Made by a program: the position numbers and the translations under genes
Shown: positions 1 through 64,000 of the stretch, piece by piece
Numbering within the stretch: position 1 is the first letter of the stretch
Layout: each line of letters opens with the position of its first letter
Notes under the pieces: model-generated
The model's input: only the letters and a program-made list of their open reading frames with translations
Databases searched by the model: none
What the model was told of the DNA's origin: nothing
Origin: Myxococcales bacterium
GTDB lineage: Bacteria > Myxococcota > Myxococcia > Myxococcales > Myxococcaceae
Assembly (NCBI GenBank): GCA_020846875.1
Contig: JADLDB010000059.1
Span: forward strand, 124,001-188,000
DNA length: 64,000 nt
Direction: 5' to 3'

Positions 1-1
1 G

Positions 2-1024
2 AAGGTGGGCGCGCCCATCATCGGCGCCGAGGCGGATCGGCTGCGCGCGACGGATCCGGAGAACTCCATCCACGGGATCAAGCGGGTGATCGGCCAGCCG
101 ATCGACTCGCCACAGGCGCGGGTGCTGAACACCTCGGCCTTGTTCCACCTGGACGGGAAGGGCGGCGGCGAGGTGAAGGTGAAGACGCGGCAGGGGGTGC
201 TGGCGGCGTCGGAGGTGGGCTCGATCATCCTCCGGCACCTGAAGGAGCGGGCGCAGGCGAGGTTCGGGCGGGCCATCGGGAAGGCGGTGCTGACGGTGCC
301 GGTGGCCGCTACGCCGCAGGTGCACGACGTGATGGTCCGCATGGGGCGCATGGCGGGGCTGCAGGTGATCCGGGTGATCGCCGAGCCGGTGGCAGGTGCG
401 CTGGCGCGTGGGGCGGCCGGGGCCAACGACAGCGGGGCGCCGCGGCTGATCTTCGACTTCGGCGGCGGCACGCTGGACGTGACGGTGGTGCAGCGCTCGG
501 GGCAGAACCTGAGGGTGCTGGCGGCGACGGGCGACGACTGCCTGGGTGGCGACGACTTCGACTTCGCCTTCGCCCGCTGGGTGGGCAGCCGGGTGTTCGC
601 CAGCCACGGGGTGGATGTGACGAAGGACGCGATCCTCGCCGACGCGGTGCAGCGGCAGTGCGAGAAGGTGAAGCGCGCGCTCTCGGCCGCCAACGAGGCG
701 CGATACCACATCGCCGACGCGGTGGGGACCGCTGGACGGAAGAGCCCGATCAACCTGCAGGTGGCGCGTGTCGATCTGCGCCCAGAGTGGACCGCGCTGG
801 TCCAGCGCGCGGTGGACGTGGCGCGGGAGGCGATCTCCGCCTCGGGGCTGGCCTCGGATCGACTGAGCGTGGTCTCCCTGATCGGCGGGACCGCCTACGT
901 GCCTCAGGTGCGGGAGGCGGTGACCCAACAGCTCGGCCGGCCGCTGGACGTGGAGATCGATCCGCAGACGGCGGTGGCGCGCGGGGCGTCGCTGCTGGCC
1001 GTCTTCCCGCAGCTGCTCACCTGA
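2..1024 (+). CDS. Hsp70/DnaK-like ATPase, 5' end outside window
   Basis: This is the C-terminal part of an Hsp70-type nucleotide-binding domain; the reading frame is open to the left edge, so the true start and the first phosphate loop are not visible. Visible motifs are IAEPVAGAL (the DnaK NEPTAAAL region), the second phosphate motif FDFGGGTLDV and the adenosine motif SLIGGTAYVPQV. The protein stops shortly after the nucleotide-binding domain (AVARGASLLAVF, equivalent to DnaK AVAxGAA), so it lacks the substrate-binding beta-domain and helical lid of true DnaK. It is therefore an NBD-only Hsp70 relative rather than the housekeeping chaperone. It lies 46 bases upstream of the VWA gene on the same strand, and the two may be co-transcribed. 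The partner or substrate is unknown. Confidence 0.85.
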   Translation, partial: KVGAPIIGAEADRLRATDPENSIHGIKRVIGQPIDSPQARVLNTSALFHLDGKGGGEVKVKTRQGVLAASEVGSIILRHLKERAQARFGRAIGKAVLTVPVAATPQVHDVMVRMGRMAGLQVIRVIAEPVAGALARGAAGANDSGAPRLIFDFGGGTLDVTVVQRSGQNLRVLAATGDDCLGGDDFDFAFARWVGSRVFASHGVDVTKDAILADAVQRQCEKVKRALSAANEARYHIADAVGTAGRKSPINLQVARVDLRPEWTALVQRAVDVAREAISASGLASDRLSVVSLIGGTAYVPQVREAVTQQLGRPLDVEIDPQTAVARGASLLAVFPQLLT

Positions 1025-1070
1025 CCAGCTCCGTTGCGCGGCCCGGGGACGGGCGCATACCGTCCGTCTC

Positions 1071-2468
1071 GTGGAAGCGCGCGTCGTCGAGCTCGTCGAG
1101 GTCCTCCGCCAGAACGGCCTCAAGGTGAGCGTCAGCGAGACGAAGGACGCGGTGCTCGCGCTGGCCGAGGTGGGCGTCGCGGACCGGGAGGCCACCCGGG
1201 CGGTGCTGGCGGCCACGCTGTGCAAGCGCGCCTCGGACGTCGCCACCTTCGACAAGGCCTTCGACTTCTTCTTCTCCGGAGCGTCGAAGACGCTGGAGAA
1301 CCTCGATGCGTCGCTGCTGGACCGGATCCAGGAAGAGGGACTGCTGGAGGGGGACGAGCTGAAGATGCTCATCGCCCAGCTGGAGCAGCTGGCCGGGCAA
1401 CTGTCGCCGCTGACCGAGGCGGCGCTGTCGGGTGATCGCGCGCGGCTGGCGCACCTGTTCCGGCAGGCGTCGCTGCAGTTGGACTTCTCGCGCATCCAGA
1501 ACGCGCTGCAGACGGGCTTCTACAGCCGGCGGCTGGCCACGGCGGCGGGCGGCGAGGCGATGCGCTCGGATCTCGCGGCCATCGAAGGGGAGCTGAAGGC
1601 GAGGGGGATCTCCACGCGCGGCCTGGAGATCACCGCGCGGCACCTGGGTGAGGCCTTGCGGCGGGTGGAGGACGCGGCGCGCGCGGAGGTGCAGCGGCAG
1701 GTCAACGCGCGGCTGAAGAAGCCGTCGACCGGCGTGGGCGATCGTCCGCTTTCCCAGTTGTCCCGGCAGGAACTCGAGCTGGCGCAGCGCTCGGTGCGCG
1801 CCCTGGCGGAGAAGCTGAAGTCGCGGCTGGTGCGGCGGCAGCGCTCGCGGCGCAAGGGTCAGCTCAACCCGCGGCGCACGCTGCGGAAGAACCTCACCGC
1901 GGGCGGCGTGCCCATGGTGCCCCAGTTCCGGGCCCGGCGGCCGCAGCGCCCGGACGTGATCGTCCTGTGCGACGTGTCGGACTCGGTGCGCACCACCTCG
2001 AAGATGATGCTGCTCTTCACCTGGACGCTGCAGAGCCTGTTCTCGCGGGTGCGCAGCTTCATCTTCGTGTCCGAGCTGGGGGAGATCACCCGGCACTTCA
2101 AGGACTCGAAGCCGGAGGAGGCGGTGGACGCAGCGACCGGCAGCGGCGTCATCTCATTGGCGTCAAACTCCAACTACGGGCACGCGCTGGCCAGCTTCGT
2201 CCGCGGGCACCTGGGCAGCGTCACCCGGCGGACGACGGTGCTGGTGATCGGCGACGGGCGGAACAACTTCAACGCGGCGAACGCCTGGGCCCTGGACGAC
2301 TTGAAGCGCAAGGCCAAGCGCGTGGTGTGGATCTGCACCGAGCCCAGGGCCAACTGGGGCTTCGGGGACAGCGAAATGCCGTCCTACGCGCGCGCGGTGA
2401 ATCAGGTGGTGACCGTGCAGACGCTGAGCGACCTGGAGCGGATCGCTCCCCAGTTGGTCCCGAGCTGA
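1071..2468 (+). CDS. VWA domain protein, CoxE-like
   Basis: This 465-residue protein has a helical, Lys/Arg-rich N-terminal two thirds and a C-terminal von Willebrand A domain. The metal-ion-dependent adhesion site DVSDSV (DxSxS) lies near residue 302, followed by a hydrophobic stretch typical of CoxE-type VWA proteins and, further on, VIGDGRNN. There is no signal peptide, so it should be cytoplasmic. CoxE-like VWA proteins usually act with MoxR-type AAA+ ATPases in metal insertion or complex assembly, but no MoxR gene is seen here; the neighbour is an Hsp70-like ATPase. The GTG start was chosen because it gives the longest frame; no strong ribosome-binding site is visible. The client protein cannot be named. 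Confidence 0.85.
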   Translation: MEARVVELVEVLRQNGLKVSVSETKDAVLALAEVGVADREATRAVLAATLCKRASDVATFDKAFDFFFSGASKTLENLDASLLDRIQEEGLLEGDELKMLIAQLEQLAGQLSPLTEAALSGDRARLAHLFRQASLQLDFSRIQNALQTGFYSRRLATAAGGEAMRSDLAAIEGELKARGISTRGLEITARHLGEALRRVEDAARAEVQRQVNARLKKPSTGVGDRPLSQLSRQELELAQRSVRALAEKLKSRLVRRQRSRRKGQLNPRRTLRKNLTAGGVPMVPQFRARRPQRPDVIVLCDVSDSVRTTSKMMLLFTWTLQSLFSRVRSFIFVSELGEITRHFKDSKPEEAVDAATGSGVISLASNSNYGHALASFVRGHLGSVTRRTTVLVIGDGRNNFNAANAWALDDLKRKAKRVVWICTEPRANWGFGDSEMPSYARAVNQVVTVQTLSDLERIAPQLVPS

Positions 2469-2487
2469 CGCGCGCAGGAGAGCTCCG

Positions 2488-2655
2488 CTGAGCCGGAAGC
2501 TGGAGGAAGAGTTGGTGGGGAGCGAGGCCGAGCTGCCCACCAGTCGGCTCTCCCGGCTCTGGCGCATGCGGCGGACGGCCTCAAGGGCCTCGCGATGAAG
2601 GCGGGCAGATGCTCGGCTACATCGACGCGGCAGTGCCTCCCGAGCTGCAGCAGGC
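2488..2655 (+). pseudogene. Decayed N-terminus of an ABC1/UbiB-family kinase
   Basis: Pieces of an ABC1 (AarF/UbiB/ADCK) kinase N-terminus can be read in shifting frames. The first is SRKLEEELVGSEAELPTSR followed by LSRLW, then after a frame change DGLKGLAMKAG, then after one missing base QMLGYIDAAVPPELQQA. Together they rebuild the family hallmark KxGQ (KAGQ) and the following LPPEL-type segment. A CTG sits where a start would be expected, 7 bases after AGGAG. Homology ends near 2655, just before the 3' end of the opposite-strand kinase gene. At least two frameshifts and a C-terminal truncation make this a relic. The reading rests on motif recognition only. Confidence 0.6.
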
Positions 2656-2690
2656 CCACCACCGCGTGCCCAACCGCTGCTCCGGCAGCT

Positions 2691-5672
2691 TCACTTCCTC
2701 TTCGCCAACAACGCCCGGGCTTCCTCTTGAATGGCGCTGGCCTGCGGCGTCGACGCCACCGCCTCCTCCAGCAACGCCAGCGCGCGCGCCTGGCCGTCTT
2801 TCGCCTTGAGCAGCACCTTCGCCAGCGCCAGAGCCGTCTCTGCCCGCAGCTCGTTCTTCTCCGGGCGCAGGGAAAGCGCCTCCTCCAGCGCCGCCCTCGC
2901 GTCGGCCGCGTGGCCCAGCTCCGCCTCCGCCTGCCCAAGCCCCGTCAGGTTGTACGCGAGATCCGGGTGGGACTTGCCCTGCCGCGCGCGGCGGATCTGC
3001 AGGGCGCGGCGATCGAGCTGCTGCGCCTGGGTCCAGTTGCCCTCTCGCCGGTGCGCCAGCGCCAGGTTGGTCAACGTCACCGCCACCGTCAGCGCGTCCC
3101 GTCCCGCGAGCCGCTCTTTGAGTTCGAGCGCGCGCTCGAGCTGCTGCACCGCCTCGGCGATCTGTCCCTGGTCGATCAGCACCGTCGCCAGGTTGGTCAG
3201 GCTGACGGCGATCGGCAGGCTGTCCGCGCCGAAGGCGGCTTCCTTGATCTTCAGCGCGCGCTCGTGTGCCTCCCGCGCCCCGGGCAGGTCGTGCTGCTGC
3301 TGCAGCACGTTCGCCAGGTTGTTCAGCGTCTCCGCGACCGCGGGGTGCGACGGATCCAGCACCGCCTCCTCGATCTTCAGCGCGCGCCGGTACTCGGCCG
3401 CCGCCTCGTCCAGCCTCCCCAGGCCGCGCAGCGCCGCCCCGAGGTTGCTGTGGGTGCGCGCGACCAGGGGGTGCAGCTCTCCGAACAGCGACGTGCGCAG
3501 CGCCAGCGCCTGCCGGTGCGCCTCCACCGCCTCGGCGTACTTCCCCTGCAGGTGCGCCAGCACGCCCAGGTTGTTGGCCAGCGACGCCTCGAGCACCTCC
3601 GAGCTGCCCGCCCGCGTCACCGCCGCCCGGGCGAAGCGCACCCAGCGCTCCGCGTCGGGGCTCCCGGCCACCGCGGCGATCCCCACCCGCTCCACCCACG
3701 CCCGCGCCTCCAGCTCGTCGTCCAGGGCGCTCTCCGCGAGGAGGATCGCCTCCTCCACCTGCAGATCCGCCCCCCGCAGGTCCCCGGTGCGCGCCTTCGC
3801 CGAGGCCGCCAGCAGCCGCGCCTCCGCCAGCGTCGATCGATCGTTGGTCGCCGAGGCCGCCGTCGCCAGCTTCTCTGCGTCCGCCAGCGCCTCTGCGTAG
3901 CGCGACGCGTCCAGGCTGGCCTTGATCCCCGCGAGCTGCGTCAGCGTGTCTTCCTGGGCCGGGGTCCTGGCCGGGCGGCCGCCCGAGGTCGAAGCACACG
4001 CCTCCAGCGGGGGGAGCGCGCTGGCCGTCGCCACCGCCTTCTCGGCGAGCTCCGGATCCGCGCGGGACAACAGCTTCGACACCGCCTGCAGATCCGCCAG
4101 ACACCGGCTGAGGCACACCAGGTGCTGCCCCAGCGCCTCGTCGTTCTCCCCTGCGCGCGCCTCGCACGCCTGCCGGCGCAGCTCCACCCAGTGCCGGGCG
4201 TACCCGTCCAGGCGGGCCTCCACGTCGCGCCACGCGGTCGCCGCCCACGGCTTCCCGCTCGCCAAGAGCGCCGCGCGGATCTGTTGCCTCGCGCGCGCGT
4301 CCCATACACCTGCCAGGCGCTGCTCCACGTCCGCGCAGCGCGCGCGCTCCCGGTGCGTCACGGCGATCACCACCGTCGCGGCCAGCACCGCCGTCGCCAC
4401 GGCGAGCGCGGCGATCGCCTGCCGCCGGACCATCGACCGCCGCCGCCCCAACTGGACCAGCAGGGCCCGCAGCGTCTGGAAGCGCTCGGAAGGGTCGCGC
4501 GCCAGGCCGCGGGACAGGAGCTGGTACACGCGCCGCGGCACGGGTGAGTCGCGCGGCGGGGCCTGAAGGCGCCCAGCCTCGATCTCCGCGACGATCGCCG
4601 CCGGGGTGGTGCCCGCGTACGGGCGCACGCCGGACAGTGCCTCGTACAGCGCCACGCAGAAGGAGAACTGATCGGACCGCGGATCGGTCGCCTTGCCGTG
4701 GAGCGCCTCGGGCGACATGTAGGCCGGCGTGCCCAGCATCGTTCCCGGCTGAGTGATCGCCCGCTTGATCGCGCTGGACGGAGACTCACCCTCGCCCAGC
4801 GGCACCGGCGTCTTCTGCTTCGGCTCGTGGTGCGCGTGCGCCAGCCCGAGGTCCATCACCCGCACCCGCCCGTCCGCGCCGACGATCACGTTGTCGGGCT
4901 TGAAGTCCCGGTGGGTGATCCCCTCGTCGTGCGCGGCGGCCAGCCCTTCCCCGGCCGCGAGGAAGACCTCCAGGATCTGCCGCCACGAGCGCGGCTTGGC
5001 GGTGAGCCAGGCGTTGAGCGTCTTACCTTCCGCGAACTCCATGGCCAGAAAGATGTGCTGGCCCGACTCCCCCACGTCGTGGATCGTCACCACGTTGGGG
5101 TGGGACAGCCGGGCGAGCGCCTGCGCCTCCCGGATCATCCGCGTCTTGAGCTGCTCGGTGAGCTCCGGGTCCTCCTGCAGGAACTCGGGCCGGAGGATCT
5201 TCACCGCCACCTTGCGATCGAGCGCCGGATCCCAGGCGGTGTAGACCTCGCCCATCCCGCCCGAGCCGAGCCGCTCGAGGATCACGTAGCGCTCGAGCGA
5301 CTGCCCCTTTCCGAGGGAAGGAGCTGTCCTCGGCTGGAGCCGCTCCGCCGACACCTGGGTGTCCTCAATGCCGTCTACCTTCCCCACGGCCGTCCCGGGA
5401 TCCGTCACCGCCTCACCGATGGGCGGCAGGGGGATGTCGCGGCTGGTGTGGCGGTCCTTCGCCTTCGGAGAGTCGAAGGCCGTCTGGTTCAGCGCCGAGA
5501 CGCGCAGCGCGATGGGGAGGAAGGCCCGCTGGCACCGCTCGCAGTGCTTCACGTGGGCCGCCAACGACACGCGTGTCACCTCGTCGAGGCGTCCGCTCGC
5601 GAAGGCGTCCAGGGTGGCGTCTGACGGGCACGGATCCGTCACCGTAAAGGAGTGTATCTTCTTGCCGCCCAT
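2691..5672 (-). CDS. Ser/Thr protein kinase with zinc-finger N-terminus and TPR tail
   Basis: This 993-residue protein resembles myxobacterial Pkn kinases. The N-terminus carries an anti-sigma-like zinc finger (C15, H40, H43, C44, C47; HVKHCERC). The kinase domain spans roughly residues 128-400, with P-loop LGSGGMGEVY, lysine motif VAVKIL, catalytic loop HRDFKPDN, DLG in place of DFG, and TPAYMSPEAL. One membrane segment follows at about residues 415-435, then a long helical region and about eight tetratricopeptide repeats (for example SLFGELHPLVARTHSNLG). The layout implies a cytoplasmic kinase and a TPR part across the membrane. The ATG at 5672 overlaps the divergent ATG at 5671; an internal GTG at 5642 (MTDPCPSDATL) is an equally good start. 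All catalytic residues seem present, so it should be active. Confidence 0.93.
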   Translation of the reverse strand: MGGKKIHSFTVTDPCPSDATLDAFASGRLDEVTRVSLAAHVKHCERCQRAFLPIALRVSALNQTAFDSPKAKDRHTSRDIPLPPIGEAVTDPGTAVGKVDGIEDTQVSAERLQPRTAPSLGKGQSLERYVILERLGSGGMGEVYTAWDPALDRKVAVKILRPEFLQEDPELTEQLKTRMIREAQALARLSHPNVVTIHDVGESGQHIFLAMEFAEGKTLNAWLTAKPRSWRQILEVFLAAGEGLAAAHDEGITHRDFKPDNVIVGADGRVRVMDLGLAHAHHEPKQKTPVPLGEGESPSSAIKRAITQPGTMLGTPAYMSPEALHGKATDPRSDQFSFCVALYEALSGVRPYAGTTPAAIVAEIEAGRLQAPPRDSPVPRRVYQLLSRGLARDPSERFQTLRALLVQLGRRRSMVRRQAIAALAVATAVLAATVVIAVTHRERARCADVEQRLAGVWDARARQQIRAALLASGKPWAATAWRDVEARLDGYARHWVELRRQACEARAGENDEALGQHLVCLSRCLADLQAVSKLLSRADPELAEKAVATASALPPLEACASTSGGRPARTPAQEDTLTQLAGIKASLDASRYAEALADAEKLATAASATNDRSTLAEARLLAASAKARTGDLRGADLQVEEAILLAESALDDELEARAWVERVGIAAVAGSPDAERWVRFARAAVTRAGSSEVLEASLANNLGVLAHLQGKYAEAVEAHRQALALRTSLFGELHPLVARTHSNLGAALRGLGRLDEAAAEYRRALKIEEAVLDPSHPAVAETLNNLANVLQQQHDLPGAREAHERALKIKEAAFGADSLPIAVSLTNLATVLIDQGQIAEAVQQLERALELKERLAGRDALTVAVTLTNLALAHRREGNWTQAQQLDRRALQIRRARQGKSHPDLAYNLTGLGQAEAELGHAADARAALEEALSLRPEKNELRAETALALAKVLLKAKDGQARALALLEEAVASTPQASAIQEEARALLAKRK

Positions 5673-6141
5673 GGACCTGAAGACTTTGCGGCTGGCGTCG
5701 ATCGCCCTGACGAAGGAGCTCCTCGAGCAGTTCGTCGCCTACCAGCGCACGCTCCTCGTCGAGCTGGCGCGCTCCACCGAGGCCGAGTGGAGCGGCCGCT
5801 TCGCCTTCGCCCACGGCCGGGCGCTGGCCGGATCGACGCTGGACCTGGTCACCCTGGGCAAGGTGAAGGCGCTGGTGAGCGAGTTCTGCGGGAGGCGCTC
5901 GTCGCTGCTGCAGATCAGGGAGAAGCTGGCCGGGCTCGATCCCGCGGATCCCAAATCGCAGGCGGTGCGGGATCGCGCTCAGAAGGAGCTCCCGCGGCTC
6001 GAGTCCCTGGACGAGCTCGAGGCCCGCTACGGGAAGGACGCGATCGCGCTGCTCGTGTCGCGAGAGCGCGAATTGGTCACCTTGCACCGCGATCTCGCCC
6101 GGGCGGAAGGCGGGGAAGGCCACCTGCACCCCCCGGGTTGA
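5671..6141 (+). CDS. Conserved hypothetical protein upstream of miaB
   Basis: This 156-residue, mostly helical, charged protein has no signal peptide or membrane segment and matches no family that I recognise. It lies 33 bases before miaB on the same strand and probably shares its transcript. The ATG was chosen, but an in-frame TTG at 5662 lies at a better distance from the AAAGGAG at 5645-5651, so the protein may be three residues longer. Its start codon overlaps that of the divergent kinase gene. Nothing in the sequence suggests an enzyme. Confidence 0.65.
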   Translation: MDLKTLRLASIALTKELLEQFVAYQRTLLVELARSTEAEWSGRFAFAHGRALAGSTLDLVTLGKVKALVSEFCGRRSSLLQIREKLAGLDPADPKSQAVRDRAQKELPRLESLDELEARYGKDAIALLVSRERELVTLHRDLARAEGGEGHLHPPG

Positions 6142-6174
6142 CGAGCCCCCCTCAAAGGCCACAGAAGAGCGCCC

Positions 6175-7554
6175 ATGAAGCGGTACTTCATCCACACGTT
6201 CGGCTGCCAGATGAACGTCAACGACACCAACCGCATGGGCGAGGCCCTGGCGAGCGTGGCGTACCGGCCGACGCCCGTCGTGGACAACGCGGACTTGATC
6301 ATCCTGAACACTTGCTCCATCCGCGAGAAGGCCGAGGACAAGATGCTGTCGGCCCTGGGGCGCTACCGGCAGGTGAAGCTGCAGCGCGGGGCGCTGATCG
6401 GCGTGGGCGGCTGCGTGGCCCAGCAGGAGAAGCAGAAGATCCTCGAGAAGGTGCCGTACGTGGACTTCGTCTTCGGGCCCGACAACATCGGCCAGTTGCC
6501 GGAGATCCTCGGCCGGGTGACGAACGACCGGGTGCGGGTGGTGGAGACCGCGTGGGTGGACAGCGAGGCCTACGTCTTCCCCCAGGCCGATCCACAGACG
6601 TCCCGCGGCCGCTGTACCGAGTTCGTCACGGTGATGAAGGGCTGCGACAACGTCTGCGCCTTCTGCGTGGTGCCCCACACCCGCGGCCGGGAGGTGAGCC
6701 GGGCCTTCCCCGAGGTGCTCGACGAGGTGGCGCGCCTCACCACCGTCGGGGTGCGCGAGGTGACGCTCGTCGGGCAGAACGTGAACAGCTACCGCGGGGG
6801 GAGCTCCTTCGCCCAGTTGCTCCTGCGCACCGCCCAGGTCCCCGGCATCGAGCGCGTCCGCTTCACCACCAGCCACCCGCACGATCTCTCCGACGAGCTG
6901 GTGGAGGCGTTCCGGGTGGAGCCGAAGCTGATGCCGCACTTCCACCTGCCGGTGCAGAGCGGCAGCGACGAGGTGCTGGTGCGCATGAAGCGCGACTACA
7001 CCGTGTCCGAGTACCTGGAGCGCCTCGCCAGGCTGCGGGCCGCGCGGCCGGACATCGCCGTCACCACCGACATCATCGTCGGCTACCCCGGAGAGACCGA
7101 GGCCGACTTCCAGAAGACGTACGCGCTGTGCGAGCAGGTCCGCTACGACGGGCAGTTCTCCTTCGTCTACTCTCCGCGCCCGAAGACGGTCGCCGCGCTC
7201 AAGGAGGACGAGTGGGGCCCGGTGGCGCACGAGGTGAAGGTGGAGCGGCTCGAGCGCCTCAACGCCCTGCAGAAGCGGATCAGCGTGGAGCTGATGTCGC
7301 GCCACGTCGGCGGTACGGTGGAGGTGCTGGTGGAGGGCCGCTCGAAGACCAACCAAGCGCGCCGCTTCGGCCGCGCCCCGCACAACCGGGTGGTGAACTT
7401 CGACGGGGACGCGCCGGTGGGCGCCCTGGTGACGGTGCAGGTCGACGTCGCGTCCCAGAGCGCGCTGCTGGGCCGCCAGGTGCGGATCACCTCGCTTGGG
7501 TCCGTGGTGATTCCCGAGGGAGCGATGGAGGCCGAGAGCTGTGTGGTGGCCTGA
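6175..7554 (+). CDS. miaB: tRNA-2-methylthio-N6-dimethylallyladenosine synthase MiaB
   Basis: MiaB is a radical-SAM methylthiotransferase that adds the 2-methylthio group to i6A37 of tRNAs reading UNN codons. The 459-residue protein has the full family layout. The N-terminal UPF0004 domain carries three cluster cysteines (HTFGCQMN with C11, NTCSIREKAE, GGCVAQQEK). The radical-SAM motif CDNVCAFC is at C157, C161 and C164, followed by PHTRGRE. QSGSDEVL and a C-terminal TRAM domain follow (roughly residues 380-445). The length is normal. The ATG start gives the canonical KRYFIHTFGCQMN N-terminus. Confidence 0.97.
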   Translation: MKRYFIHTFGCQMNVNDTNRMGEALASVAYRPTPVVDNADLIILNTCSIREKAEDKMLSALGRYRQVKLQRGALIGVGGCVAQQEKQKILEKVPYVDFVFGPDNIGQLPEILGRVTNDRVRVVETAWVDSEAYVFPQADPQTSRGRCTEFVTVMKGCDNVCAFCVVPHTRGREVSRAFPEVLDEVARLTTVGVREVTLVGQNVNSYRGGSSFAQLLLRTAQVPGIERVRFTTSHPHDLSDELVEAFRVEPKLMPHFHLPVQSGSDEVLVRMKRDYTVSEYLERLARLRAARPDIAVTTDIIVGYPGETEADFQKTYALCEQVRYDGQFSFVYSPRPKTVAALKEDEWGPVAHEVKVERLERLNALQKRISVELMSRHVGGTVEVLVEGRSKTNQARRFGRAPHNRVVNFDGDAPVGALVTVQVDVASQSALLGRQVRITSLGSVVIPEGAMEAESCVVA

Positions 7555-7599
7555 GCGACTTTCCTTGCACCCGTTTCACCCACTCGGGGTCAGACTGAT

Positions 7600-7617
7600 C
7601 CTGAACCCGTTTTCAGG
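7600..7617 (+). promoter_or_regulatory. Small inverted repeat next to a ribosome-binding site
   Basis: CCTGAA and TTCAGG form a perfect 6-bp inverted repeat around a 6-base loop. Its right arm runs into the GGGAGG ribosome-binding site (7616-7621) of the gene starting at 7627. The hairpin could partly hide that site, but it is short and may be chance. There is no U-tract, so it is not a normal terminator for miaB. Confidence 0.25.
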
Positions 7618-7626
7618 GAGGCACAC

Positions 7627-7965
7627 ATGAAGAAGAGGCTCGCAGGGGTGAGCTGCGCGGTGGTGGTGGCTGCAGTGGCGGGCTGGTCGCTGTCTGCCCA
7701 GGCCGGCGGCAACTTGAGCAAGTCCAGCTGCACCTTCAACGGAAAGAAGCTGTACGGGAAGATCCAGATCGTCACGTCGTTCCCCGACGTGAAGGTGCAG
7801 GAGGTGTCGTCCTTCCCCGACCTCAAGGTGCAGAAGGTGTCGTCCTTCCCCGACAGTTGCGGGAAGTGGCAGATCGTCACGTCCTTCCCGGACACCAAGG
7901 TGCAGTTCGTCAGCAGCTTCCCCGACGTGAAGATCCAGTACGTCTCGTCCTTCCCCGGCATGTGA
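7627..7965 (+). CDS. Small secreted SFPD-repeat protein
   Basis: This 112-residue protein has a clear signal peptide (KKR start, hydrophobic core, AQA cleavage near residue 26). A short spacer (NLSKSSCTFNGKKLYGK) follows, then five and a half tandem repeats of about 11 residues with consensus xVxSFPDxKVQ. The third unit is expanded by two residues (SCGKWQ) and supplies a second mature-region cysteine, which could form a disulphide with the first. The alternation of V/I, FP and KVQ suggests a beta-strand per unit, as in small beta-solenoids. A good GGGAGG ribosome-binding site precedes the ATG. The next gene starts 8 bases downstream, so the protein may be made together with the trypsin-like lipoprotein. 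No function is known to me. Confidence 0.85.
   Translation: MKKRLAGVSCAVVVAAVAGWSLSAQAGGNLSKSSCTFNGKKLYGKIQIVTSFPDVKVQEVSSFPDLKVQKVSSFPDSCGKWQIVTSFPDTKVQFVSSFPDVKIQYVSSFPGM
7768..7962 (+). repeat. 33-bp tandem repeat coding for SFPD units
   Basis: In-frame units lie at 7768-7800, 7801-7833, 7834-7872 (6 bases longer), 7873-7905, 7906-7938 and a truncated 7939-7962. Each codes xVxSFPDxKVQ, and the core ttccccgac is nearly invariant. Synonymous differences between units show that the array is not a very recent slippage product. Confidence 0.9.
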
Positions 7966-7973
7966 GGTGACCG

Positions 7974-10253
7974 GTGCGCGCGTGGCAGCTCGGGCTGGTG
8001 ATCCTGGCAGGCTGCGCGACGACTCCCCCGGGTCCGTCGCGGGCGGCGGAAGCTGAAGCAGATCCGCGCGAGCTGGGCGCTGTCCTGGCTCGAGCGCGCC
8101 CGGTGGCCCCAGAGTCGGCCCTGTCCGCCCAGCCGCGCTCGCCCCTCTTCGGGGCGGCAAAGGGCGATATTCGCGACGTGTACCGGAAGGTGGCGCCGGC
8201 CACGGTGCTGATCCGCGCGGGCGGCGGCTTCGGCACCGGCGTAGTGATCAACGCGAAGGGGTTCATCCTCACCAACCACCACGTGGTGGCCCACGCCGAG
8301 ACGGTCGACTTCAAGCGGCGCGTCACGGTGGAGCGCGGCCGGCTGGGCGCCGCCGGGGTGATGGAACTCGATCCGCAGCCGCTGACGGCGTGGGTGCTCA
8401 AGAGCGATCCGCTCATCGATCTCGCGGTGCTCAAGCTGGACGCCCCGCCGAAGGATCTGCGCGCGGTGAAGGTGTCCGCCCGCGATCCCGTGCCCGGCGA
8501 GCCGGTCTCCGCGCTGGGGAATGGCGGCATCGGCCTGCTGTGGGCGATCAAGGACGGGGAGATCTCCAGCATCGGCAAGCTGGCCACCCACCTGGCGCAG
8601 TTGGTGGCCGCGCAGTGCGACGTGGCGGAGAACCCGACCGCCGCCGAGGCCTGCAAGAGCGCCAACGCGTCGGCCGAGCTGCAGAAGGCGCTGATCGAGA
8701 GGCAGGTGCCGGGCCTGGTGATCCAGACGTCCTGCACCATCTCCCCGGGGGACTCGGGCGGACCGCTGGTCAATCGCGCCGGTGAGCTGGTCGGGCTCAA
8801 CGCCTTCCTGCGGGCGGATCCGCGCGCCCCGGTCACCAGCAACTTCCACGTGCACGTCTCCGAGGTGCGCAAGTTCCTCAAGGACGTGCCGGCCGACGCG
8901 GTGACGATCGTCCCCGATCCGCACGAGGTGATCCGCGCCGGGAACTGGCTGGACACCAACGGCGACGGGAGGCGCGATCTCTACCTCGCCGGGCCGGCGG
9001 GCATCGCCGACGTGATGGTGGAGGTGCAGGGCCTGGGCGGTGGGCTGGATCCGGATCTCGCGGTGGCGACGATCTCGGACCGCCGCCTCGCCTGGTACGA
9101 CGTGGACGACGACGGGCGCTTCGATCGGGTGGTGATCGCCGGAAAGGACGACGCGCCGGGCCGCGCGTGGCTGTTGGAGCCGGGGCTCAAGCTCGGCCGG
9201 TTCCTCGGCGCGGCGAAGCTGATCGATCCGTCCGCTCTTGCCGGCGGGCGCCGCGACGCGCTGGCGGCGCTCGAGCCGACGCTGCTCTCGTTGATCGGCG
9301 TGGGAGATCCGCCGGATCCGAAGGCGCCGCCTCCCGCGAGAGATCTTGCGCTGTCGCCGCCGATGCTCAAGGACGCTGACGGCGACGGGAAGGTGGATCT
9401 CGCGTTGGTCTCCACCGCCAGCGGCGTCCGCGTGTTGATGGATCCGGCCCAGCGGCTCCTGCCGGATCTCAAGGCCTCCGAGGTGAGCGCCCAGCTGCAG
9501 AAGGGCGTCCTCCACACCGACGTGGAGTTCGTTAGCGTGCGCGGCCGCACCTGGGGCCTGGTCGGCTCGGCGGATCATCGCCTGGCGCTGTCCTCGAAGG
9601 CCGGCGAGGGGATCGTCGAAGACGCCTTCTTCCTCGCACCCGAAGGCCGGGGAGCGGCGCGGGCGGAGCTCGTGGGGGCCGGTCTGGCCCAAGTGGTGCG
9701 GATGCACTTCAGCGGAGCCGAGCGGGCGCGCCTCGAGGCCGGCTACGACGTGGATGGGCGCGCCCCGGGCCCGAAGTCCGGCCTGTACCCGGATCCGGTG
9801 AAGGACATCGGGAAGGACATCCTCGCGGAGGAGAGCGGGGTGGACGGCTTCAAGTGGGCGGTGGTGTCCATCGTCGGTGAGCGCGGTGGGGGGAGCTCCC
9901 TGGTGATCGAACTGGACGCGAAGGCGCTGGAAGGCCTCTCTCCGGAAGCGCGGGAGGACGTGGTCCGCAAGGGGGCCGCGGGCACCGACTTCGCCTGGGT
10001 GGGGTGGGGCGCGTGGGCGTGGGCTTCGTACGATCTCGACGCCGACGGCGCCTTCGACGTGGTGCTGATCTCCCACGACGGGAAGGTGGAAGGACGCCGC
10101 GTGTCGAAGGGCGGCACGGTGACGGTCGACTCGAACCTGGCCGGCGGTGCGCTGGTGCGGCCGTCGCTCTTCACCGATGCCCGCCGGGCGGCCCTGGAGA
10201 AGCTCGCGCCGGTCTTCTTCCCTCCGCGGGACGTGGAGCGCGCGACGCCATGA
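7974..10253 (+). CDS. Trypsin-like serine protease lipoprotein with DxDxDG repeats
   Basis: This 759-residue protein begins with a lipoprotein signal (VILAGC, lipid-modified Cys14). A trypsin-2/HtrA-like protease domain follows at about residues 60-310, with catalytic His103 in TNHHVV, Asp in DLAVLKL and Ser in GDSGGPLV; there is no obvious PDZ domain. The rest carries at least four calcium-type loops (DTNGDGRRD, DVDDDGRFD, DADGDGKVD, DLDADGAFD) as in VCBS/FG-GAP repeats. It should sit on the periplasmic face of a membrane or on the outer membrane. The start is GTG, just after GAGGTGA. Its stop overlaps the ATG of the caspase gene (ATGA), a sign of translational coupling. Confidence 0.88.
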   Translation: MRAWQLGLVILAGCATTPPGPSRAAEAEADPRELGAVLARARPVAPESALSAQPRSPLFGAAKGDIRDVYRKVAPATVLIRAGGGFGTGVVINAKGFILTNHHVVAHAETVDFKRRVTVERGRLGAAGVMELDPQPLTAWVLKSDPLIDLAVLKLDAPPKDLRAVKVSARDPVPGEPVSALGNGGIGLLWAIKDGEISSIGKLATHLAQLVAAQCDVAENPTAAEACKSANASAELQKALIERQVPGLVIQTSCTISPGDSGGPLVNRAGELVGLNAFLRADPRAPVTSNFHVHVSEVRKFLKDVPADAVTIVPDPHEVIRAGNWLDTNGDGRRDLYLAGPAGIADVMVEVQGLGGGLDPDLAVATISDRRLAWYDVDDDGRFDRVVIAGKDDAPGRAWLLEPGLKLGRFLGAAKLIDPSALAGGRRDALAALEPTLLSLIGVGDPPDPKAPPPARDLALSPPMLKDADGDGKVDLALVSTASGVRVLMDPAQRLLPDLKASEVSAQLQKGVLHTDVEFVSVRGRTWGLVGSADHRLALSSKAGEGIVEDAFFLAPEGRGAARAELVGAGLAQVVRMHFSGAERARLEAGYDVDGRAPGPKSGLYPDPVKDIGKDILAEESGVDGFKWAVVSIVGERGGGSSLVIELDAKALEGLSPEAREDVVRKGAAGTDFAWVGWGAWAWASYDLDADGAFDVVLISHDGKVEGRRVSKGGTVTVDSNLAGGALVRPSLFTDARRAALEKLAPVFFPPRDVERATP

Positions 10254-12079
10254 CGTCGTTGGAGTGGTGGAAAGCGCGGCCGGCGGGCTTCTCCTTCGAG
10301 CTGCCTGACTTCCCCACGCTGGACGACGCGTGGCTGTGGTTTCTGCTGGAGCGCTCACGGGCGGGCGAGCTGTCGGCGTCGCTCTCGGCGATGTGCGTCT
10401 ACGCGGAGGACGTGCGCCAGGGCCGCTGGCCGGACCGGGTCCCCTCGGAGGTGGCGGTGCAGTCGGTGTACCTGGCGCTGGCGCAGGAACACCTGGCGGG
10501 CGGCAGCCGCGAGCGCTTCCTGGAGGAGGCGCGAGGCTTCTTCGCGCTGATCGCCGCGCACCTCGAGCAGGGGGGCTCACTGATCGACGATCCCTTCCTC
10601 AAGGCCGCCCCCACCGCCCAGCGGTACGTGGCCCAGCTCAAGGAAGATCACCGCCTCTTCGCCGAGGATCTGAAGCGCGCGCGCAAGCTGGAGGTGACGC
10701 TGCCTCCCCAGGCGTCGCCCACCGGGAGCTGGCGCTCCATGCGGCTGCTGGTGCTCGATCGCCCGTCGGCCACCCAATTCAAGCTGTGGGCGCGGCGGGA
10801 CTCGGACTGCGCGCTGCTGCTGGTCCGCCAGCCCGACGGGCTGATCGTCCTCTCCGCGGATCCCACCCGGAAGGTGAAGGTGGGCTGGCTCGCCGCGCAC
10901 CTGTCGGAGAAGGAAGGCAAGCCCTGGTACGACGGCGCGCGACACGAAGGGACGTTGATCGCCTCCCCGAAGGGCGGCACGACGCTGGAGCTCGACGGAG
11001 TGCTGGCGGAGCTGACCAGGCACGCCCGCGTGGTGCGCCGCCGGCCGATCGCCGCGCTGGCCGCCATCGCCGGCAGCGTGTTGATCGTCTTCATCTACCT
11101 CTTCGCGCAGCCTCCGGCGCAAGAGGGCCCGCCGTCCCCGCCGGTGGAGGAGCCGCCGATCACCGGTGCCAAGGGCGCACCCATCCCTCCGGCGAAGGTG
11201 ATCGATCTGCTGGCGGCGGACGACGGCCCCCGCTCCTACGAAGGCTACGCGCTGGTGGCGGGCGTCTGCGGCTACAGCGGCGAGCACGCGCTGAAGGCCC
11301 CCTGCCGGGACGCGCGCGCGGTCCGCGAGCTGCTCGTCTCCCGGCTAGGCTACAAGAAGGAGCACGTGCTGTTCTTCGTCGATCAGCCCGAGCTCGGCGA
11401 GGTGACCGACGGCGCGCCCACCGCCGCCAACCTGAAGCTGGCGGTGGAGAAGTTCCGGGACCGGACCCAGGCCGACGAGCGCAGCAGCTTCTTCTTCTAC
11501 TACTCGGGCCACGGCGGCTACGAGAAGGGCGCGCGGAAGGACTTCGGTGTGCTGCAGCCGTCGGGCTACTTCGAGCAGCCGGATCAGCCGATGAGCGTGC
11601 GCGGCTGGGACATGCAGGAGCTGCTCGATGATCTGCGCAAGGGCGTGCCGTCCAGGCACGTGATGGTGGTGCTCGACGCCTGCTACTCGGGCTGGGCGGT
11701 GGGCGCGAAGGGCGACGAGCGGCTGTCCGACGAGCTCAAGAGCCTGTGGGCCGAGCGCGCCGAGGTGGTGCTGACCGCCGGCACGAAGGGTCAGCGCGCG
11801 TGGGAGGACGAGGCGGAGGCCGCCGCCTGGCAGTGGGGCGGCCACTCCGCGATGACCGCCTTCCTGCTCGAAGGCCTCGGCGCCTCCGGCAGCGCGCAGG
11901 CAGACGCCAACGCCGATCGGGTGATCACCGACGAGGAGCTGGCCCGCTTCCTCAAGGCCCGGGTGCCCGCCGCGGTGAGGGAGTCGAAGCGCGCCGAGCA
12001 GCAGCCCCAGTTCTTCCGCTTCGACGAGCACCTGCCCAAGAGCGGGCAGTTCCTCTTCCTCCCCCCCTCTGCCCCATGA
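10250..12079 (+). CDS. Membrane-anchored caspase-family protease
   Basis: This 609-residue protein has a soluble N-terminal region of unknown fold (residues 1-260). One membrane segment follows at about 265-286, preceded by RVVRRR, then a Pro-rich linker and a caspase/peptidase C14 domain from about 329. The catalytic dyad is visible: His421 in YSGHGG and Cys478 in DACYSG. An EF-hand-like loop (DANADRVITDEE, residue 552 on) follows the catalytic core. The positive-inside rule puts the N-terminus in the cytoplasm and the caspase domain in the periplasm. The ATG overlaps the upstream TGA and the stop overlaps the next ATG, so it is coupled to the protease and the CsgG-like genes. Substrate unknown. 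Confidence 0.9.
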   Translation: MTSLEWWKARPAGFSFELPDFPTLDDAWLWFLLERSRAGELSASLSAMCVYAEDVRQGRWPDRVPSEVAVQSVYLALAQEHLAGGSRERFLEEARGFFALIAAHLEQGGSLIDDPFLKAAPTAQRYVAQLKEDHRLFAEDLKRARKLEVTLPPQASPTGSWRSMRLLVLDRPSATQFKLWARRDSDCALLLVRQPDGLIVLSADPTRKVKVGWLAAHLSEKEGKPWYDGARHEGTLIASPKGGTTLELDGVLAELTRHARVVRRRPIAALAAIAGSVLIVFIYLFAQPPAQEGPPSPPVEEPPITGAKGAPIPPAKVIDLLAADDGPRSYEGYALVAGVCGYSGEHALKAPCRDARAVRELLVSRLGYKKEHVLFFVDQPELGEVTDGAPTAANLKLAVEKFRDRTQADERSSFFFYYSGHGGYEKGARKDFGVLQPSGYFEQPDQPMSVRGWDMQELLDDLRKGVPSRHVMVVLDACYSGWAVGAKGDERLSDELKSLWAERAEVVLTAGTKGQRAWEDEAEAAAWQWGGHSAMTAFLLEGLGASGSAQADANADRVITDEELARFLKARVPAAVRESKRAEQQPQFFRFDEHLPKSGQFLFLPPSAP

Positions 12080-14352
12080 CGACGATCCTCCTTGCCGGCC
12101 TGATGACGGTGGTCGCCGCGACCGAGAAGCCCGTGGTGTCGGTGCTGTACTTCGAGAACCGCACCGGCAGCGCCGAGCTGGACGTGCTGCGCAAGGGCCT
12201 GTCCGAGATGATGGTGACGGATCTCGTCGCCTGGGACGGCGTCACGGTCGTGGAGCGCGAGCGCCTCGAGGCCGTGCTGAGCGAGCTCGAGCTGCAGTCG
12301 ACGAAGGCCTTCGACAAGGCCACCACGGTGAAGGTCGGCAAGCTGGTGGGCGCCGGCTACATCATCACCGGGGCGATGTTCCGGCAGGGCGAGAAGCTGC
12401 GGGTCGACGCGCAGATCGTCCAGGTGCAGGACGGGAAGGTGGTGGCTTCCGCGTCCATCGAGGATCACCAGGACCGGGTGTTCGACATCGAGCAGAAGCT
12501 GGCCGACAGGCTGACGGTCGCCATCGACGTGAAGCTCAAGGATCCGTCCCAGCGCAAGCGGGCGAAGGCCCCCAGCCTGGACGCGCTGCTCCAGTACTCG
12601 AAGGCGATCGATCTGTCCGATCGCGGCCGCTTCGACGAAGCGCAGAAGGCGATGGCGGCGGTGGTGTCGAAGTCGCCCACCTTCGGCATGGCGCGCGAGC
12701 GCAAGGAATACCTGCTCAAGAGGCTCGCGGAGTACGAGGCCCGCCGCAAGGACATGGTGACCGAGGCGGTGGCCGAGCTGGGCAAGGTGACCGAGACGGG
12801 ACTCGCCCAGGTGAAGGACTTCGCGAAGCTCGCCGAGCCTTCGCAGCAGCGCGCGTTGATCCTGCGCGGGCTGCGCGGCCAGTTCCTCGCTCGGCTGCTC
12901 AAGCAGGCGCTGTCCTGGCGCCTCGACTCCCCGCGGGTGGTGAAGCCCGGCAAGGAAGCCGACGCGCTCAAGCTGATGCAGGGGTGGCTGGACAACCAGC
13001 GCAGCCTGCAGGCTGACGCGCAGGTGTGGAACCCCACCGGCGTGAAGACGTCCCTTCGCGTCCCGGACGATCTGGTGGAGAAGGTCAAGGCGGCCGGCTT
13101 CGAGGACGACGTCACCGTCGATCCGAGCCGGCTGGCGATCAACCGCGCCCGCTTCGTGGTGCTGGGCAAGCTCAACGACGGCGCCAACTTCCGCGTCGCG
13201 CCGCCGCTCGGGGTCCTGTCGCCGAAGGAACATGACCTCGCCATGGCCGAGCTGGACGAGGCGATCGTCCGCGCCGAGACGGACTGGAAGCAGGCGGCGC
13301 AGAACGTGAAGGGCTTCTACGAGGGAGTGCTGAGCACCACCCTGGAAGGGAAGGCCGAGATCTTGGAATGGCTCCGGCGTGACGACGACGCCGCGAGCGC
13401 TTGGCAGCGGCTGCTCGACACGCTGCCCAACGGCCACCGCGCCGAGTACGCGGAGAAGAAGATCAAAGAGATCATCGAGGGCAGCGGCTACGAGCGCGGC
13501 CAGCGCGCCAAGTTCGAGGAGGATCTCGCCAACTGCGAGGAGTTCAACCCCGGCACCGAGGTCGACTGGTACCTCTCGCGCGGCGGCCTCAAGGGGCTCG
13601 ACGAGATCGCGAAGCTGCTGGAGGACAAGTGCCTGGGCTTCCCCGGGCTGAAGGTCGGGTGGGAGCGGCTGTACCGCGATCTCGCGAACACCGCGGCCCG
13701 CGCCGAGGACTGCGAGCGGGCGAGGAAGTGGCATCTCCTGAAATACGTGTACGGCGAAGTGGGGCCGGTCGACTTCGACAAGTACCTCACCCGCGACGAG
13801 GGCTGGTGCACCTACGGCCTCACCCAGGACACGCTGCCGTCGCTGGTGCGCGTGAAGGTCGGCGCCCTGGGCTACAAGGACAAGCGCGAGCCGATCATCC
13901 GCGATGGCCTGCGCGAGCTCCTCCCCGAGGAGTTCGCCGCCCGCGGCGTCGCGCTGGAGACCGGCGGCACGTACCACGGGGGAAGTCGCAGCATCTACTT
14001 CGACGTCGACCTCAAGGGCGACGAGGTGGCCATCACCGTCCGCACCTCCGGCGACAACGAGCGCCGGGTGGTGACCTCGAAGAACGGGCAGCTCGTCCTC
14101 TCCGAGCTGCTCGATCCGTACTTCAAGACGCTGCGCACCGGCGCCCCACCGGGCCCGTGGAAGGCGTCGAAGTCGATCTCCGTGGCGCTGGCCTTGGAGT
14201 ACGGGCAGGCGGTTGGCCTCTTCGAAGACCGCAAGTACGCCGAGGCCCGCGCCGCCTTCGACGCCCTGGTGAAGAAGTACCCCAACCTCGGTCCGGCTCG
14301 CGTCCGCGCGCAGCTGGCCGCGATCAAAGAGCGCAAGGAGCAGTCGCGATGA
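12076..14352 (+). CDS. CsgG/FlgO-like protein, first of a tandem pair
   Basis: This 758-residue protein starts with a short hydrophobic leader (MTTILLAGLMTVVAATEK). A CsgG/FlgO/TolB-N-like domain follows (residues 17-160), with the hallmarks SVLYFENRTG, ELDVLRKGLSEMMVTDL, VVERERLEAVL and VGAGYIITGAMF. Proteins with this domain include the curli secretion pore CsgG and the LpoB activator, and usually act at the periplasmic side of the outer membrane. The remaining 600 residues are helical and TPR-like, with scattered cysteines, and are not recognised. The ATG overlaps the caspase stop, and the stop overlaps the start of a paralogue with the same layout. Confidence 0.82.
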   Translation: MTTILLAGLMTVVAATEKPVVSVLYFENRTGSAELDVLRKGLSEMMVTDLVAWDGVTVVERERLEAVLSELELQSTKAFDKATTVKVGKLVGAGYIITGAMFRQGEKLRVDAQIVQVQDGKVVASASIEDHQDRVFDIEQKLADRLTVAIDVKLKDPSQRKRAKAPSLDALLQYSKAIDLSDRGRFDEAQKAMAAVVSKSPTFGMARERKEYLLKRLAEYEARRKDMVTEAVAELGKVTETGLAQVKDFAKLAEPSQQRALILRGLRGQFLARLLKQALSWRLDSPRVVKPGKEADALKLMQGWLDNQRSLQADAQVWNPTGVKTSLRVPDDLVEKVKAAGFEDDVTVDPSRLAINRARFVVLGKLNDGANFRVAPPLGVLSPKEHDLAMAELDEAIVRAETDWKQAAQNVKGFYEGVLSTTLEGKAEILEWLRRDDDAASAWQRLLDTLPNGHRAEYAEKKIKEIIEGSGYERGQRAKFEEDLANCEEFNPGTEVDWYLSRGGLKGLDEIAKLLEDKCLGFPGLKVGWERLYRDLANTAARAEDCERARKWHLLKYVYGEVGPVDFDKYLTRDEGWCTYGLTQDTLPSLVRVKVGALGYKDKREPIIRDGLRELLPEEFAARGVALETGGTYHGGSRSIYFDVDLKGDEVAITVRTSGDNERRVVTSKNGQLVLSELLDPYFKTLRTGAPPGPWKASKSISVALALEYGQAVGLFEDRKYAEARAAFDALVKKYPNLGPARVRAQLAAIKERKEQSR

Positions 14353-16448
14353 CGGCCCTCGTCCTGCTGGCCGCCCTGGCCGCCTCGGAGAAGCCGGTGA
14401 TCTCGGTGATGTACTTCGAGAACCGCACCAACAACGCCGAGCTGGACGTGGCCAGGAAGGGCGTCGCGGACCTGATGATCACCGACCTCGTCTCCTGGGA
14501 CGGCGTGGTGGTGGTGGAGCGCGAGAAGCTGGAGAGCGTGCTGGGCGAGCTCAAGCTGCAGCAGACCAAGGCCTTCGATCCCGCCACCGCGGTGAAGGTG
14601 GGCAAGCTGGTGGGTGCCCAGTTCCTCCTCACCGGCTCGATGATGCTGCAGGGCAAGGAGCTCATCCTCGACGCGCGGCTGATGAAGGTCCAGGACGGGA
14701 GCCAGGTGCTGGCGGCGCGCGCGAAGAACGACCAGGACAAGATCTTCGACCTCGAGCAGGAGCTGGTGGGGAAGGTGATCGCCGCCATCGACTCGAAGCT
14801 CGCGCCGGACGAGGACAAGCGGCGCAAGGCGAAGGTCCCCACCATGGACGCCCTGCTGGCCTACTCCAGGGCGATCGATCTCTCCGACAAGGGCCAGCTG
14901 CAGGAAGCGCAGGCGGCCATGCAGGCCCTGGTGTCGAAGTCGCCCACCTTCCTGCTCGCCCGCGAGCGGCGAGACGTGCTGCTCAAGCGCTTCCAGGAGT
15001 ACGAGCTGAAGAAGAAGGACCTGATCACCGGGGCGGCGCTGGAGCTGGGCAAGCTGATCGACGACGGCCTCAAGGACGAGGCGAAGCTGGACTCGCTCTC
15101 CCAGGACGCGGCGCAGCGCTACCTCACCCTGCGGATGCTCAAAGGGCGCTACATCCTGCGGGTCCTCAGGCAGCACCTGTCCTCCCACGTCGGGCACGTG
15201 CGGGTGCCGCTGCGCGGACACGAGGCCGAGGCGCTGCTCGGCATGCGCGCCTGGCAGGACAACCAGCGCAAGCTGGACGCGGAGCTCGCCCGCGTGCAGA
15301 AGAAGTACCAGTGGATCAGCGCCAGCCTGCCCCCCGCCGAGGCGAAGCTGGTCACCGAGGCGAAGTTCGGCAGCCTGCACCTCCTCGAGTTCACCCCCAG
15401 GGCGAACTTCGTGCTCTTCGGGCGGGCCGACGACGGCGAGGGCTTCATGCTGTCCCCCGCGCTGGGCTTCGTCGATCCGAAGGAGCGCACCCGGGTGCTG
15501 GACGAGCTGGAGAAGCGCATCGTCGCCGCCATCGCCAGCGCCAAGAAGGAGCCGCAGCAGGAGTACCAGGTCCAGCAGCTCATCGAGCTCAAGGCCGCCG
15601 CGGCGTTGGACTTGGGCAACGTGGACGCCTCCGTCACCGAGCTCCAGCGCTTCCTCGACAGCTTCCCCACCTCCAGCAACGCCAGCCGCTTCGAGGAGCG
15701 GATCAAGGAGCAGCTGTCCGGCGACATTCGCGAGCTGGAGAAGTCCCAGCGCTGGGCCAAGGCGCTCAAGGGCTGCGACGGGATGGATCTGATCGTCGGC
15801 GCCGACTCGTCCTCGGACTACCTGCGCAAGCAGGGCCTGGTCGGGCTGGAGAAGATGGCGAAGGACATGGAGACGGCGTGCCCGCCGACGAAGAAGAACC
15901 AGCGGTACGTGGCGCAGGTGTACAGGGACATCGGCCAGGACGCGGCGCAGCACGACGACTGCGGCCTGTACCAGGCGATGACCGCGAAGAGCCTGGCGCT
16001 CGGCTACTCGGTGCGGGACACCCTGGGTTACGCCCGGCACACCCCGTGGTGCGACGTGAAGCCGGTGCTGAAGGACGTCGCCTGGTTCTTCTCGAAGATG
16101 GATCGCGACTGGGAGATGGAGTTCGTCCAGGACCTCTCTTCCGCGTGGTCGGGCGAGGTGCTGACGCTGAAGGGGACGGCGCGCCTCGGCACGCCCGACG
16201 GGGTGGTGAACGAGCCCTTCGTCCTCAAGGCCACCCAGACGCGCGAGGGCTGGCGCTGCACCTCGGCGTCGCTCGACTACCACATGTACGGACCCATCAC
16301 CGGGGAGTGCGCGGTGACGGTGACGAAGCTGGCCTCGGGCAGGGGCGACTACGACGAAGGCACCTTCAGCGCGTCCTTCGCCACCGGCGACAAGATGCGC
16401 AAGAAGCTCGAGCTCTCCGACGGCCAGTTCAAGCTGAAGCGGCAGTGA
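14349..16448 (+). CDS. CsgG/FlgO-like protein, second of a tandem pair
   Basis: This 699-residue protein is a paralogue of the preceding product. It shares the leader, the CsgG-like domain (SVMYFENRTNNAELDVARKG, VVVEREKLESVLGELKLQQ, VGAQFLLTGSMM) and the helical region containing YSRAIDLSDKG and SPTFLLARERR. The C-terminal 150 residues differ and look like beta-strands (VLTLKGTARLG, YMYG-like region, GTFSASFATGDKM). Tandem duplication followed by C-terminal divergence is the simplest history. It is the last gene of the caspase chain and ends 3 bases from the convergent CorA-like gene. Confidence 0.82.
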   Translation: MTALVLLAALAASEKPVISVMYFENRTNNAELDVARKGVADLMITDLVSWDGVVVVEREKLESVLGELKLQQTKAFDPATAVKVGKLVGAQFLLTGSMMLQGKELILDARLMKVQDGSQVLAARAKNDQDKIFDLEQELVGKVIAAIDSKLAPDEDKRRKAKVPTMDALLAYSRAIDLSDKGQLQEAQAAMQALVSKSPTFLLARERRDVLLKRFQEYELKKKDLITGAALELGKLIDDGLKDEAKLDSLSQDAAQRYLTLRMLKGRYILRVLRQHLSSHVGHVRVPLRGHEAEALLGMRAWQDNQRKLDAELARVQKKYQWISASLPPAEAKLVTEAKFGSLHLLEFTPRANFVLFGRADDGEGFMLSPALGFVDPKERTRVLDELEKRIVAAIASAKKEPQQEYQVQQLIELKAAAALDLGNVDASVTELQRFLDSFPTSSNASRFEERIKEQLSGDIRELEKSQRWAKALKGCDGMDLIVGADSSSDYLRKQGLVGLEKMAKDMETACPPTKKNQRYVAQVYRDIGQDAAQHDDCGLYQAMTAKSLALGYSVRDTLGYARHTPWCDVKPVLKDVAWFFSKMDRDWEMEFVQDLSSAWSGEVLTLKGTARLGTPDGVVNEPFVLKATQTREGWRCTSASLDYHMYGPITGECAVTVTKLASGRGDYDEGTFSASFATGDKMRKKLELSDGQFKLKRQ

Positions 16449-16451
16449 CGG

Positions 16452-18737
16452 CTACCGCTTGCGCCAGCTGATCAGCCTCGACGCCAGCACCGCCCCGTAC
16501 ACCAGCGCCGAGAAGAAGGCGGTGTACATGAGGAAGATCTTCCAGCCGCCCGTCACCCAGGGCAGGCCCAGCCGCAGATCCATCTCGTTGAACTGCGCGC
16601 CGGAGAAGAAGCCGGAGACGATGGTGATCGGCAGGAAGAGGAAGAGCAGCACCCCCACCATGTTCTCGAAGCCCTCGCGGCGGAATTGATCGAGCTCGGT
16701 GGTCTGGCTGCGCAGCGCGTCCACCGTCTCGTCCATGCCGTGCAGCTCGCGCCAGGCGCCGTAGCGGGCGTCGAGATCGGGATCGTCGCTGACCCGCGCG
16801 TACCAGAGCGAGTTGGTGAAGAGCATCACGTCGCCGCGCAGGGTGCGTGACGGGGCCAGCGACTGCCAGCGGGTGGTGCGGCTCTTCCGCTCGATCTCAC
16901 CCATGCGGCGGGTGATCTCGAAGGCCACGTAGCGCTGGCCGGTGGTGAGCAGGAAGAGCGCGAAGTCGCGATCGAAGGCCGGGGGCGCCGCCACGTCCTC
17001 CAGCATCAGCTCCAGCCGCGCGCCGCCGGTGGAGGTGAACCAGTGCTCCACGTCCCGCCCTACGTGCACCCGCCGCGCCTCGATCGCCGACTCCGACGGC
17101 AGGTTCTGCAGCGTGGGCTGCTCCCCCGAGGCCAGCGCGTGAAACAGCCCCTGCACGCTGCGCGAGGTGTCCAGCATGCTGGAGCGCGCGCGGTTCACCC
17201 GGTACGCGCCGTACACCAGCCAGCGCTGCTGGGTGATCGGCTCCAGCACGTCCTGAAGCTCGGCCAGCACCAGCCGATCCAGGGCGCTGCCCGCCGCCAG
17301 CGCCGCCTGCCGGGCCGCCAACTCGAGCAACGTCGCCTTCGTCTGCGTGTCCTCTACCCAGACCAGGGCCAGGTTGCTGGCGTAGAGCGACAGGTGCACC
17401 GTGGCATCGCCGGCGCGCCGCTCCAGGTGCACCACGTCCGCCCCCGCCGCGTTGGAGAGGAAGGACGCCTCCACCGAAGGCAGGAAGCCCGACAGGGTGG
17501 TGTGCCAGCTCGAGCGCTTCCACCCGCGCGCCTCGAGGTGCTCGGGCTCGATCGCCCCCTTCACCCGGAAGGGCTTCAGGTACAGCGTGCGCGACGAGGT
17601 GACGAAGATGTGGCGGCCCACGTTGAAGCGCTGCCACACCGCCTCCCACAGCTCCTCCCGGGACAGCCGCGTGCCGACGAAGGGCGGCGCGACGATCGTG
17701 CTGCGGCCCTTGGCCCAGGCGTAGCCGTCCGAGTACCAGGGATCCGACAGGCCCTCGAGCTCGGGGGGCTGGTTGGTGAACCGGGGCTTGCCTTTGGCGC
17801 GCGGCTGGCCATCGGGCCCGGTGTCCCCTTCGAGGAGGTCCAGGGTGTACGCGAGATCCGCCAGGGTGCCTGGGCTCTCCGGCGCGATGGAGACGGTGTG
17901 GCGGCCCCAGGCGTTGGCTTCGTTGGGGGCATGGATGGCGAGCAGCTCGAAGCCGCGCTTGTAGCTGGAGTTCTCCTGGTCCGGCCGTGCCAGGAGCTTC
18001 AGCACCGTCACGTCCTGCGGCGAAGAGAGGAAGAGCGCGTCGATCCGCCGGAAGGTGCTGCCCGGCTGGTTGTCGATGGGGAGGTCGAGCTGCACCTTCC
18101 ACCCCCGCGAGAGCTCCGTCTTGTAGAGATCCGCGTCCGCCTTGAGGCGCCGGATGATCCGCTTGAGGATCAGCTCCTCCGGAAGCCTGGCGATCCCCGC
18201 GAAGTCCAGCGCGCGATCCATCACCCGGACGATCAATTCCGCCAGCGGCTTCGACGGGCCCGGCGCCGGCGTGCGGAACACCTGCATCGACGCGTAGAAC
18301 ACCGACGCCAGCGCGCGCTCGTAGTGGCCGGCGCTCTCGGTGCGGCCCTGCTCCCACTCGCTCACGTACTCGATCAGCCCCTCGAGGTCCTCCGGCCAGC
18401 GGTGGTGCAGCACGCGGTGCGTCGCCAGCACCGCGGCGGTGGTGCAGTCCAGGGTGGGATCGTGGAGCCGGAAGCGCAACGGGAAGGACAGCGCGTCGAG
18501 CGCCTGGGCCGATCGCAGCACCGCCTCGGTCGTCGATCGCAGGTTGGCGCTGCGCCACTGGGGCAGCTTCCACGACAGCATGCGCGGGTGGGGCGGCAGC
18601 GTCGCCTCGCGGGTGCCCACCCCCAGGAACAACTCCCCCTCGTGGGGCTCCTGGCCCGGCGGCGCCCGCTCGTGGCTCCACGTCACCCGCGCGGGATCGA
18701 GCAGCGCGTCGAGGGTCTGTTGCAGCGCGGCGTCCAT
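16452..18737 (-). CDS. CorA-like membrane protein lacking the GMN motif
   Basis: The last 130 of 761 residues look like the CorA membrane module: a long helix, a first membrane segment (VGVLLFLFLPITIVSGFF), a short loop, a second membrane segment (IFLMYTAFFSALVYGAVL) and a basic tail WRKR. The position of the CorA selectivity motif GMN reads GAQ (SGAQFNEM). Middle parts match the CorA funnel only in helical character. The N-terminal half contains DPTLDC and SDPWYSDG segments that recall DHH-phosphoesterase-like proteins, but the catalytic aspartates and histidines are not convincingly present. It is likely an inner-membrane protein with a large cytoplasmic domain; magnesium transport is doubtful. 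It is encoded opposite the two flanking caspase clusters. Confidence 0.7.
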   Translation of the reverse strand: MDAALQQTLDALLDPARVTWSHERAPPGQEPHEGELFLGVGTREATLPPHPRMLSWKLPQWRSANLRSTTEAVLRSAQALDALSFPLRFRLHDPTLDCTTAAVLATHRVLHHRWPEDLEGLIEYVSEWEQGRTESAGHYERALASVFYASMQVFRTPAPGPSKPLAELIVRVMDRALDFAGIARLPEELILKRIIRRLKADADLYKTELSRGWKVQLDLPIDNQPGSTFRRIDALFLSSPQDVTVLKLLARPDQENSSYKRGFELLAIHAPNEANAWGRHTVSIAPESPGTLADLAYTLDLLEGDTGPDGQPRAKGKPRFTNQPPELEGLSDPWYSDGYAWAKGRSTIVAPPFVGTRLSREELWEAVWQRFNVGRHIFVTSSRTLYLKPFRVKGAIEPEHLEARGWKRSSWHTTLSGFLPSVEASFLSNAAGADVVHLERRAGDATVHLSLYASNLALVWVEDTQTKATLLELAARQAALAAGSALDRLVLAELQDVLEPITQQRWLVYGAYRVNRARSSMLDTSRSVQGLFHALASGEQPTLQNLPSESAIEARRVHVGRDVEHWFTSTGGARLELMLEDVAAPPAFDRDFALFLLTTGQRYVAFEITRRMGEIERKSRTTRWQSLAPSRTLRGDVMLFTNSLWYARVSDDPDLDARYGAWRELHGMDETVDALRSQTTELDQFRREGFENMVGVLLFLFLPITIVSGFFSGAQFNEMDLRLGLPWVTGGWKIFLMYTAFFSALVYGAVLASRLISWRKR

Positions 18738-18865
18738 GAAAAGCGCTGCAGCATAGAGGCCCCACCGGCCGCGGCGGGAGCGAAGAATTTCTGCGCACCT
18801 CCGGCCGTTCCCGGGTCAGCTCCGTCAGGAGGCGTGTCCCTTGGTGAAGGGCGCGCGCACACGCT

Positions 18866-19585
18866 ATGAACTCGCCCATGTCCCGCCTCCTCGCCCTCGC
18901 GTGGCTGTTCGCGATCCCCGCGATCGCCGCCCCGCCGGCCCCGGCCAACACCGCGCGGGTGTCGGTGCTGTACTTCGACGTGCAGTCCACCCAGGAGGCG
19001 CTCAAGGTCTTCAACAAGGGGCTGTCGGAGCTGATGATCGCCGACCTCGCTCAGAGCACGGATCTCACCGTGGTCGAGCGCTCGCGCCTCGAGGAGATCC
19101 TCGCCGAGCTCAAGCTGGGTGAGACGCGCTACGCCGATCCCGCCACCGCCGCGAAGATCGGCAAGCTGGTGGGCGCGCAGTTCATGGTCGCGGGAACGAT
19201 CGTCGAGAACCCGGTCCTGTCGGCCAAGGGCGGGCCGGGGCGCTTCAAGCTGTTGGTGAAGATCATCGACGTCGAGCACGCCACCGTGGTGCCCCAGTCG
19301 ACGATCAAGGTGGACCTCGATCCCGACGACGTCTTCGGCGCCGAGGAGGCGGTGGTGAAGGAGATCGCGAAGTTCCTGGTCACCGCCGGCAAGGCGACGC
19401 AGGCCGGCGAGCCCGCGAAGAAGGCCCACAAGCTGCCGGTGGGCACCGCGGTGAAGTACTCGAAGGCCCTCGACGCGAAGGACAAGAAGAACAAGGACCA
19501 GGCGGTCAAGCTGCTCAACGAGGTGGTGAAGGAGCAGCCGGACTTCAAGCTGGCGCAGCTGGATCTCCTCACGCTGACGAAGTGA
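18866..19585 (+). CDS. CsgG/FlgO-like protein of the second caspase cluster
   Basis: This 239-residue protein has a signal peptide (SRLLALAWLFAIPAIAAPP) and then a CsgG/FlgO-like domain. The hallmarks are the same as in the 12076 and 14349 products: SVLYFDVQST, KGLSELMIADL, VVERSRLEEILAELKLG and VGAQFMVAGTIV. It has only a short helical tail (KYSKALDAKDKKNKDQAVK) in place of their 500-600-residue extensions, so it may be the minimal form. The ATG at 18866 was chosen; an in-frame ATG at 18878 gives a tidier signal peptide. The next gene starts 4 bases after its stop. Confidence 0.82.
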   Translation: MNSPMSRLLALAWLFAIPAIAAPPAPANTARVSVLYFDVQSTQEALKVFNKGLSELMIADLAQSTDLTVVERSRLEEILAELKLGETRYADPATAAKIGKLVGAQFMVAGTIVENPVLSAKGGPGRFKLLVKIIDVEHATVVPQSTIKVDLDPDDVFGAEEAVVKEIAKFLVTAGKATQAGEPAKKAHKLPVGTAVKYSKALDAKDKKNKDQAVKLLNEVVKEQPDFKLAQLDLLTLTK

Positions 19586-19589
19586 GCCC

Positions 19590-20834
19590 ATGGCCGTCGA
19601 GCTCGAGCCCCTGTTGCAGAAGCTGAGCGGCCTGGCGCCGCTCTTTGGCCGCGCCCGCGACGATCTCGACGCGATGGTCAGCCGCGGCCGCGCCGGGGAC
19701 TTCAAGGGCGTGATGCAGAACGCCCGCCTGGTGCTGGAGGCCGTGCTGAGGTCGCTGGTCACCGAGGAGCTCAAGCAGACGCCCGGCAAGGCGATGCTGG
19801 ACGAGCTGGTGACGAAGTTCCGCCAGCAGGCCAACGCAGGCATCATCCCCACCAACGTCCTCGCGCACATGGGGACGGTGCAGGCCTGGGGCAACCTGTC
19901 CTCGCACGATCACGCGGGCAGCCTGGCCGACGCGCCCGTGCAGGTCGGCCAGGAGGAGGCAGTAGCCAGCCTGAACTCCATGGCGGCGATCCTCACCTGG
20001 TACGCGAACAAGCGCGGCCTGGCCGCTACCCCCGCGGCCGGCAGCGCTCCCGCGGTGGCCACGCCCTTCCAGGGAGCCGCGGTGATCGCCCGCAAGGAGG
20101 GCGCGCCGCCGCCCGCGAAGTCGAAGCTGCCCCTGGTGGGCGCCGGGGTCGGCCTGCTCGCGATCGCCGGCGTGGTGGCCGTCGTCTCCTTGAGGCCGTC
20201 CGGGAGCGGGACCGGCACGGGCCCGGGAAAGACGGAGCAACCCTTCACCGCGCTCGACGCCCTCTACGGCTCCTGGAAGGAGCCCGTCCCGCCGCCCTCG
20301 TGCCGCCGCGCCGAGGAGGCCGAGCGCCTGGCGCAGAACGTCCGCAACGTGAACGCCCTGCGGCTCATCGACAGTCCTTCTCCGGAGGCGGCCTACCTGC
20401 TGGCCCGCGCCACCTTCGAGGACCTGAAGCAGAAGAGCCCGGCGCTGGACGCGGCGCTGGCCTGCCCGGGCTTCGCCAACGCGCAGTACCTCGCTGGGAA
20501 GATCGCCATCGCCGAAGGCCGCCTCGACGACGCGCTGGCCTCGCTCAAGTCCGCCACCACCCAGGCGCCGAAGTTCCTCGACGCGCGCGCCTCGTTGGCC
20601 GGCATCATGCTGCAGCAGCAGGAGGTGGACGCCGCGCTGGCCGAGGCGGAGAAGCTGATCTCTGCCGATCCCGACTACGCCGCGGGGTACCTGCTGCGCT
20701 TCTCGGGCCGTGTCCTCAAGGGCGATCGCGACGCGGCAATGAAGGATCTCTGCACGGCGGTGAACAAGGGATCCGCCACGGCGCGCCAGAAGCTCGAGTC
20801 CATCAATGGCTCGTGTGAGGGCGTGGCCCCGTGA
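19590..20834 (+). CDS. Membrane protein with DUF4145-like N-domain and TPR-like tail
   Basis: This 414-residue protein has an N-terminal helical domain resembling DUF4145 (GVMQNARLVLEAVLRSLV, NVLAHMGTVQAWGNLSSHD, EAVASLNSMAAILTWY). Such domains occur on conflict-system and signalling proteins. A linker, one membrane segment (LVGAGVGLLAIAGVVAVVSL, about residues 178-198) and a C-terminal TPR-like region follow. Lys/Arg residues before the membrane segment suggest that the N-domain is cytoplasmic and the TPR region periplasmic. The stop overlaps the GTG of the secreted caspase (GTGA). It could link a cytoplasmic signal to the periplasmic CsgG-like protein and caspase, but that is inference. Confidence 0.72.
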   Translation: MAVELEPLLQKLSGLAPLFGRARDDLDAMVSRGRAGDFKGVMQNARLVLEAVLRSLVTEELKQTPGKAMLDELVTKFRQQANAGIIPTNVLAHMGTVQAWGNLSSHDHAGSLADAPVQVGQEEAVASLNSMAAILTWYANKRGLAATPAAGSAPAVATPFQGAAVIARKEGAPPPAKSKLPLVGAGVGLLAIAGVVAVVSLRPSGSGTGTGPGKTEQPFTALDALYGSWKEPVPPPSCRRAEEAERLAQNVRNVNALRLIDSPSPEAAYLLARATFEDLKQKSPALDAALACPGFANAQYLAGKIAIAEGRLDDALASLKSATTQAPKFLDARASLAGIMLQQQEVDAALAEAEKLISADPDYAAGYLLRFSGRVLKGDRDAAMKDLCTAVNKGSATARQKLESINGSCEGVAP

Positions 20835-22135
20835 CGCGTGCACTCCTCATCGGCGTGCTCCTCTCGAGCGCGCTGGCCTGGGGAGCCCCGCTGCGGCTGG
20901 CGGTGGTCTACGGGCACAACGGGGGCGCCGGGGCCCGGGCGCCGCTCAAGTACGCCGAGGCCGACGCGGCCCGGGTCGCGCGCGCCCTGAAGGAGGTGGG
21001 AGGCGTGGCGCCCGGCGACGTGCGGCTGCTCCTCGGGCGCCCGGTGGGAGAGTTGGAGGCCGCGCTGGCCTGGGCGAAGACGCGCGCTGCCGCCAACCCG
21101 CAGACCTCCCTCGTCGTCTACCTCTCCAGCCACGCCGACGCGGAGAAGGGCCTGATCCCGGGCGGCGAGGCGCTGGCCTGGGCGAAGCTCAAGGCCCTCG
21201 TCGCGGCCAGCGGCGCGAAGGCCCGCGTCACCATCGTCGACGGCTGCCAGTCCTCCGGTCTCATCGAGGTCAGCGCGAAGGAGGCGCCCACCTTCTCCAT
21301 CTCCGCCACCGACGAGCTGACGGTGAAGGGCGACGCGTTCATCACCTCGTCCGCGTCCGACGAGCCCTCCCTGGAGGCCGGGCAACTGCAGGGCAGCGTC
21401 TTCACCCAGCACTTCCTGGCCGGTCTGCGTGGCGCCGCGGATCGCTCGGGCGACGGGCGCGTCTCGCTGGAAGAGGTCTACCGGTTCGCCTTCGAGCGCA
21501 CCACCGAGGGCCAGAGCGGCCAGCACCCCGGCTTCGCCACCCGGCTCTCGGGGTACGGCGAGCTGGTGATGGCCTCCCCGAGCGTGGGATCCGGCTTGCT
21601 GGTCCCCGAGGGCGTGGAGCGGATCGTCGTCCGCGAGGTGGCTGATCGCACCCCGCTGGTCTCCGCGCGCAGGCCCGAGGCCCGCCGGCTGGCGATCCCT
21701 CCCGGCGCGTGGCTGGTGGAGGTCGAGCAGTCCGCCGGGATGCGCGAGGGCAGGGTGCAGGTGGCGAAGGGCGCCTTCACCTCGGTGGAGGTCGATCAAC
21801 TCGGCGCCGTGGCCCGGGCCACCAGCCTGGTGCGCCTCGAAGCCGACGCGCTCTGCTACGAGGTGAAGGCCGGGCGCGCCGATCCCCGCGTGCAGGCGTT
21901 GATCCCCGAGCTGACGGCCGTCGCGCCCGCCTGTCCGATGGGACGCGCGCCCACCGCCACGTTGATCCTCGAGCCGGCTTCGAAGGGAGCGCTGCGCGTC
22001 TACGCCTCGCCGGCCCAGCCCGGGGCCCTGGACGTCGCGCGCCCGGCTCAGCAGAGCGCCCAGTTGGTCGAAGCGGTGCGCGCCTGGGTCGCCGAGCAGG
22101 GCGCCAACCTCGCGTCGACAAAGAGGAAGCCCTGA
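20831..22135 (+). CDS. Secreted caspase-family protease
   Basis: This 434-residue protein has a signal peptide (LLIGVLLSSALAWG) followed directly by a caspase/C14 fold (RLAVVYGHNGG, ADAARVARALKEVGG). The dyad reads His101 in YLSSHAD and Cys139 in VDGCQSS. The second residue after Cys is Ser, not the usual YSG pattern, so the active site is somewhat divergent. A textbook EF-hand loop DRSGDGRVSLEE begins at residue 204. The C-terminal half is beta-rich, and its last part is helical. The signal peptide places the enzyme in the periplasm or outside. The GTG start overlaps the upstream stop. Confidence 0.82.
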   Translation: MTRALLIGVLLSSALAWGAPLRLAVVYGHNGGAGARAPLKYAEADAARVARALKEVGGVAPGDVRLLLGRPVGELEAALAWAKTRAAANPQTSLVVYLSSHADAEKGLIPGGEALAWAKLKALVAASGAKARVTIVDGCQSSGLIEVSAKEAPTFSISATDELTVKGDAFITSSASDEPSLEAGQLQGSVFTQHFLAGLRGAADRSGDGRVSLEEVYRFAFERTTEGQSGQHPGFATRLSGYGELVMASPSVGSGLLVPEGVERIVVREVADRTPLVSARRPEARRLAIPPGAWLVEVEQSAGMREGRVQVAKGAFTSVEVDQLGAVARATSLVRLEADALCYEVKAGRADPRVQALIPELTAVAPACPMGRAPTATLILEPASKGALRVYASPAQPGALDVARPAQQSAQLVEAVRAWVAEQGANLASTKRKP

Positions 22136-22161
22136 CGGACCCGTGGTAGACCTTTCGGCGC

Positions 22162-22611
22162 ATGCAACCCGTCGAGGCCCTTCGCGCCTGCCCGCTCCTT
22201 CAGGGGTTCACCGACACGGGGCTCGGCATCCTCGCCGGCATCTGCACCTCGCGCACCTACCCGCAGGGCACGCCGCTGTTCGCCGAGAACATGGTGTCGG
22301 ACTCGCTGCTGGTGATCGCCGACGGCAAGGTGGCCCTGAGCATGCGCTCCGACAAGGGTGAGCTGCCCATGGGTGAGCTGGGGCCGGGAGACTGGCTGGG
22401 CGAGCTGTCGTTGATCCAGACCGGCCAGCGCGCCTGCACCGCCACGGCCACCTCCGCCGTCACCGCCTTCGAGATCCGTCAGGCCGACTTCCAGAAGCTG
22501 ATGGCCACCAAGCCCCAGGCCTGCATGAAGCTGCTGATGGCCATCTGCACCCACTTCGGCCAGAAGGTGTTGGCCAACAAGGAAGCGCTCAAGACCCTGC
22601 TGAAGGTGTAG
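22162..22611 (+). CDS. Stand-alone cyclic-nucleotide-binding domain protein
   Basis: This 149-residue protein is one Crp/Fnr-type sensor domain. The beta-roll is visible (PLFAENMVSDSLLVIADGKVAL, read in two parts), as is the phosphate-binding cassette ELGPGDWLGELSLIQTGQR with A/C following. A C-terminal helix follows, and there is no helix-turn-helix, so it is not a transcription factor by itself. The GEL of the cassette is kept while the following R is displaced by the QTGQR segment, so ligand binding is plausible but not certain. It sits 26 bases after the caspase gene and may read out a nucleotide signal for that cluster. Confidence 0.85.
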   Translation: MQPVEALRACPLLQGFTDTGLGILAGICTSRTYPQGTPLFAENMVSDSLLVIADGKVALSMRSDKGELPMGELGPGDWLGELSLIQTGQRACTATATSAVTAFEIRQADFQKLMATKPQACMKLLMAICTHFGQKVLANKEALKTLLKV

Positions 22612-22674
22612 CGCCGCCGGTGTGGCAGGGAAGGTACTTGAAGGGGCGCCCCCGCTGGGTTACCCACCCGATCC

Positions 22675-23685
22675 ATGACGCGCCTCGCTCTCGCCGCGGC
22701 CCTCGCCCTTTCTCTCTTCGCGACTCCGCAAGCGTTCGCCGCCAGCCAGGGTGACTGGTTCGCCAGTCTCTACACCGGCGAAGGCGTGGAGCTCCGCAAC
22801 GACGAGCGGATCTTCACCCTGTTCGCGCTCTTCAACGCGCTGGGCTTCGATCAGGGCCCGGTGACGCGCACCCAGCCGGTGCCCAAGGTGACCTACTCGG
22901 CCGCGCGGCAGTTGGTGCGCGCGAAGGTGCTGGGCGGCGACCCCGAGGTGCGCAAGGCGGCCGACGCCTACTTCGACTCCCACGCCGCGCCCATGGGCCG
23001 GTACCTGAGCTGGGCCGTGCAGGCCGATGCGCCGCCCTTCGCCGCGGGACCGAAGTCGAAGGAGCTCGCCGACCTCAAGGGCTTCGAGCAGGTGATGGCC
23101 AAGGCCTGGGCGGGGTGGAAGCTGGACGAGGTGATGGCCCAGGTGCAGCCCGAGTACCGCAAGTCGCTCAAGCTGTACCTCTCGGGCGTCGACGGTCCGC
23201 TCTCGAAGGCGCGCGCGCTGCTCAAGGTGCCGGAGTCCCAGGAGGTGCTGCTGTTGGTCAACCTGCTCGACGCTCAGGATCAAGTGCGGGCAGTGAAGGG
23301 CGAGAGGGGTGAAGCGTTCCTCATCGCCGGCCCCAGCGACAAGCCGAACGTGGAAGGGCTGCTCAAGGCCTTCGCGGCCCTCACCGTGGAGCCGGCGGTG
23401 GCCAGGCACGCGGCGAAGTGGAGCGGCGGGGCGGCGGTGCTGCGCGAGGCCCAGCTGGCCGGGGCCAACGAGCAGACGGTGGCCGATTACGTCACCAGCC
23501 TGATCAGCCTGGCGGCGGCGATGAAGGCCATGGATGCCAGCGACGCCGCGTATGACGCGGCCGCGGCGAAGGGCTACTTCGGAATCAAGGACGTCTCGAA
23601 GCTGTTCGAGGACGGCAAGCCCGTCGAGAGCTGGGCGCTCGACGCCATGCAGCGGATCGAGACTCGCCGCCCGGCGAAGAAGTAG
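22675..23685 (+). CDS. Secreted protein of unknown function
   Basis: This 336-residue protein has a good signal peptide (RLALAAALALSLFATPQAFA, cleavage before ASQG). The mature part is helical, with no HExxH or other catalytic motif that I can see. It contains FALFNALGFDQGP and a conserved-looking Tyr/Arg-rich helix (AARQLVRAKVLGGD). It is followed 8 bases later by the DedA gene. No family is recognised. Confidence 0.75.
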   Translation: MTRLALAAALALSLFATPQAFAASQGDWFASLYTGEGVELRNDERIFTLFALFNALGFDQGPVTRTQPVPKVTYSAARQLVRAKVLGGDPEVRKAADAYFDSHAAPMGRYLSWAVQADAPPFAAGPKSKELADLKGFEQVMAKAWAGWKLDEVMAQVQPEYRKSLKLYLSGVDGPLSKARALLKVPESQEVLLLVNLLDAQDQVRAVKGERGEAFLIAGPSDKPNVEGLLKAFAALTVEPAVARHAAKWSGGAAVLREAQLAGANEQTVADYVTSLISLAAAMKAMDASDAAYDAAAAKGYFGIKDVSKLFEDGKPVESWALDAMQRIETRRPAKK

Positions 23686-23693
23686 CGCCTCCT

Positions 23694-24395
23694 TTGGAAC
23701 AGCTTCTCACTAGCCTGTTCGACAGCGTCGGCGGGGCCTTCTCGTACCTGCTCGTCCTCGGGATCCTGCTGTTGTGCGGAGTGGGCCTGCCCGTGCCCGA
23801 GGACGTGTCGCTGATCCTCGGCGGCTCGCTCGTCTACCAGGGCAAGGCGCAGCTCTTCTTCATGATGGTGGTGGGCTACGTGGGGATCATCCTCGGCGAC
23901 TCAATCATGTTCGCCCTGGGGCGCCGCTTCGGGTCGCAGGTGGGCGTGAAGCAGGGCGGCTTCTTGAGCCGCATCATCACCCCGGCCAAGCGGGCGCGGG
24001 TGGAAGAGCTCTTCAAGAAGCACGGCGAGAAGGTGGTGATGGTGGCGCGCTTCCTGCCCGGGGTGCGGGCCCCCACGTACTTCACCGCCGGCTCGGTGGG
24101 GATGAAGTACTCGCACTTCCTCTTCTTCGACTCGGTGGCCGCGCTCGCCTCGGCGCCGGCCTTCGTCTACCTGGGCTTCCGCTTCGGTGGAGAGCTGGAG
24201 TACCTGCTCCAGCAGATCCGCAAGGGCCAGCGGGGAGTGCTGCTCGCCCTGGCCGTGCTCGTCGTCGTCGGCTTCTTCGTCTCCCGCTGGCGCTCCAAGC
24301 GCGAGAAGCGGATCGAGGCGGAGGCGCTCAAGAAGCAACAAGAGCAGCAGCTGGAGCGCATCGAGCCGGCGCGCGACAGCTCAAGCGCGCTGTGA
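23694..24395 (+). CDS. DedA-family membrane protein
   Basis: This 233-residue inner-membrane protein of the DedA/VTT (SNARE-associated) family is linked to lipid-carrier flipping and membrane homeostasis. The N-terminal re-entrant region GVGLPVPEDVSLILGGSL, the GDSIMFALGRRFG segment and the signature ARFLPGVRAPTYFTAG are present, followed by further membrane segments and a basic, Gln-rich cytoplasmic tail. The start is TTG at 23694; there is no ATG that would keep the first helix intact. Confidence 0.9.
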   Translation: MEQLLTSLFDSVGGAFSYLLVLGILLLCGVGLPVPEDVSLILGGSLVYQGKAQLFFMMVVGYVGIILGDSIMFALGRRFGSQVGVKQGGFLSRIITPAKRARVEELFKKHGEKVVMVARFLPGVRAPTYFTAGSVGMKYSHFLFFDSVAALASAPAFVYLGFRFGGELEYLLQQIRKGQRGVLLALAVLVVVGFFVSRWRSKREKRIEAEALKKQQEQQLERIEPARDSSSAL

Positions 24396-24399
24396 CTTG

Positions 24400-24567
24400 T
24401 CAGCGCGCGGTCTCGAGGTACTTGAGGATCGCCTCGATCAACGGCGACGGCTCGACCTCGAACGGCTGCTCTGGCGGGCGCGGCACCAGCTTGAGGCGCG
24501 AGCCGGTCGAGTCGTAGAGCGGCACCTCGTCGAAGCGCCGCTGCGCGCGGCGGAGTCCCGGCGGCAC
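24400..24567 (-). CDS. 55-residue protein coupled to a ribbon-helix-helix gene
   Basis: A GTG two bases after the stop of the upstream ribbon-helix-helix gene opens a 55-residue frame (MPPGLRRAQRRFDEVPLY...). It ends with an amphipathic helix LIEAILKYLETAR. The tight spacing suggests translational coupling. It has no signal peptide and matches no family that I know. It could be the partner of a toxin-antitoxin-like pair or a small adaptor; the sequence does not decide this. Confidence 0.5.
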   Translation of the reverse strand: MPPGLRRAQRRFDEVPLYDSTGSRLKLVPRPPEQPFEVEPSPLIEAILKYLETAR

Positions 24568-24569
24568 GA

Positions 24570-24803
24570 TCAGGGCTCCTCGGGAAGCTTGTGGTACTTG
24601 TTCAGCAGATCGTCGACGGCCTCGCGGAGGTACTCGCTCTGGGCGATCCGCGTGCGCTTGGACAGATCCCTCAGCTGCTCCACCTTGTCCTGCTCGACCA
24701 GCACGTGGGTGCTGACCACCTCTTTTTCGGCGTCGGTGTGGGGCGTGGTGGTGTGATGGGGGTCGCTCGTCTCCACTGCCTGGTCCATCGTCGTGTCGTG
24801 CAT
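24570..24803 (-). CDS. Ribbon-helix-helix DNA-binding protein
   Basis: This 77-residue protein has an acidic, His/Thr-rich N-terminal arm (residues 1-30). A ribbon-helix-helix fold follows: strand STHVLVEQDKVEQL, helix one LRDLSKRT and helix two IAQSEYLREAVDDLL, the layout of CopG/MetJ-type repressors and antitoxins. It probably binds DNA as a dimer and may repress its own small operon. A 55-residue gene follows on the same strand. Confidence 0.8.
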   Translation of the reverse strand: MHDTTMDQAVETSDPHHTTTPHTDAEKEVVSTHVLVEQDKVEQLRDLSKRTRIAQSEYLREAVDDLLNKYHKLPEEP

Positions 24804-24884
24804 GTGCGTCCGGTCTCCCGTGGAATGCTACAGGCCGCTACCAACCTGTGCCCCGCGATGAGACAGCCGGATCGCCGCACCGTC

Positions 24885-24921
24885 AAAAAAATGGCCCCGG
24901 CGCAAGCACTTGCCCGGGGCC
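24885..24921 (-). terminator. Intrinsic terminator downstream of the CAT-anticodon tRNA
   Basis: On the minus strand an uninterrupted GC-rich stem (GGCCCCGG/CCGGGGCC continued by GCAAG/CTTGC, 24893-24921) is followed by A and seven Ts (complement of 24885-24891). Its direction and position fit termination of the tRNA transcript. Confidence 0.9.
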
Positions 24922-24953
24922 TCCTCGAATCGCCCGAGGTGGGATGCAGTGTG

Positions 24954-25027
24954 TGGCCAGGGTCGGACTCGAACCGACTACCTGCGGATTATGAGACCGC
25001 CGCTCTAACCAGCTGAGCTACCTGGCC
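24954..25027 (-). tRNA. tRNA-Met (anticodon CAT)
   Basis: The minus strand folds into a cloverleaf: acceptor GGCCAGG/CCTGGCC with discriminator A, D-arm GCTC-AGCTGGTTA-GAGC, anticodon loop CTCATAA, and T-arm GTCGG-TTCGAGT-CCGAC. The 3' CCA is not encoded. It lacks the C1-A72 mismatch of the initiator, so it is elongator Met or, less likely, the lysidine-modified tRNA-Ile2. The last pair of the anticodon stem (31-39) is a T-T mismatch. Confidence 0.92.
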
Positions 25028-25131
25028 GATGTGCGCGGGGCGTGTACACGGAATGCCCCGCGACCCGCAAGGGGCGAGTTTGCACGCCGACGGGAGCGGC
25101 CTTACACTTCTGACCAACAATAGAAAACGTC

Positions 25132-25231
25132 TCCTGCTCAAGGCACAACCGGGGAAACCCGGCGTCGCAAAGCCATCGGGACCTCACGTCTTCGTCGTCA
25201 CGAGAAGGCACGGTCGGCTGGGCCGCCAGGA
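25132..25231 (+). ncRNA. GEMM-I cyclic-di-GMP riboswitch
   Basis: The core features of the class I GEMM aptamer are present in order. A closing helix TCCTG (25132-25136) pairs with CAGGA (25227-25231). AAGGCACAA is followed by a P1 hairpin CCGGG-GAAA-CCCGG (25149-25162) with the GAAA tetraloop that docks in this family. Then comes the near-invariant GCAAAGCCA (25167-25175), GGGACCT, a variable hairpin and the 3' conserved part AAGGCACGGTCGGCTGGGCCGCC read in pieces. The G before GCAC fits a cyclic-di-GMP rather than a cGAMP ligand, though this needs alignment. It lies in the leader of the surface-protein gene at 25316 and has no U-tract after it, so control of translation is more likely than attenuation. 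Confidence 0.85.
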
Positions 25232-25315
25232 CAAGAGCTGGGCGCTGCTGAAGGGGGCGCCTGCCAGGGAGACCCAAACTGACGCTGGTCCGTTCGACAG
25301 CGGCTAGGAGGGAAG

Positions 25316-27130
25316 ATGGTCTCCACGGTGACGGCGTTCCTCGCGCTCTCGCTCTCGACGGTGCCGATCCCCAGCGGGAAGATCACCAACACGCCGATCT
25401 CGATCGATCTCTCCGACGGTGATCAATACGATCCACACGTCGACGGCGACCTCGCGGCGTACTCCCACGCCGACATCTCAGGGCGGCAGGAGATCCGCTA
25501 CTACCGCTTCGGGGCCGGGACTCCCTTCTCGGCTATCCCGAACGGCGGCGGCGCCGACTACCTCTCGGACATCGACCGAGGCCGGATCGCCTTCACCCGC
25601 ACCGGTTCCGGCAATCCGCTGGTCCTGATCTTCGACACCACGCTGCCCAACCCCCAGCCCCAGGTCGTGAACGAGAAGCCCGCGATGAACCGGGCCGGGA
25701 CGGCGCTCGGCGATCAGATCGTCGCCTACGGCGACTTCACGCTGGCCTCTGAGGCCGGGACGGCAGAGATGGTCGCTTACGATCTCTCCACCGGCGCTGA
25801 AGCCCGGCTCTCGAACGATCTGCTCAACGACACCAACCCGGCCGTTTCGCCCGGAGGAGACGTGGTGGTGTGGGAGAAGTGCGTCTCCTTCATCAACTGC
25901 GAGATCTACCAGGCGGTGAAAACGGGGACGGCGTGGGTCGTCTCGGTGGTCAGCGCCCCTTTGGCGTCCGGCAGCTCGATCAACCCTGACACCAACGGCG
26001 GCATCGTCGTGTACCACTCGGATCGCGGCGCGCCGACGGGGTATGACATCTACGTGCGGCCGGTGGCCGGTGGCCCGGAGGAGGTGCTGGAGATCGGCGG
26101 CCGGCAGACCAACCCCAGCGTGCGCGGCTCGGTGATCGCCTTCGAGTCGGGCATTCCAGCGGACATCTACCTGTACGAGCGGACCACCAACCGGCTGTTC
26201 CAGGTGACCGAGGGACCGGGCAACGAGACGCTCAACGACGTCACCCTGCTGCCGTCCGGCCAGGTGCGGCTCGTCTGGACCACCGATGATGGGGCGGACG
26301 GCTACAACAACGTCTATGGGGCGACCTTCTCCTTGCCCCCGCCGGTGGACACCTGCCAGCCGCGGGCCGCGACGCTCCAGGCCTCGCGGGAATACTGCCC
26401 GTCGCGGTGGAACAACGCCGACGTCTCCTTCGCCACGCCGTTCACCTTCGCGCTGCCGGCCGAGATCCCGGTGACGGCCGGGAACGCCGGCAACCACTGG
26501 GCCGAGCTGACCCTGCACACCACCTCGGGCTGCGAGACGAAGTGCAAGTACCGTGGCGGCTCCAACTACTCCCACCCCCAGAGCCAGGCGGAGCGCGCCA
26601 AGGGTGCCCGCTACGAGTTCGAGTTCTGCACCGGTCAGGGACAGGGCCTGGCCGCCGGCTCCCTCGTCCAGGTCGATCGCGTCGAGCTCCAGGTGGTCAA
26701 CGGCGACAGTTGGCAGGGCACCACGAGCGTGGAGCTGACGCTGGCGGGCGTGTGCGGGCCTCCGCCGCCTCCCATCTGTGGTGACGACGACGACGACGGC
26801 TGTGGCGGGGGAAGCCATGGCCACCATGGGCATGGGCACCACGGGCACGGGCACCAGGGCGGCGGCTCCCACGGCGGCCACGGCCATCAGGGTGGCGGCC
26901 ACCACGGCGGCGGCCACGGGCATGGGCGGTCCAAGTCCAGCGGCGACGACGAGGTCGGCGCGGTTGCCCAGGCCCTCGATCCCGAGCCTGTGCCCGCTAC
27001 GGGCTGCAGCTCCACCTCGCCGGGCTTCGCCTGGTCGGCGCTCTTCGCCGCGCTGGCCTTCTTCTTCCTTCGCCGATCCACGCCGATCCGGCTCGCGCAG
27101 ACGCAGGAGCGACGTAGACTGCCGCGCTGA
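25316..27130 (+). CDS. Secreted beta-propeller-like protein with His/Gly-rich tail and MYXO-CTERM
   Basis: This 604-residue protein has a signal-like N-terminus (TVTAFLALSLSTVPIPSG). A TolB/WD40-type beta-propeller follows at residues 25-340, with repeated Y-D-P-H/N-P-x-V blades (QYDPHVDGDLAAYSH, DTNPAVSPGGDVVVW, QTNPSVRGSVIAFES). A cysteine-containing domain (350-480), a DDDDDGCGG turn and about 40 residues of almost only His, Gly and Ser come next. The C-terminus (GCSSTSPGFAWSALFAALAF, then FFLRR) matches a MYXO-CTERM sorting tail, implying surface exposure. AGGAGGG (25306-25312) precedes the ATG. It is the first gene behind the GEMM riboswitch. Confidence 0.85.
   Translation: MVSTVTAFLALSLSTVPIPSGKITNTPISIDLSDGDQYDPHVDGDLAAYSHADISGRQEIRYYRFGAGTPFSAIPNGGGADYLSDIDRGRIAFTRTGSGNPLVLIFDTTLPNPQPQVVNEKPAMNRAGTALGDQIVAYGDFTLASEAGTAEMVAYDLSTGAEARLSNDLLNDTNPAVSPGGDVVVWEKCVSFINCEIYQAVKTGTAWVVSVVSAPLASGSSINPDTNGGIVVYHSDRGAPTGYDIYVRPVAGGPEEVLEIGGRQTNPSVRGSVIAFESGIPADIYLYERTTNRLFQVTEGPGNETLNDVTLLPSGQVRLVWTTDDGADGYNNVYGATFSLPPPVDTCQPRAATLQASREYCPSRWNNADVSFATPFTFALPAEIPVTAGNAGNHWAELTLHTTSGCETKCKYRGGSNYSHPQSQAERAKGARYEFEFCTGQGQGLAAGSLVQVDRVELQVVNGDSWQGTTSVELTLAGVCGPPPPPICGDDDDDGCGGGSHGHHGHGHHGHGHQGGGSHGGHGHQGGGHHGGGHGHGRSKSSGDDEVGAVAQALDPEPVPATGCSSTSPGFAWSALFAALAFFFLRRSTPIRLAQTQERRRLPR
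26813..26932 (+). repeat. His/Gly-rich low-complexity coding stretch
   Basis: About 40 codons consist almost entirely of cac/cat, ggc/ggg and agc/tcc, giving HGH, HHG and GGSH runs. Such stretches can bind Zn, Ni or Cu. The repeat is degenerate rather than exact. Confidence 0.85.
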
Positions 27131-28969
27131 ATGCGGCTCGGCCACTGGGGAGCGGTCGCTGGGGTGTTCGCCTGCACGGCGTGGTGTGCGACGGCGCGCG
27201 CCGAATTCTTCACTCCCCTGGAGCCGGTTCCTCCTGACGGTTTTGAGATCCGCTCGTCGGCTCCCGTCACCGCGCAGGGCGCGTCGATCTCTCCGCTGGG
27301 GCCCCAGAGCTTCCGCGTCGTCCCCGAGCCGGGCGCCCGGCAGGTGGTGCTCAGCGCCGGCGCCGAGCGGCGCACCCTGAACGTCGGTCCACCGGCAACC
27401 ACCGTCTCCGCGTCCGTCACCCCGGTGGCGCCCGTGAAGGGACGCGATGCCTTCGCGGAGCTGGAGATCGTCGTTGGCGACGCCGCGGGATCGGCTCCGC
27501 CCGTCCTGCGCGCCAACGTCGGCACGCTTGGCCCCGTCGAGCGCCTGGGGCCGGGCAGGTACAAGGCGCGCTACGCGCTGCCGCCCACGCGCTACCCGGA
27601 GGTGGCGGTGATCGTCGCCTTCTCCGCCTGGCCCCACCCCCAGTCCATCCAAGGGGCGATCGGCGTTTTGCGCGTGCCCCTGGCCACCGCCGTCGAGGTA
27701 CCAGGGCGCACGGAGCCGGGCGCCCAGATGCGGCTCACCATCGCGGGCACCACCTTCGGGCCGGTGACGGCCGGATCCGATGGCTCCTTCCGGCTCCCGG
27801 TGGTGGTGCCCCCCGGCTACGGCAGCGTGGTGGGCGAGACGCGGGATCGCGTGGGCAACCGCCGCAAGTCCACCATCGATCTGCGCCTGCCTCCGACCGA
27901 TCAGCTCGCGTGCGTGGCGACGCCTACGCGCCTGCCCGCGGACGGCGCCTCGCGAGCGCGGGTGCTGTGCGCCACCTCGGATCGCTTCGGCGCCGCCGCC
28001 AGAGGAGCGCGCGTGCAGTTGACCTCCTCGCTGGGGACCCTCTCGCCGCCGAAGGAGGTGGGCCCGGGGCTCTTCGAGTGGACCTGGGTGGCGCCCAGCA
28101 AGCGTGGTGAGGGCAAGGCCCGCCTGGACGCGAAGTGGCGGCAGGGCGCCAGCGACTCGGGGGAACGCCTGGAGATCGAGCTCGGGCAGGGGCCCGTCGC
28201 CGCGCTGATTCCGCCCCCGGGGGAGGTGGCGCTCTTCGCCGGCGGGATCTGGACCGGCGATCTCGAGGCCCGCGACGCGCTCGATCGGCCTGTGAGGGGC
28301 GTCCAGGCCTCGGCTTCGGCGTCGGTGGGCACGCTGCGCGCCTCCCCCTCCGAGGCGGATGGAAAGCTGCGGCTCACCTGGCGCCTCCCCGCGGACGCCC
28401 GGCGCGGCCAGTCCAGCGCCGAGGTGCGGGCCTTCGGGCCGACGAGTGATGAGCCAGCGCGGCTGCTGGCCTGGGCGGAGGGAGGCCGCACCTTCGCCGC
28501 CGTCACGGATCTTGCCGGCCTACCGGTTGGCCGGCAGCGGCTGCTCCTCGACGCCCAGCCTTTCACCACGGGGGAGGACGGCACGGTGGAGCTCCCGCTG
28601 CGCGATGGCGAGCACGTCCTGCGCCACGCGGACTGGGCCGGGCTGCAGCACCGGCTGGTGGTGCAGGGCGGGGCGCTCATCTACCCGACGGCGGAGCGCC
28701 CCCCGCGAGTGACGCTGAAGCTCCCGGCGCTGGTAGCCCCGCCCGTGCCGATCAACGTGCGGCTCGAGCGCGAGGCCGGCGGGGTGCGGTGGTGGCTCGA
28801 GTCGGCCGACGGCGCCACCGTGCCGGGCCGCGAGGTGCAGCTCTCGGTGAACGGTCAGGTGTCCGCTGCCACGTCGGGACAACCCAGCCACCTGGCGGTG
28901 ACGGCGGGCAGCGTGGGGGTGGTGGACGTGGCGACGCGGGTGTCGGCGGCTGTGGAGGTGGCGCCGTGA
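27131..28969 (+). CDS. Secreted protein with Ig-like (invasin-type) domains
   Basis: This 612-residue protein has a signal peptide (GAVAGVFACTAWCATARA). The mature part is almost all beta-sandwich, with several Big_1/invasin-like repeats. The pattern ANVGTLGPVERLGPGRYKA recurs as SSLGTLSPPKEVGPGLFEW and ASVGTLRASPSEADGKLRL, the usual constraint-on-change motif of bacterial Ig-like domains. It lacks an anchor or MYXO-CTERM. It starts on the base after the preceding stop, so it belongs to the same transcript. It may bind the barrel protein encoded next. Confidence 0.8.
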   Translation: MRLGHWGAVAGVFACTAWCATARAEFFTPLEPVPPDGFEIRSSAPVTAQGASISPLGPQSFRVVPEPGARQVVLSAGAERRTLNVGPPATTVSASVTPVAPVKGRDAFAELEIVVGDAAGSAPPVLRANVGTLGPVERLGPGRYKARYALPPTRYPEVAVIVAFSAWPHPQSIQGAIGVLRVPLATAVEVPGRTEPGAQMRLTIAGTTFGPVTAGSDGSFRLPVVVPPGYGSVVGETRDRVGNRRKSTIDLRLPPTDQLACVATPTRLPADGASRARVLCATSDRFGAAARGARVQLTSSLGTLSPPKEVGPGLFEWTWVAPSKRGEGKARLDAKWRQGASDSGERLEIELGQGPVAALIPPPGEVALFAGGIWTGDLEARDALDRPVRGVQASASASVGTLRASPSEADGKLRLTWRLPADARRGQSSAEVRAFGPTSDEPARLLAWAEGGRTFAAVTDLAGLPVGRQRLLLDAQPFTTGEDGTVELPLRDGEHVLRHADWAGLQHRLVVQGGALIYPTAERPPRVTLKLPALVAPPVPINVRLEREAGGVRWWLESADGATVPGREVQLSVNGQVSAATSGQPSHLAVTAGSVGVVDVATRVSAAVEVAP

Positions 28970-28982
28970 CGGGGGAGGCCCG

Positions 28983-31900
28983 TTGACGCACGCCCTGCTG
29001 GTGGCGGCTTGGGTGGCGGGGCAGGCCCCTTCCGTGTCCTTCATGGACGACGGGGCGATCGTCGGCCGGGTGTGCGTCGATCGCGACGGGGATGGGCGCT
29101 GCGCGGTGGACGAGCCCGGCTTGGCTGCGGCGCGGGTGGTGCTGGACACGGGGCTGACCGCGATCACCGACGCGCAGGGCCGTTACCACCTGGCCTCGGT
29201 GCCCGGCCGCGCGCTTGCGGAGGATGGGGTTGGTGCCGCGCGGATGCTCCCCGGCAGGCACCGCGCGAAGGTCGACCGCCGCTGGTTGATGGAGGGAGCC
29301 ACCGCCGTCCCGGACGGCGCCACCTTCGAACTCCCGATGGGCGGGCTGGTCGTGGTGGACTTCGCGGTGCGCCCGCCAGCCGCCGCCGCCCGCCAGCCTC
29401 GGTTGAGTCCCTCCGGCGGGCCGCCGCTCCTGGCGAAGGGGCGCGTCCAGTACGACGTGGCGCTGGAGCAGGTGGACGGCCAGACGCTGCGGGTGCAGGG
29501 CCTTGCGCTCGAAGGCGGAAAGGCCACGGTGATCCTCCCGGAGGGCGAGAACCAGGTGCCGGTGAGCTCCTCGTCGCCAGGCAGCCTGGAGCTCTTCGTC
29601 CACCCGGTGGACGTGGTGGCGCGCCCCAGCAGCACGCTGATCATCCCCCGGCCGCTCCGCGCGGTGGGCTCCGTCACGGTGGACGCCCAGGGCCTGTTGC
29701 GCGCCCACCTGCCTGTGGGCTCCACCCTGGAGGTGGAAGGCCACGCCGTCCAACTGGACGCGGGCGGGCAGGGGACAGTGCAGACGAAGGAGGCTTCCTT
29801 CCCTGTGACGATCCGCCTGCCGGGGGTCGACGCCTGGATGGAGTCGCTTGAGCGCCCGGGGCCCCGGGGCGTCTTCGCGGTTGGCCTGTTGGACGTGGAG
29901 GCGGCGTACAACCTCCACAACTCCCAGCTTCAGGTGTTCGGGCGGGGCGCCGGCGCGATCCGCGCCCGGCTGCTGGGTTTCGATCTCTCCGGCGAATTGG
30001 ACTTCCGCGATCAGGACGTGGAGGCGATCTCCAGCGGCAACGCCAGCGCGCTCGCCGTGGCGCGCCGCCAGGACGTCTTCGAGCGCCAGCTCGATCCACT
30101 CCGAGTCCCGCTCGCCTGGGCCGACGACAGCGCCACGGTGGCCACCAACCCGGGTGAGGGGCGCTTCCGCGTCGAGGTGGCGCGCGAGGGGTGGGGCAAG
30201 GCCGGCTACGGCAGCGCACGCCTCTTCTTCTCCGACTCGGAGGTGGGGCGCGCGCACCGCGCGGTGCAGGGCGGGTACCTCGCCGTCAAGTCACCTACGG
30301 ACGGCTCGCCCTTCGGGGTGGAGCTGCGCGGCGTGGCTGCGCCCTCGCAGGTTGATCCGACGGTGGGGTGGGCACGGCGGCCGGCGCACGAGCGCTTCGA
30401 GAGCACCGGCGGCAGCCTCTTCTTCCTCGCTCACCCGGGCACGAACGGGCAGGCGGTGGTGCAGGGCAGCGAGGTAGTGCGCGTGGAGTGGCGTGATCCC
30501 GTCACCGGCGTGCCGCTGAAGGATCTGCACCTCACTCGCAACCTCGACTATTCGATCGACACGCTGTCGGGCCGCATCCTGTTGACCCGGCCTTTGTCCT
30601 TCCTCGCGCAGGACTCGCTGCTGGCGACCGATCCGCTGTCGGCCGCGGCCTCGCCGGTGCTGGTGGTGGATTACGAGTACCTGGATACCGCGGCTGAGGG
30701 CGCCACTCTGGGCGGCGAGGTGCGGCTGCGCGGCGGCCCGGTGAAGCTGTCCGCCGGGGGCATGAAGGACGGCGCGTACGAGCTGCTGCGCGCCCGCGCG
30801 GAGGCCACCCTGGGCCCGGTGTGGCTCACCCTGGAGGGCGCCCGCAGCCGCGGAGTGGTGGCCGGCCTGGGCGCCTCCACCGACGGCGGCCTCACCATGC
30901 TGTCCCGCGCGCCGCCGACCATCTCTCCCGAGGGCTTCGCCACCACGGTGCGCGCGCGCAGCAAGGGCCTTTTCGGGCGGGGCTCCTGGGACGCGGCGTG
31001 GCGGTGGCGGCAGCAGGGCTACGAGGACATCGGCGGGGTGGGCGCGCTCAACACCGTCTCACTGCGCGGGGAGCAGCCGGTGGGTCCGCTGATCGTCACC
31101 GTGCAGGCCAGCTTGTTCGACGCACCGGATCCGAGGGATCCCTTCTCGGGCGCGCGGGTGCGGGGAAGGAACATTGGCGGCGGGGTCGGCTTCGAGCGGG
31201 AGCGCTGGGGCGTACGCCTCGAGGCGAGAGATCTCGAGCACACCCGCGAGGAGCCGATGCTGGCCACGCCGGGCACTCCCGCCGGCGCCTTCTCCCTCGG
31301 CCTCGCGGGGCGCTTGCGCGTCACCGACTGGCTGCAGCTACGCGCCGGCTACCGGCAACGCCTGGCGCCGCACGGGGTGGATCTCAACGACACGTTCGCT
31401 TCTGCGGGAGTGGACCTGAGCCCCACGCCCGGACTGGAGCTCTCGCTGAAGGGTGGCTGGGGTCCGGCGGTAGGCCCGCTGGTGTGGGGATCAGTGTCGT
31501 ACACGCGCGGCCGCGAGACCTGGTACGGCATTCAGGCGATGGACGTAGATGCCCCCTCCACCGGGGATCGGCGCCTGGTGGCCGGCGTGCGCGAGCAGCT
31601 CGATCCCTCCACCGCCGTCTTCGTGGAGGACGTGAGCGCCACCGACGTGGATGGGCTGCGCCTTTCGCGCGCGGTGGGAGTGAGCCAGCGGCTGGGCGAC
31701 GCCTTCACCGTCACCGGGCGCTACGAGCACGGCGCGCGCAGCACGGTGGGCGCGGCTCCTGACGTCTCGCGCGACGCCGGCGGGCTAACGCTGGCCTGGG
31801 ACACCGAGCGGGTGAAGCTGTTCGGGCGAGGAGAGGTGCGCGCGGAGACGGGCCCGGTGCCCTTGACGCAGTGGGTGGCGACCGGCGGCGGCGAGGTGAA

Positions 31901-32423
31901 GCTGCACCGGGACGTGTCGGGATCGGCCCGGGTGATCTTCTCCCACGCCACGCGCGCAGGAAGGCTGGAGTCGCGGCTCCTCGACGCCTCGGCCTCGCTG
32001 GCCTGGCGCTTCTCTCTGGGCGCGCTGATCGCCCGCTACAGTTGGCGGCAGGAGCTCCGAGGCGGGATCGAGAACCGGGTCCACCTCGTCTCGCTGCTGC
32101 CCACCATGAAGGTGAGCGAGCGCTTCACCCTGGGCGCAGGTGGGCACCTGGCGATCGCGCCGGAGCAGACGGTGATCTCCGCCTCCATCCGGCCGGCGGT
32201 GCGGATCGTCGCCGGCCTCGAGGTGGCGGCCGAGGCGGTGGTGCGCTCGAAGGCGCCGGACGCGGGCAGCCTCTCGTCGCTGCGCGGTGAGGTGGGCTAC
32301 CGTTTCGATCAACGCTTCTACGTGGGGGCCGGGTACACGGCGTTCGGCTTCTCGGGGACGGGGATGCAGGGGACGCCCTCGGGGGCCGATCGGATCTACC
32401 TGCGGACGGAGGTGGCGTACTGA
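28983..32423 (+). CDS. Large outer-membrane barrel protein with SdrD/CNA-B-like N-domain
   Basis: This 1146-residue protein begins at a TTG, with a weak signal-like segment (ALLVAAWVAGQAPS). A CNA-B/SdrD-like domain follows (GRVCVDRDGDGRCAVDEPGL, then ITDAQGRYHLASVPG), then beta-sandwich regions. From about residue 560 it has a long series of amphipathic strands of outer-membrane-barrel type, ending in an aromatic residue (IYLRTEVAY). It fits an outer-membrane export or surface-display component for the neighbouring Ig-like and DUF11-like proteins. Its stop overlaps the next ATG (TGATG). Confidence 0.78.
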   Translation: MTHALLVAAWVAGQAPSVSFMDDGAIVGRVCVDRDGDGRCAVDEPGLAAARVVLDTGLTAITDAQGRYHLASVPGRALAEDGVGAARMLPGRHRAKVDRRWLMEGATAVPDGATFELPMGGLVVVDFAVRPPAAAARQPRLSPSGGPPLLAKGRVQYDVALEQVDGQTLRVQGLALEGGKATVILPEGENQVPVSSSSPGSLELFVHPVDVVARPSSTLIIPRPLRAVGSVTVDAQGLLRAHLPVGSTLEVEGHAVQLDAGGQGTVQTKEASFPVTIRLPGVDAWMESLERPGPRGVFAVGLLDVEAAYNLHNSQLQVFGRGAGAIRARLLGFDLSGELDFRDQDVEAISSGNASALAVARRQDVFERQLDPLRVPLAWADDSATVATNPGEGRFRVEVAREGWGKAGYGSARLFFSDSEVGRAHRAVQGGYLAVKSPTDGSPFGVELRGVAAPSQVDPTVGWARRPAHERFESTGGSLFFLAHPGTNGQAVVQGSEVVRVEWRDPVTGVPLKDLHLTRNLDYSIDTLSGRILLTRPLSFLAQDSLLATDPLSAAASPVLVVDYEYLDTAAEGATLGGEVRLRGGPVKLSAGGMKDGAYELLRARAEATLGPVWLTLEGARSRGVVAGLGASTDGGLTMLSRAPPTISPEGFATTVRARSKGLFGRGSWDAAWRWRQQGYEDIGGVGALNTVSLRGEQPVGPLIVTVQASLFDAPDPRDPFSGARVRGRNIGGGVGFERERWGVRLEARDLEHTREEPMLATPGTPAGAFSLGLAGRLRVTDWLQLRAGYRQRLAPHGVDLNDTFASAGVDLSPTPGLELSLKGGWGPAVGPLVWGSVSYTRGRETWYGIQAMDVDAPSTGDRRLVAGVREQLDPSTAVFVEDVSATDVDGLRLSRAVGVSQRLGDAFTVTGRYEHGARSTVGAAPDVSRDAGGLTLAWDTERVKLFGRGEVRAETGPVPLTQWVATGGGEVKLHRDVSGSARVIFSHATRAGRLESRLLDASASLAWRFSLGALIARYSWRQELRGGIENRVHLVSLLPTMKVSERFTLGAGGHLAIAPEQTVISASIRPAVRIVAGLEVAAEAVVRSKAPDAGSLSSLRGEVGYRFDQRFYVGAGYTAFGFSGTGMQGTPSGADRIYLRTEVAY

Positions 32424-35284
32424 TGCGGCGGCTCGTGCTGCTCAGCGTGCTGGTGTCTCGGCTGGCGCTCGCCGGGTGGGCCAGTCTGCCTGCGATCAGC
32501 GGCGCCCCGCAGGATCTCGTGGTGGTGGACGGGGGAGTGGTGGTCGCCGCGTCCTTGAGTGAAGCGGTCGCCCGGGGCACCGACGGCGGGTTGATCGCGC
32601 AGCTCACCGGCTCCTTCGTCGGCGCGGGCCTCTTCTCCGGCAACTGCCTGGCGGCGCTCTCGTCTGCCACGGCCTCCGTCTCGATCAGCGCGGGCTGCGG
32701 TACGGGCGGGATGGGCGCCGGAACGCCGCGTCGCTTTCGCGTCTTCTCCAACGGGCTCTCTGTCGCCCGGGTGTCTCAGGGGATGGACGGCCTGCTGGTA
32801 GCGCCCCTGCCGACCGGCACCTTCCTTTCACCGACGGGGCTGGTCCCCTGGTCCGCCTTGATCCCTCGCAGCCTGCAGGCCGCGACCATCAACGGGGCGG
32901 ACGTGGCGATCCTGAACGAGACGGCCGCCCGGCTCCAGTTGAGTGTCGACGGCGGGGCGCCCTTCCCGATCCCGCTTCAAGCCCCTGCGCGCGACGCGGT
33001 GCCGTTCGCCCGGCTCGGTGCTGGGGCGGCCGTCGTCGTCTCGAGCGCAGGCGCGGTGGGCCTGGTCCCGGTGCTCGGGCAGGCGGACGTGGCCGTGATC
33101 CTCCCGATGGGCTTCACGGCCCAGTTCGTCGCGATGAGCACCGATGGAGCGGGCGACGCCGGCACCGGCTATGGGCTCATCACGAGCACCACCGGCGCGG
33201 TGCTGTCCCCCGTGCCGGATCCCTCTGAGCCGGGCTCGGTGTGGATCCTCCGAAGCGGCGCTCCGCCCATGACCGACCGCGTCCACTGCTTCGACGCCCG
33301 CTGGTGTGCCGGCTTTGGAGCGGGGGGTGTCATCCACCTCCTGTCGAACGACTTCGCTCCGGTCCTCGATCTCGACGCGGGCGCGCTGCTCCCTGGGGTG
33401 CCGTCGGCGGTGACGGCGAGCGCGTCGGATCAGGACGGGGATCCGGTGTTCATCACCTGGTCTAGCGCGACGGCGCAGATCACACCGGGCGCCGATCCGG
33501 AAGGGCGAGCCGCGACGCTCCTCGTCCCCGCCGGCCAGGAGTGCACCAGCGCGACCGTCCCGTTGACCTTGACCATCTCTGACGGGCTGGGCGAGCACGA
33601 TCGCACCGTCGTGGCGATGGTGCCCCTGGCCTCGACGGCGGGCGCTTCGATCTTGCCGCTTGCGCCGGTGGTCGATCCGGGTGATCCGCCGGTGGCCTTC
33701 ACCGCGGGGAGCGACGGGGGCTGCGCGGGCGCCACCTTCATGTGGTCCACCTCGGACGGCCAGAGCGGCGCCGGGCCCACCTTCAACTGGAACGTCCCCG
33801 CGACGGCCTGCAGCGCGGACGGCGGCACGGCGCAGGTGTCGGTGGCGTGGCGGGATCCTGCCGGGCACCAGGCCAACGCCAGCACCACCGTCACCGTGAC
33901 GCCCTGGGGCCGGCCCAACGCCCCCCAGTTCCCCGCGCCCGCGGTCCAAAGCGCCGGCACCACCCAGGTGTGGAGTCCGCTCGACGGAGGCCACGCCTGT
34001 AGCACCACGAGCACCTTCCCGGGCCTGGAGCTGGACTGGATGCTCTCCGTCCCGCCCGCGGGCGTCACGCTCACCCCCGTAGACGGCGGGTTGGAGGTGG
34101 CCTCCTCCGACGTCTGCACGCGCGCCACCCTCACCGCTACGGCCCAGTTCCGCGTCGCCGGCGCTTCCGCCGCCCAGGCCTCCGGGCCCGGCACCCTCAC
34201 CGTCGATCTCGTCCCCAGCCCACCGGCGCTCGGCCCGAGCACGCCCTTCGCCATCAACCTCGAGGTGGACGCCGGCGTGGCGATGGGGTTCTTCACCGTG
34301 GACGCAGGGTGCCGCGATCTCGCGCTCCTCTCCGCGGAGGTGTCGCTGGGCGTGCCGGACGCGTCGGTGGTGGCGCAGCAGACCTTCCCGACTGTCCCCG
34401 GGCCCTGGTCCTTGCCGATCCCCGCCTCTTGCGGCGCGGGCCAGTTCGAGCTCGTCGCGCGGCTCCTCGATGACGGCGGCGTCACCGGGGCGGAGGTGCG
34501 CGACCTCGTCCCCGCCGACACGCTGCCGGTGCTGCCGGGCGTGGCGGCTCCCTCGACGCTGCCGGTGACGTGTGGCGTGGGCGGCCGCGGCCAGCTCACG
34601 GTTGCGTCCAACCCGAACGGCTGCGCGACGCCGCTGGCCACCTGGCGGCAGACGGGCGGCCCGGCCCTCACCCAGTCCACGCTCGCGGGTACCACCGTCG
34701 AGGTGCAGACCGTCTCCACCGGCTTCGACGTGGTGGGCGAGCGCCTCTCCTTCGACGTGGAGGTGAGCGACGGCGCCGGCGCCTCGGCCAGCGGACCGCA
34801 CGAGGTGCTGCTCACCGCCGCGCCCTTCGTGAAGATCTCCGAGAGCCTGTCGCCCTTCCCGGCGCGTGAGGAGGAGCCGGGGGTGGTGACGGTGCGGCTG
34901 GAGAACACCTCCACCTGCGACGTCTCGGGGCTCACCGTCCGGGAGGTGCTGACCCACCTCGTCCCGGTGATCGACTCGGTGCGCGCGTCCGGGCCGCTGG
35001 AGGCGGAGTGGGGGGCCGGGACGCTGACGCTGCGGGGGGTGTCGCTGGCCGCGGGCGCGACGGAGACGATCACCTTCAAGGTGCGCCGCCAGCTCCTCTC
35101 CCGGCCAGAGGCCGTGGGCAGCGTGTTGCTCCGCGATCAGCTGGTCTCCATCCGCCCCGAAGTCCCGCCGACCTCCACCGGGTGTGGCTGCCACGGCGGA
35201 GGCGAGTCGCTGCTGGGCCTCTCGGTGCTGCTGCTCCTCCTGAGGCGCCGGGGGGGCCTGCGCGGCTCCCGCCGTCTCGTGTAG
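32423..35284 (+). CDS. Large secreted DUF11-like protein with MYXO-CTERM
   Basis: This 953-residue protein has a signal peptide (RRLVLLSVLVSRLALAGW). The middle has beta-sandwich, PKD/Ig-like repeats with paired cysteines (ACSADGGTAQVSV, HACSTTSTFPG). Near residue 810 there is a DUF11-type domain (VVTVRLENTSTCDVSGLTV). The tail GCGCHGGGESLLGLSVLLLL with RRR is a clear MYXO-CTERM signal, predicted to be sorted and cleaved at the cell surface. It is translationally coupled to the outer-membrane barrel gene. Confidence 0.85.
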   Translation: MRRLVLLSVLVSRLALAGWASLPAISGAPQDLVVVDGGVVVAASLSEAVARGTDGGLIAQLTGSFVGAGLFSGNCLAALSSATASVSISAGCGTGGMGAGTPRRFRVFSNGLSVARVSQGMDGLLVAPLPTGTFLSPTGLVPWSALIPRSLQAATINGADVAILNETAARLQLSVDGGAPFPIPLQAPARDAVPFARLGAGAAVVVSSAGAVGLVPVLGQADVAVILPMGFTAQFVAMSTDGAGDAGTGYGLITSTTGAVLSPVPDPSEPGSVWILRSGAPPMTDRVHCFDARWCAGFGAGGVIHLLSNDFAPVLDLDAGALLPGVPSAVTASASDQDGDPVFITWSSATAQITPGADPEGRAATLLVPAGQECTSATVPLTLTISDGLGEHDRTVVAMVPLASTAGASILPLAPVVDPGDPPVAFTAGSDGGCAGATFMWSTSDGQSGAGPTFNWNVPATACSADGGTAQVSVAWRDPAGHQANASTTVTVTPWGRPNAPQFPAPAVQSAGTTQVWSPLDGGHACSTTSTFPGLELDWMLSVPPAGVTLTPVDGGLEVASSDVCTRATLTATAQFRVAGASAAQASGPGTLTVDLVPSPPALGPSTPFAINLEVDAGVAMGFFTVDAGCRDLALLSAEVSLGVPDASVVAQQTFPTVPGPWSLPIPASCGAGQFELVARLLDDGGVTGAEVRDLVPADTLPVLPGVAAPSTLPVTCGVGGRGQLTVASNPNGCATPLATWRQTGGPALTQSTLAGTTVEVQTVSTGFDVVGERLSFDVEVSDGAGASASGPHEVLLTAAPFVKISESLSPFPAREEEPGVVTVRLENTSTCDVSGLTVREVLTHLVPVIDSVRASGPLEAEWGAGTLTLRGVSLAAGATETITFKVRRQLLSRPEAVGSVLLRDQLVSIRPEVPPTSTGCGCHGGGESLLGLSVLLLLLRRRGGLRGSRRLV

Positions 35285-35314
35285 GCTGCGCCGCCTTTCC
35301 TGGAGAGTTCGGGG

Positions 35315-38244
<2,930 letters not shown>

Positions 38245-38248
<4 letters not shown>

Positions 38249-38649
38249 TCGCGCCGCAGGGTTTCCACCACGTGGCGATCTTTGCGCGCGACGTCGAGCA
38301 GGTGGCCGCCTTCTACCGCGACGTGCTGGGACTCCCCGAGGTGGCGCGGCACCACTTCGACGACGGGCGGCTGCGCAGCGTGTGGCTTTCGGCGCGGGCG
38401 GGCGGCGACGCGCAGGCGGGCTTCTTCGCGGTGGAGCTGGCGGCGGACGGGCAGGCCGGCGGCACTCTGGGCTTCTCGATGGTGGCGCTGCGGATCGATC
38501 CGGGGGCGCGCGAGGCGACCGAGGCGGCGCTGACCAGGCGCGGCCTCCCGATCGAGAAGCGGACCGGCTTCACGCTCTACGTGCGCGATCCGGAAGGGAA
38601 CCTGGTGGGCTTGAGTCATCACCCACACCCGGCCGGGCGTGTGCTTTAA
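38245..38649 (+). CDS. VOC-family (glyoxalase-like) protein
   Basis: This 134-residue protein is one glyoxalase/bleomycin-resistance/dioxygenase module pair. HHVAIFARDVEQVAAFYRDV opens the first beta-alpha-beta-beta-beta unit, and LYVRDPEGNLVGLSHH closes the second. The candidate metal ligands, an N-terminal His and the Glu of DPEGN, are kept. The substrate cannot be inferred. Its ATG overlaps the stop of the MopE-repeat gene, so it is probably co-translated although functionally unrelated in appearance. Confidence 0.88.
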
Positions 38650-38658
38650 GGCTCCTTC

Positions 38659-39849
38659 GTGGCGCGACTCGGCGAGCTGCTCATCCAGGAGAAGCTGGTG
38701 ACTCCCGAGCAGATCGAGGAGGCGCTGGAGACGCAGGTCGTCCACGGCGGGCGGCTGGGCACCAACCTGGTCGAGCTGGGCTTCCTGCAGGAGAACGACC
38801 TGGCGCGCGTGCTGGGCCGGCAGCACAACCTGCCGTACGCCGCGGGCGAGATGGTGCCGGATCCCCAGGCGCTGGGGCTGGTCGATCGCCAGTTCTACGA
38901 CGACCAGGACGTGCTGCCGATGCGCGTCGACGCCACGCGGCTCACGGTGGCGGTGCTGCACCCCAACCAGGTCAAGCCGCTGGAGATGCTGGGCTTCAAG
39001 GCCGGCAAGCGCGTGGTGTCGGTGGTGATCCCCGAGTTCCGGATGAACCAACTGCTGCGCAGGTACACCAAGGCCTTCCGGCCGATGCGGCCCATCGACA
39101 TGAACACGCTGCGGCCGTCGAAGCGGCGCGGCGACGATCAGCCCAGGCCCTCCAGCGGCGACGAGCTGATCAACGAGGACGACTTCGCGAAGATCTACGC
39201 CAGCGCGGTGGCCGGCGGCTCGGAGGAGGGCGAGATCCTCGAGGGCGTGGTGGTGGAAGACGAGGCCCCGGTGGTGGCGGGCGCGGTGCTGGAAGGGGAG
39301 CCGCTGCCTTCACCGGCCTCTTCGGCACCCTCCGCCCCGGAGAGCGAGCCCGGCGCGCTCAGCTTCCCCGAGGCGCAGAAGCTCTTGCAGACCAGCGCCG
39401 GTCGCGAGGACATCGCCCGCACGGTGCTGCGCTTCGCGCGCAGCAAGTTCAAGCGCGCGCTGCTCCTCAACGTGCGCGGCGACCTGGTGACCGGCTGGAC
39501 CGGCCTGGGGGAAGGCGTCTCGAAGCGCGCGGTGCAGCACATCGGCGTCTCCTTGCGCGAGGCGAACACGCTCAAGCTGGTGCGCGACCTGCGCAGCCAC
39601 TTCGTGGGGCCGATGAAGCGCACGCCGGGCATGGCGGTCTTCTACAAGCTGCTCGGCGGCGGGTACCCGACCACCGCGGTGCTGCTGCCGCTGCTGGTGC
39701 GGGGCAAGCCGGTGCACCTCCTGTACCTGGACCAGGGGCCGGATCAGCTCACCCCGCCGGACGTGGGGGAGTTGCTGATCGTCAGCCAGGGCGTGTCGCG
39801 CAGCTACGAGGCGCTGATCCGCCAGCGCAAGGCCGCCGCCACGTCGTGA
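38659..39849 (+). CDS. MshEN-domain protein, predicted cyclic-di-GMP receptor
   Basis: This 396-residue protein begins with the MshEN/GspE-N fold. Two copies of the cyclic-di-GMP motif RLGxxLVxxGxLxxxxLxxxLxxQ lie at residues 3-26 and 32-55, separated by the usual five residues (VVHGG). The second copy is perfect; the first has Lys for the middle Gly. After an acidic linker (about residues 155-235) comes a second globular domain of unknown identity (SFPEAQKLLQTSAGREDIA onwards). There are no Walker motifs, so it is not a secretion ATPase. It starts with GTG 9 bases after the VOC gene and ends the block that begins at the riboswitch. Confidence 0.8.
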   Translation: MARLGELLIQEKLVTPEQIEEALETQVVHGGRLGTNLVELGFLQENDLARVLGRQHNLPYAAGEMVPDPQALGLVDRQFYDDQDVLPMRVDATRLTVAVLHPNQVKPLEMLGFKAGKRVVSVVIPEFRMNQLLRRYTKAFRPMRPIDMNTLRPSKRRGDDQPRPSSGDELINEDDFAKIYASAVAGGSEEGEILEGVVVEDEAPVVAGAVLEGEPLPSPASSAPSAPESEPGALSFPEAQKLLQTSAGREDIARTVLRFARSKFKRALLLNVRGDLVTGWTGLGEGVSKRAVQHIGVSLREANTLKLVRDLRSHFVGPMKRTPGMAVFYKLLGGGYPTTAVLLPLLVRGKPVHLLYLDQGPDQLTPPDVGELLIVSQGVSRSYEALIRQRKAAATS

Positions 39850-39852
39850 TCG

Positions 39853-41694
39853 TCACTGCATCTCGACGTTGAAGGTGACGGGCTGACCGGCGTACAGGGT
39901 GAAGGGCTCGCTCCACTTCGCCTTGCCGTAGCTGACGCTGATCCGGTGGCTGCCTTCGTAGACGGGGATCTCCCCGCGGATCGGCGCGGTGCCCACCCGC
40001 GTGCCGTCGATGAAGATCGCCGCGCCCTCCGGCGCCTTGACGATCACCTTGCCCTTCTCGAAGGTGAAGGACTCGGACACCGGCTCGGCCTTGAGCGTCA
40101 CCGCGCGGAAGGCGTTGAGCAGGGCGGGCTTGTTCTCGAAGCGGAACGTCTTGCGGCCGGGGGACAGGCGGCCCGTCCAGGGCGTGCGGCCCAGGCTCTG
40201 GCCGTCGAGGAAGAGCTCGGCGGAGGGCCTGGACTCGATCCGCACCTCGACCTCGGCGGGCGCCTGGTGGCCTGCGTCCAGCGCGGCAACGCCTGCGTCG
40301 GCGAGCGGCTCGGGCACCGCGGCGGCTCCCGCGTCAGTGTCCGGCACCTGTCCGGCGTCTGGCTCCGACGCTGGGGCGCCTGCGTCCACCTCGACGACCG
40401 GGACTCCGGCGTCGATCGCCGCGGCCGGGCGGGTGGGCGTCAGGCTGGGCGGCGGCCCTGCGCCGGGGATCGGCTCGTTGGCCTTTCGCATGGCCCACCA
40501 GCCGGCGATCACCGCGATGAAGACGGCGAGCAGGATCAGCCACGGGGTCGAGCTCCCTTCTTCCTTCGCGTCGCCCTCATCCTCTTCCTGGCTGGCGCGC
40601 GCGCGCTGGGCCGGGGCGGGAGGGCGCGCGGCCACGGAGCTGGCTGGCGCGGGCGTGGAGGAAGCGGGCTGCGGCGGCCCCGGGGGAGGCACCACCGCCC
40701 GCATCATCGGAGTCGTCTCGGTGCGCTCCTTGTCGGCCCACTGGCGGCGCACGAAGTCGGCGATGCCCGCGTCGATGGTGTGCCGGCGATCGGCGCGGAG
40801 CTGGTGCGACTGGGGGAAGAGCGTGTCCAGGTACTTCGTCAGCTCCTCGGTGGAGGCGAGCTCCGTGCCCACCGCGGCCTCGATCGCCTCGCGCATCGCC
40901 AGCGGGGTGGGGTAGCGATCGTTGGCCTTCTTCGCGCAGGCCTTCTGGATCACCGCTTCCAGGGCCTCGGGGACGTCGCCGGGCGGGGCGGGCGGCAGCG
41001 GCAGCGTCAGCACCGCGTGATCGAAGAAGTCGCCTTGATCCGCCCAGGGCACCGCGCCGGTGAGGCACTCGTAGAGCGTCAGCCCCAGCAGGTACACGTC
41101 GGTGGGGATGGTGATCGCGTCGCGGCCGCCGATCACCTGCTCGGGCGCGCTGTGCACCCGCCGGCCCTTCACCCGCTGGCCGCCCAGCTCCCGCGGCGCG
41201 AAGGCCAGGGCGCCGTAGCCGGTCACCTTGGTCACGCCGTTGAAAGAGATGAGGATCGTCTCGGGCCGCAGGTCTCCGTGGACCAGCGGGGTACCGTCGT
41301 CGTTGCCGGCGATGTGCGCGTAGTGGGTGCCGGTGCAGGCGTCGCACATGATCTTCGCGGCGATCCGCGGCGGCAGCTTCTTGCCGGTCTCGATGATCTT
41401 CCGCAGGGACTCCCCGTCGGCGAACTCCACGACGCGCGCGCTGCCCTCGTCCAGCTTCGCGAAGCCCATCACCGTGACGATGTTGGGGTGATCGAGCTTG
41501 GCGGCGTGCTCCGTCTCGCGCTGGATCTTCGCCAGCAGGGCCGGATCGGTGAGCGCGGTGTCCGGCACCCAGATGATCACCACCGGGCGGGCGCGGCTAT
41601 CCTCGGAGATGGCGAGGCCGAGAAAGGCCCGCGAGCCTTCTCCCGCCAGCAGCGGCCCCAGGGCCTGGTACCGGTACGACGCCATGCCCCCCAC
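39853..41694 (-). CDS. PEGA-domain pseudokinase
   Basis: This 613-residue protein has a Ser/Thr-kinase fold at residues 5-290 with broken catalysis. The VAIK lysine region reads VVIIWVPD, the HRD loop reads HGDLRPETI and the DFG motif reads VTGYG. The fold itself is intact (HSAPEQVIGG, TDVYLLGLTLYECLTGAVPW). A Pro/Ala linker, one membrane segment (TPWLILLAVFIAVIAGWWAM) and a linker rich in DAG motifs follow. Two PEGA domains end the protein (AELFLDGQSLGRTPW; AAIFIDGTRVGTAPI). The PEGA part should be periplasmic. It is likely a scaffold or sensor. It lies downstream of an HtrA gene on the same strand, with a 51-base gap. Confidence 0.88.
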   Translation of the reverse strand: MGGMASYRYQALGPLLAGEGSRAFLGLAISEDSRARPVVIIWVPDTALTDPALLAKIQRETEHAAKLDHPNIVTVMGFAKLDEGSARVVEFADGESLRKIIETGKKLPPRIAAKIMCDACTGTHYAHIAGNDDGTPLVHGDLRPETILISFNGVTKVTGYGALAFAPRELGGQRVKGRRVHSAPEQVIGGRDAITIPTDVYLLGLTLYECLTGAVPWADQGDFFDHAVLTLPLPPAPPGDVPEALEAVIQKACAKKANDRYPTPLAMREAIEAAVGTELASTEELTKYLDTLFPQSHQLRADRRHTIDAGIADFVRRQWADKERTETTPMMRAVVPPPGPPQPASSTPAPASSVAARPPAPAQRARASQEEDEGDAKEEGSSTPWLILLAVFIAVIAGWWAMRKANEPIPGAGPPPSLTPTRPAAAIDAGVPVVEVDAGAPASEPDAGQVPDTDAGAAAVPEPLADAGVAALDAGHQAPAEVEVRIESRPSAELFLDGQSLGRTPWTGRLSPGRKTFRFENKPALLNAFRAVTLKAEPVSESFTFEKGKVIVKAPEGAAIFIDGTRVGTAPIRGEIPVYEGSHRISVSYGKAKWSEPFTLYAGQPVTFNVEMQ

Positions 41695-41745
41695 CCTACG
41701 GCCGTGGGCCCGCGGGTCAACAATCCTTCAAGGATCTTCAGGGCG

Positions 41746-43029
41746 TTAGAAGGGCAGCGTGAGGTAGTAGCCGCGATCGGCCCGGCGGACGAGCAGCAGC
41801 ACGCTGCGCTGGCTGCGGGCCTGGAGCACCGCCTCGCGGAAGGCCTCGGCGGAGAGGACGGGGGAGTTGTTCAGCTTGAGCACCACGTCACCGGGCTCGA
41901 GGCCCACGCGCTGCGCGGCGGTGCCCGGCCGGACGGCGACGATCGCCATGCCGCCCTTGACGGCCTTGAGGCGCAGGCCCAGGCGCTGCCAGACGGTCGC
42001 GTCCACCTGGGCCTGGGGAAACTCGACGGGGGCGAGGGTGAGCTCCAGCAGCTTCCCCGCGCGGAAGACCTTGAGGACGACGGGCGTCCCGGCGGTGGCG
42101 CTGCGCAGCCGGCTGCGCAGATCGTCGGCGCTCTCGATCTGCGTGCTGCCGACCTGGGCCACCACGTCCCCGGGCTGCAGGCCGGCCTGGGCCGCGGGGC
42201 TCTTGTCCTCCACCGAGGCGACGAGGGCGCCGTAGGTGCGATCCCACCCGAGGCGCCGGGCGAGCTCGAGCTGCAGCGCCACCACCTCCGCCCCGACCCA
42301 GGCCGGGCGCACCTTCCCGAAGTGGGTGAGCTCCGCGACGACGCGTCGCACCTTGTCCGCGGGGATCGCGAAGCCGATGTTCTGCGCGGAGGCGATGACC
42401 GCGGAGTTGATGCCGATGATCTCTCCGTCGACGTTGAGCAGCGGGCCGCCGGAGTTCCCCGGGTTGATCGACGCGTCCGTCTGGATGAAGTCGTTGAAGA
42501 CCTGATCCTCGTTGCGGATGGTGCGCCCGAGCGCAGACACCACGCCCACGGTGACGGTCTTCTTCAGGCCCAGGGGGCTGCCGATGGCGATCACCGTCTC
42601 GCCGATCATCAGATCCGAGGAGACGCCCAGCTTCGCCGAGGGCAGCGGACTCTTCGAGGACACCTTGAGCACCGCGAGATCGTTCTCGGCGTCGCTGCCG
42701 ATCACCTCCGCGTCGAGCTGCCGGCCGTCGGCGAGCACCACGTGGATGGAGGAGGCGCCGCGGATGACGTGATCGTTCGTCACGATGAGGCCGGCGGGAT
42801 CGATGATCACGCCGGAACCGAGGCCCTCCACGGCGCGGCGCTCCTCCTGCGGGCCGTAGAAGAAGTCGTCGAAGGGGCTGCGGCGGCGGAAGCGCGTCTC
42901 CACCACCTGGACGGTGCCGACGTAGACGACCGCGGGCGACGCGGCGTCCACCACCTTGACCAGCGGGCTCCGGCGGGACTCGAGATCGCCGGTGACGAGC
43001 GACAGCGCGAGGAGGAGGGCAGGGCTCAT
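41746..43029 (-). CDS. HtrA/Deg-family periplasmic serine protease with two PDZ domains
   Basis: This 427-residue protein has a short hydrophobic leader. The trypsin-like domain carries the triad TNDHVI (His), NDLAVL (Asp) and GNSGGP (Ser). Two PDZ domains follow (KSPAAQAGLQPGDVV; GTAAQRVGLEPGDVV). It belongs to the DegP/DegQ type, which degrades or refolds misfolded envelope proteins. The neighbours on the same strand are a metalloprotease upstream and a PEGA pseudokinase downstream, which suggests an envelope-quality-control group. Confidence 0.92.
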   Translation of the reverse strand: MSPALLLALSLVTGDLESRRSPLVKVVDAASPAVVYVGTVQVVETRFRRRSPFDDFFYGPQEERRAVEGLGSGVIIDPAGLIVTNDHVIRGASSIHVVLADGRQLDAEVIGSDAENDLAVLKVSSKSPLPSAKLGVSSDLMIGETVIAIGSPLGLKKTVTVGVVSALGRTIRNEDQVFNDFIQTDASINPGNSGGPLLNVDGEIIGINSAVIASAQNIGFAIPADKVRRVVAELTHFGKVRPAWVGAEVVALQLELARRLGWDRTYGALVASVEDKSPAAQAGLQPGDVVAQVGSTQIESADDLRSRLRSATAGTPVVLKVFRAGKLLELTLAPVEFPQAQVDATVWQRLGLRLKAVKGGMAIVAVRPGTAAQRVGLEPGDVVLKLNNSPVLSAEAFREAVLQARSQRSVLLLVRRADRGYYLTLPF

Positions 43030-43141
43030 GGTGCTTCAGGTAGGTCGGGATCGCGGCGCGCGCAAGCGCGGACGCGGCCGAGGCTGCAACCAGGCGCAGG
43101 AGCGGCGGCATTCCGGCGCGATGGAAAGACCAGGTGCTTCT

Positions 43142-44752
43142 TCAGCGCCCGGTTCGTCCGCGCAGCGCGAGCGCCAGGAGCCCCAGCACCCAGGGCACAC
43201 CAGCGGTGGCGCCGCACCCGCACCCCCTGGGCGTCGGCGTTGGATCCACGCCCGCGTCGGCCTGCGGCATCGTCCCCGCGTCGAGCACCCCGGCGTCGTC
43301 TACCCCCGCGTCCGCCACGCCCGCGTCGGACCTGGGCACGCCTGCGTCGAGCGTCGGGTTGTAGGACACGCGGCACACGTTCACTTCGTCGAGCGTCCCG
43401 GCGCAGAGGCTGGGTCGCTTGCTCAGGATCGCCCCGTTCCCTTCGCGCAGGGTGTTCACCACGGCGACGAGCAGCTCGGCGCCCCCGCTGGTGTCCACCA
43501 CCTCGGCCGTCGTCGGCGCTTGCACGTCGGCGGGCGACGCCTGGGCCACGTTTCGTCCGCCCCTGCGGCTCACCACCACCAGCGCCAGGCCTTCGAGCTC
43601 GCTGTCCGCCGTGTTGGGATCGTCGGTCAGCGCGGCGGTCATCTCCGTGCGGCCGTTGGAGGCGACCCGGAAATACTGCGTCGACGCGTAATACACGCGC
43701 AGCGCCGGCCGGTACGTCGGCACCGGCACGTCGGTGATCGCCGGCTGTGGGTACGCCGCCCCGTTGGCGTAGGACTTCGTCGGATCCGCCGCGGTTCCCA
43801 GGTACAGGTTCCAGGTGGCGAACTCCCGGTAGGCCTGCGCGAAGCTGGACTGGTAGTCACGCCGGAGCAGCGCATCGAGCTGGATGATCCACGTCGGGTC
43901 GGCCTGGTTGGCGGGCTCGGAAGGGTCTCCCTGGCCGTTCTCCAGGTGCTCCCACAGCTTGCGGATGATCGCGTCGTCGTACTTCTCCGAGAGGAACTTG
44001 AAGAAGATCGCCGCGCCGTAGGCGAAGGACGGCACCGGCCCGGGCGGCGGTGAGTCCAGCGATCGATCGGGGCGATCGAGGTAGCCGTCGATGAAGGCCT
44101 CGAAGTCGCCGCTGGAGGGATCGTACGTCTCGGTGCCCCAGACCGCGGTGCCTTCGCTGATCACCACGTCCTGGCCGTTGTCGTAGGCCGCCTGGACCCC
44201 GTGAAAGTACTCGTGGCTGCCGAGGATCCGGGTGGCCTCGGTGAGGCTGGGGTAGCCGTAGCCCAGGAAGTCATTCTCCTGCACCACGTAGCCGATGCAG
44301 GTCTGTCCGGCCGGGCAGCCGTCGACCCGGAAGGCGCCGTCGGCCGAGCGGTTGAAGTCGAGCAGGTACACGTCGAAGCGCGCGTCACCGCCGTTGGGCG
44401 TGAGGGTGGCGTCGGACAGGGGGCGCCGGAAGCCGAGCTGCTGGTGGTAGGTGCCGCCCACCGACTCGTAGACGCTGCTGACCTGCTCCACGAAGTCGGG
44501 GACTCCGCTGTCCGCCACGTCCGCCGGTGGCACCGCGTTGATCCCGGCGCGGGTGAAGTGGATCCGGAAGTCCCCGCCGTCGACCGCGTACGACTCCACC
44601 ACGTCCGTGGGCAGGTACCGCCACATCAGCGGGCTGGTGGTGTCCGTGGGCCGCAGCTCGTCGGCGCGGCGAGAGGGGGCGTGAGGCGGGCGCACGGCGG
44701 CCGGCTCGCCACAGGCCGCGAGGAGGAGCAGGTTAGAGAGGACGAGGCGCAC
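43142..44752 (-). CDS. MXAN_6640-type putative metalloprotease with MYXO-CTERM
   Basis: This 536-residue protein has a lipoprotein-like signal (VLSNLLLLAACG). The zinc motif HEYFH (in LGSHEYFHGVQ) is followed by EGTAVWGTE, whose Glu may be the third ligand; this is the layout of the myxobacterial MXAN_6640 family. Near the end come DAG-rich linker repeats and the MYXO-CTERM tail GCGCGATAGVPWVLGLLALA followed by arginines. The GTG at 44752 was preferred over an upstream in-frame start because it gives a clean signal peptide and lies 4 bases after the upstream stop. It is probably surface displayed and co-transcribed with the HmuY-like gene. Confidence 0.85.
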   Translation of the reverse strand: MRLVLSNLLLLAACGEPAAVRPPHAPSRRADELRPTDTTSPLMWRYLPTDVVESYAVDGGDFRIHFTRAGINAVPPADVADSGVPDFVEQVSSVYESVGGTYHQQLGFRRPLSDATLTPNGGDARFDVYLLDFNRSADGAFRVDGCPAGQTCIGYVVQENDFLGYGYPSLTEATRILGSHEYFHGVQAAYDNGQDVVISEGTAVWGTETYDPSSGDFEAFIDGYLDRPDRSLDSPPPGPVPSFAYGAAIFFKFLSEKYDDAIIRKLWEHLENGQGDPSEPANQADPTWIIQLDALLRRDYQSSFAQAYREFATWNLYLGTAADPTKSYANGAAYPQPAITDVPVPTYRPALRVYYASTQYFRVASNGRTEMTAALTDDPNTADSELEGLALVVVSRRGGRNVAQASPADVQAPTTAEVVDTSGGAELLVAVVNTLREGNGAILSKRPSLCAGTLDEVNVCRVSYNPTLDAGVPRSDAGVADAGVDDAGVLDAGTMPQADAGVDPTPTPRGCGCGATAGVPWVLGLLALALRGRTGR

Positions 44753-44756
44753 GGCG

Positions 44757-45791
44757 TCAGTCCAGGTACTGCCAGCGCACGCGCACGGTGCCACCCGGCG
44801 ACCCACCGCTGCTGCCGGTGTTGTTGCAGGACGTCTGCGCGGACACGGTGGCGTAGTAGGTGGAGACCTCCAGCTTGAGGTGCCGGCCGTCGCGCGTCCG
44901 CACGACGAAGACGCGCCCCGACATCGAGACGCAGGTGGTGTACTCGTAGAAGTCCGCCAGCGCGGTGTCGGGCGAGGTGCCCAGGCCCGAGCCGTCGTCG
45001 ACGAAGGCGCAGCCCGGCTCCCGATCGAGGAAGTTGTCCACCTCCCAGGCGAGGCCCGTGGGGACGGTGGTGACGCTGTCGTACGACGTGCCCGGCGCCG
45101 TCACCGCCGCCGCGACGCACGAGGGGCCGGAGTCTCCACCGTTCAAGCGGATCACGAAGCGCCGGAAGGCGATGTCCCAGTCCATGCTGTCCAGCGCGTC
45201 CTGATCCCCGAGGCCGACCTTCACCAGGCCCGTGGCGTCGAACTTCGCGTAGACGAAGCTCTGCGTGGGCGTCAGTCCGCCTGCGACCGCGTTGATGGTG
45301 CTGATCCAGCCGGTGCCGTCGGCGACGTTGGACGTGACGCCGTCGGGAGACACCGGCACCTTGAGATCGAGCTGGCTGATCGCCGCGTCCGAGCAGGCCA
45401 CCGGGGTGGGCATGGTGCACGTGCCCGTCCCGCCGCCGGCCCCACCACCCGTGGCGCCCCCGCCGGTGCCCCCTCCCGCGCCTCCGTCCAGGTCGCCGCC
45501 GCCTCCCGTCCCACCGCCCGTGCCCCCTCCCGTCCCGCCGCCGGCGCCGCCGCCCAGCGGCAGCACGCAGGCCTTCGCCGCGCACACCTGCCCGCCGCTG
45601 CACACGTCGCAGTTGTTGCCTCCGCTGCCGCAGGAGTCCGACTGATCGCCCGTGCGGCACCTGCCGGCGGTGTCGCAGCAGCCCTCACAGTTGGTGGGGC
45701 CGCAGTTGCCCTGCCCGGTGGGGCCGCAGGCCACGAAGACGAGCGCCGCAGAAGAGAGAATGAGGGCGAGGAAAGAGAGGCTTCGGAACAT
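44757..45791 (-). CDS. HmuY-like lipoprotein with cysteine-rich N-region
   Basis: This 344-residue protein has a lipoprotein signal (LILSSAALVFVACG). A disulphide-rich segment with the pattern CGPTNCEGCC...CRTGDQ comes next, then a long flexible linker of GGGTGG units, and a C-terminal domain. That domain contains WDIAFRRFVIRLNGG, the hallmark of HmuY-type haem-binding lipoproteins. The two haem-ligand histidines of Porphyromonas HmuY are not evident, so haem binding is uncertain. The start ATG follows no strong Shine-Dalgarno sequence. The metalloprotease gene begins 4 bases downstream of its stop, which is reminiscent of haem-uptake systems pairing HmuY with proteases. Confidence 0.75.
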   Translation of the reverse strand: MFRSLSFLALILSSAALVFVACGPTGQGNCGPTNCEGCCDTAGRCRTGDQSDSCGSGGNNCDVCSGGQVCAAKACVLPLGGGAGGGTGGGTGGGTGGGGDLDGGAGGGTGGGATGGGAGGGTGTCTMPTPVACSDAAISQLDLKVPVSPDGVTSNVADGTGWISTINAVAGGLTPTQSFVYAKFDATGLVKVGLGDQDALDSMDWDIAFRRFVIRLNGGDSGPSCVAAAVTAPGTSYDSVTTVPTGLAWEVDNFLDREPGCAFVDDGSGLGTSPDTALADFYEYTTCVSMSGRVFVVRTRDGRHLKLEVSTYYATVSAQTSCNNTGSSGGSPGGTVRVRWQYLD

Positions 45792-45941
45792 CGGAAAGGC
45801 TCCCGGAACGAGGAAGCGCTGCCCATAGCCCACCCCGTCCCCAGCGAAAAGGGGCGCCCAAGGCTGTGGCCTTTTGGCCCGGTTCGGTGAATCCTCGCCC
45901 GGTCGCTTCGTTTGAGCCGTCACCCCTGTCGAGGAAAAACC

Positions 45942-46604
45942 ATGTCCCAAGCCTTCGCTGCCTGCCTGGTGTTGATCGCCGTGCCCGCCCTCGCGCAGGA
46001 CGACGCCGAGCCGAAGAAGGTGGCCGAGACGTACTTGAACGCGCTCACCGGCTCGGGCGACGAGGCCGGCAAGGATCTGCTGCTGGGCGGCGTGACGATG
46101 AACGCGCAGCTCTTCTCGCTGGAGAACTGGAAGCTCAAGGCCAAGGATCCGGTGAAGAAGGAGGAAGGTGATCTCGCCCACGCGGTGCAGCAGATGAACG
46201 CCCTCGACAAGGCTGGCCGCGGCGCGCTCACCAAGCTGATGGGCATGGAGCAGGTGGGCGACGATCTGAAGATGACCGAGGTGAGCCAGGAGGACGCGGC
46301 CAAGCTGCTGGCGCCCACGCGCGAGAAGGCGGCGTCCTTCCAGAAGGCGCACAACGTGCTGTCCTACGTCCTGCGCGTCGGCAAGGAGGTCTACTGGCAC
46401 CCGAAGAACCCGATGCGGGCGGTGCTGTCCAGGGCGGGCACCACCGGCAAGTACTCCATCGAGGTGCACCGCTGGACGATCCTGAGCACCGAGGGCCCGG
46501 CGAAGACGCCCCGGGAATGGCCGCTGCGCGTCCTGCGCTTCAAGTCGGCCAAGGTGGACACGGGCTGGAAGATCCTCCCGGCGTCCGACTGGAACGCCGA
46601 GTAG
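45942..46604 (+). CDS. Secreted protein of unknown function
   Basis: This 220-residue protein has a signal peptide (MSQAFAACLVLIAVPALAQ). The mature domain is alpha+beta, and its end (LRVLRFKSAKVDTGWKILPASDW) recalls NTF2/SnoaL-like folds of secreted proteins, though this is weak. The start was set at the ATG following GAGGAAAAACC, not at an upstream ATG which would spoil the signal peptide. It is divergent from the HmuY-like gene. Confidence 0.75.
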   Translation: MSQAFAACLVLIAVPALAQDDAEPKKVAETYLNALTGSGDEAGKDLLLGGVTMNAQLFSLENWKLKAKDPVKKEEGDLAHAVQQMNALDKAGRGALTKLMGMEQVGDDLKMTEVSQEDAAKLLAPTREKAASFQKAHNVLSYVLRVGKEVYWHPKNPMRAVLSRAGTTGKYSIEVHRWTILSTEGPAKTPREWPLRVLRFKSAKVDTGWKILPASDWNAE

Positions 46605-46607
46605 CCC

Positions 46608-47624
46608 TCAAGGCTGCTGGGTGAGCAGCGCCCAGCCGATCTGCTTGTAGAGCAGCCGCGCGCCGACGTTCGCGTCCCACTCGTCGTCCGGGCCCGGCGC
46701 GACCTCGTTGAGATCGAAGCCGACGATCTGCTTGCCCGCGCGCAGCAGCCCCTCGAGGAGCCCCTGGGCCTGGGCGAAGCTGAGGCCTCCGGGGACGGGC
46801 GTGCCGGTGTGGGGGCACAGCGTCGGATCGAGTCCGTCGATGTCCCAGGACAGGTACACCCGCTGCGGCAGCTCGGCGACGATCGCGTCCACCGCCTCGC
46901 GCCAGGGCATGCCGTCCAGCCGCGCCCGCTGCAGCCGCGCGTCGAAGAAGGTGTGGATGCGCCCGCCCGAGGACTGGATCACCTCCAGCTCGGCCTCGCC
47001 GAAGTCGCGAATGCCCACCTGCACCAGCTTCTTCACCTTCGGCAGGCGCTGCACGACGTTGAACATGATCGACGCGTGGGACCAGGTGAAGCCTTCGTAG
47101 GCGTCGCGCAGATCCGCGTGCGCGTCCAGGTGGAGGATGCCTAAGTCCGGGTAGCGCTCCGCGTGCGCCTGGATGCAGCCGTACGGGGTGGAGTGATCGC
47201 CGCCCACCACCGCCACCAGCTTCCCCTTCCCGAGCCACAGCCTGGTGGTGTCGTAGACCCAGGCGTTCATCTTCTCGCAGAGCGCGTCGATGGGGGCCGC
47301 CCGCGGATCGCCCTTCTTTGCCCCGCCCTCGGCGATGATCGGCGCGGCCAGCTTCTTCGCCTCGTCGCTCCAGGCGCGGAGCTGCGCGGGCACCTCCAGC
47401 ATCGAGATGCCACCTTCGTACGGCTTGCCGGTGTCGAGATCGAACAGGTCGACCTGCTTCGAGGCCTCGAGGATCGCCGAAGGGCCGTCAGCGGCGCCGC
47501 CGCCGTAGCTGGTGGTGGCCTCGAAGGGGACGGGGATCAGCACCACCTTCGCCTGCTCGGGCGAGTGAGGCAGTCCGAAGATGCCGGAGTCAGGCTGCGC
47601 GGCGGCGTTGGGGTCGAAGGCCAT
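46608..47624 (-). CDS. Agmatinase/arginase-family ureohydrolase
   Basis: This 338-residue protein carries the binuclear-manganese motifs of the family in order: GGDHSTPYG, LHLDAHADLRDAYEG and SWDIDGLDPTLCPHTGTPVP followed by GG. The CPHTGTP variant (usually xPGTGTP) is slightly unusual. Members hydrolyse agmatine to putrescine or a related guanidino compound, releasing urea; the substrate cannot be fixed from sequence. It begins 9 bases after the stop of the quinone-oxidoreductase gene, in an operon reading left. Confidence 0.9.
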   Translation of the reverse strand: MAFDPNAAAQPDSGIFGLPHSPEQAKVVLIPVPFEATTSYGGGAADGPSAILEASKQVDLFDLDTGKPYEGGISMLEVPAQLRAWSDEAKKLAAPIIAEGGAKKGDPRAAPIDALCEKMNAWVYDTTRLWLGKGKLVAVVGGDHSTPYGCIQAHAERYPDLGILHLDAHADLRDAYEGFTWSHASIMFNVVQRLPKVKKLVQVGIRDFGEAELEVIQSSGGRIHTFFDARLQRARLDGMPWREAVDAIVAELPQRVYLSWDIDGLDPTLCPHTGTPVPGGLSFAQAQGLLEGLLRAGKQIVGFDLNEVAPGPDDEWDANVGARLLYKQIGWALLTQQP

Positions 47625-47633
47625 GGGCGTCTT

Positions 47634-48611
47634 TCACCAGGTGAGGACCAGCTTGCCGAAGGTGTCGTTGGAGGCGAGGCGGGCGAGCGCGCCCTGAAGT
47701 CCCGTCATCGGCAGCAGCGCGTCGATGACCGGCTTCAACTGTCCAGACGAAAAGAGCGGGGCCACCCGCTTCTCGAACTCCCGCGCCACGGAGATCTTCT
47801 CTTCCAGTGAGCGCGCGCGCAGCGTGGTGCCCTGGATGCGGAGCCGCTTGCCCAGCACGGTGCGCAGCGGCACGTCCGCGGAGGCGCCGGCCACCAGGCC
47901 CACCAGCATCAACGTGCCGCCGGGCTTCATGGCGTCGAGCGTCTCGGGCACCCAGTCACCGCCGACCAGGTCGAGCACCAGGTCGACGCCGCCGCCCGAG
48001 GCCGACTTCACCTCGTCCGCGAAGGGCGGCCCCTGCACCAGGAGCGCGTGCGGCAGGCCCAGCGACTTCGCGCGCTCCAGCTTCTTCTCGTTGCGCCCGG
48101 TGCCGATGGCGTGCGCCCCGAAGGCCTTGCACAGTTGGATCGCCGCGGTGCCGACCCCGCTGGTGACGGCGTGGATCAGCACCTGGCTGCCCACCGTCAT
48201 TCTGCCCTGCAGCACCAGCGCGTCCCAGGCGGTGGTGAAGGCCTCGGGGATCGCCGCCGCGTCGGAGAAGGACAGGCCTGCGGGGACGGCCAGCGCCTCG
48301 CGCTCGTGGGTGGTGAGCTCCTCCGCCCACGCGCCGCCGCCCACCAGGCCCATGACGCGATCGCCTGTCTTCCAACGCGTCACGCGCGCGCCCACCTGGA
48401 CGACTTCGCCGGAGTACTCGAGGCCGGGGATGTCGGCTGGCACGCCCGGGGGCGCGGGGTACAGGCCCATCGTCTGCAGCAGATCGGCGCGGTTGAGCGC
48501 GGTGGCCTTCACCTTCACGCGGATCTCGTCGGGGCCGGGAACGGGGGAAGGGACGTCCTCGATTCGCAGGCCCTCGGGGCCGGACAGCTCCACCGTGCGC
48601 GCGGCTCTCAT
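47634..48611 (-). CDS. NAD(P)H:quinone oxidoreductase, zeta-crystallin type
   Basis: This 325-residue protein is a medium-chain dehydrogenase/reductase of the QOR/PIG3 group. It shows KATALNRADLLQTMGLYP, GLEYSGEVVQVG and the nucleotide-binding turn IHAVTSGVGTAAIQL (AxxxGVG), and it lacks the zinc ligands of alcohol dehydrogenases. NADPH is the likely cofactor. The ATG at 48611 was chosen because upstream residues (TGCSPCATRRRA) do not fit the family N-terminus. Confidence 0.9.
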   Translation of the reverse strand: MRAARTVELSGPEGLRIEDVPSPVPGPDEIRVKVKATALNRADLLQTMGLYPAPPGVPADIPGLEYSGEVVQVGARVTRWKTGDRVMGLVGGGAWAEELTTHEREALAVPAGLSFSDAAAIPEAFTTAWDALVLQGRMTVGSQVLIHAVTSGVGTAAIQLCKAFGAHAIGTGRNEKKLERAKSLGLPHALLVQGPPFADEVKSASGGGVDLVLDLVGGDWVPETLDAMKPGGTLMLVGLVAGASADVPLRTVLGKRLRIQGTTLRARSLEEKISVAREFEKRVAPLFSSGQLKPVIDALLPMTGLQGALARLASNDTFGKLVLTW

Positions 48612-48679
48612 GGCTCTACGGCGAGTAGCACAGGGGCTGCACCCCGTCATCGTCGGGTTCGGCTAGGGTCCGAGCCGTC

Positions 48680-50077
48680 ATGAACTTCGCCCGACGCCGC
48701 GCCGCGCTCCTGGAGCGCCTCGACCGCCCGCTGGTGCTGTTCGCCGGCGGCCTCGTCTCGCGCAACTACCCGGCCAACGTCTTCCCGTTTCGCGCCGACA
48801 GCTCCTTCCTCTACTTCTTCGAGCGCCCGGAGCCGGGCAGCGCGGCCCTCTTCGATCCCGACGGCGGCGCGGTGACGCTCTTCCTCCCCGAGCGCACGGT
48901 GGCCGATGCGCTGTGGCACGGCGAGGTGGAGTCCTTCGAGGCGGCGAAGGCCCGGCACCAGGTGGACGGGGTGATGAACGTCGAGGCGCTGGAGTCGCAC
49001 GTGGCGATGCTGGCGAAGGGCCGGCAGGTGGACGCGCTGGCGGTGGCGGATCGGAAGACGACGCAGCGGGCGAGGGACCTGACGGGCGAGGAGCTCGACT
49101 TCGACGATCCGACGAAGGTGGGGCGGGGCGAGGTGCTGGACGCGATCGCCGCGATGCGCCTGGCCAAGAGTTCCGAAGAGCTCGCCGAAATGCGCCGCCT
49201 GGTGGCCACCACGAAGGAAGCGCACGTGCTGGCGATGAGGCACTCGAGGCCCGGGGTGAGCGAGCAGCTCCTCACCGGCCACGTGGAGGGCTCCTTCTCG
49301 AGGGGCGGCTGCGTGCCCGCGTACAACACGATCTGCAGCGTGCGAGGAGAGGTGCTGCACACCAACGCGCACGAGAACACGCTGCAGGTGGGCGACATCG
49401 TGCTCCTGGACGCGGGGCCGGAGGCGAGCCTCAGCGGCTACTGCAACGACGTGACGCGCTGCTGGCCGGTGGGAGGGCCGTTCACCCCCGAGGGGCGGGA
49501 CGTGTACGAGCTGGTGCTGAAGAGCCAGCTGGCGGCGATCGCCGCGGTGAAGCCGGGGGCGCGTTTCCGGGATCTGCACCTGCTGGCCTCCCGAGTGCTG
49601 GCGGAGGGGCTGGTGGCGATGGGGCTCTTGAGCGGCAGCCCGGACGCGCTGGTGGAGTCGGGCGCGCACGCGATGTTCTTCCCGCACGGCCTGGGGCACC
49701 AGTTGGGGCTGGACGTGCACGATCTGGAGACGTTCGGCGATCGCATCCACTACCCGAATGGGCGCACGCGCAGCGCGCAGTTCGGCACCCAGTACCTGCG
49801 CATGGACATGGATCTTCAGCCCGGGATGACCTTCACCATCGAGCCAGGGCTGTACTTCGTGCCGGCGATCCTCCGCTCGAAGGAGTTCCGCGAGAAGTTC
49901 AAGGGCCAGGTGCACTTCGACCAGGCGGAGCGCTTCCTCTCGATGAACGGCGGGCGCGGCTTCGGCGGCATTCGCATCGAGGACGACATTCTCTGCACCG
50001 AGACGGGCGCGGAGGTCCTCACCGCGGCGATCCCCAAGGCCCGCGCCGAGGTCGAGTCAATCGCCGGCAGCGCGTGA
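48680..50077 (+). CDS. pepP: Xaa-Pro aminopeptidase (aminopeptidase P)
   Basis: This 465-residue M24B metallopeptidase removes N-terminal residues preceding proline. The N-terminal AMP_N domain (RRAALLERLDRPLVLFAGG) is followed by the pita-bread catalytic domain. The five metal ligands are in place: Asp in LLDAGPE, Asp in NDVTRCWPV, His in HGLGHQLGLDVHD, Glu in TIEPGLY and Glu in RIEDDIL. The length is normal for PepP. It is divergent from the QOR gene, with 68 bases between them. Confidence 0.93.
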   Translation: MNFARRRAALLERLDRPLVLFAGGLVSRNYPANVFPFRADSSFLYFFERPEPGSAALFDPDGGAVTLFLPERTVADALWHGEVESFEAAKARHQVDGVMNVEALESHVAMLAKGRQVDALAVADRKTTQRARDLTGEELDFDDPTKVGRGEVLDAIAAMRLAKSSEELAEMRRLVATTKEAHVLAMRHSRPGVSEQLLTGHVEGSFSRGGCVPAYNTICSVRGEVLHTNAHENTLQVGDIVLLDAGPEASLSGYCNDVTRCWPVGGPFTPEGRDVYELVLKSQLAAIAAVKPGARFRDLHLLASRVLAEGLVAMGLLSGSPDALVESGAHAMFFPHGLGHQLGLDVHDLETFGDRIHYPNGRTRSAQFGTQYLRMDMDLQPGMTFTIEPGLYFVPAILRSKEFREKFKGQVHFDQAERFLSMNGGRGFGGIRIEDDILCTETGAEVLTAAIPKARAEVESIAGSA

Positions 50078-50087
50078 TCCAAAGAAG

Positions 50088-52724
50088 TCACGGCCCGAGC
50101 GCGAACGTGACGGGCCCACCTGTGCGAACGAACTGCTGCGACGTTCCGGTGCCCAGCCGCACGTCCAGAGCTCCCGTCCCCGTGCCCAGCGGCCGCCAGG
50201 TGCCGCTGACACGGCTGCCATCCCACGCGAGGTCCAGCAACTCACTCGAAAGCTCGTAGGGAGCGCCGCCGGGGGCGATCGACAGGCCGTCCTTCGTGGT
50301 GTCCACACCGGCGGCCTTGAGCGCGGCGAACAGCGCCAGCGCGTGCACGTTGTTGTTCTGCGCGGGGAAGTCGCGCATCGGAGTGGCGGGGCTGCTCCAG
50401 GCTTCCCCGGTGGTGCTGGTGACGCCGTCGGGGCCGGTCCAGATCCCGTACCAGACCTGCGGGAAGGTCCGCGCCCGCGCGTGGAGTGAACTCTGGGCGA
50501 GGTGGGTCCAGGCCAGCGCCCCGTCTCCTCCACGCGCGAGGCCCCAGGTCCACAGCACGCTGAGCGCGGGCCACACTTCTCCGCCCTGGGTCAGCGTCAC
50601 GCCGATCGGCGAGGTGAGCTCCGAGGTGACGCCGCTCTTCAGTTGCTCCCGTTGGGTGGGCGCAGCGAGCGCCGCGGGGGCGATCATCGGCCAGACCTGC
50701 GCTTCGAGGTCGAGCGCGGCGTCCCGAAAGAGCGCCCCGTCACCGAAGTACGCGCGCCCGAAGTGATCCTGGCGCCAGGTGGACTGCACGGCGGTTGTCA
50801 GCTCCGTGACCTTCTGCCGCAGCTCCATCGCCAGCATCGGATCCCGCGCCTCCACCAGGTCCGCCGCGCGCGGGAGCACGTACAGCGCCATCTGCGTGTT
50901 GGGCACGCTCTCTCCGTCGCGGATCGCCCGCGCCCGATCCGGCGCGTAGGTGGCGACGATGCCATCGCTCCAATCTCCGGTGCCCACGCGGATGAGGCCA
51001 TGCGGGCCGGTGCCCACCACGTCCAGCAGGTGGCGGATGGCGTCGCGCGTGTGATCCCGCACCGTCGCGCCGGGGCGGGACTCTCTGGGCCAATACGGCA
51101 CGGCCTGATCGAGGAAGCCGAAGTCGCGCGTGGCGAAGACGTACTCGGTCAGCGCCCAGAGGAAGAACAGGTCCAGATCCGACGGCGCGTTGTGAAGACC
51201 CAGCGCGTCATCCAGCATTCCGTGACCCTGGAAGGCGTAGCTGAAGCGCGGATTCACGCCGTACTGCAATTGCATGTTGAGCTCGAGCATCTCGCGAGCC
51301 AGCGAGGTGTGCGTGAAGACCAGCGGCAAGGCGAAGAGCCCCACGTCGCGCGCCGCGCCGTCCGCGCCGTGCAGGTAGAGGTAGGCGGATCCCTGCGGCA
51401 CCACGTGCAAGCCCTGGTACTCGCGGCGGCCCACCGAGGCCTCCACTTGCGAGGAGTGCCAGGCCAGCTCGCGAGTGAGGAAGGGCGAGTCCCGGTGCGC
51501 CAGCCGCAGCAGGTGCGGATCGACCGCCCGCTGCGCGTCCTCGACGGATACGGAGCCCCAGCCCGCCGGAATCTCCAGCGGCGCCCCGTGCCGGATCGTC
51601 CCGTATGCGAAGCGGAGCGTCTTCACCTCGCCCGGTGCCAGCGCCAGCTCGCTCTTCACCACGAAGAGGCGGCTCTGCCCGTTGCCCGAGGTGGTGCGGC
51701 CCAGCACTCCTTCCACGGCCGGGGAGGGCGCCGCGCGATTCACCACCGCCGCGGGGGCCTGGGGCCCACCTTCCCCGAAGAACACGGCTTGCTCGGTGAA
51801 GACGCCGCTCACCTCGCCGGACAGCACCGCGAGGAAGGGATCCGCCGGGTACCAGTCGCGCGGATCCGGCGCACCGGCGTCCGGCCTCGTGACGCCCTCC
51901 ATCGGCGTGCGGCGCAGCACCAGCGCGCGGTGGGCCTGGTCCCAGGACAGCGCTTCCCGGAAGCCCGCGTTCCGTGCGTCGCGCTCGGCCCGCACCTGGG
52001 CAGGGAGCTCCGGCGCGAGGTCCCCCGAGACGATCCACTCGATCGCGATGTTCCTTCGCGCCACGTCCCAGTACTCGTAGTGGGCGATCTTCCGCTCGCG
52101 TTGCGAAGTGTTGGTCAGCGTCACCTCGGAGATCACCACTGCGTCGTCTCCGGGCGGTGCGAACACCTCACGCTCGCTCTTCAACCCCCGGTGTTCGACG
52201 GCGTACCGCGCGGACACCATGCCGAATTGCCGCTCGGTGCGGCTGGGCTGGGGCCTCCACTTCCACGCCGTGCACCAGGTCGCCTCGCCGTCGTCGAGCC
52301 AGCCGAAGCCGCCCGAGTAGTTCCGCCGCGCCTCGTCGTAGGCGTTCCAATGCGTCACGCCGCGATCCTGGTCCACCACCTCCACGTGCCCGTCGTTGAA
52401 GGCCAGGGCGTTGACGCGCTGGTTGCCGAACGCGGCCCAGTGATCCCGTCGATCCCTTCCCTCGGAGTTGGTGAAGCGCGCGCGCTCGTCGTTGAGCTGA
52501 TCGAAGCGGTAGCGGTACGCCGGGCGTCCGCGCGCGTCGATGATCCACTCGCCGAACAGCCCCGAGCCGGTGGAGCAGGGCGCGAACGCGTCGAGGGTGC
52601 TCGCCTCGCAGGTGCCCTCCGTGGCCTGCCAGGGCTCCTCTGACACTTCGGGCAGGGGCGCAGGAGAACAGCCGAAGAGCACCGCGCACACGCAGACGCA
52701 GACGAAGACGCGCATCCGCAGCAC
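50088..52724 (-). CDS. GH94/GH36-like carbohydrate-active lipoprotein
   Basis: This protein of about 878 residues has a Cys-rich lipoprotein signal (MRVFVCVCVCAVLFGC). An N-terminal super-beta-sandwich like glycoside phosphorylases follows (FGEWIIDARGRPAYRYRF, WCTAWKWRPQPS). The (alpha/alpha)6 barrel contains GTGDWSDGI, the counterpart of the catalytic GTGDWNDG of GH94 cellobiose and cyclic-glucan phosphorylases, with the Asp kept. Export as a lipoprotein is odd for a phosphorylase, since phosphate is needed, so it may act as a hydrolase. The GTG at 52724 was chosen because GGAG lies 9 bases upstream; ATGs at 52715 and 52757 are alternatives. Confidence 0.78.
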   Translation of the reverse strand: MLRMRVFVCVCVCAVLFGCSPAPLPEVSEEPWQATEGTCEASTLDAFAPCSTGSGLFGEWIIDARGRPAYRYRFDQLNDERARFTNSEGRDRRDHWAAFGNQRVNALAFNDGHVEVVDQDRGVTHWNAYDEARRNYSGGFGWLDDGEATWCTAWKWRPQPSRTERQFGMVSARYAVEHRGLKSEREVFAPPGDDAVVISEVTLTNTSQRERKIAHYEYWDVARRNIAIEWIVSGDLAPELPAQVRAERDARNAGFREALSWDQAHRALVLRRTPMEGVTRPDAGAPDPRDWYPADPFLAVLSGEVSGVFTEQAVFFGEGGPQAPAAVVNRAAPSPAVEGVLGRTTSGNGQSRLFVVKSELALAPGEVKTLRFAYGTIRHGAPLEIPAGWGSVSVEDAQRAVDPHLLRLAHRDSPFLTRELAWHSSQVEASVGRREYQGLHVVPQGSAYLYLHGADGAARDVGLFALPLVFTHTSLAREMLELNMQLQYGVNPRFSYAFQGHGMLDDALGLHNAPSDLDLFFLWALTEYVFATRDFGFLDQAVPYWPRESRPGATVRDHTRDAIRHLLDVVGTGPHGLIRVGTGDWSDGIVATYAPDRARAIRDGESVPNTQMALYVLPRAADLVEARDPMLAMELRQKVTELTTAVQSTWRQDHFGRAYFGDGALFRDAALDLEAQVWPMIAPAALAAPTQREQLKSGVTSELTSPIGVTLTQGGEVWPALSVLWTWGLARGGDGALAWTHLAQSSLHARARTFPQVWYGIWTGPDGVTSTTGEAWSSPATPMRDFPAQNNNVHALALFAALKAAGVDTTKDGLSIAPGGAPYELSSELLDLAWDGSRVSGTWRPLGTGTGALDVRLGTGTSQQFVRTGGPVTFALGP

Positions 52725-52828
52725 TGTGACGCGCTCCGCCCCGATGGGAAAGCGCATGACGCACGCCTGTCGCGGCGCGTCATCGGCAGTCCTTGGATTC
52801 TCCAGCCATTGTCGCTACAGCACCTGCC

Positions 52829-53689
52829 ATGTCCCAGCCGTGGTTCCAGAAGAAGCCGCGCATCGCCACCACGCCGGAGCAGCAGCAGGACGCGCAGGGC
52901 GCCAGCCGCATGGAAGGCCTCTGGTTCAAGTGCGACTCGTGCGACGAGATCCTCCTGCGCGAGGAGCTGGAGAAGAACTGGAACGTCTGCCCCGCCTGCG
53001 GCCACCACATGCCCTGGCCTGCGCGCGCCCGCCTGCAGAACCTCTTCGACGAAGGCACCTTCGAGGAGTTCGACACCCAGCTCGAGCCTGTTGATCCGCT
53101 CGGGTTCTCCGACTCGAAGAAGTACAAAGATCGCCTGAAGAGCACCCGCAAGGCGCTGGGAGAGAACGACGCCTTCATCAGCGGCGTGGGCGCCATCGAC
53201 GGGCACAAGGTGTCGGTGGGGTGCTTCCTCTTCGAGTTCATGGGCGGCTCGATGGGCAGCGTGGTGGGCGAGAAGGTCACCCGCGTCTTCGAGCGCGCGA
53301 CCGAGCTGGAGCTCCCCGCGATCGTCTTCTCCTCGTCCGGCGGCGCGCGGATGCAGGAAGGCATCTTCTCCCTCATGCAGATGGCGAAGACCTGCGCGGC
53401 CATCAACAAGTTCCGCGAGGTCCGCCAGCCGTACATCTCGGTGCTGCTCCACCCCACCACCGGCGGCGTGGCCGCGTCCTTCTCCTGGCTGGGCGACGTG
53501 ATGCTGGCCGAGCCGCGGGCGCTGATCGGCTTCGCCGGCCCGCGGGTGATCGAGCAGACCATCCGCCAGAAGCTGCCCGAGGGCTTCCAGCGCAGCGAGT
53601 TCCTCCTCGAGCACGGGATGATCGACTCCATCGTCCAGCGCAAGGAGCTGCGGGCGAAGATCGTCCAGGTGCTGGGGCTCCTGTCCTGA
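52829..53689 (+). CDS. accD: Acetyl-CoA carboxylase carboxyltransferase subunit beta
   Basis: AccD, with AccA, moves the carboxyl group from biotin to acetyl-CoA to give malonyl-CoA, the first step of fatty-acid synthesis. This 286-residue protein has the N-terminal zinc ribbon (CDSCDEIL, CPACGHHM) and the crotonase-fold core (FMGGSMGSVVGEK, SSSGGARMQEG, TTGGVAASFSWLGD, GFAGPRVIEQTI). The ATG following CACCTGCC was chosen; it gives the usual N-terminus. folC follows 10 bases after the stop, as in many Proteobacteria. Confidence 0.97.
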   Translation: MSQPWFQKKPRIATTPEQQQDAQGASRMEGLWFKCDSCDEILLREELEKNWNVCPACGHHMPWPARARLQNLFDEGTFEEFDTQLEPVDPLGFSDSKKYKDRLKSTRKALGENDAFISGVGAIDGHKVSVGCFLFEFMGGSMGSVVGEKVTRVFERATELELPAIVFSSSGGARMQEGIFSLMQMAKTCAAINKFREVRQPYISVLLHPTTGGVAASFSWLGDVMLAEPRALIGFAGPRVIEQTIRQKLPEGFQRSEFLLEHGMIDSIVQRKELRAKIVQVLGLLS

Positions 53690-53699
53690 GGGCCGGGCG

Positions 53700-54971
53700 A
53701 TGGCGCGCCTGTCTGCAGAGGCCGCGCTCGCCCACTTCGCCGGGCTCGCTCCGTCGTCGATCAAGATGGGCCTGGAGCGCGTGCAGGGAGCCCTCGCGCG
53801 CCTCGGTCACCCGGAGCGGAAGGTCCCCGCGCTCCACGTCGCCGGCACCAACGGCAAGGGCTCCACCTGCGCCATGGCGGCGGCCTGCCTGGAGACGACG
53901 TACCAGACGGGCCTCTACACCTCGCCGCACCTGGTCTGCGTGAACGAGCGCTTCCGGGTGAACGGGCAGGATCTCGACGACCGGATCCTCGGGGAGCGGA
54001 TCGCCGACGTGGTGGAGTCGCTGGGCGTCGATCACGAGCTGACCTACTTCGAGCTGGGGACGCTGGTGGCGTTCCACCACTTCGCCGAAGTGAAGGTGGA
54101 CGTCGCGGTGCTCGAGACGGGCCTCGGCGGCCGACTCGACGCGACCACCGCGTGCGCTCCGCGCGTCACCTGCATCAGCCCGGTGTCCTTCGATCACCAG
54201 GAGTACCTGGGGGCCACGCTGAACGCGATCGCCGCGGAGAAGGCGGGGATCATCAAGCCCGGGGTGCCGGTGATCTGCAGCCGCCAGGTGCCCGAGGCGC
54301 TGGAGGTGATCGCCCGCACGGCGGACGAGCGCAAGGCTCCTCTCCTCCTGCAGGGCCGCGACTTCGAGGCCGAGGCGGCGGCCGACGGGCTGGCCTGGCG
54401 AGGAAGGGCGCTGCGCCTGGAAGGGCTCCAGCTTCCCCTGCTCGGCGCGCACCAGGTGCAGAACGCTGCGCTGGCGCTCGCGTGCGTCGAGGCGCTGGGC
54501 GACGAAGGCTTCCCGCTGTCCCATGGAGCCGTCTCCAGAGGACTCTCGGCCACGCGCTGGCCGGGGCGCCTCGAGCGGCTGGAGGGAGAGCCGCCGGTGA
54601 TCCTCGACGGCGCGCACAACCCCGCGGGGATCGCCGTGCTGGTCGCCGCGCTCGAGGACTTCTCGCAGGGCAGGCCCGTGCACCTCGTCTTCGGCGTCCT
54701 CGCGGACAAGGACAGCACCCCGATGATGGAGGTCCTCTTCCCGCGCTGCGCCTCCGTCGCGCTGACGCCGCTGCCCAGCCCGCGCTCGAAGGATCCTTCG
54801 TCCTACGAGACGTGGGCGCGCGCCCTGGTCCCCACGCTGTCCCTGCACGCCAGCCCTCGCGACGCGCTCGAGGCCGCCCGCCGCCGCGCCTGTCCGGATG
54901 GGCTGATCCTCGTCGCGGGCTCTCTGGTGCTCGTCGGGGAGATCCGCAGGGTTTACGAGCCCCTGCGTTGA
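53700..54971 (+). CDS. folC: Dihydrofolate/folylpolyglutamate synthase FolC
   Basis: FolC adds glutamate to dihydropteroate and extends folylpolyglutamate tails. The 423-residue protein has the Mur-ligase-like layout: P-loop VAGTNGKGSTCAMA, SFDHQEYLGATLNAIAAEKAG, and GAHNPAG in the C-terminal domain, with the metal-binding His in the omega loop region (TSPHLVCVNERF). It follows accD closely and precedes grpE by 33 bases. Confidence 0.96.
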   Translation: MARLSAEAALAHFAGLAPSSIKMGLERVQGALARLGHPERKVPALHVAGTNGKGSTCAMAAACLETTYQTGLYTSPHLVCVNERFRVNGQDLDDRILGERIADVVESLGVDHELTYFELGTLVAFHHFAEVKVDVAVLETGLGGRLDATTACAPRVTCISPVSFDHQEYLGATLNAIAAEKAGIIKPGVPVICSRQVPEALEVIARTADERKAPLLLQGRDFEAEAAADGLAWRGRALRLEGLQLPLLGAHQVQNAALALACVEALGDEGFPLSHGAVSRGLSATRWPGRLERLEGEPPVILDGAHNPAGIAVLVAALEDFSQGRPVHLVFGVLADKDSTPMMEVLFPRCASVALTPLPSPRSKDPSSYETWARALVPTLSLHASPRDALEAARRRACPDGLILVAGSLVLVGEIRRVYEPLR

Positions 54972-55004
54972 CAGGTGGAGGACGGCGGTTAGGTTGCCGA
55001 CGCC

Positions 55005-55595
55005 ATGAGGAACGTCGCAGATCCACTCGTCCCCGAGGGCGCCGAGCCCGTGAAGGTCACCGATCGCCGCCGCTTCCAGGAGGACGGGGCGCCGCGCGAA
55101 ACGCCCGCGCAGGACGACGAGGTGGCGCGGCTGCAGCAGGAGCTGGACGCCGCCCGGCGGCGCGTCGATGAGCTGGCGCGTGGGCTCCAGGCGAGCGAGC
55201 GTGACCGCGAGGACTTCAAGCGCCGACTGATGCGCGAGCGCGAGAGCCTGCTGGACGTCGAGCGCGGGAACGTCGCGGTCGCGCTGCTCGAGGCCATCGA
55301 CCAACTGGACCTCGCGTTGTCCACCGTCGACGAGTCGCCCCTCAAGACGGGCGTGCGGATGATCCGCGAGAACCTGCTCAAGAAGGCCGAGTCCACCGGC
55401 ATCGAAGGCGTCCCGCTGGAGGGCCGGCAGTTCGATCCCAACCTCGCCGAGGCCACCGAGCTCGAGGTGACCGCGCACGAGGCCGAGGACGGGCGCGTCG
55501 TGGCGGTGACCCGCGCCTGCTACGCGCTCAGGGGCAGGGTGATCCGCCCAGGGCGGGTGAAGGTGGCGCGCTTCGTGCGACCCGCGCGAGCCTGA
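55005..55595 (+). CDS. grpE: GrpE nucleotide-exchange factor
   Basis: This 196-residue protein has the GrpE layout: an acidic N-terminal tail, a long coiled coil (EVARLQQELDAARRRVDELA onward, residues 38-95), a four-helix middle (NVAVALLEAIDQLDLALS) and the C-terminal beta-wing (GYALRGRVIRPGRVKV-like, here CYALRGRVIRPGRVKVARF). GrpE releases ADP from DnaK. An NBD-only Hsp70 gene lies at the start of the window, but no dnaK or dnaJ is adjacent, so the cognate DnaK is probably elsewhere. Confidence 0.93.
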   Translation: MRNVADPLVPEGAEPVKVTDRRRFQEDGAPRETPAQDDEVARLQQELDAARRRVDELARGLQASERDREDFKRRLMRERESLLDVERGNVAVALLEAIDQLDLALSTVDESPLKTGVRMIRENLLKKAESTGIEGVPLEGRQFDPNLAEATELEVTAHEAEDGRVVAVTRACYALRGRVIRPGRVKVARFVRPARA

Positions 55596-55720
55596 ACTCA
55601 GCCTGCGAAGACGGGCCTCGCGCGGGAGGGGTGTGCGCGGGGGGAGAAGTCGCGGGCCGCCGGCTCCGGTGCCACACTCCGGGGTGGAACGGCCCACTGA
55701 AGCTGCCGTGTCCGTACGTC

Positions 55721-56077
55721 ATGGCTCTACGGTCGGCAGCAACCACCGTCCTCCTCCTCGCGCCAGGGATCGCCTGGGCCTGTAGCGGTCCAGGCGCGGC
55801 CGCCCTCATCGCGCGCGCCGAGTCGACGGTCCTCGCCGGCATGGCGCTCTCCTTTGCCCTCGGCGTGATCGGCGCGGTCCGGCGCCGCCGCCGCGCCGTG
55901 AGCTGGCCTCGCGCCCTGGCCGGCGTGCTGGCCGTCCCCCTGTACCCCTTCCTCCTCGTCAGCGCGCGCATGGGCGACTGCGGACGGACGGCCACCTCCG
56001 CGGCCGTGGCCGTCATGGTCCTCTCCCTCACCTGGGCGGTGTGGCCGGTGAAAGCCCCCCCGGCCCCGGTAGGATGA
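55721..56077 (+). CDS. Small membrane protein of unknown function
   Basis: This 118-residue protein has three hydrophobic segments: an N-terminal one that may be a signal peptide (TTVLLLAPGIAWACSG), then LAGMALSFALGVIGAV with a following RRRRR stretch, and two more in the C-terminal half. It matches no known family. The ATG at 55721 was taken rather than upstream in-frame starts that lack hydrophobicity. Its stop overlaps the ATG of the downstream HtrA gene. Confidence 0.6.
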   Translation: MALRSAATTVLLLAPGIAWACSGPGAAALIARAESTVLAGMALSFALGVIGAVRRRRRAVSWPRALAGVLAVPLYPFLLVSARMGDCGRTATSAAVAVMVLSLTWAVWPVKAPPAPVG

Positions 56078-57459
56078 GGGGCATGGTGCGTCGGCTCCCG
56101 CTCCTCCTTGCGCTCGCGGCCGCCTCGGCCCACGCCGACGCCGTGGACGACTGGGTGCGCCAGAAGGTGGCGGCGCAGCGGGCAGGGCAGGGGACCGCGC
56201 CGGCGCCCGCGCCCACGGGGGCGCTCTGGCAGGAACGGCCCGCCCGCGCGCCGGCGCCGCTGCCCGACTTCCGCCCGCCCACCTCGCTCGCCCCGCTGGT
56301 GAGGGCCGTCCGGCCCGGCGTGGTGAACATCAGCACCCGCAACGAAGGCACCTCCCGTTCGCTGGGCTCCGGCTTCGTCATCAACCCCGACGGCCTCGTC
56401 GTCACCAACAACCACGTCGTCGAGCGCGCGCAGCGGATCCTCGTCCGCCTCGCCGACGGCCGGGAGTTCGCCGCCCGCGTGGTGGGGCGCGATCCTTCCA
56501 CCGATCTCGCGCTGCTCCGCCTCGACGGCGCGAAGGGCCTGCCCACCGTCACCCTGGGCGACTCCGATCAACTCGAGATCGGCGACTGGGTGGTGGCGAT
56601 CGGCAACCCCTTCGGCCTCGACACCTCCGTGACGCACGGGTTGATCAGCGCGCGCGAGCGGGTGATCGGCGTGGGGCCGTTCGACGACTTCATCCAGACC
56701 AACGCGCTGATCAACCCCGGCAACTCCGGGGGGCCGCTCTTCGACATGCGCGGGGACGTGGTGGGCGTCACCACCGCGATCATGAGCCAGGGGCAGGGCA
56801 TCGGCTTCGCGGTGCCCATCAACCTGGTGAAGGATCTGCTCCCCAACCTGATGGACAACGGGCGGCTGGTCCGCGGCTGGCTGGGCCTCAACGTGCAAGA
56901 GGCCGGCGACGGCGAGGCCCGCGTGCCGATCGTCGTCGACGTCTTCCCGAAGAGCCCCGCGGAGCAGGCCGGCGTGCACCCCGGCGATCGCGTGGTGGGG
57001 ATCAACGACAAGCCGGTGAAGCGCTACCAGCAGTTGTTGCGGAAGATCGCGCTCCTCGCCCCCGGCTCGTCGGTGAAGCTGGAGCTCTCGCGCGACGGCA
57101 AGCCCGTGGCCGTCACCGCCGCGCTGAGCACCCGGCCCTCGGTGGAGGCGCTCCAGGCCATGCACAGCGGGGGGCGGATCGACGCCCTGGGCCTGGTGGT
57201 GAAGCCGCTCGATCCCGACGCGGCGAAGGGCCTGGGGGTGGAACCCGGGCTGCGCGTGGAGGTGGTCCTGCCCGGAGGCGCCGCCGAGCTCGCGGGGGTG
57301 ATGACGGGCGACCTCGTGCTCGAGGTGAACCGCGCGCGCGTCTCCACCTTGTCCGAGCTGGACGCCGCGCTCGCCGAGTACGACTCCGCCGAGCCCGTGC
57401 TGGTGAAGTTCCGCCGCGGCACCAGCCTGCGCTACGTCGCGCTCAAGCCGCGCACGTAG
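56074..57459 (+). CDS. HtrA/Deg-family serine protease, second copy
   Basis: This protein of about 461 residues has a signal peptide (RRLPLLLALAAASAHA) and a trypsin-like domain with TNNHVV (His), TDLALL (Asp) and GNSGGP (Ser). Two PDZ domains follow (KSPAEQAGVHPGDRVVG; GGAAELAGVMTGDLVLE). It is a periplasmic quality-control protease. It is clearly distinct from the copy at 41746, so the two are old paralogues rather than a recent duplication. ATG 56074 overlaps the upstream stop; the ATG at 56083 is equally possible and better spaced from the AGG at 56071. Confidence 0.92.
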   Translation: MRGMVRRLPLLLALAAASAHADAVDDWVRQKVAAQRAGQGTAPAPAPTGALWQERPARAPAPLPDFRPPTSLAPLVRAVRPGVVNISTRNEGTSRSLGSGFVINPDGLVVTNNHVVERAQRILVRLADGREFAARVVGRDPSTDLALLRLDGAKGLPTVTLGDSDQLEIGDWVVAIGNPFGLDTSVTHGLISARERVIGVGPFDDFIQTNALINPGNSGGPLFDMRGDVVGVTTAIMSQGQGIGFAVPINLVKDLLPNLMDNGRLVRGWLGLNVQEAGDGEARVPIVVDVFPKSPAEQAGVHPGDRVVGINDKPVKRYQQLLRKIALLAPGSSVKLELSRDGKPVAVTAALSTRPSVEALQAMHSGGRIDALGLVVKPLDPDAAKGLGVEPGLRVEVVLPGGAAELAGVMTGDLVLEVNRARVSTLSELDAALAEYDSAEPVLVKFRRGTSLRYVALKPRT

Positions 57460-57462
57460 GCC

Positions 57463-58077
57463 TCACTTGTTGACCCACAGGCCGACCTGCTCGCCGCTGC
57501 GGCCCACCGTCACCAGCACCGCCTCCAGCTTCGCCTTCACGCCCTTGATCGTCCCGCCGCCCTTCCTGGGCAGCGTCCACACGCCCTGCGGGGTGAAGAC
57601 GATCTGCAGCCGCAGCGCCTTCGACTGGACCTGCCGCGCCATCATCCCCGGGTTCCACCCGTCGGGCAGTTGGCTGGGAATTCGGATGAAGGGCAGCACC
57701 GGGTTGCCGTCGCTGTCCGTGCGCGAAGGCGCCCCGTGGGTGATGGCCGAGTTCGCCCCCGCGAAGAAGGGCGTCAGGTTCAGCGTCAGCGTCCCTTCGC
57801 CCACCTTCACCTCGCCCATCTGCAGCACGCCCGCCGAGTCCTCGGTGATGATCATGTAGAACTTCTTGTTGGTCGCCCCGCGCCGGAAGATCTCTGCGTT
57901 CTTCTCGCACTCCGCCCCGCCCAGCAGCTTCGAGGCGCACTCCCCCACGTACTTCTCCACGAAGCTCGCCACCGCCGTCAGCGGCTCCGCTTGATCGCGC
58001 AGCTTCGCGAAGCGCGCGTCCGCGTCCGCCAGGACGAAGGACGGAATCAACACCACCAGGCTCAGAAGACAACGCAC
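57463..58077 (-). CDS. Secreted protein of unknown function
   Basis: This 204-residue protein has a signal peptide (LLSLVVLIPSFVLADADA). The mature part has two cysteines (VGECASKLLGGAECEKN) that could bond, followed by beta-rich segments. I do not recognise the family. The GTG start is supported by a strong GGAGG seven bases upstream. It is convergent with the HtrA gene (3 bases between stops) and divergent from the PilZ gene. Confidence 0.75.
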   Translation of the reverse strand: MRCLLSLVVLIPSFVLADADARFAKLRDQAEPLTAVASFVEKYVGECASKLLGGAECEKNAEIFRRGATNKKFYMIITEDSAGVLQMGEVKVGEGTLTLNLTPFFAGANSAITHGAPSRTDSDGNPVLPFIRIPSQLPDGWNPGMMARQVQSKALRLQIVFTPQGVWTLPRKGGGTIKGVKAKLEAVLVTVGRSGEQVGLWVNK

Positions 58078-58173
58078 GGATCTTCCTCCAGTCGAATGTC
58101 AGATTGGGTGTAGAATTTGCCCACATCATCCCACCCTGTACGCTTTCCGGTGTCCGCAACCCCCGGGAGCCAC

Positions 58174-58518
58174 ATGAACGATCGCCGCCAGAGTCTTCGC
58201 TTCGACAAAGTGTTCACGGTCTACCTCACCACGGCCGACGGTATGACGAGGGGGATCGCGAGAAACATCAGCGTGGCGGGGCTCTTCGTGGAGACGCGGG
58301 AGCCGCTGCCCCTCGGTGGGCGGATCAAGGTGACCTTCACGTCAGGAGACGGGACGGAGATGACGGCGCTGTGCGAGGTCCGCTACCAGGTGGCGTTGAA
58401 CTACGGAGACGGTGAAGACGCTTCGGGCACCCGCGGCGCGGGCCTGCGCATCATCGCCTACGAGACGAAGGAGGACCACCCGCTTCTGTTGGTCGATCGC
58501 GAGCGGGTGCTGCACTGA
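58174..58518 (+). CDS. PilZ-domain cyclic-di-GMP-binding protein
   Basis: This 114-residue single-domain protein has both PilZ ligand motifs: RxxxR in DRRQSLRFD near the N-terminus and (D/N)xSxxG in NISVAGLFV. The six-stranded barrel pattern is otherwise complete. Stand-alone PilZ proteins are cyclic-di-GMP receptors acting on motility or exopolysaccharide. The ATG after GGGAGCC was chosen so that the RxxxR motif is near the N-terminus. The AT-richer leader (58097-58120) probably contains the promoter, but no clear -35 box is seen. Confidence 0.92.
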   Translation: MNDRRQSLRFDKVFTVYLTTADGMTRGIARNISVAGLFVETREPLPLGGRIKVTFTSGDGTEMTALCEVRYQVALNYGDGEDASGTRGAGLRIIAYETKEDHPLLLVDRERVLH

Positions 58519-58522
58519 AGGG

Positions 58523-60073
58523 TTACTGCGAGAACCCTTCCAGCATGTAGTGCGCCTCGATCCGCTTGAGCGCCAGCACCATCGCCGCGCAGCGCGTGTC
58601 GACGGTCTTCCCGATGCAGTAGTTCCGGCTGTCGTGCATGTCGGTGCGCCGGGGTTGGTTCCGCGCGATGTCGCGGATGATCCGGTAGTTCTTCTTCAGC
58701 GCGTGCTCCAGCCGCGTGTCGACTTCCTTCTCGGTCCAGATCTCCATGCGCTTGTTCTGGATCCACTCGTAGTACGACACGGTCACGCCGCCGGCGTTGC
58801 AGATGATGTCGGGGATGATGTCGATCTTCCGCTTCTCGAGCACGCGGTCCGCGTCGGGCGTGGTGGGCCCGTTGGCGCCTTCGGCGATCAGCTTCACCTT
58901 CAGCTTCTCGGCGATGTCGGCGGTGATCTCTCCGCCCAGCGCGGCGGGCACGGCGAAGTCGGCCTGGACCTCCCAGAAGTCGGACTTGCTGATCGCCTGG
59001 GCGCCGGGGAACCCGAACACGGACCGCTTCAGGTTCTTCGGGTTCTCGTTGGCGTACTTCATCAGCTCCATCGCGTCGATCCCGTTGGGGTTGAAGATCG
59101 ACCCGTCGACGTCATTCACGGCGATCAGCTTCGCGCCCATGTTCTGCAGGATGAGCGCGCCCCACGAGCCCACGTTGCCGAAGCCCTGGACGATGAAGGT
59201 CTTGCCCTTCAAGGTCTCGCCCTTGTCGGCGAAGTAGTCCTCGATGGTAAAGGCGACGCCCTGGCCGGTGGCCTTGGTGCGGCCCTCGGAGCCGCCGATG
59301 CGCACGTCCTTCCCGGTGATCACCCCGCGCTGGTTGTGGCGCTCGCGCTCACCGTCGGAGAACTGGCGGAGGAACAGCGCCATGATCTCGCTGTTGGTGC
59401 CCACGTCGGGCGCGGGGATGTCGATGTTCGGCCCGACCATCGACTTGAGCTTGTACATGAAGCGCAGGCTGATCGCCTGGATCTCCTCCTTGCCGTACTG
59501 GCGCGGGTCGAGCTGAATGCCGCCCTTGCCGCCGCCGAAGGGCACCTCCGAGATGGCCGTCTTCCAGGTCATCTCCGCGGCCAGCGCCTTGAACAGGTCC
59601 AGCGACACCTCCCGGTGGTAGCGAATGCCGCCCTTGTACGGGCCCCGGGCCTGGTTGTGCTGCACGCGGTACGCCTTGAAGCGGGCCGACTGGCCGCGGA
59701 CCAGCTCGTACAGTTGTCCGTTTGACAGGCGCAGGTAGCCACTCTTGATGAACACGTCCGAGCCGAGCAGCGCCTTCCCGTTCAAGATGATCGTCCCGTC
59801 GGCGAGGTGCTCCAGCCCGTGCGGATCGCGCACGGTGGTGACCTGCACGTCCTTGTACTGGGCGGCCTTGTCGGCGGCGACCGGCACCAGGCGGTCCTTG
59901 AGCTTGGTGGTGACGTAGAAGATGTGCTCGTAGTCCGGCTCCTCGAGCTCGAGGCGGACGCGGGGATCGAGCCCCATCGCGTCGGCGGCGCGCTCGAAGA
60001 TCTCCATCGCCTCCGTGTAGATGGTCTTCCTCGGCTGCGGCGCGGGGGCTCGCATGAAGGTCTCTTCAGCCAT
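58523..60073 (-). CDS. gdhA: NAD(P)-dependent glutamate dehydrogenase
   Basis: This 516-residue member of the Glu/Leu/Phe/Val dehydrogenase family interconverts glutamate and 2-oxoglutarate plus ammonia. It shows the substrate site GPYKGGIRYH, the catalytic-lysine motif PFGGGKGGI and the dinucleotide turn VQGFGNVGSWGA. It is longer than the usual 410-450 residues because of an N-terminal extension of about 50 residues (KTIYTEAMEIFERAADAMGL) and internal inserts. The ATG at 60073 follows AGGAG at a good distance; an upstream in-frame region was rejected. Confidence 0.93.
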   Translation of the reverse strand: MAEETFMRAPAPQPRKTIYTEAMEIFERAADAMGLDPRVRLELEEPDYEHIFYVTTKLKDRLVPVAADKAAQYKDVQVTTVRDPHGLEHLADGTIILNGKALLGSDVFIKSGYLRLSNGQLYELVRGQSARFKAYRVQHNQARGPYKGGIRYHREVSLDLFKALAAEMTWKTAISEVPFGGGKGGIQLDPRQYGKEEIQAISLRFMYKLKSMVGPNIDIPAPDVGTNSEIMALFLRQFSDGERERHNQRGVITGKDVRIGGSEGRTKATGQGVAFTIEDYFADKGETLKGKTFIVQGFGNVGSWGALILQNMGAKLIAVNDVDGSIFNPNGIDAMELMKYANENPKNLKRSVFGFPGAQAISKSDFWEVQADFAVPAALGGEITADIAEKLKVKLIAEGANGPTTPDADRVLEKRKIDIIPDIICNAGGVTVSYYEWIQNKRMEIWTEKEVDTRLEHALKKNYRIIRDIARNQPRRTDMHDSRNYCIGKTVDTRCAAMVLALKRIEAHYMLEGFSQ

Positions 60074-60225
60074 GGTGTCGTTCTCCTGGAGTGACGCGCC
60101 GTTTTCCTGTCCGGCGCGAGCGCGCGCACCATACGCACGCCGCGTGGCCGGCGCGGGAAAAAGCGACGGCACGCTGCGTCAAGAGGGCAGGCGTTTCTGG
60201 TGGCTCCGAGAAGCAGCGCAGCAAC

Positions 60226-60263
60226 GAGAAGAAAAGAGCCTCCCGGTCTTTCGACCAGGAGGC
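60226..60263 (-). terminator. Intrinsic terminator downstream of tRNA-Thr
   Basis: On the minus strand GCCTCCTGGTC-GAAA-GACCGGGAGGC (60238-60263) forms an 11-bp stem with one mismatch and a GAAA tetraloop, followed by the T-rich TCTTTTCTTCTC (complement of 60226-60237). It lies 16 bases after the tRNA. Confidence 0.9.
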
Positions 60264-60278
60264 CCGGACTCTTCCTCG

Positions 60279-60353
60279 TGGAGCCGACGCCCGGGATTGA
60301 ACCGGGGACCTACTGATTACGAATCAGTTGCTCTGCCGCTGAGCTACGTCGGC
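60279..60353 (-). tRNA. tRNA-Thr (anticodon CGT)
   Basis: The minus strand gives a full cloverleaf: acceptor GCCGACG/CGTCGGC, D-arm GCTC-AGCGGCA-GAGC, anticodon stem ACTGA/TCAGT with loop TTCGTAA, and T-arm CCCGG-TTCAATC-CCGGG. The discriminator base is T and the CCA is encoded, unlike the CAT tRNA of this window. Confidence 0.95.
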
Positions 60354-60443
60354 GAAAGGCGCGCGCGAAGTACCAACAACGGCCCATGACGTCAAAGGGG
60401 AAGGTGACTGACCGCCCGGGGGGAAAGGCCCCGCGTGCACGGC

Positions 60444-61793
60444 TCACCGCACACGATTCAACGTCACCCAGGTGCGGGTGGCGTCGCCGCCCAGGGACAC
60501 GGTCGCCGCGAAGTCGGGATCGCCGTCGCCGTCCACGTCGCCCACGTCGAAGGACAGCCTGGGGCCTGGGCCGAGGGCCGCGCGCACCTCGCTGAAGAGG
60601 AAGCCCCCGCGGTTGCGGCGGATCACCACCTCGTCGCCCTGGGTCCACAGCACGTCGGGCCGCCCGTCCAGATCGAGCTCGGCGATCCGCAGCTCGCCGG
60701 CGCCCGCGGCAGGGAAGGCCACCTTCGGCGCGAAGCCCAGGCCGGTGTTCTCGAGCAGCTGCACCTGCGCGCCCACCAGCGCGGCGAGATCGGCGTCCCC
60801 GTCTCCGTCGAGATCGCCGGCCGCGATCGCCGCCGGACTCACCGGCAGGGCCACCCCAGCGTCGGCAGCGAAGTCGGGCGCGCGCAGCACCTTGAGCGAG
60901 GGGCCGCCGTCGTCCACCCACAGCAGCTCCGAGACGCCGTCGCCGTCCACGTCGGCGATGGTGGCGGCGCTCGAGTCGCGCGCGGCCAGCGACCGCAGCG
61001 AGCGAGCTCCGAGGACGAACAGCGCGTCGCAGCCCCACGCCACCGCCTGCGCCCCGCCGTCCGCGGCGAGGCGCGCCGGGCCGAGGAAGGACGCCCCCGC
61101 GCACCCCCCGTCCAGCTCCTGCAGCGCGAAGCCCGCCCCGGTGAAGACGTAGTGATCGAAGCTGCCGTCGGCGTTGACGGTGGCGACGTCCTGGTTCCCG
61201 TCGGAGTCCACATCGCACACCTCCGCGCGCACCGGGCTCTTCAAGAAGGACAGCTTGCGGCCGCCGGTGCCGTCGAAGCCCTGCGTCGCCACCCAGGGGA
61301 AGGCCTCCACGCGGCCGAAGGAAGGCACCGCCATCACCAGATCTCCCGGGCCGCGCGGGGAGACGTCGCCCACCACCGCGGGCCCCCCCTTGGTCAGCTC
61401 CAGCGCGGGGCCGCTCTCGAAGGCGGTGGTGACGCAGTGGCGCGCGTCCACCGTGCAGGTGCCGGTGCAGGACAGGTAGCCGAACTGCGCGCAGGCCTCG
61501 AGGCCGGCGTCGCCGTCGCACGCCTCGGCCGCCTCCTTCACGCCGTTGCCGCAGCGCTTGACGCACAGCGACGTGCTGAACTGGCACGCCGAGTCGCAGA
61601 CGAGCGGCCCGGTGTCGAAGCCCAGGGACTGGCAGGTCGCGCCGGCGAGGTTCGACAGATCGCACGCCTCGCCTTTGTCCACGTTTCCGTCTCCGCACTT
61701 CGGCTCCGGGGGCGGGGGAGGGACGTCGATCGGCTTGGTGCCCGAGCCCTTGCAGGACAGGAGCAGCAGGCCAAGGAGCAGGGCGCGACGCAC
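60444..61793 (-). CDS. FG-GAP/VCBS-repeat lipoprotein with CGNG cysteine repeats
   Basis: This 449-residue protein has a lipoprotein signal (LLLGLLLLSCKGSG) and a Pro linker. Two myxobacterial disulphide-rich repeats follow (CGDGNVDKGEACD; CGNGVKEAAEACD). A beta-propeller of FG-GAP type comes next, with calcium loops such as DVDSDGNQD, DVDGDGVSE, DLDGDGDAD and DVDGDGDPD. It is probably at the cell surface. It resembles integrin-like adhesins but has no recognised ligand. It is divergent from yacG. Confidence 0.88.
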   Translation of the reverse strand: MRRALLLGLLLLSCKGSGTKPIDVPPPPPEPKCGDGNVDKGEACDLSNLAGATCQSLGFDTGPLVCDSACQFSTSLCVKRCGNGVKEAAEACDGDAGLEACAQFGYLSCTGTCTVDARHCVTTAFESGPALELTKGGPAVVGDVSPRGPGDLVMAVPSFGRVEAFPWVATQGFDGTGGRKLSFLKSPVRAEVCDVDSDGNQDVATVNADGSFDHYVFTGAGFALQELDGGCAGASFLGPARLAADGGAQAVAWGCDALFVLGARSLRSLAARDSSAATIADVDGDGVSELLWVDDGGPSLKVLRAPDFAADAGVALPVSPAAIAAGDLDGDGDADLAALVGAQVQLLENTGLGFAPKVAFPAAGAGELRIAELDLDGRPDVLWTQGDEVVIRRNRGGFLFSEVRAALGPGPRLSFDVGDVDGDGDPDFAATVSLGGDATRTWVTLNRVR

Positions 61794-61850
61794 CCGCCCA
61801 CCATACGGCCACGGCGGGGCGCGGCGCGAGTGTGCTAGGCAAGGGACCGT

Positions 61851-62066
61851 ATGGCGAAGAAGGCCCCCTCCTGTCCGTCGTGCCGCCGCGAGGTGCGCGC
61901 GCGCGCCGAGAACCCGTGCTTCCCCTTCTGCAGCGAGCGGTGCCGGACCGTCGACCTCGGCAAGTGGCTGGGCGGGGAGTACCGGATCGCCGCGCGCTCA
62001 GCGGACGAAGACGAAGACGGGGACTCGACGCAAGCGGCGCCTGTGAGGGCGCCCGGCGACGCATGA
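61851..62066 (+). CDS. yacG: DNA gyrase inhibitor YacG
   Basis: This 71-residue protein matches YacG: a four-cysteine zinc site (CPSC near the start, CSERC later) and the family signature VDLGKWLGGEYRI, followed by an acidic tail. YacG binds GyrB and blocks DNA binding by gyrase. The stop overlaps the ATG of the next gene. Confidence 0.93.
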   Translation: MAKKAPSCPSCRREVRARAENPCFPFCSERCRTVDLGKWLGGEYRIAARSADEDEDGDSTQAAPVRAPGDA

Positions 62067-62803
62067 GCCTCTTCCTCACCGGTGGGGTGGCCCTGGCCTA
62101 CGCGGCGGGGGTGGTGGGGCTGCACCGCTACACCGTGCACCGCCGGCGGGTCAGCGCGCAGCACTTCGCCACGCTGCGCTGGCTGGACTGGGACACGCTG
62201 CTCTTCGGGCTCGTGCCGGACGCGCCGAGGGCCGAGGTGCCTGCGCCCGCGCCCCCCGAGGGAGGCCCACCGCCGCTGGTGCTGCAGCGCGAGGCGTCCG
62301 AGGCCAACCGAGGCGAGCTGGAGCTGCTGTCCAGGCTGGTGACGGGCGGGGCGCTGTCACCCGAGACGCTGCAGGGGACCCGCTTCTCTGGCGGAGAGCA
62401 GCGCTGGGTCGAGGTGCTGGCCACCTTCCGCGGCGATCCCCGCGCCACCCTCGAGCGGCTCCAGGCCGGCCCCGCCAACTCGGTGGCTGAGGCGTACCTG
62501 CGCGAGTGGCTGGCGCTCACCCACACCGCCACGCCCTTCAACCTGGAGCTGCTGGTGTTCGGCTCCAAGCGGCGGGTGAACGAGGCGCTGGGCCGCTTCG
62601 GCGATCACCCGGCGCTGTACTTCGTGCGGGCGCACGCCTCGGCGGTGCTCGGCTTCACCGGCGCCGTCCTCGACGACCTGGCCCGCGCCGTCTACTTCAG
62701 CCGCGAGGCACCCTTCTATCTGCAGGCGGTGCTGCAGCTCCCCTTCATCGAGGAGGCCCGGCCGGCGCTGGTGCGTGCATGTCGGGAAGTCCGCGCGCGC
62801 TGA
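62063..62803 (+). CDS. Membrane-anchored helical protein of unknown function
   Basis: This 246-residue protein has an N-terminal membrane segment (LFLTGGVALAYAAGVVGL). A Pro-rich linker (about residues 55-75) and a helical domain follow, and look like short repeats (LSRLVTGGALSPETLQ; RWVEVLATFRGDPRATLERL). It overlaps yacG by one ATGA and overlaps the FHA gene by 25 bases. No family is recognised. Confidence 0.72.
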   Translation: MSLFLTGGVALAYAAGVVGLHRYTVHRRRVSAQHFATLRWLDWDTLLFGLVPDAPRAEVPAPAPPEGGPPPLVLQREASEANRGELELLSRLVTGGALSPETLQGTRFSGGEQRWVEVLATFRGDPRATLERLQAGPANSVAEAYLREWLALTHTATPFNLELLVFGSKRRVNEALGRFGDHPALYFVRAHASAVLGFTGAVLDDLARAVYFSREAPFYLQAVLQLPFIEEARPALVRACREVRAR

Positions 62804-63360
62804 CGATCTGGCGCTCCTGCGCGAAGCACGCTCAAATCGCCGTCGTGCCGGAGTCGCTGCTCGTCTGGTTCAACCTCTTCACCGATGATCCCGCCGGCGC
62901 GCGCACCCGGCTCAGCGGGCGTCCGGTCCTGCTCTACGAGCCGCCGCTGGAAGACGAGCCGGACGACGACGCGGACGAGGACTACCGGCTGCGCACCCAG
63001 TCGGGGATCATCATGCCGGCGATCGGCGGCGGCGAGCCGCTGGCGGTGGTGGTGGAGAAGAGCAAAGAGAACGCCTTCCAGAAGCGGATCACCGTGGGGC
63101 GCACGGCCAACAACGACATCGTGCTCGACGATCAGTCCGTCTCCCGCTTCCACGCCTACCTGCAGCAGGACGATCACCAGGCCTGGACGTTGACGGACGC
63201 GGGCTCGCGCAACGGCTCCTTCGTGGCAGGGCGGCGGATCGTCGCGCGCAAGGCGGTGGCGCTGGCCAACGCCGTGGTGGTGCGGATCGGCGCGGTGCAG
63301 CTCACCTTCTTCTCGGCGGCGGGCTTCTTGGAGCTGCTCAAGAAGCGGGCCCAGAGGTGA
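62779..63360 (+). CDS. FHA-domain protein
   Basis: This 193-residue protein has an unrecognised N-terminal 90 residues and then a C-terminal forkhead-associated domain with all phosphothreonine-binding landmarks: GRTANNDIV, SRFHAYL and SRNGSFVAG. FHA proteins bind phosphothreonine on kinase targets. The ATG lies inside the end of the preceding gene. A PP2C phosphatase gene follows 76 bases downstream. Confidence 0.9.
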   Translation: MSGSPRALTIWRSCAKHAQIAVVPESLLVWFNLFTDDPAGARTRLSGRPVLLYEPPLEDEPDDDADEDYRLRTQSGIIMPAIGGGEPLAVVVEKSKENAFQKRITVGRTANNDIVLDDQSVSRFHAYLQQDDHQAWTLTDAGSRNGSFVAGRRIVARKAVALANAVVVRIGAVQLTFFSAAGFLELLKKRAQR

Positions 63361-63375
63361 CCTGATTCATTCACC

Positions 63376-63405
63376 TTGCCCCCACTTGGGCCTACCCCCT
63401 ACAGT
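63376..63405 (+). promoter_or_regulatory. Possible sigma-70-type promoter for the PP2C gene
   Basis: TTGCCC (63376-63381) and TACAGT (63400-63405) are separated by 18 bases, 31 bases before the GTG start. The match is modest in such GC-rich DNA. Confidence 0.3.
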
Positions 63406-63436
63406 CAGCGGCGTTTTTTCTTCGCAAGGGACCTGC

Positions 63437-64000
63437 GTGCTCACCACCGAAGCACACGGCAAGACTGACGTCGGCCGCAAGCGGCAGCACAACGAAGACG
63501 CGATGCTGGTCGACCCCGCGCTGGGGCTCTACATCGTCGCGGACGGCATGGGCGGTCACGCCGCCGGCGAGGTGGCCAGCGCCCGCGCCGTGGAGGTGGT
63601 GCGCCAGCACCTGATCACCAACAAGAGCATCCTCCAGGATCTCGAGAAGGACGCGAACCAGGCCGCCCGGGCCGCCGCCGCCAGCCTGGTCGAGGTCGCG
63701 GTGCAGCGGGCCTGCGCGGACATCTACAAGCTGGCCACCACCGACGCCTCCAAGCGGGGCATGGGCACCACCTTCGTGTGCCTGGCGATCTCGGGGACCA
63801 AGGGCGTGATCGGCCACGTCGGGGACAGCCGCGTCTACCTGGTGCGCAACGGCCAGTGCCACCGCCTGACCGAGGATCACACGTTGATCTCCGCGCAGCT
63901 CAAGGCGGGGACGATCACCAAGGAGCAGGCCGCCACCAGTCAGTACCGCAACGTGATCACCAGGGCGGTGGGGATCCAGGAGTCGGTGCAGGTCGACACG
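63437..64000 (+). CDS. PP2C-type protein phosphatase, 3' end outside window
   Basis: The first 188 residues of a bacterial PP2C (PrpC/Stp-like) are visible, and the frame stays open to the right edge. Motifs in order are DVGRKRQHNEDA, VADGMGGHAAGEVAS, GTTFVCLAI, GHVGDSRVYLVR and LTEDHTLIS. The metal-binding aspartates and the RxxNED entry are kept, so it should dephosphorylate Ser/Thr sites and counter the kinases of this genome. The GTG follows AAGGG (63427-63431) at a normal distance. It pairs naturally with the FHA gene upstream. Confidence 0.92.
   Translation, partial: MLTTEAHGKTDVGRKRQHNEDAMLVDPALGLYIVADGMGGHAAGEVASARAVEVVRQHLITNKSILQDLEKDANQAARAAAASLVEVAVQRACADIYKLATTDASKRGMGTTFVCLAISGTKGVIGHVGDSRVYLVRNGQCHRLTEDHTLISAQLKAGTITKEQAATSQYRNVITRAVGIQESVQVDT

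What the first reader, a model, noticed from the sequence alone, without database searches (positions are those of the whole stretch)
18866..22611. Second, differently built caspase-CsgG cluster nearby
Less than 3 kb on, a CsgG-like protein (same motifs, shorter), a one-span protein with DUF4145-like and TPR parts, and a secreted caspase repeat the theme, followed by a lone cyclic-nucleotide-binding domain. The two clusters share CsgG-like and caspase parts but differ in accessory proteins, as if built from the same kit. The nucleotide-binding protein may be a sensor for the pathway.
Basis: partly seen in the sequence, partly recalled or inferred. Interest (0 to 1): 0.62.

Follow-up and report, generated by a model that had tools for sequence, protein, structure and literature searches.

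The report
Periplasmic caspase–CsgG–receptor gene block
Two neighbouring gene groups in a myxobacterium turn out to be one optional block that pairs caspase-type and HtrA-type proteases in the cell envelope with a membrane receptor, and the nearby nucleotide-binding gene belongs to an older, separate neighbourhood.

Summary
The genes are as described: CsgG-like protein, one-span DUF4145/TPR protein, secreted caspase with intact His/Cys, lone cyclic-nucleotide-binding domain. The reading needs correcting in three ways. (1) The two clusters are one accessory block. In 8 relatives without it, miaB is followed within 27–447 bp by cNMP–P0009–DedA; here 14.6 kb with both clusters lies between miaB and cNMP. 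(2) The caspases are the optional part. Of 22 genomes with the receptor, 10 carry the secreted caspase and the HtrA-like protease, and 9 of these also the membrane caspase; 12 carry none of the three. (3) The cNMP gene goes with the older flank, so a sensor role has no genomic support. The receptor is modular: its N-domain lacks the HEPN catalytic arginine (Gln in 24 of 24) and is also fused to Ser/Thr kinases; in one genome a kinase replaces it on the same TPR ectodomain. The three CsgG domains are ancient paralogues; the two caspases are not sisters. Most likely an inner-membrane receptor/CsgG signalling module to which a three-protease envelope unit (HtrA, TM-caspase, secreted caspase) attaches. 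Order of action and trigger are inferred. No published description was found in the searches listed.

The parts
7974..10253 (+). HtrA/trypsin-like serine protease with FG-GAP-like region; N-terminus reads as a lipobox (VILAGC)
   Evidence: Pfam Trypsin_2 1.4e-24; present in exactly the 10 Casp2-positive receptor genomes plus G138; lipobox read from sequence
10250..12079 (+). Casp1: N-terminal domain, one TM (267-285), caspase domain predicted periplasmic
   Evidence: Pfam Peptidase_C14 4.2e-14; TM; N-domain homologous to P0010 residues 112-367, hhalign E 8.8e-7
12076..14352 (+). CsgG1, long CsgG-like protein with TPR
   Evidence: Pfam CsgG 8.6e-14; long clade
14349..16448 (+). CsgG2, long CsgG-like protein, 43% identical to CsgG1
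   Evidence: Pfam CsgG 1.7e-12
16452..18737 (-). P0010: membrane protein, two C-terminal TM (weakly CorA-like), N-half shared with Casp1
   Evidence: no Pfam match; PADLOC CorA 2.5e-4; in 33 of 145 genomes
18866..19585 (+). CsgG3: short secreted CsgG/TolB_N-like domain plus TPR-like tail
   Evidence: Pfam CsgG 1.1e-15 over profile 3-111 of 210; no lipobox in 18 of 18; short clade
19590..20834 (+). Receptor: DUF4145 (HEPN-type) domain 1-145, TM 183-201, TPR ectodomain 216-414
20831..22135 (+). Casp2: secreted caspase, His101/Cys139, EF-hand-like loop 204-215, C-terminal extension
   Evidence: Pfam 7.4e-10; His and Cys in 10 of 10
22162..22611 (+). stand-alone cNMP-binding domain; part of the older flank, not of the block
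   Evidence: Pfam 2.7e-18; GE(L/I) and GQR in 18 of 18; follows miaB directly where the block is absent
22675..23685 (+). P0009: secreted protein of the flank, weakly gluzincin-like predicted fold without HExxH
   Evidence: in 62 of 145 genomes
23694..24395 (+). DedA-like membrane protein of the flank (family name recalled)
   Evidence: reading of sequence; four hydrophobic spans; next to P0009 in 30 of 30 loci
6175..7554 (+). miaB, the other edge of the slot (gene name recalled)
   Evidence: reading of sequence; precedes cNMP in 8 genomes without the block there

Best explanation
The region is one accessory block (about 7.6-22.1 kb) in a fixed slot between miaB and cNMP-P0009-DedA. It has two layers. 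The signalling core is a short secreted CsgG-like protein, an inner-membrane receptor (cytosolic HEPN-type DUF4145 domain, one TM, periplasmic TPR), usually P0010, and in part of the genomes a long CsgG-like protein. The optional layer is a three-protease unit: HtrA-like lipoprotein, TM-anchored caspase (Casp1) and secreted caspase (Casp2). Inferred working: the CsgG-like and TPR parts sense or assemble on an envelope signal in the periplasm; the receptor passes it inward through an R-less, probably non-RNase DUF4145 domain that couples to Ser/Thr kinase signalling; Casp1, whose N-terminal domain is shared with P0010, links an internal state to periplasmic caspase output; HtrA and the two caspases act as a regulated envelope proteolysis cascade. 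Shown: domains, predicted localisation, slot, co-inheritance, domain swaps, conserved catalytic residues. Inferred: order of action, trigger, substrates.
For: Slot: miaB to cNMP gap 27-447 bp in 8 genomes without the block there, 14.6 kb here. Co-inheritance in 22 receptor genomes: HtrA and Casp2 in the same 10, Casp1 in 9 of them, none of the three in 12; Fisher for Casp1 x Casp2 2e-5; G135 lacks all three while its five receptor-bearing congeners have them. Swaps: DUF4145-TM-TPR (22 genomes), kinase-TM-TPR (G139), DUF4145-kinase (G049-G052). Casp1/P0010 shared domain, hhalign E 8.8e-7. Caspase His/Cys 10 of 10; no Arg at the HEPN position in 24 of 24. N-domain mean pairwise identity 73% against 41% for the TPR part.
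Against: Co-inheritance rests on about 4 gain/loss changes; independent pairs go the same way 3-4 of 4, sign test p 0.125, too few to be significant. Many genomes are fragmented MAGs, so absences are soft; G088 (78% complete) lacks Casp1. G138 has HtrA, Casp1 and a short CsgG but no full receptor, so the proteases can exist without it. No substrate, cleavage or interaction evidence. DUF4145 assignment is at or below the Pfam cut-off; its fold was not tested alone. The own genome has no DUF4145-kinase fusion.
Confidence: 0.5

Rival explanations
1. The proteases and the receptor/CsgG core are two unrelated accessory sets that share one permissive slot; they are neighbours without a common pathway.
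For: The core exists without the proteases in 12 of 22 genomes, and G138 has HtrA and Casp1 with a short CsgG but no full receptor. Few independent events.
Against: Overlapping coding ends (GTGA between receptor and Casp2), Casp2 placed between receptor and cNMP in 10 of 10 loci that have it, and the domain shared by Casp1 and P0010.
Confidence: 0.25
2. The block is an anti-phage or suicide system: periplasmic caspases and the HEPN-type domain kill the cell on infection, akin to known bacterial conflict systems with caspases.
For: Patchy presence in one slot; Casp1 matches a PADLOC caspase model at 2.7e-16; HEPN and caspase domains are typical conflict domains (PMC3710099 and PMC7159879, passages).
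Against: Only single-domain PADLOC matches; the HEPN arginine is missing in 24 of 24; Casp2 has an export signal and Casp1 a TM before its caspase domain; slow evolution of the N-domain (73% mean identity).
Confidence: 0.15
3. The CsgG-like proteins are outer-membrane export pores and the caspases process an exported product.
For: Pfam CsgG scores well above cut-off for all three.
Against: Only the N-terminal half of the CsgG profile is matched (3-111, 6-98, 6-98 of 210); no lipobox in 18 of 18 CsgG3; a profile search of solved structures puts the CadC periplasmic domain first (0.0038), CsgG at 0.056.
Confidence: 0.05

Closest known systems
TM-anchored HEPN receptors (Anantharaman et al. 2013, PMC3710099)
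   Same: A DUF4145/HEPN domain predicted cytosolic, tied to a TM helix, proposed to read surface signals
   Different: Here HEPN is N-terminal with a periplasmic TPR ectodomain, the catalytic Arg is Gln, and the domain is exchangeable with a Ser/Thr kinase; none of the three TM groups described there has this build (section 15 read)
EACC1-associated caspase systems (Kaur et al. 2020, PMC7159879)
   Same: Caspase plus membrane partner in multicellular bacteria; both window caspases have NF047832 as their only NCBIfam hit
   Different: Scores far under that model's cut-off (55.5 and 51.9 against 140); CsgG is not mentioned in that paper (0 occurrences)
CsgG / LpoB / FlgO / CadC periplasmic domain group
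   Same: CsgG-like domain; profile of the short family also hits CadC (0.0038) and CsgG (0.056) structures
   Different: Not a lipoprotein, half the CsgG profile missing, TPR-like tail
Secreted myxobacterial caspases beside ECF-sigma-like genes
   Same: Casp2 belongs to this multi-copy family, 6 copies in this genome
   Different: Casp2 sits with the receptor instead of a sigma-factor gene and has a shorter C-terminal part
Receptor Ser/Thr kinases with TPR ectodomain
   Same: G139 carries kinase-TM-TPR with the homologous ectodomain between a long and a short CsgG
   Different: In 22 genomes the kinase position is taken by the DUF4145 domain

Membership tests
Caspase, Peptidase_C14 | Profile score over cut-off | tested here: met
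   39.3 bits against 21.4 (Casp2), 53.2 against 21.4 (Casp1)
Caspase, Peptidase_C14 | Catalytic His and Cys | tested here: met
   H101 and C139 in 10 of 10 Casp2; SGHG and DACYSG in 7 of 7 Casp1
EACC1-type caspase system | NF047832 score over cut-off | tested here: not met
   55.5 and 51.9 against 140
EACC1-type caspase system | Adjacent EACC1 membrane gene | not tested
   no model of EACC1 was run
CsgG secretion channel | Lipidated N-terminus | tested here: not met
   0 of 18 CsgG3 with lipobox
CsgG secretion channel | Full-length CsgG domain with transmembrane hairpins | tested here: inconclusive
   profile 112-210 unmatched in P0001, 99-210 in P0005 and P0006; no model of CsgG3 was folded
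HEPN RNase (DUF4145) | Profile score over cut-off | tested here: inconclusive
   23.1 bits, equal to the cut-off, in the window; 18.5-20.8 in four relatives
HEPN RNase (DUF4145) | Conserved Arg and His of the active motif | tested here: not met
   His106 kept, Arg position is Gln98 in 24 of 24 (20 rows of A2, 4 kinase fusions of A6); Arg present there in 3 of 4 other DUF4145 proteins read
HEPN RNase (DUF4145) | HEPN helical fold | tested here: inconclusive
   model all-helical in 6-141; structure lists filled by the TPR part
Cyclic-nucleotide-binding domain | Profile and phosphate-cassette Glu and Arg | tested here: met
   66.2 bits against 27.5; GE(L/I) and GQR in 18 of 18 (role of the residues recalled)
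Known anti-phage system | PADLOC system components | tested here: inconclusive
   10 proteins scanned; Casp1 hits one caspase model, cNMP hits TIR-effector models, P0008 protease models and P0010 a CorA model, all as single proteins; whole systems are not scored by the tool

The most novel reading that the evidence does not exclude
A bacterial three-protease cascade in the cell envelope, HtrA lipoprotein to membrane caspase to secreted caspase, attached as a removable unit to an inner-membrane receptor whose cytosolic part is a catalytically dead HEPN domain interchangeable with a Ser/Thr kinase: periplasmic caspase signalling that crosses the inner membrane in both directions.
Probability: 0.3. 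Interest if true: 0.78.

Novelty: new variant of a known kind. Interest (0 to 1): 0.58.

Why it matters
The bacterial caspase systems I know of (recalled, and PMC7159879 passages) are mostly cytosolic conflict systems. A caspase pair coupled to an HtrA-type protease and placed in the periplasm, with a swappable receptor, would give a testable case of regulated envelope proteolysis, or programmed death, in bacteria with multicellular development. The swap of a HEPN-type domain for a kinase on one ectodomain would also show a HEPN-type domain used for signalling instead of RNA cleavage.

Tried and rejected
Rejected: cNMP as the pathway's sensor. Two independent clusters. My own label 'DUF3422' for P0010, used in script outputs and in the scripts after them, came from memory and Pfam does not support it. 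CsgG as a pore: see membership test.

Led nowhere: Foldseek for P0009 gave no match under E 0.001; VIA-align gave at best Z 5.7 (rmsd 3.6, 145 aligned), with many gluzincin metallopeptidases in the list but under the level the tool calls meaningful. Fold lists for the receptor were filled by TPR proteins, so the N-domain was not tested. Profile search of Casp2 against solved structures: nothing at E 0.1. Paper searches: 'caspase, CsgG, bacteria' 19 papers, none on topic by title and abstract start; 'CsgG, metacaspase' 0; 'EACC1, caspase' 2; searches gave nothing on this arrangement by listing. 'Not in print' rests on these searches of an open-licence library only. Profile comparison of the N-domain with other DUF4145 proteins was weak (hhalign probability 5); two rows in that comparison were misread frames (L102, L103) and one (L106) was not extracted, so the Arg position rests on reading L100, L101, L104 and L105 by eye.

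Full report
Observation. The ORFs at 18866-19585, 19590-20834, 20831-22135 and 22162-22611 are real and carry the stated domains: CsgG (1.1e-15), DUF4145 (23.1 bits, equal to the cut-off) with TPR, caspase (7.4e-10), cNMP (2.7e-18). The receptor has one hydrophobic span at 183-201; by the positive-inside rule (recalled) the DUF4145 part is cytosolic and the TPR part periplasmic. CsgG3 and Casp2 begin with signal-peptide-like stretches (read from sequence; hydrophobic start). Receptor and Casp2 overlap by 4 bp (read from coordinates).

Relatives. The receptor was searched in 145 genomes of the order. 22 genomes have the DUF4145-TM-TPR protein; a search with the TPR ectodomain alone finds 24 of 145: these 22, G139 (kinase form) and G093 (a short frame). 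A search with the N-domain in 195 genomes of the phylum finds 24: the same 22, plus G138 and G161, both partial matches. A scan of one genome per species in GTDB 220 gave 23 loci, all myxobacterial by title, among them Archangium lansinium and Hyalangium versicolor; it needs exact short peptide patterns, so distant relatives would be missed. Twenty-one relatives' loci were fetched with flanks and compared with the window, 22 loci in all; several contigs end inside the block.

One block, one slot. In the window the order is miaB, a small gene, HtrA, Casp1, CsgG1, CsgG2, P0010 (reverse), CsgG3, receptor, Casp2, cNMP, P0009, DedA. Five related loci keep HtrA-Casp1-long CsgG-P0010(reverse)-CsgG3-receptor-Casp2-cNMP-P0009-DedA, all of genus g26 (L042, L043, L044, L046, L054). 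Thirty P0009 loci were examined. In 8 of them (L146, L151-L157) miaB is followed by cNMP, P0009 and DedA, the miaB-cNMP gap being 27, 101-108 (six) or 447 bp; here it is 14.6 kb. In the window and in L037, L038, L047 and L055 the block or part of it lies between miaB and cNMP on one contig. In L062 (G093) a TM-TPR stretch without DUF4145 lies there, apparently a remnant. In five genomes (L050, L052, L053, L056, L057) the receptor lies elsewhere, without cNMP; three of these (G081, G082, G083) are among the 8 with the empty slot. P0009 occurs in 62 of 145 genomes. The cNMP gene therefore belongs to the older flank. It keeps the Glu and Arg of the binding cassette in 18 of 18, so it may well bind a nucleotide, but nothing ties it to the caspases.

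Core and optional proteases. Of the 22 receptor loci, a short CsgG is beside the receptor in 21 (not L048, G088), P0010 in 20 (not G053, G085), cNMP in 17, Casp2 in 10 (clade of the short CsgG; P0010). Thirty genomes were searched for Casp1, Casp2 and HtrA: the 22 plus eight chosen as neighbours or partial hits. HtrA is in 11 of 30: the 10 Casp2-positive genomes and G138. Casp1 is in 10 of 30 at strong score (9 of the 10 Casp2-positive, and G138); an eleventh, weak hit (G082, 1.1e-13) was not counted. Casp2 orthologues were called by position at the locus, because related secreted caspases occur in all 30 genomes. Fisher for Casp1 and Casp2 on the 22: 9/1/0/12, p 2e-5. On the receptor tree both traits need 4 changes; in independent pairs they go the same way in 3-4 of 4, sign test p 0.125, so the association is consistent but not significant once kinship is counted. 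G135 lacks all three while its five receptor-bearing congeners have them; G135 is 89% complete.

Domain swaps. The receptor N-domain (mean pairwise identity 73%, TPR part 41%, 20 rows) is fused to a protein kinase in G049, G050, G051 and G052 (Pfam Pkinase 1.4e-44 and 1.4e-47 in the two scanned). In G138 a frame with a kinase ends in a partial N-domain at a contig edge. In G139 a kinase-TM-TPR protein carries the homologous ectodomain (6.3e-50; TM at 391) and lies between a long and a short CsgG. The N-domain and a kinase thus replace one another and also join one another. The motif in the N-domain is TVQAWGNLS(S/A/T)HD in 24 of 24 distinct proteins (A2 and the fusions of A6); three of four other DUF4145 proteins read have Arg where Gln98 stands. 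The HEPN review gives the motif as mostly conserved (80%) in DUF4145 and proposes TM-HEPN receptors that sense surface stimuli (PMC3710099, passages and section 15). I infer a signalling, not RNA-cleaving, role.

Caspases and CsgG. Tree of 40 CsgG rows: long (17 rows, with CsgG1 and CsgG2) and short (23 rows, with CsgG3) types separate at 100/100; two rows duplicate others. Tree of 27 caspase rows: Casp1 (10 rows) against Casp2 plus secreted paralogues (17 rows) at 100/100, with a long branch between. Casp2 keeps His101 and Cys139 in 10 of 10 and an EF-hand-like loop D204-x-(S/T)-x-D208-(G/R)-x-(V/I)-S-L-(D/E)-E215 in 10 of 10 (the reading as calcium-binding is recalled motif knowledge). Casp1's N-terminal domain matches P0010 residues 112-367 (hhalign probability 91.5, E 8.8e-7), tying cluster 1 to the divergent gene between the clusters.

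Mechanism. Best reading: periplasmic CsgG-like proteins and the TPR ectodomain form the sensing part, the R-less DUF4145 domain transmits to kinase signalling, and HtrA, Casp1 and Casp2 form an optional envelope protease unit. The steps 'HtrA activates Casp1' and 'Casp1 activates Casp2' are guesses from protease types and co-inheritance. Two unrelated sets in a shared slot is the main rival.

Noticed in passing
window 22675-23685: P0009, secreted and well conserved with cNMP and DedA (62 of 145 genomes); predicted model weakly resembles gluzincin metallopeptidases but has no HExxH motif.
   Followed up: partly
L066-L070 (own genome), L074, L075: A multi-copy family of secreted caspases (6 in the window's genome); several lie beside ECF-sigma-like genes (label by reading) and carry a long C-terminal part.
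   Followed up: partly
L094 10001-11665, L095 4616-6352, L096 8877-10526, L098 8492-9571: The receptor's N-domain fused to a Ser/Thr kinase (Pfam-scanned in L094 and L095), without CsgG or caspase genes of this block beside it.
   Followed up: partly
L064 6539-11544 (G139): Long CsgG, kinase-TM-TPR with the receptor's ectodomain, and short CsgG side by side: the kinase version of the core.
   Followed up: yes
L062 982-1506 (G093): TM-TPR remnant of the receptor without its DUF4145 part, still in the slot between miaB and cNMP.
   Followed up: partly
window 20831-22135, residues 204-215 of the product: EF-hand-like loop invariant at the key positions in 10 of 10 Casp2, apart from one G to R; possible calcium control.
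   Followed up: no
window 12076-16448: CsgG1 and CsgG2 are tandem relatives (43%); the relatives' loci read show only one long CsgG at this place.
   Followed up: partly
window 2691-5672 (-), 39853-41694 (-), 41746-43029 (-): Further kinase-like and HtrA-like genes in the window (by similarity); the first lies upstream of miaB in several relatives too.
   Followed up: no

Follow-up and report, generated by a model that had tools for sequence, protein, structure and literature searches.

Riboswitches of the c-di-GMP-I class (GEMM-I; Rfam family RF01051) are typified by Vc2 of Vibrio cholerae, in whose numbering G20, A47 and C92 are the ligand-contact sites; in solved structures of the family, the G20 equivalent touches one of the two guanines of c-di-GMP. 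The known cGAMP riboswitches (GEMM-Ib, Geobacter) carry an A at the G20 position. Among GEMM riboswitches that act on transcription, pilM is an ON switch and Cd1 an OFF switch; in Cd1 the aptamer competes with an anti-structure (PMC9262584). Here we compare with these systems a leader found in a 64,000-nucleotide stretch of DNA from a Myxococcales bacterium (hereafter the window, numbered from its first letter).

The aptamer and its class

A scan of the whole window against Rfam returned three matches above cut-off, namely two tRNAs and RF01051. The RF01051 match (25132-25230, plus strand) spans the full length of the model (positions 1-87) and scores 39.2 bits (cut-off 35); its E-value was 3.7e-4 when the 64-kb window was scanned with every family and 9.6e-6 in a search of the 7.06-Mb genome, where no second copy was found. 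A model built from relatives yielded 54.7 bits for the window aptamer, again as the single match in window and genome, a score that is not independent because the window copy is among the 23 training sequences. The first-pass annotation had called a class I aptamer from sequence landmarks and had proposed the Rfam covariance model as a check: a letter-by-letter comparison found every landmark at its given position, and the match to the model is significant. The features of the leader are as follows, P1, the core and the Shine-Dalgarno sequence being read directly from the letters.

25080-25108, plus strand: promoter, TTGCAC (25080-25085), 17 bases, TACACT (25103-25108), assigned by homology
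25132-25231, plus strand: c-di-GMP-I (GEMM-I) aptamer, matched by RF01051 and the family model
25132-25136/25227-25231, plus strand: helix P1, UCCUG/CAGGA
25142, plus strand: equivalent of G20 (Vc2), first G of GGCA, model position 11 in the RF01051 alignment
25149-25162, plus strand: hairpin P1b, CCGGG-GAAA-CCCGG, five pairs with GAAA as a GNRA-type tetraloop
25167-25175, plus strand: core GCAAAGCCA
25169, plus strand: equivalent of A47 (Vc2), first A of GCAAAG in the RF01051 alignment
25306-25311, plus strand: Shine-Dalgarno sequence AGGAGG
25316-27130, plus strand: gene 1, a 604-residue secreted TolB-like beta-propeller with a MYXO-CTERM-like tail, from the open reading frame and family matches

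The aptamer lies in the 5' leader, on the same strand as the gene that follows, and ends at 25231, 84 bases before the ATG at 25316. It resembles Vc2 and RF01051 in its full-length covariance match, its GNRA-capped hairpin, its GCAAAG core and the G20/A47/C92 set, which reads G, A and C in the RF01051 alignment and is kept in relatives; the G at 25142 is invariant in the 23 aligned relatives. Two departures from the RF01051 consensus were observed, both common to many relatives. Beside C92 the consensus A-U pair has become an A facing C, in the window as in Myxococcus xanthus. In the internal loop on the 3' side, which bears on the tetraloop receptor of the neighbouring helix, GG stands in place of AG; sequence gives no measure of docking. 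The system further differs from Vc2 in that a myxobacterial operon would be regulated, through a platform based on a proposed anti-aptamer strand.

Judged by these features, the leader RNA is the carrier of a genuine class I c-di-GMP riboswitch aptamer, for which the ordinary c-di-GMP class is the best filing and c-di-GMP the most likely ligand. The genome encodes 20 GGDEF domains, which makes a supply of c-di-GMP plausible. In a lax search RF03167 (c-di-GMP-I-GGC), a family of similar sequence, came out ahead of RF01051, yet its 41.1 bits lie far under its cut-off of 59; it was rejected, the window having A at 25169 where RF03167 has G (model GCGAAG against GCAAAG here). A long-noncoding-RNA match of 18.8 bits in the lax search, far under its own cut-off, was attributed to chance.

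Conservation and linkage in the Myxococcaceae

RF01051 matched 23 of the 96 genomes of the family, and in all 23 an ortholog of the window protein at 25316, 33-45% identical to it, lies directly downstream at one locus. A protein search returned 61 genomes with 60 genuine orthologs, one hit being left out because it matched a C-terminal piece only. A separate scan of genome contigs with the single window protein found nothing; with an alignment as query it gave 23 loci in named organisms. The upstream DNA of the 37 orthologs with no detected aptamer was then taken for a lax scan, which placed a class I aptamer at the same position and strand in 26 of them, so that 49 of the 60 orthologs are preceded by one (23 detected by RF01051 and 26 by the lax scan). 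The 26 copies, that of M. xanthus (L043; the same leader also in L087) included, had been missed by the RF01051 genome scan; seven of them, none used in model building, scored 84.6-103.9 bits with the family model. Two-sided changes occur at eight of the 22 pairs of the aptamer helices. Beyond the family, one genome of another family in the same order (L068) has both the aptamer and the ortholog, at 32% identity. The linkage of the aptamer to the downstream gene is the strongest new evidence obtained here and, with the aptamer itself and its conservation, forms the demonstrated part of the explanation. The original assignment, a GEMM-I aptamer preceding the gene of a surface protein, is borne out by the covariance model and by a riboswitch-gene pairing conserved across the family.

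The aptamer is decayed or gone in 11 of the 60 orthologs, mostly in two genera, one of which retains remnant-like sequence without the GCAAAG core. At L061, in the Archangium group, the promoter is joined to the platform and the aptamer is missing. Leaders resembling a decayed aptamer without the GCAAAG core lie upstream of the ortholog at L056, L057, L058 and L064. One genome (G044; L002, L024, L026 and L027) holds five GEMM-I matches, four of them before other genes, the other positive genomes having one each; in family f3, genus g31, of the same order, three GEMM-I aptamers (L065, L066 and L067) are not before a gene 1 ortholog.

Of the 49 leaders compared, the window included, 42 have a -35/-10 pair, which in most cases takes the form TTGACC-18-TASACT and stands 15-19 bases upstream of the aptamer. 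The window copy, from which we infer the transcription start, agrees at seven of 12 consensus positions and was missed by a stricter consensus scan.

The development of M. xanthus requires c-di-GMP, which increases about tenfold in this phase and for which few receptors have been described (PMC7156744, PMC4877007). The literature on c-di-GMP in this organism, as far as a partial search in which absence is not proof covered it, lists protein receptors and names no riboswitch; the M. xanthus copy scores under the Rfam cut-off, which would explain the lack of annotation. The kind of riboswitch is already known and, as far as the literature searched shows, what is new is that the linkage spans the family and that M. 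xanthus has the element, together with the platform proposed here. If functional, the riboswitch would give the model organism M. xanthus one direct RNA target of c-di-GMP, and would implicate an uncharacterised surface operon in the c-di-GMP response.

A candidate anti-aptamer strand and the direction of switching

Duplex predictions and constrained folds point to a strand in the platform, denoted X, that could compete for the 5' side of the aptamer.

25129-25144, plus strand: aptamer 5' strand GUCUCCUGCUCAAGGC, target of the anti-aptamer strand
25259-25274, plus strand: proposed anti-aptamer strand X, GCCUGCCAGGGAGACC, with a homologous strand conserved in relatives
25318-25324, plus strand: GGUCUCC at the start of the reading frame (codons 1-3), its GUCUCC being a second copy of 25129-25134

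In the window, positions 25267-25273 of X are complementary to 25129-25135 (GUCUCCU/GGGAGAC, seven pairs) and GCCU at 25259-25262 to AGGC at 25141-25144 (four pairs). When freed, 25268-25274 (GGAGACC) is a perfect complement, over seven pairs, of GGUCUCC at 25318-25324. A duplex search against the aptamer 5' strand showed that an X-like complementary strand recurs in the platforms of relatives, with up to ∼17 pairs; in the window group, for example, CUCCUGAUCAGGGCAC pairs with GUGCCCUGAUCGG at L014, and GUCUCC-GC-UCAGGGCAC with GUGCCCUGAGC-GGAGAC at L021. In the alignment of this group 82.6% of cells are paired, against at most 47.2% when the strands are slid by 1-3 columns, and most of its X duplexes have energies of -25 to -33 kcal/mol. 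Two positions show two-sided changes (column 12/188, CG to UA; column 9/191, UA to GC), and at L004 one base has apparently been lost on each side of the pairing. Swapped leaders reached the own-leader pairing in 237 of 20000 permutations within the window group, in 985 of 20000 within the other group and in 0 of 20000 over all leaders, the last figure being inflated by relatedness.

Covariation in X is thin (two pairs): depending on the measure, shuffled alignments equalled it in 52-179 of 500 cases, a result short of significance because only eight sequences are available, and we therefore describe X as a conserved complementarity with thin covariation. The window copy is weaker than those of its relatives (∼11 pairs; z of -0.2 against shuffled platforms; own platform fifth of eight), and X may partly reflect chance in G+C-rich sequence. 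Taken together, comparison and computed energies support X as a candidate strand.

In the mechanism that we propose, X (25259-25274) would pair without ligand with the aptamer 5' strand, comprising the 5' arm of P1 and the G20 segment; since X then occupies this strand, no aptamer would form and the start site would be open (ON). With c-di-GMP, the aptamer would close P1 and release X, and in the window group released X would pair with the gene start (in the window itself, GGAGACC/GGUCUCC) and bury the Shine-Dalgarno sequence and the AUG, an OFF response by translation. No intrinsic terminator was found in the window leader or its group, and in this proposed translational block the window group differs from the transcriptional Cd1 and pilM. 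In the Myxococcus/Archangium branch the X homologue lies inside terminator-like hairpins followed by U-rich tails (L022, UUUUUGUUUU; L019; L025; and M. xanthus L043, with the imperfect tail UUCAUUUC), so that OFF would there be by transcription; this proposal resembles the aptamer/anti-structure competition of Cd1.

In nearest-neighbour energies, which ignore ligand, tertiary contacts and co-transcriptional folding, opening the region from the Shine-Dalgarno sequence to the AUG costs 12.0 kcal/mol in the window with X free and 7.7-9.9 with X paired; the corresponding values are 17-18 and 8-9 for L014, 14-15 and 10.6 for L016, and 11-17 and 7 for L020. The OFF sign holds for L021 only when the downstream stretch is shortest and for L003 at a single length out of three; for L004 and L010 it is reversed by 1-3 kcal/mol; opening energies thus give no consistent OFF bias for L003, L004 and L010. 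It also counts against the proposal that the window leader, folded with no constraint, has its start site buried in the minimum-energy structure. Both outputs, translational and transcriptional, predict OFF at high ligand, and the riboswitch more likely turns its genes OFF than ON. Ligand, direction and mechanism are what we infer, and our preferred reading, a GEMM-I riboswitch of a conserved Myxococcaceae surface operon that works as an X-based OFF switch with c-di-GMP as its most likely ligand, is one we consider probable, if by no great measure. Its extension to an OFF switch throughout the family, M. xanthus included, in which the branches would have retained one anti-aptamer strand that strips off the ligand-contact segment but exchanged its output, blocking translation in the window branch and terminating transcription in the Myxococcus branch, is more tentative and somewhat doubtful. 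At L009 only 23 bases separate aptamer and ATG, and the Shine-Dalgarno sequence lies inside a small hairpin; with so short a platform, its output presumably differs from that of its relatives.

The first-pass annotation had suggested the opposite direction, in which CTCCT (25131-25135) would pair without ligand with AGGAG of the Shine-Dalgarno sequence (25306-25310), and ligand, by closing P1, would free the ribosome site. The five-pair complementarity is real and mutually exclusive with P1. The pairing is not kept in relatives, however: leaders pair with their own Shine-Dalgarno sequence no better than swapped ones, which equalled the pairing in 10757 of 20000 permutations for the window group and in 18663 of 20000 for the other, and a complement to a purine-rich Shine-Dalgarno sequence is expected by chance in a strand that bears CUCC. 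Forced in the window, it is the least stable of the tested states (-90.2 kcal/mol); the anti-aptamer fold reaches -94.9 and the aptamer-like one -98.3 kcal/mol. We therefore rejected it as the main mechanism, and an ON switch of this design seems unlikely. We think it equally improbable that the aptamer of the window species is decaying, with platform function lost and no switching left, even though no platform of its group is weaker than that of the window, the start site is predicted to be hidden in the free fold of the leader, and 11 orthologs have a decayed or missing aptamer. The core letters and P1 are all intact, the score exceeds the curated cut-off, and neutral decay would not spare core and P1 over a divergence to ∼45% protein identity.

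A last alternative concerns the ligand: 3',3'-cGAMP, or a set of cyclic dinucleotides, might be recognised instead of c-di-GMP alone. The A opposite C in window and M. xanthus is a consensus departure near the site. The window has G at 25142 in place of the A of the known cGAMP riboswitches and keeps A47 and C92, and by this G20 rule the GEMM-Ib class is disfavoured; GEMM-Ib of Geobacter has the same fold and comes from a deltaproteobacterial lineage in the older sense. G20 is, however, reported to influence selectivity without being a strict filter (PMC9262584), and Hypr GGDEF enzymes that make cGAMP have been reported from myxobacteria (PMC6456294). On balance we assign a cGAMP or mixed response little probability.

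The downstream operon and neighboring genes

Gene 1 is followed closely by three conserved neighbors, with gaps of 0 bases (genes 1-2) and 13 bases (genes 2-3) and a one-base overlap (genes 3-4).

27131-28969, plus strand: gene 2, Ig-like (Invasin_D3 and Big_1, just under cut-off), directly after gene 1
28983-32423, plus strand: gene 3, 1146 residues, conserved neighbor with 38-54% identity in relatives
32423-35284, plus strand: gene 4, 953 residues, conserved neighbor

Gene 1 gave partial matches to TIGR04275 and TIGR02800 and matched TolB chains in the PDB. Its tail consists of Gly-Cys-Ser, a membrane helix and Arg-Arg, is MYXO-CTERM-like and is present in relatives too. Of the initial description as a MYXO-CTERM protein 84 bases 3' of the aptamer, the spacing to the ATG is exact; the tail is a weak match, TIGR03382 scoring 17.0 bits on the C-terminal piece and 14.7 on the whole protein (cut-off 15.85). 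Gene 2 is syntenic in relatives at 42-51% identity, and gene 3 had no family match in the domain search. At L070 and L071, genes 2, 3 and 4 are 51%, 53-54% and 33-35% identical to those of the window, and the synteny of the operon also extends to the Myxococcus loci L072 and L073. The operon may have a role at the surface or envelope.

The next gene after gene 4 (35315-38248) encodes a 977-residue protein in which MopE-type metal-binding motifs (PF11617) recur. At 38659-39849, 3.4 kb after gene 4, lies the gene of an MshEN-domain protein (PF05157), MshEN being among the domain types known to act as c-di-GMP receptors; it is syntenic in relatives, with 55-70% identity. On the other side, a tRNA-Met gene (24953-25027, minus strand) stands head to head with the riboswitch promoter, and a tRNA is also found upstream in L029.
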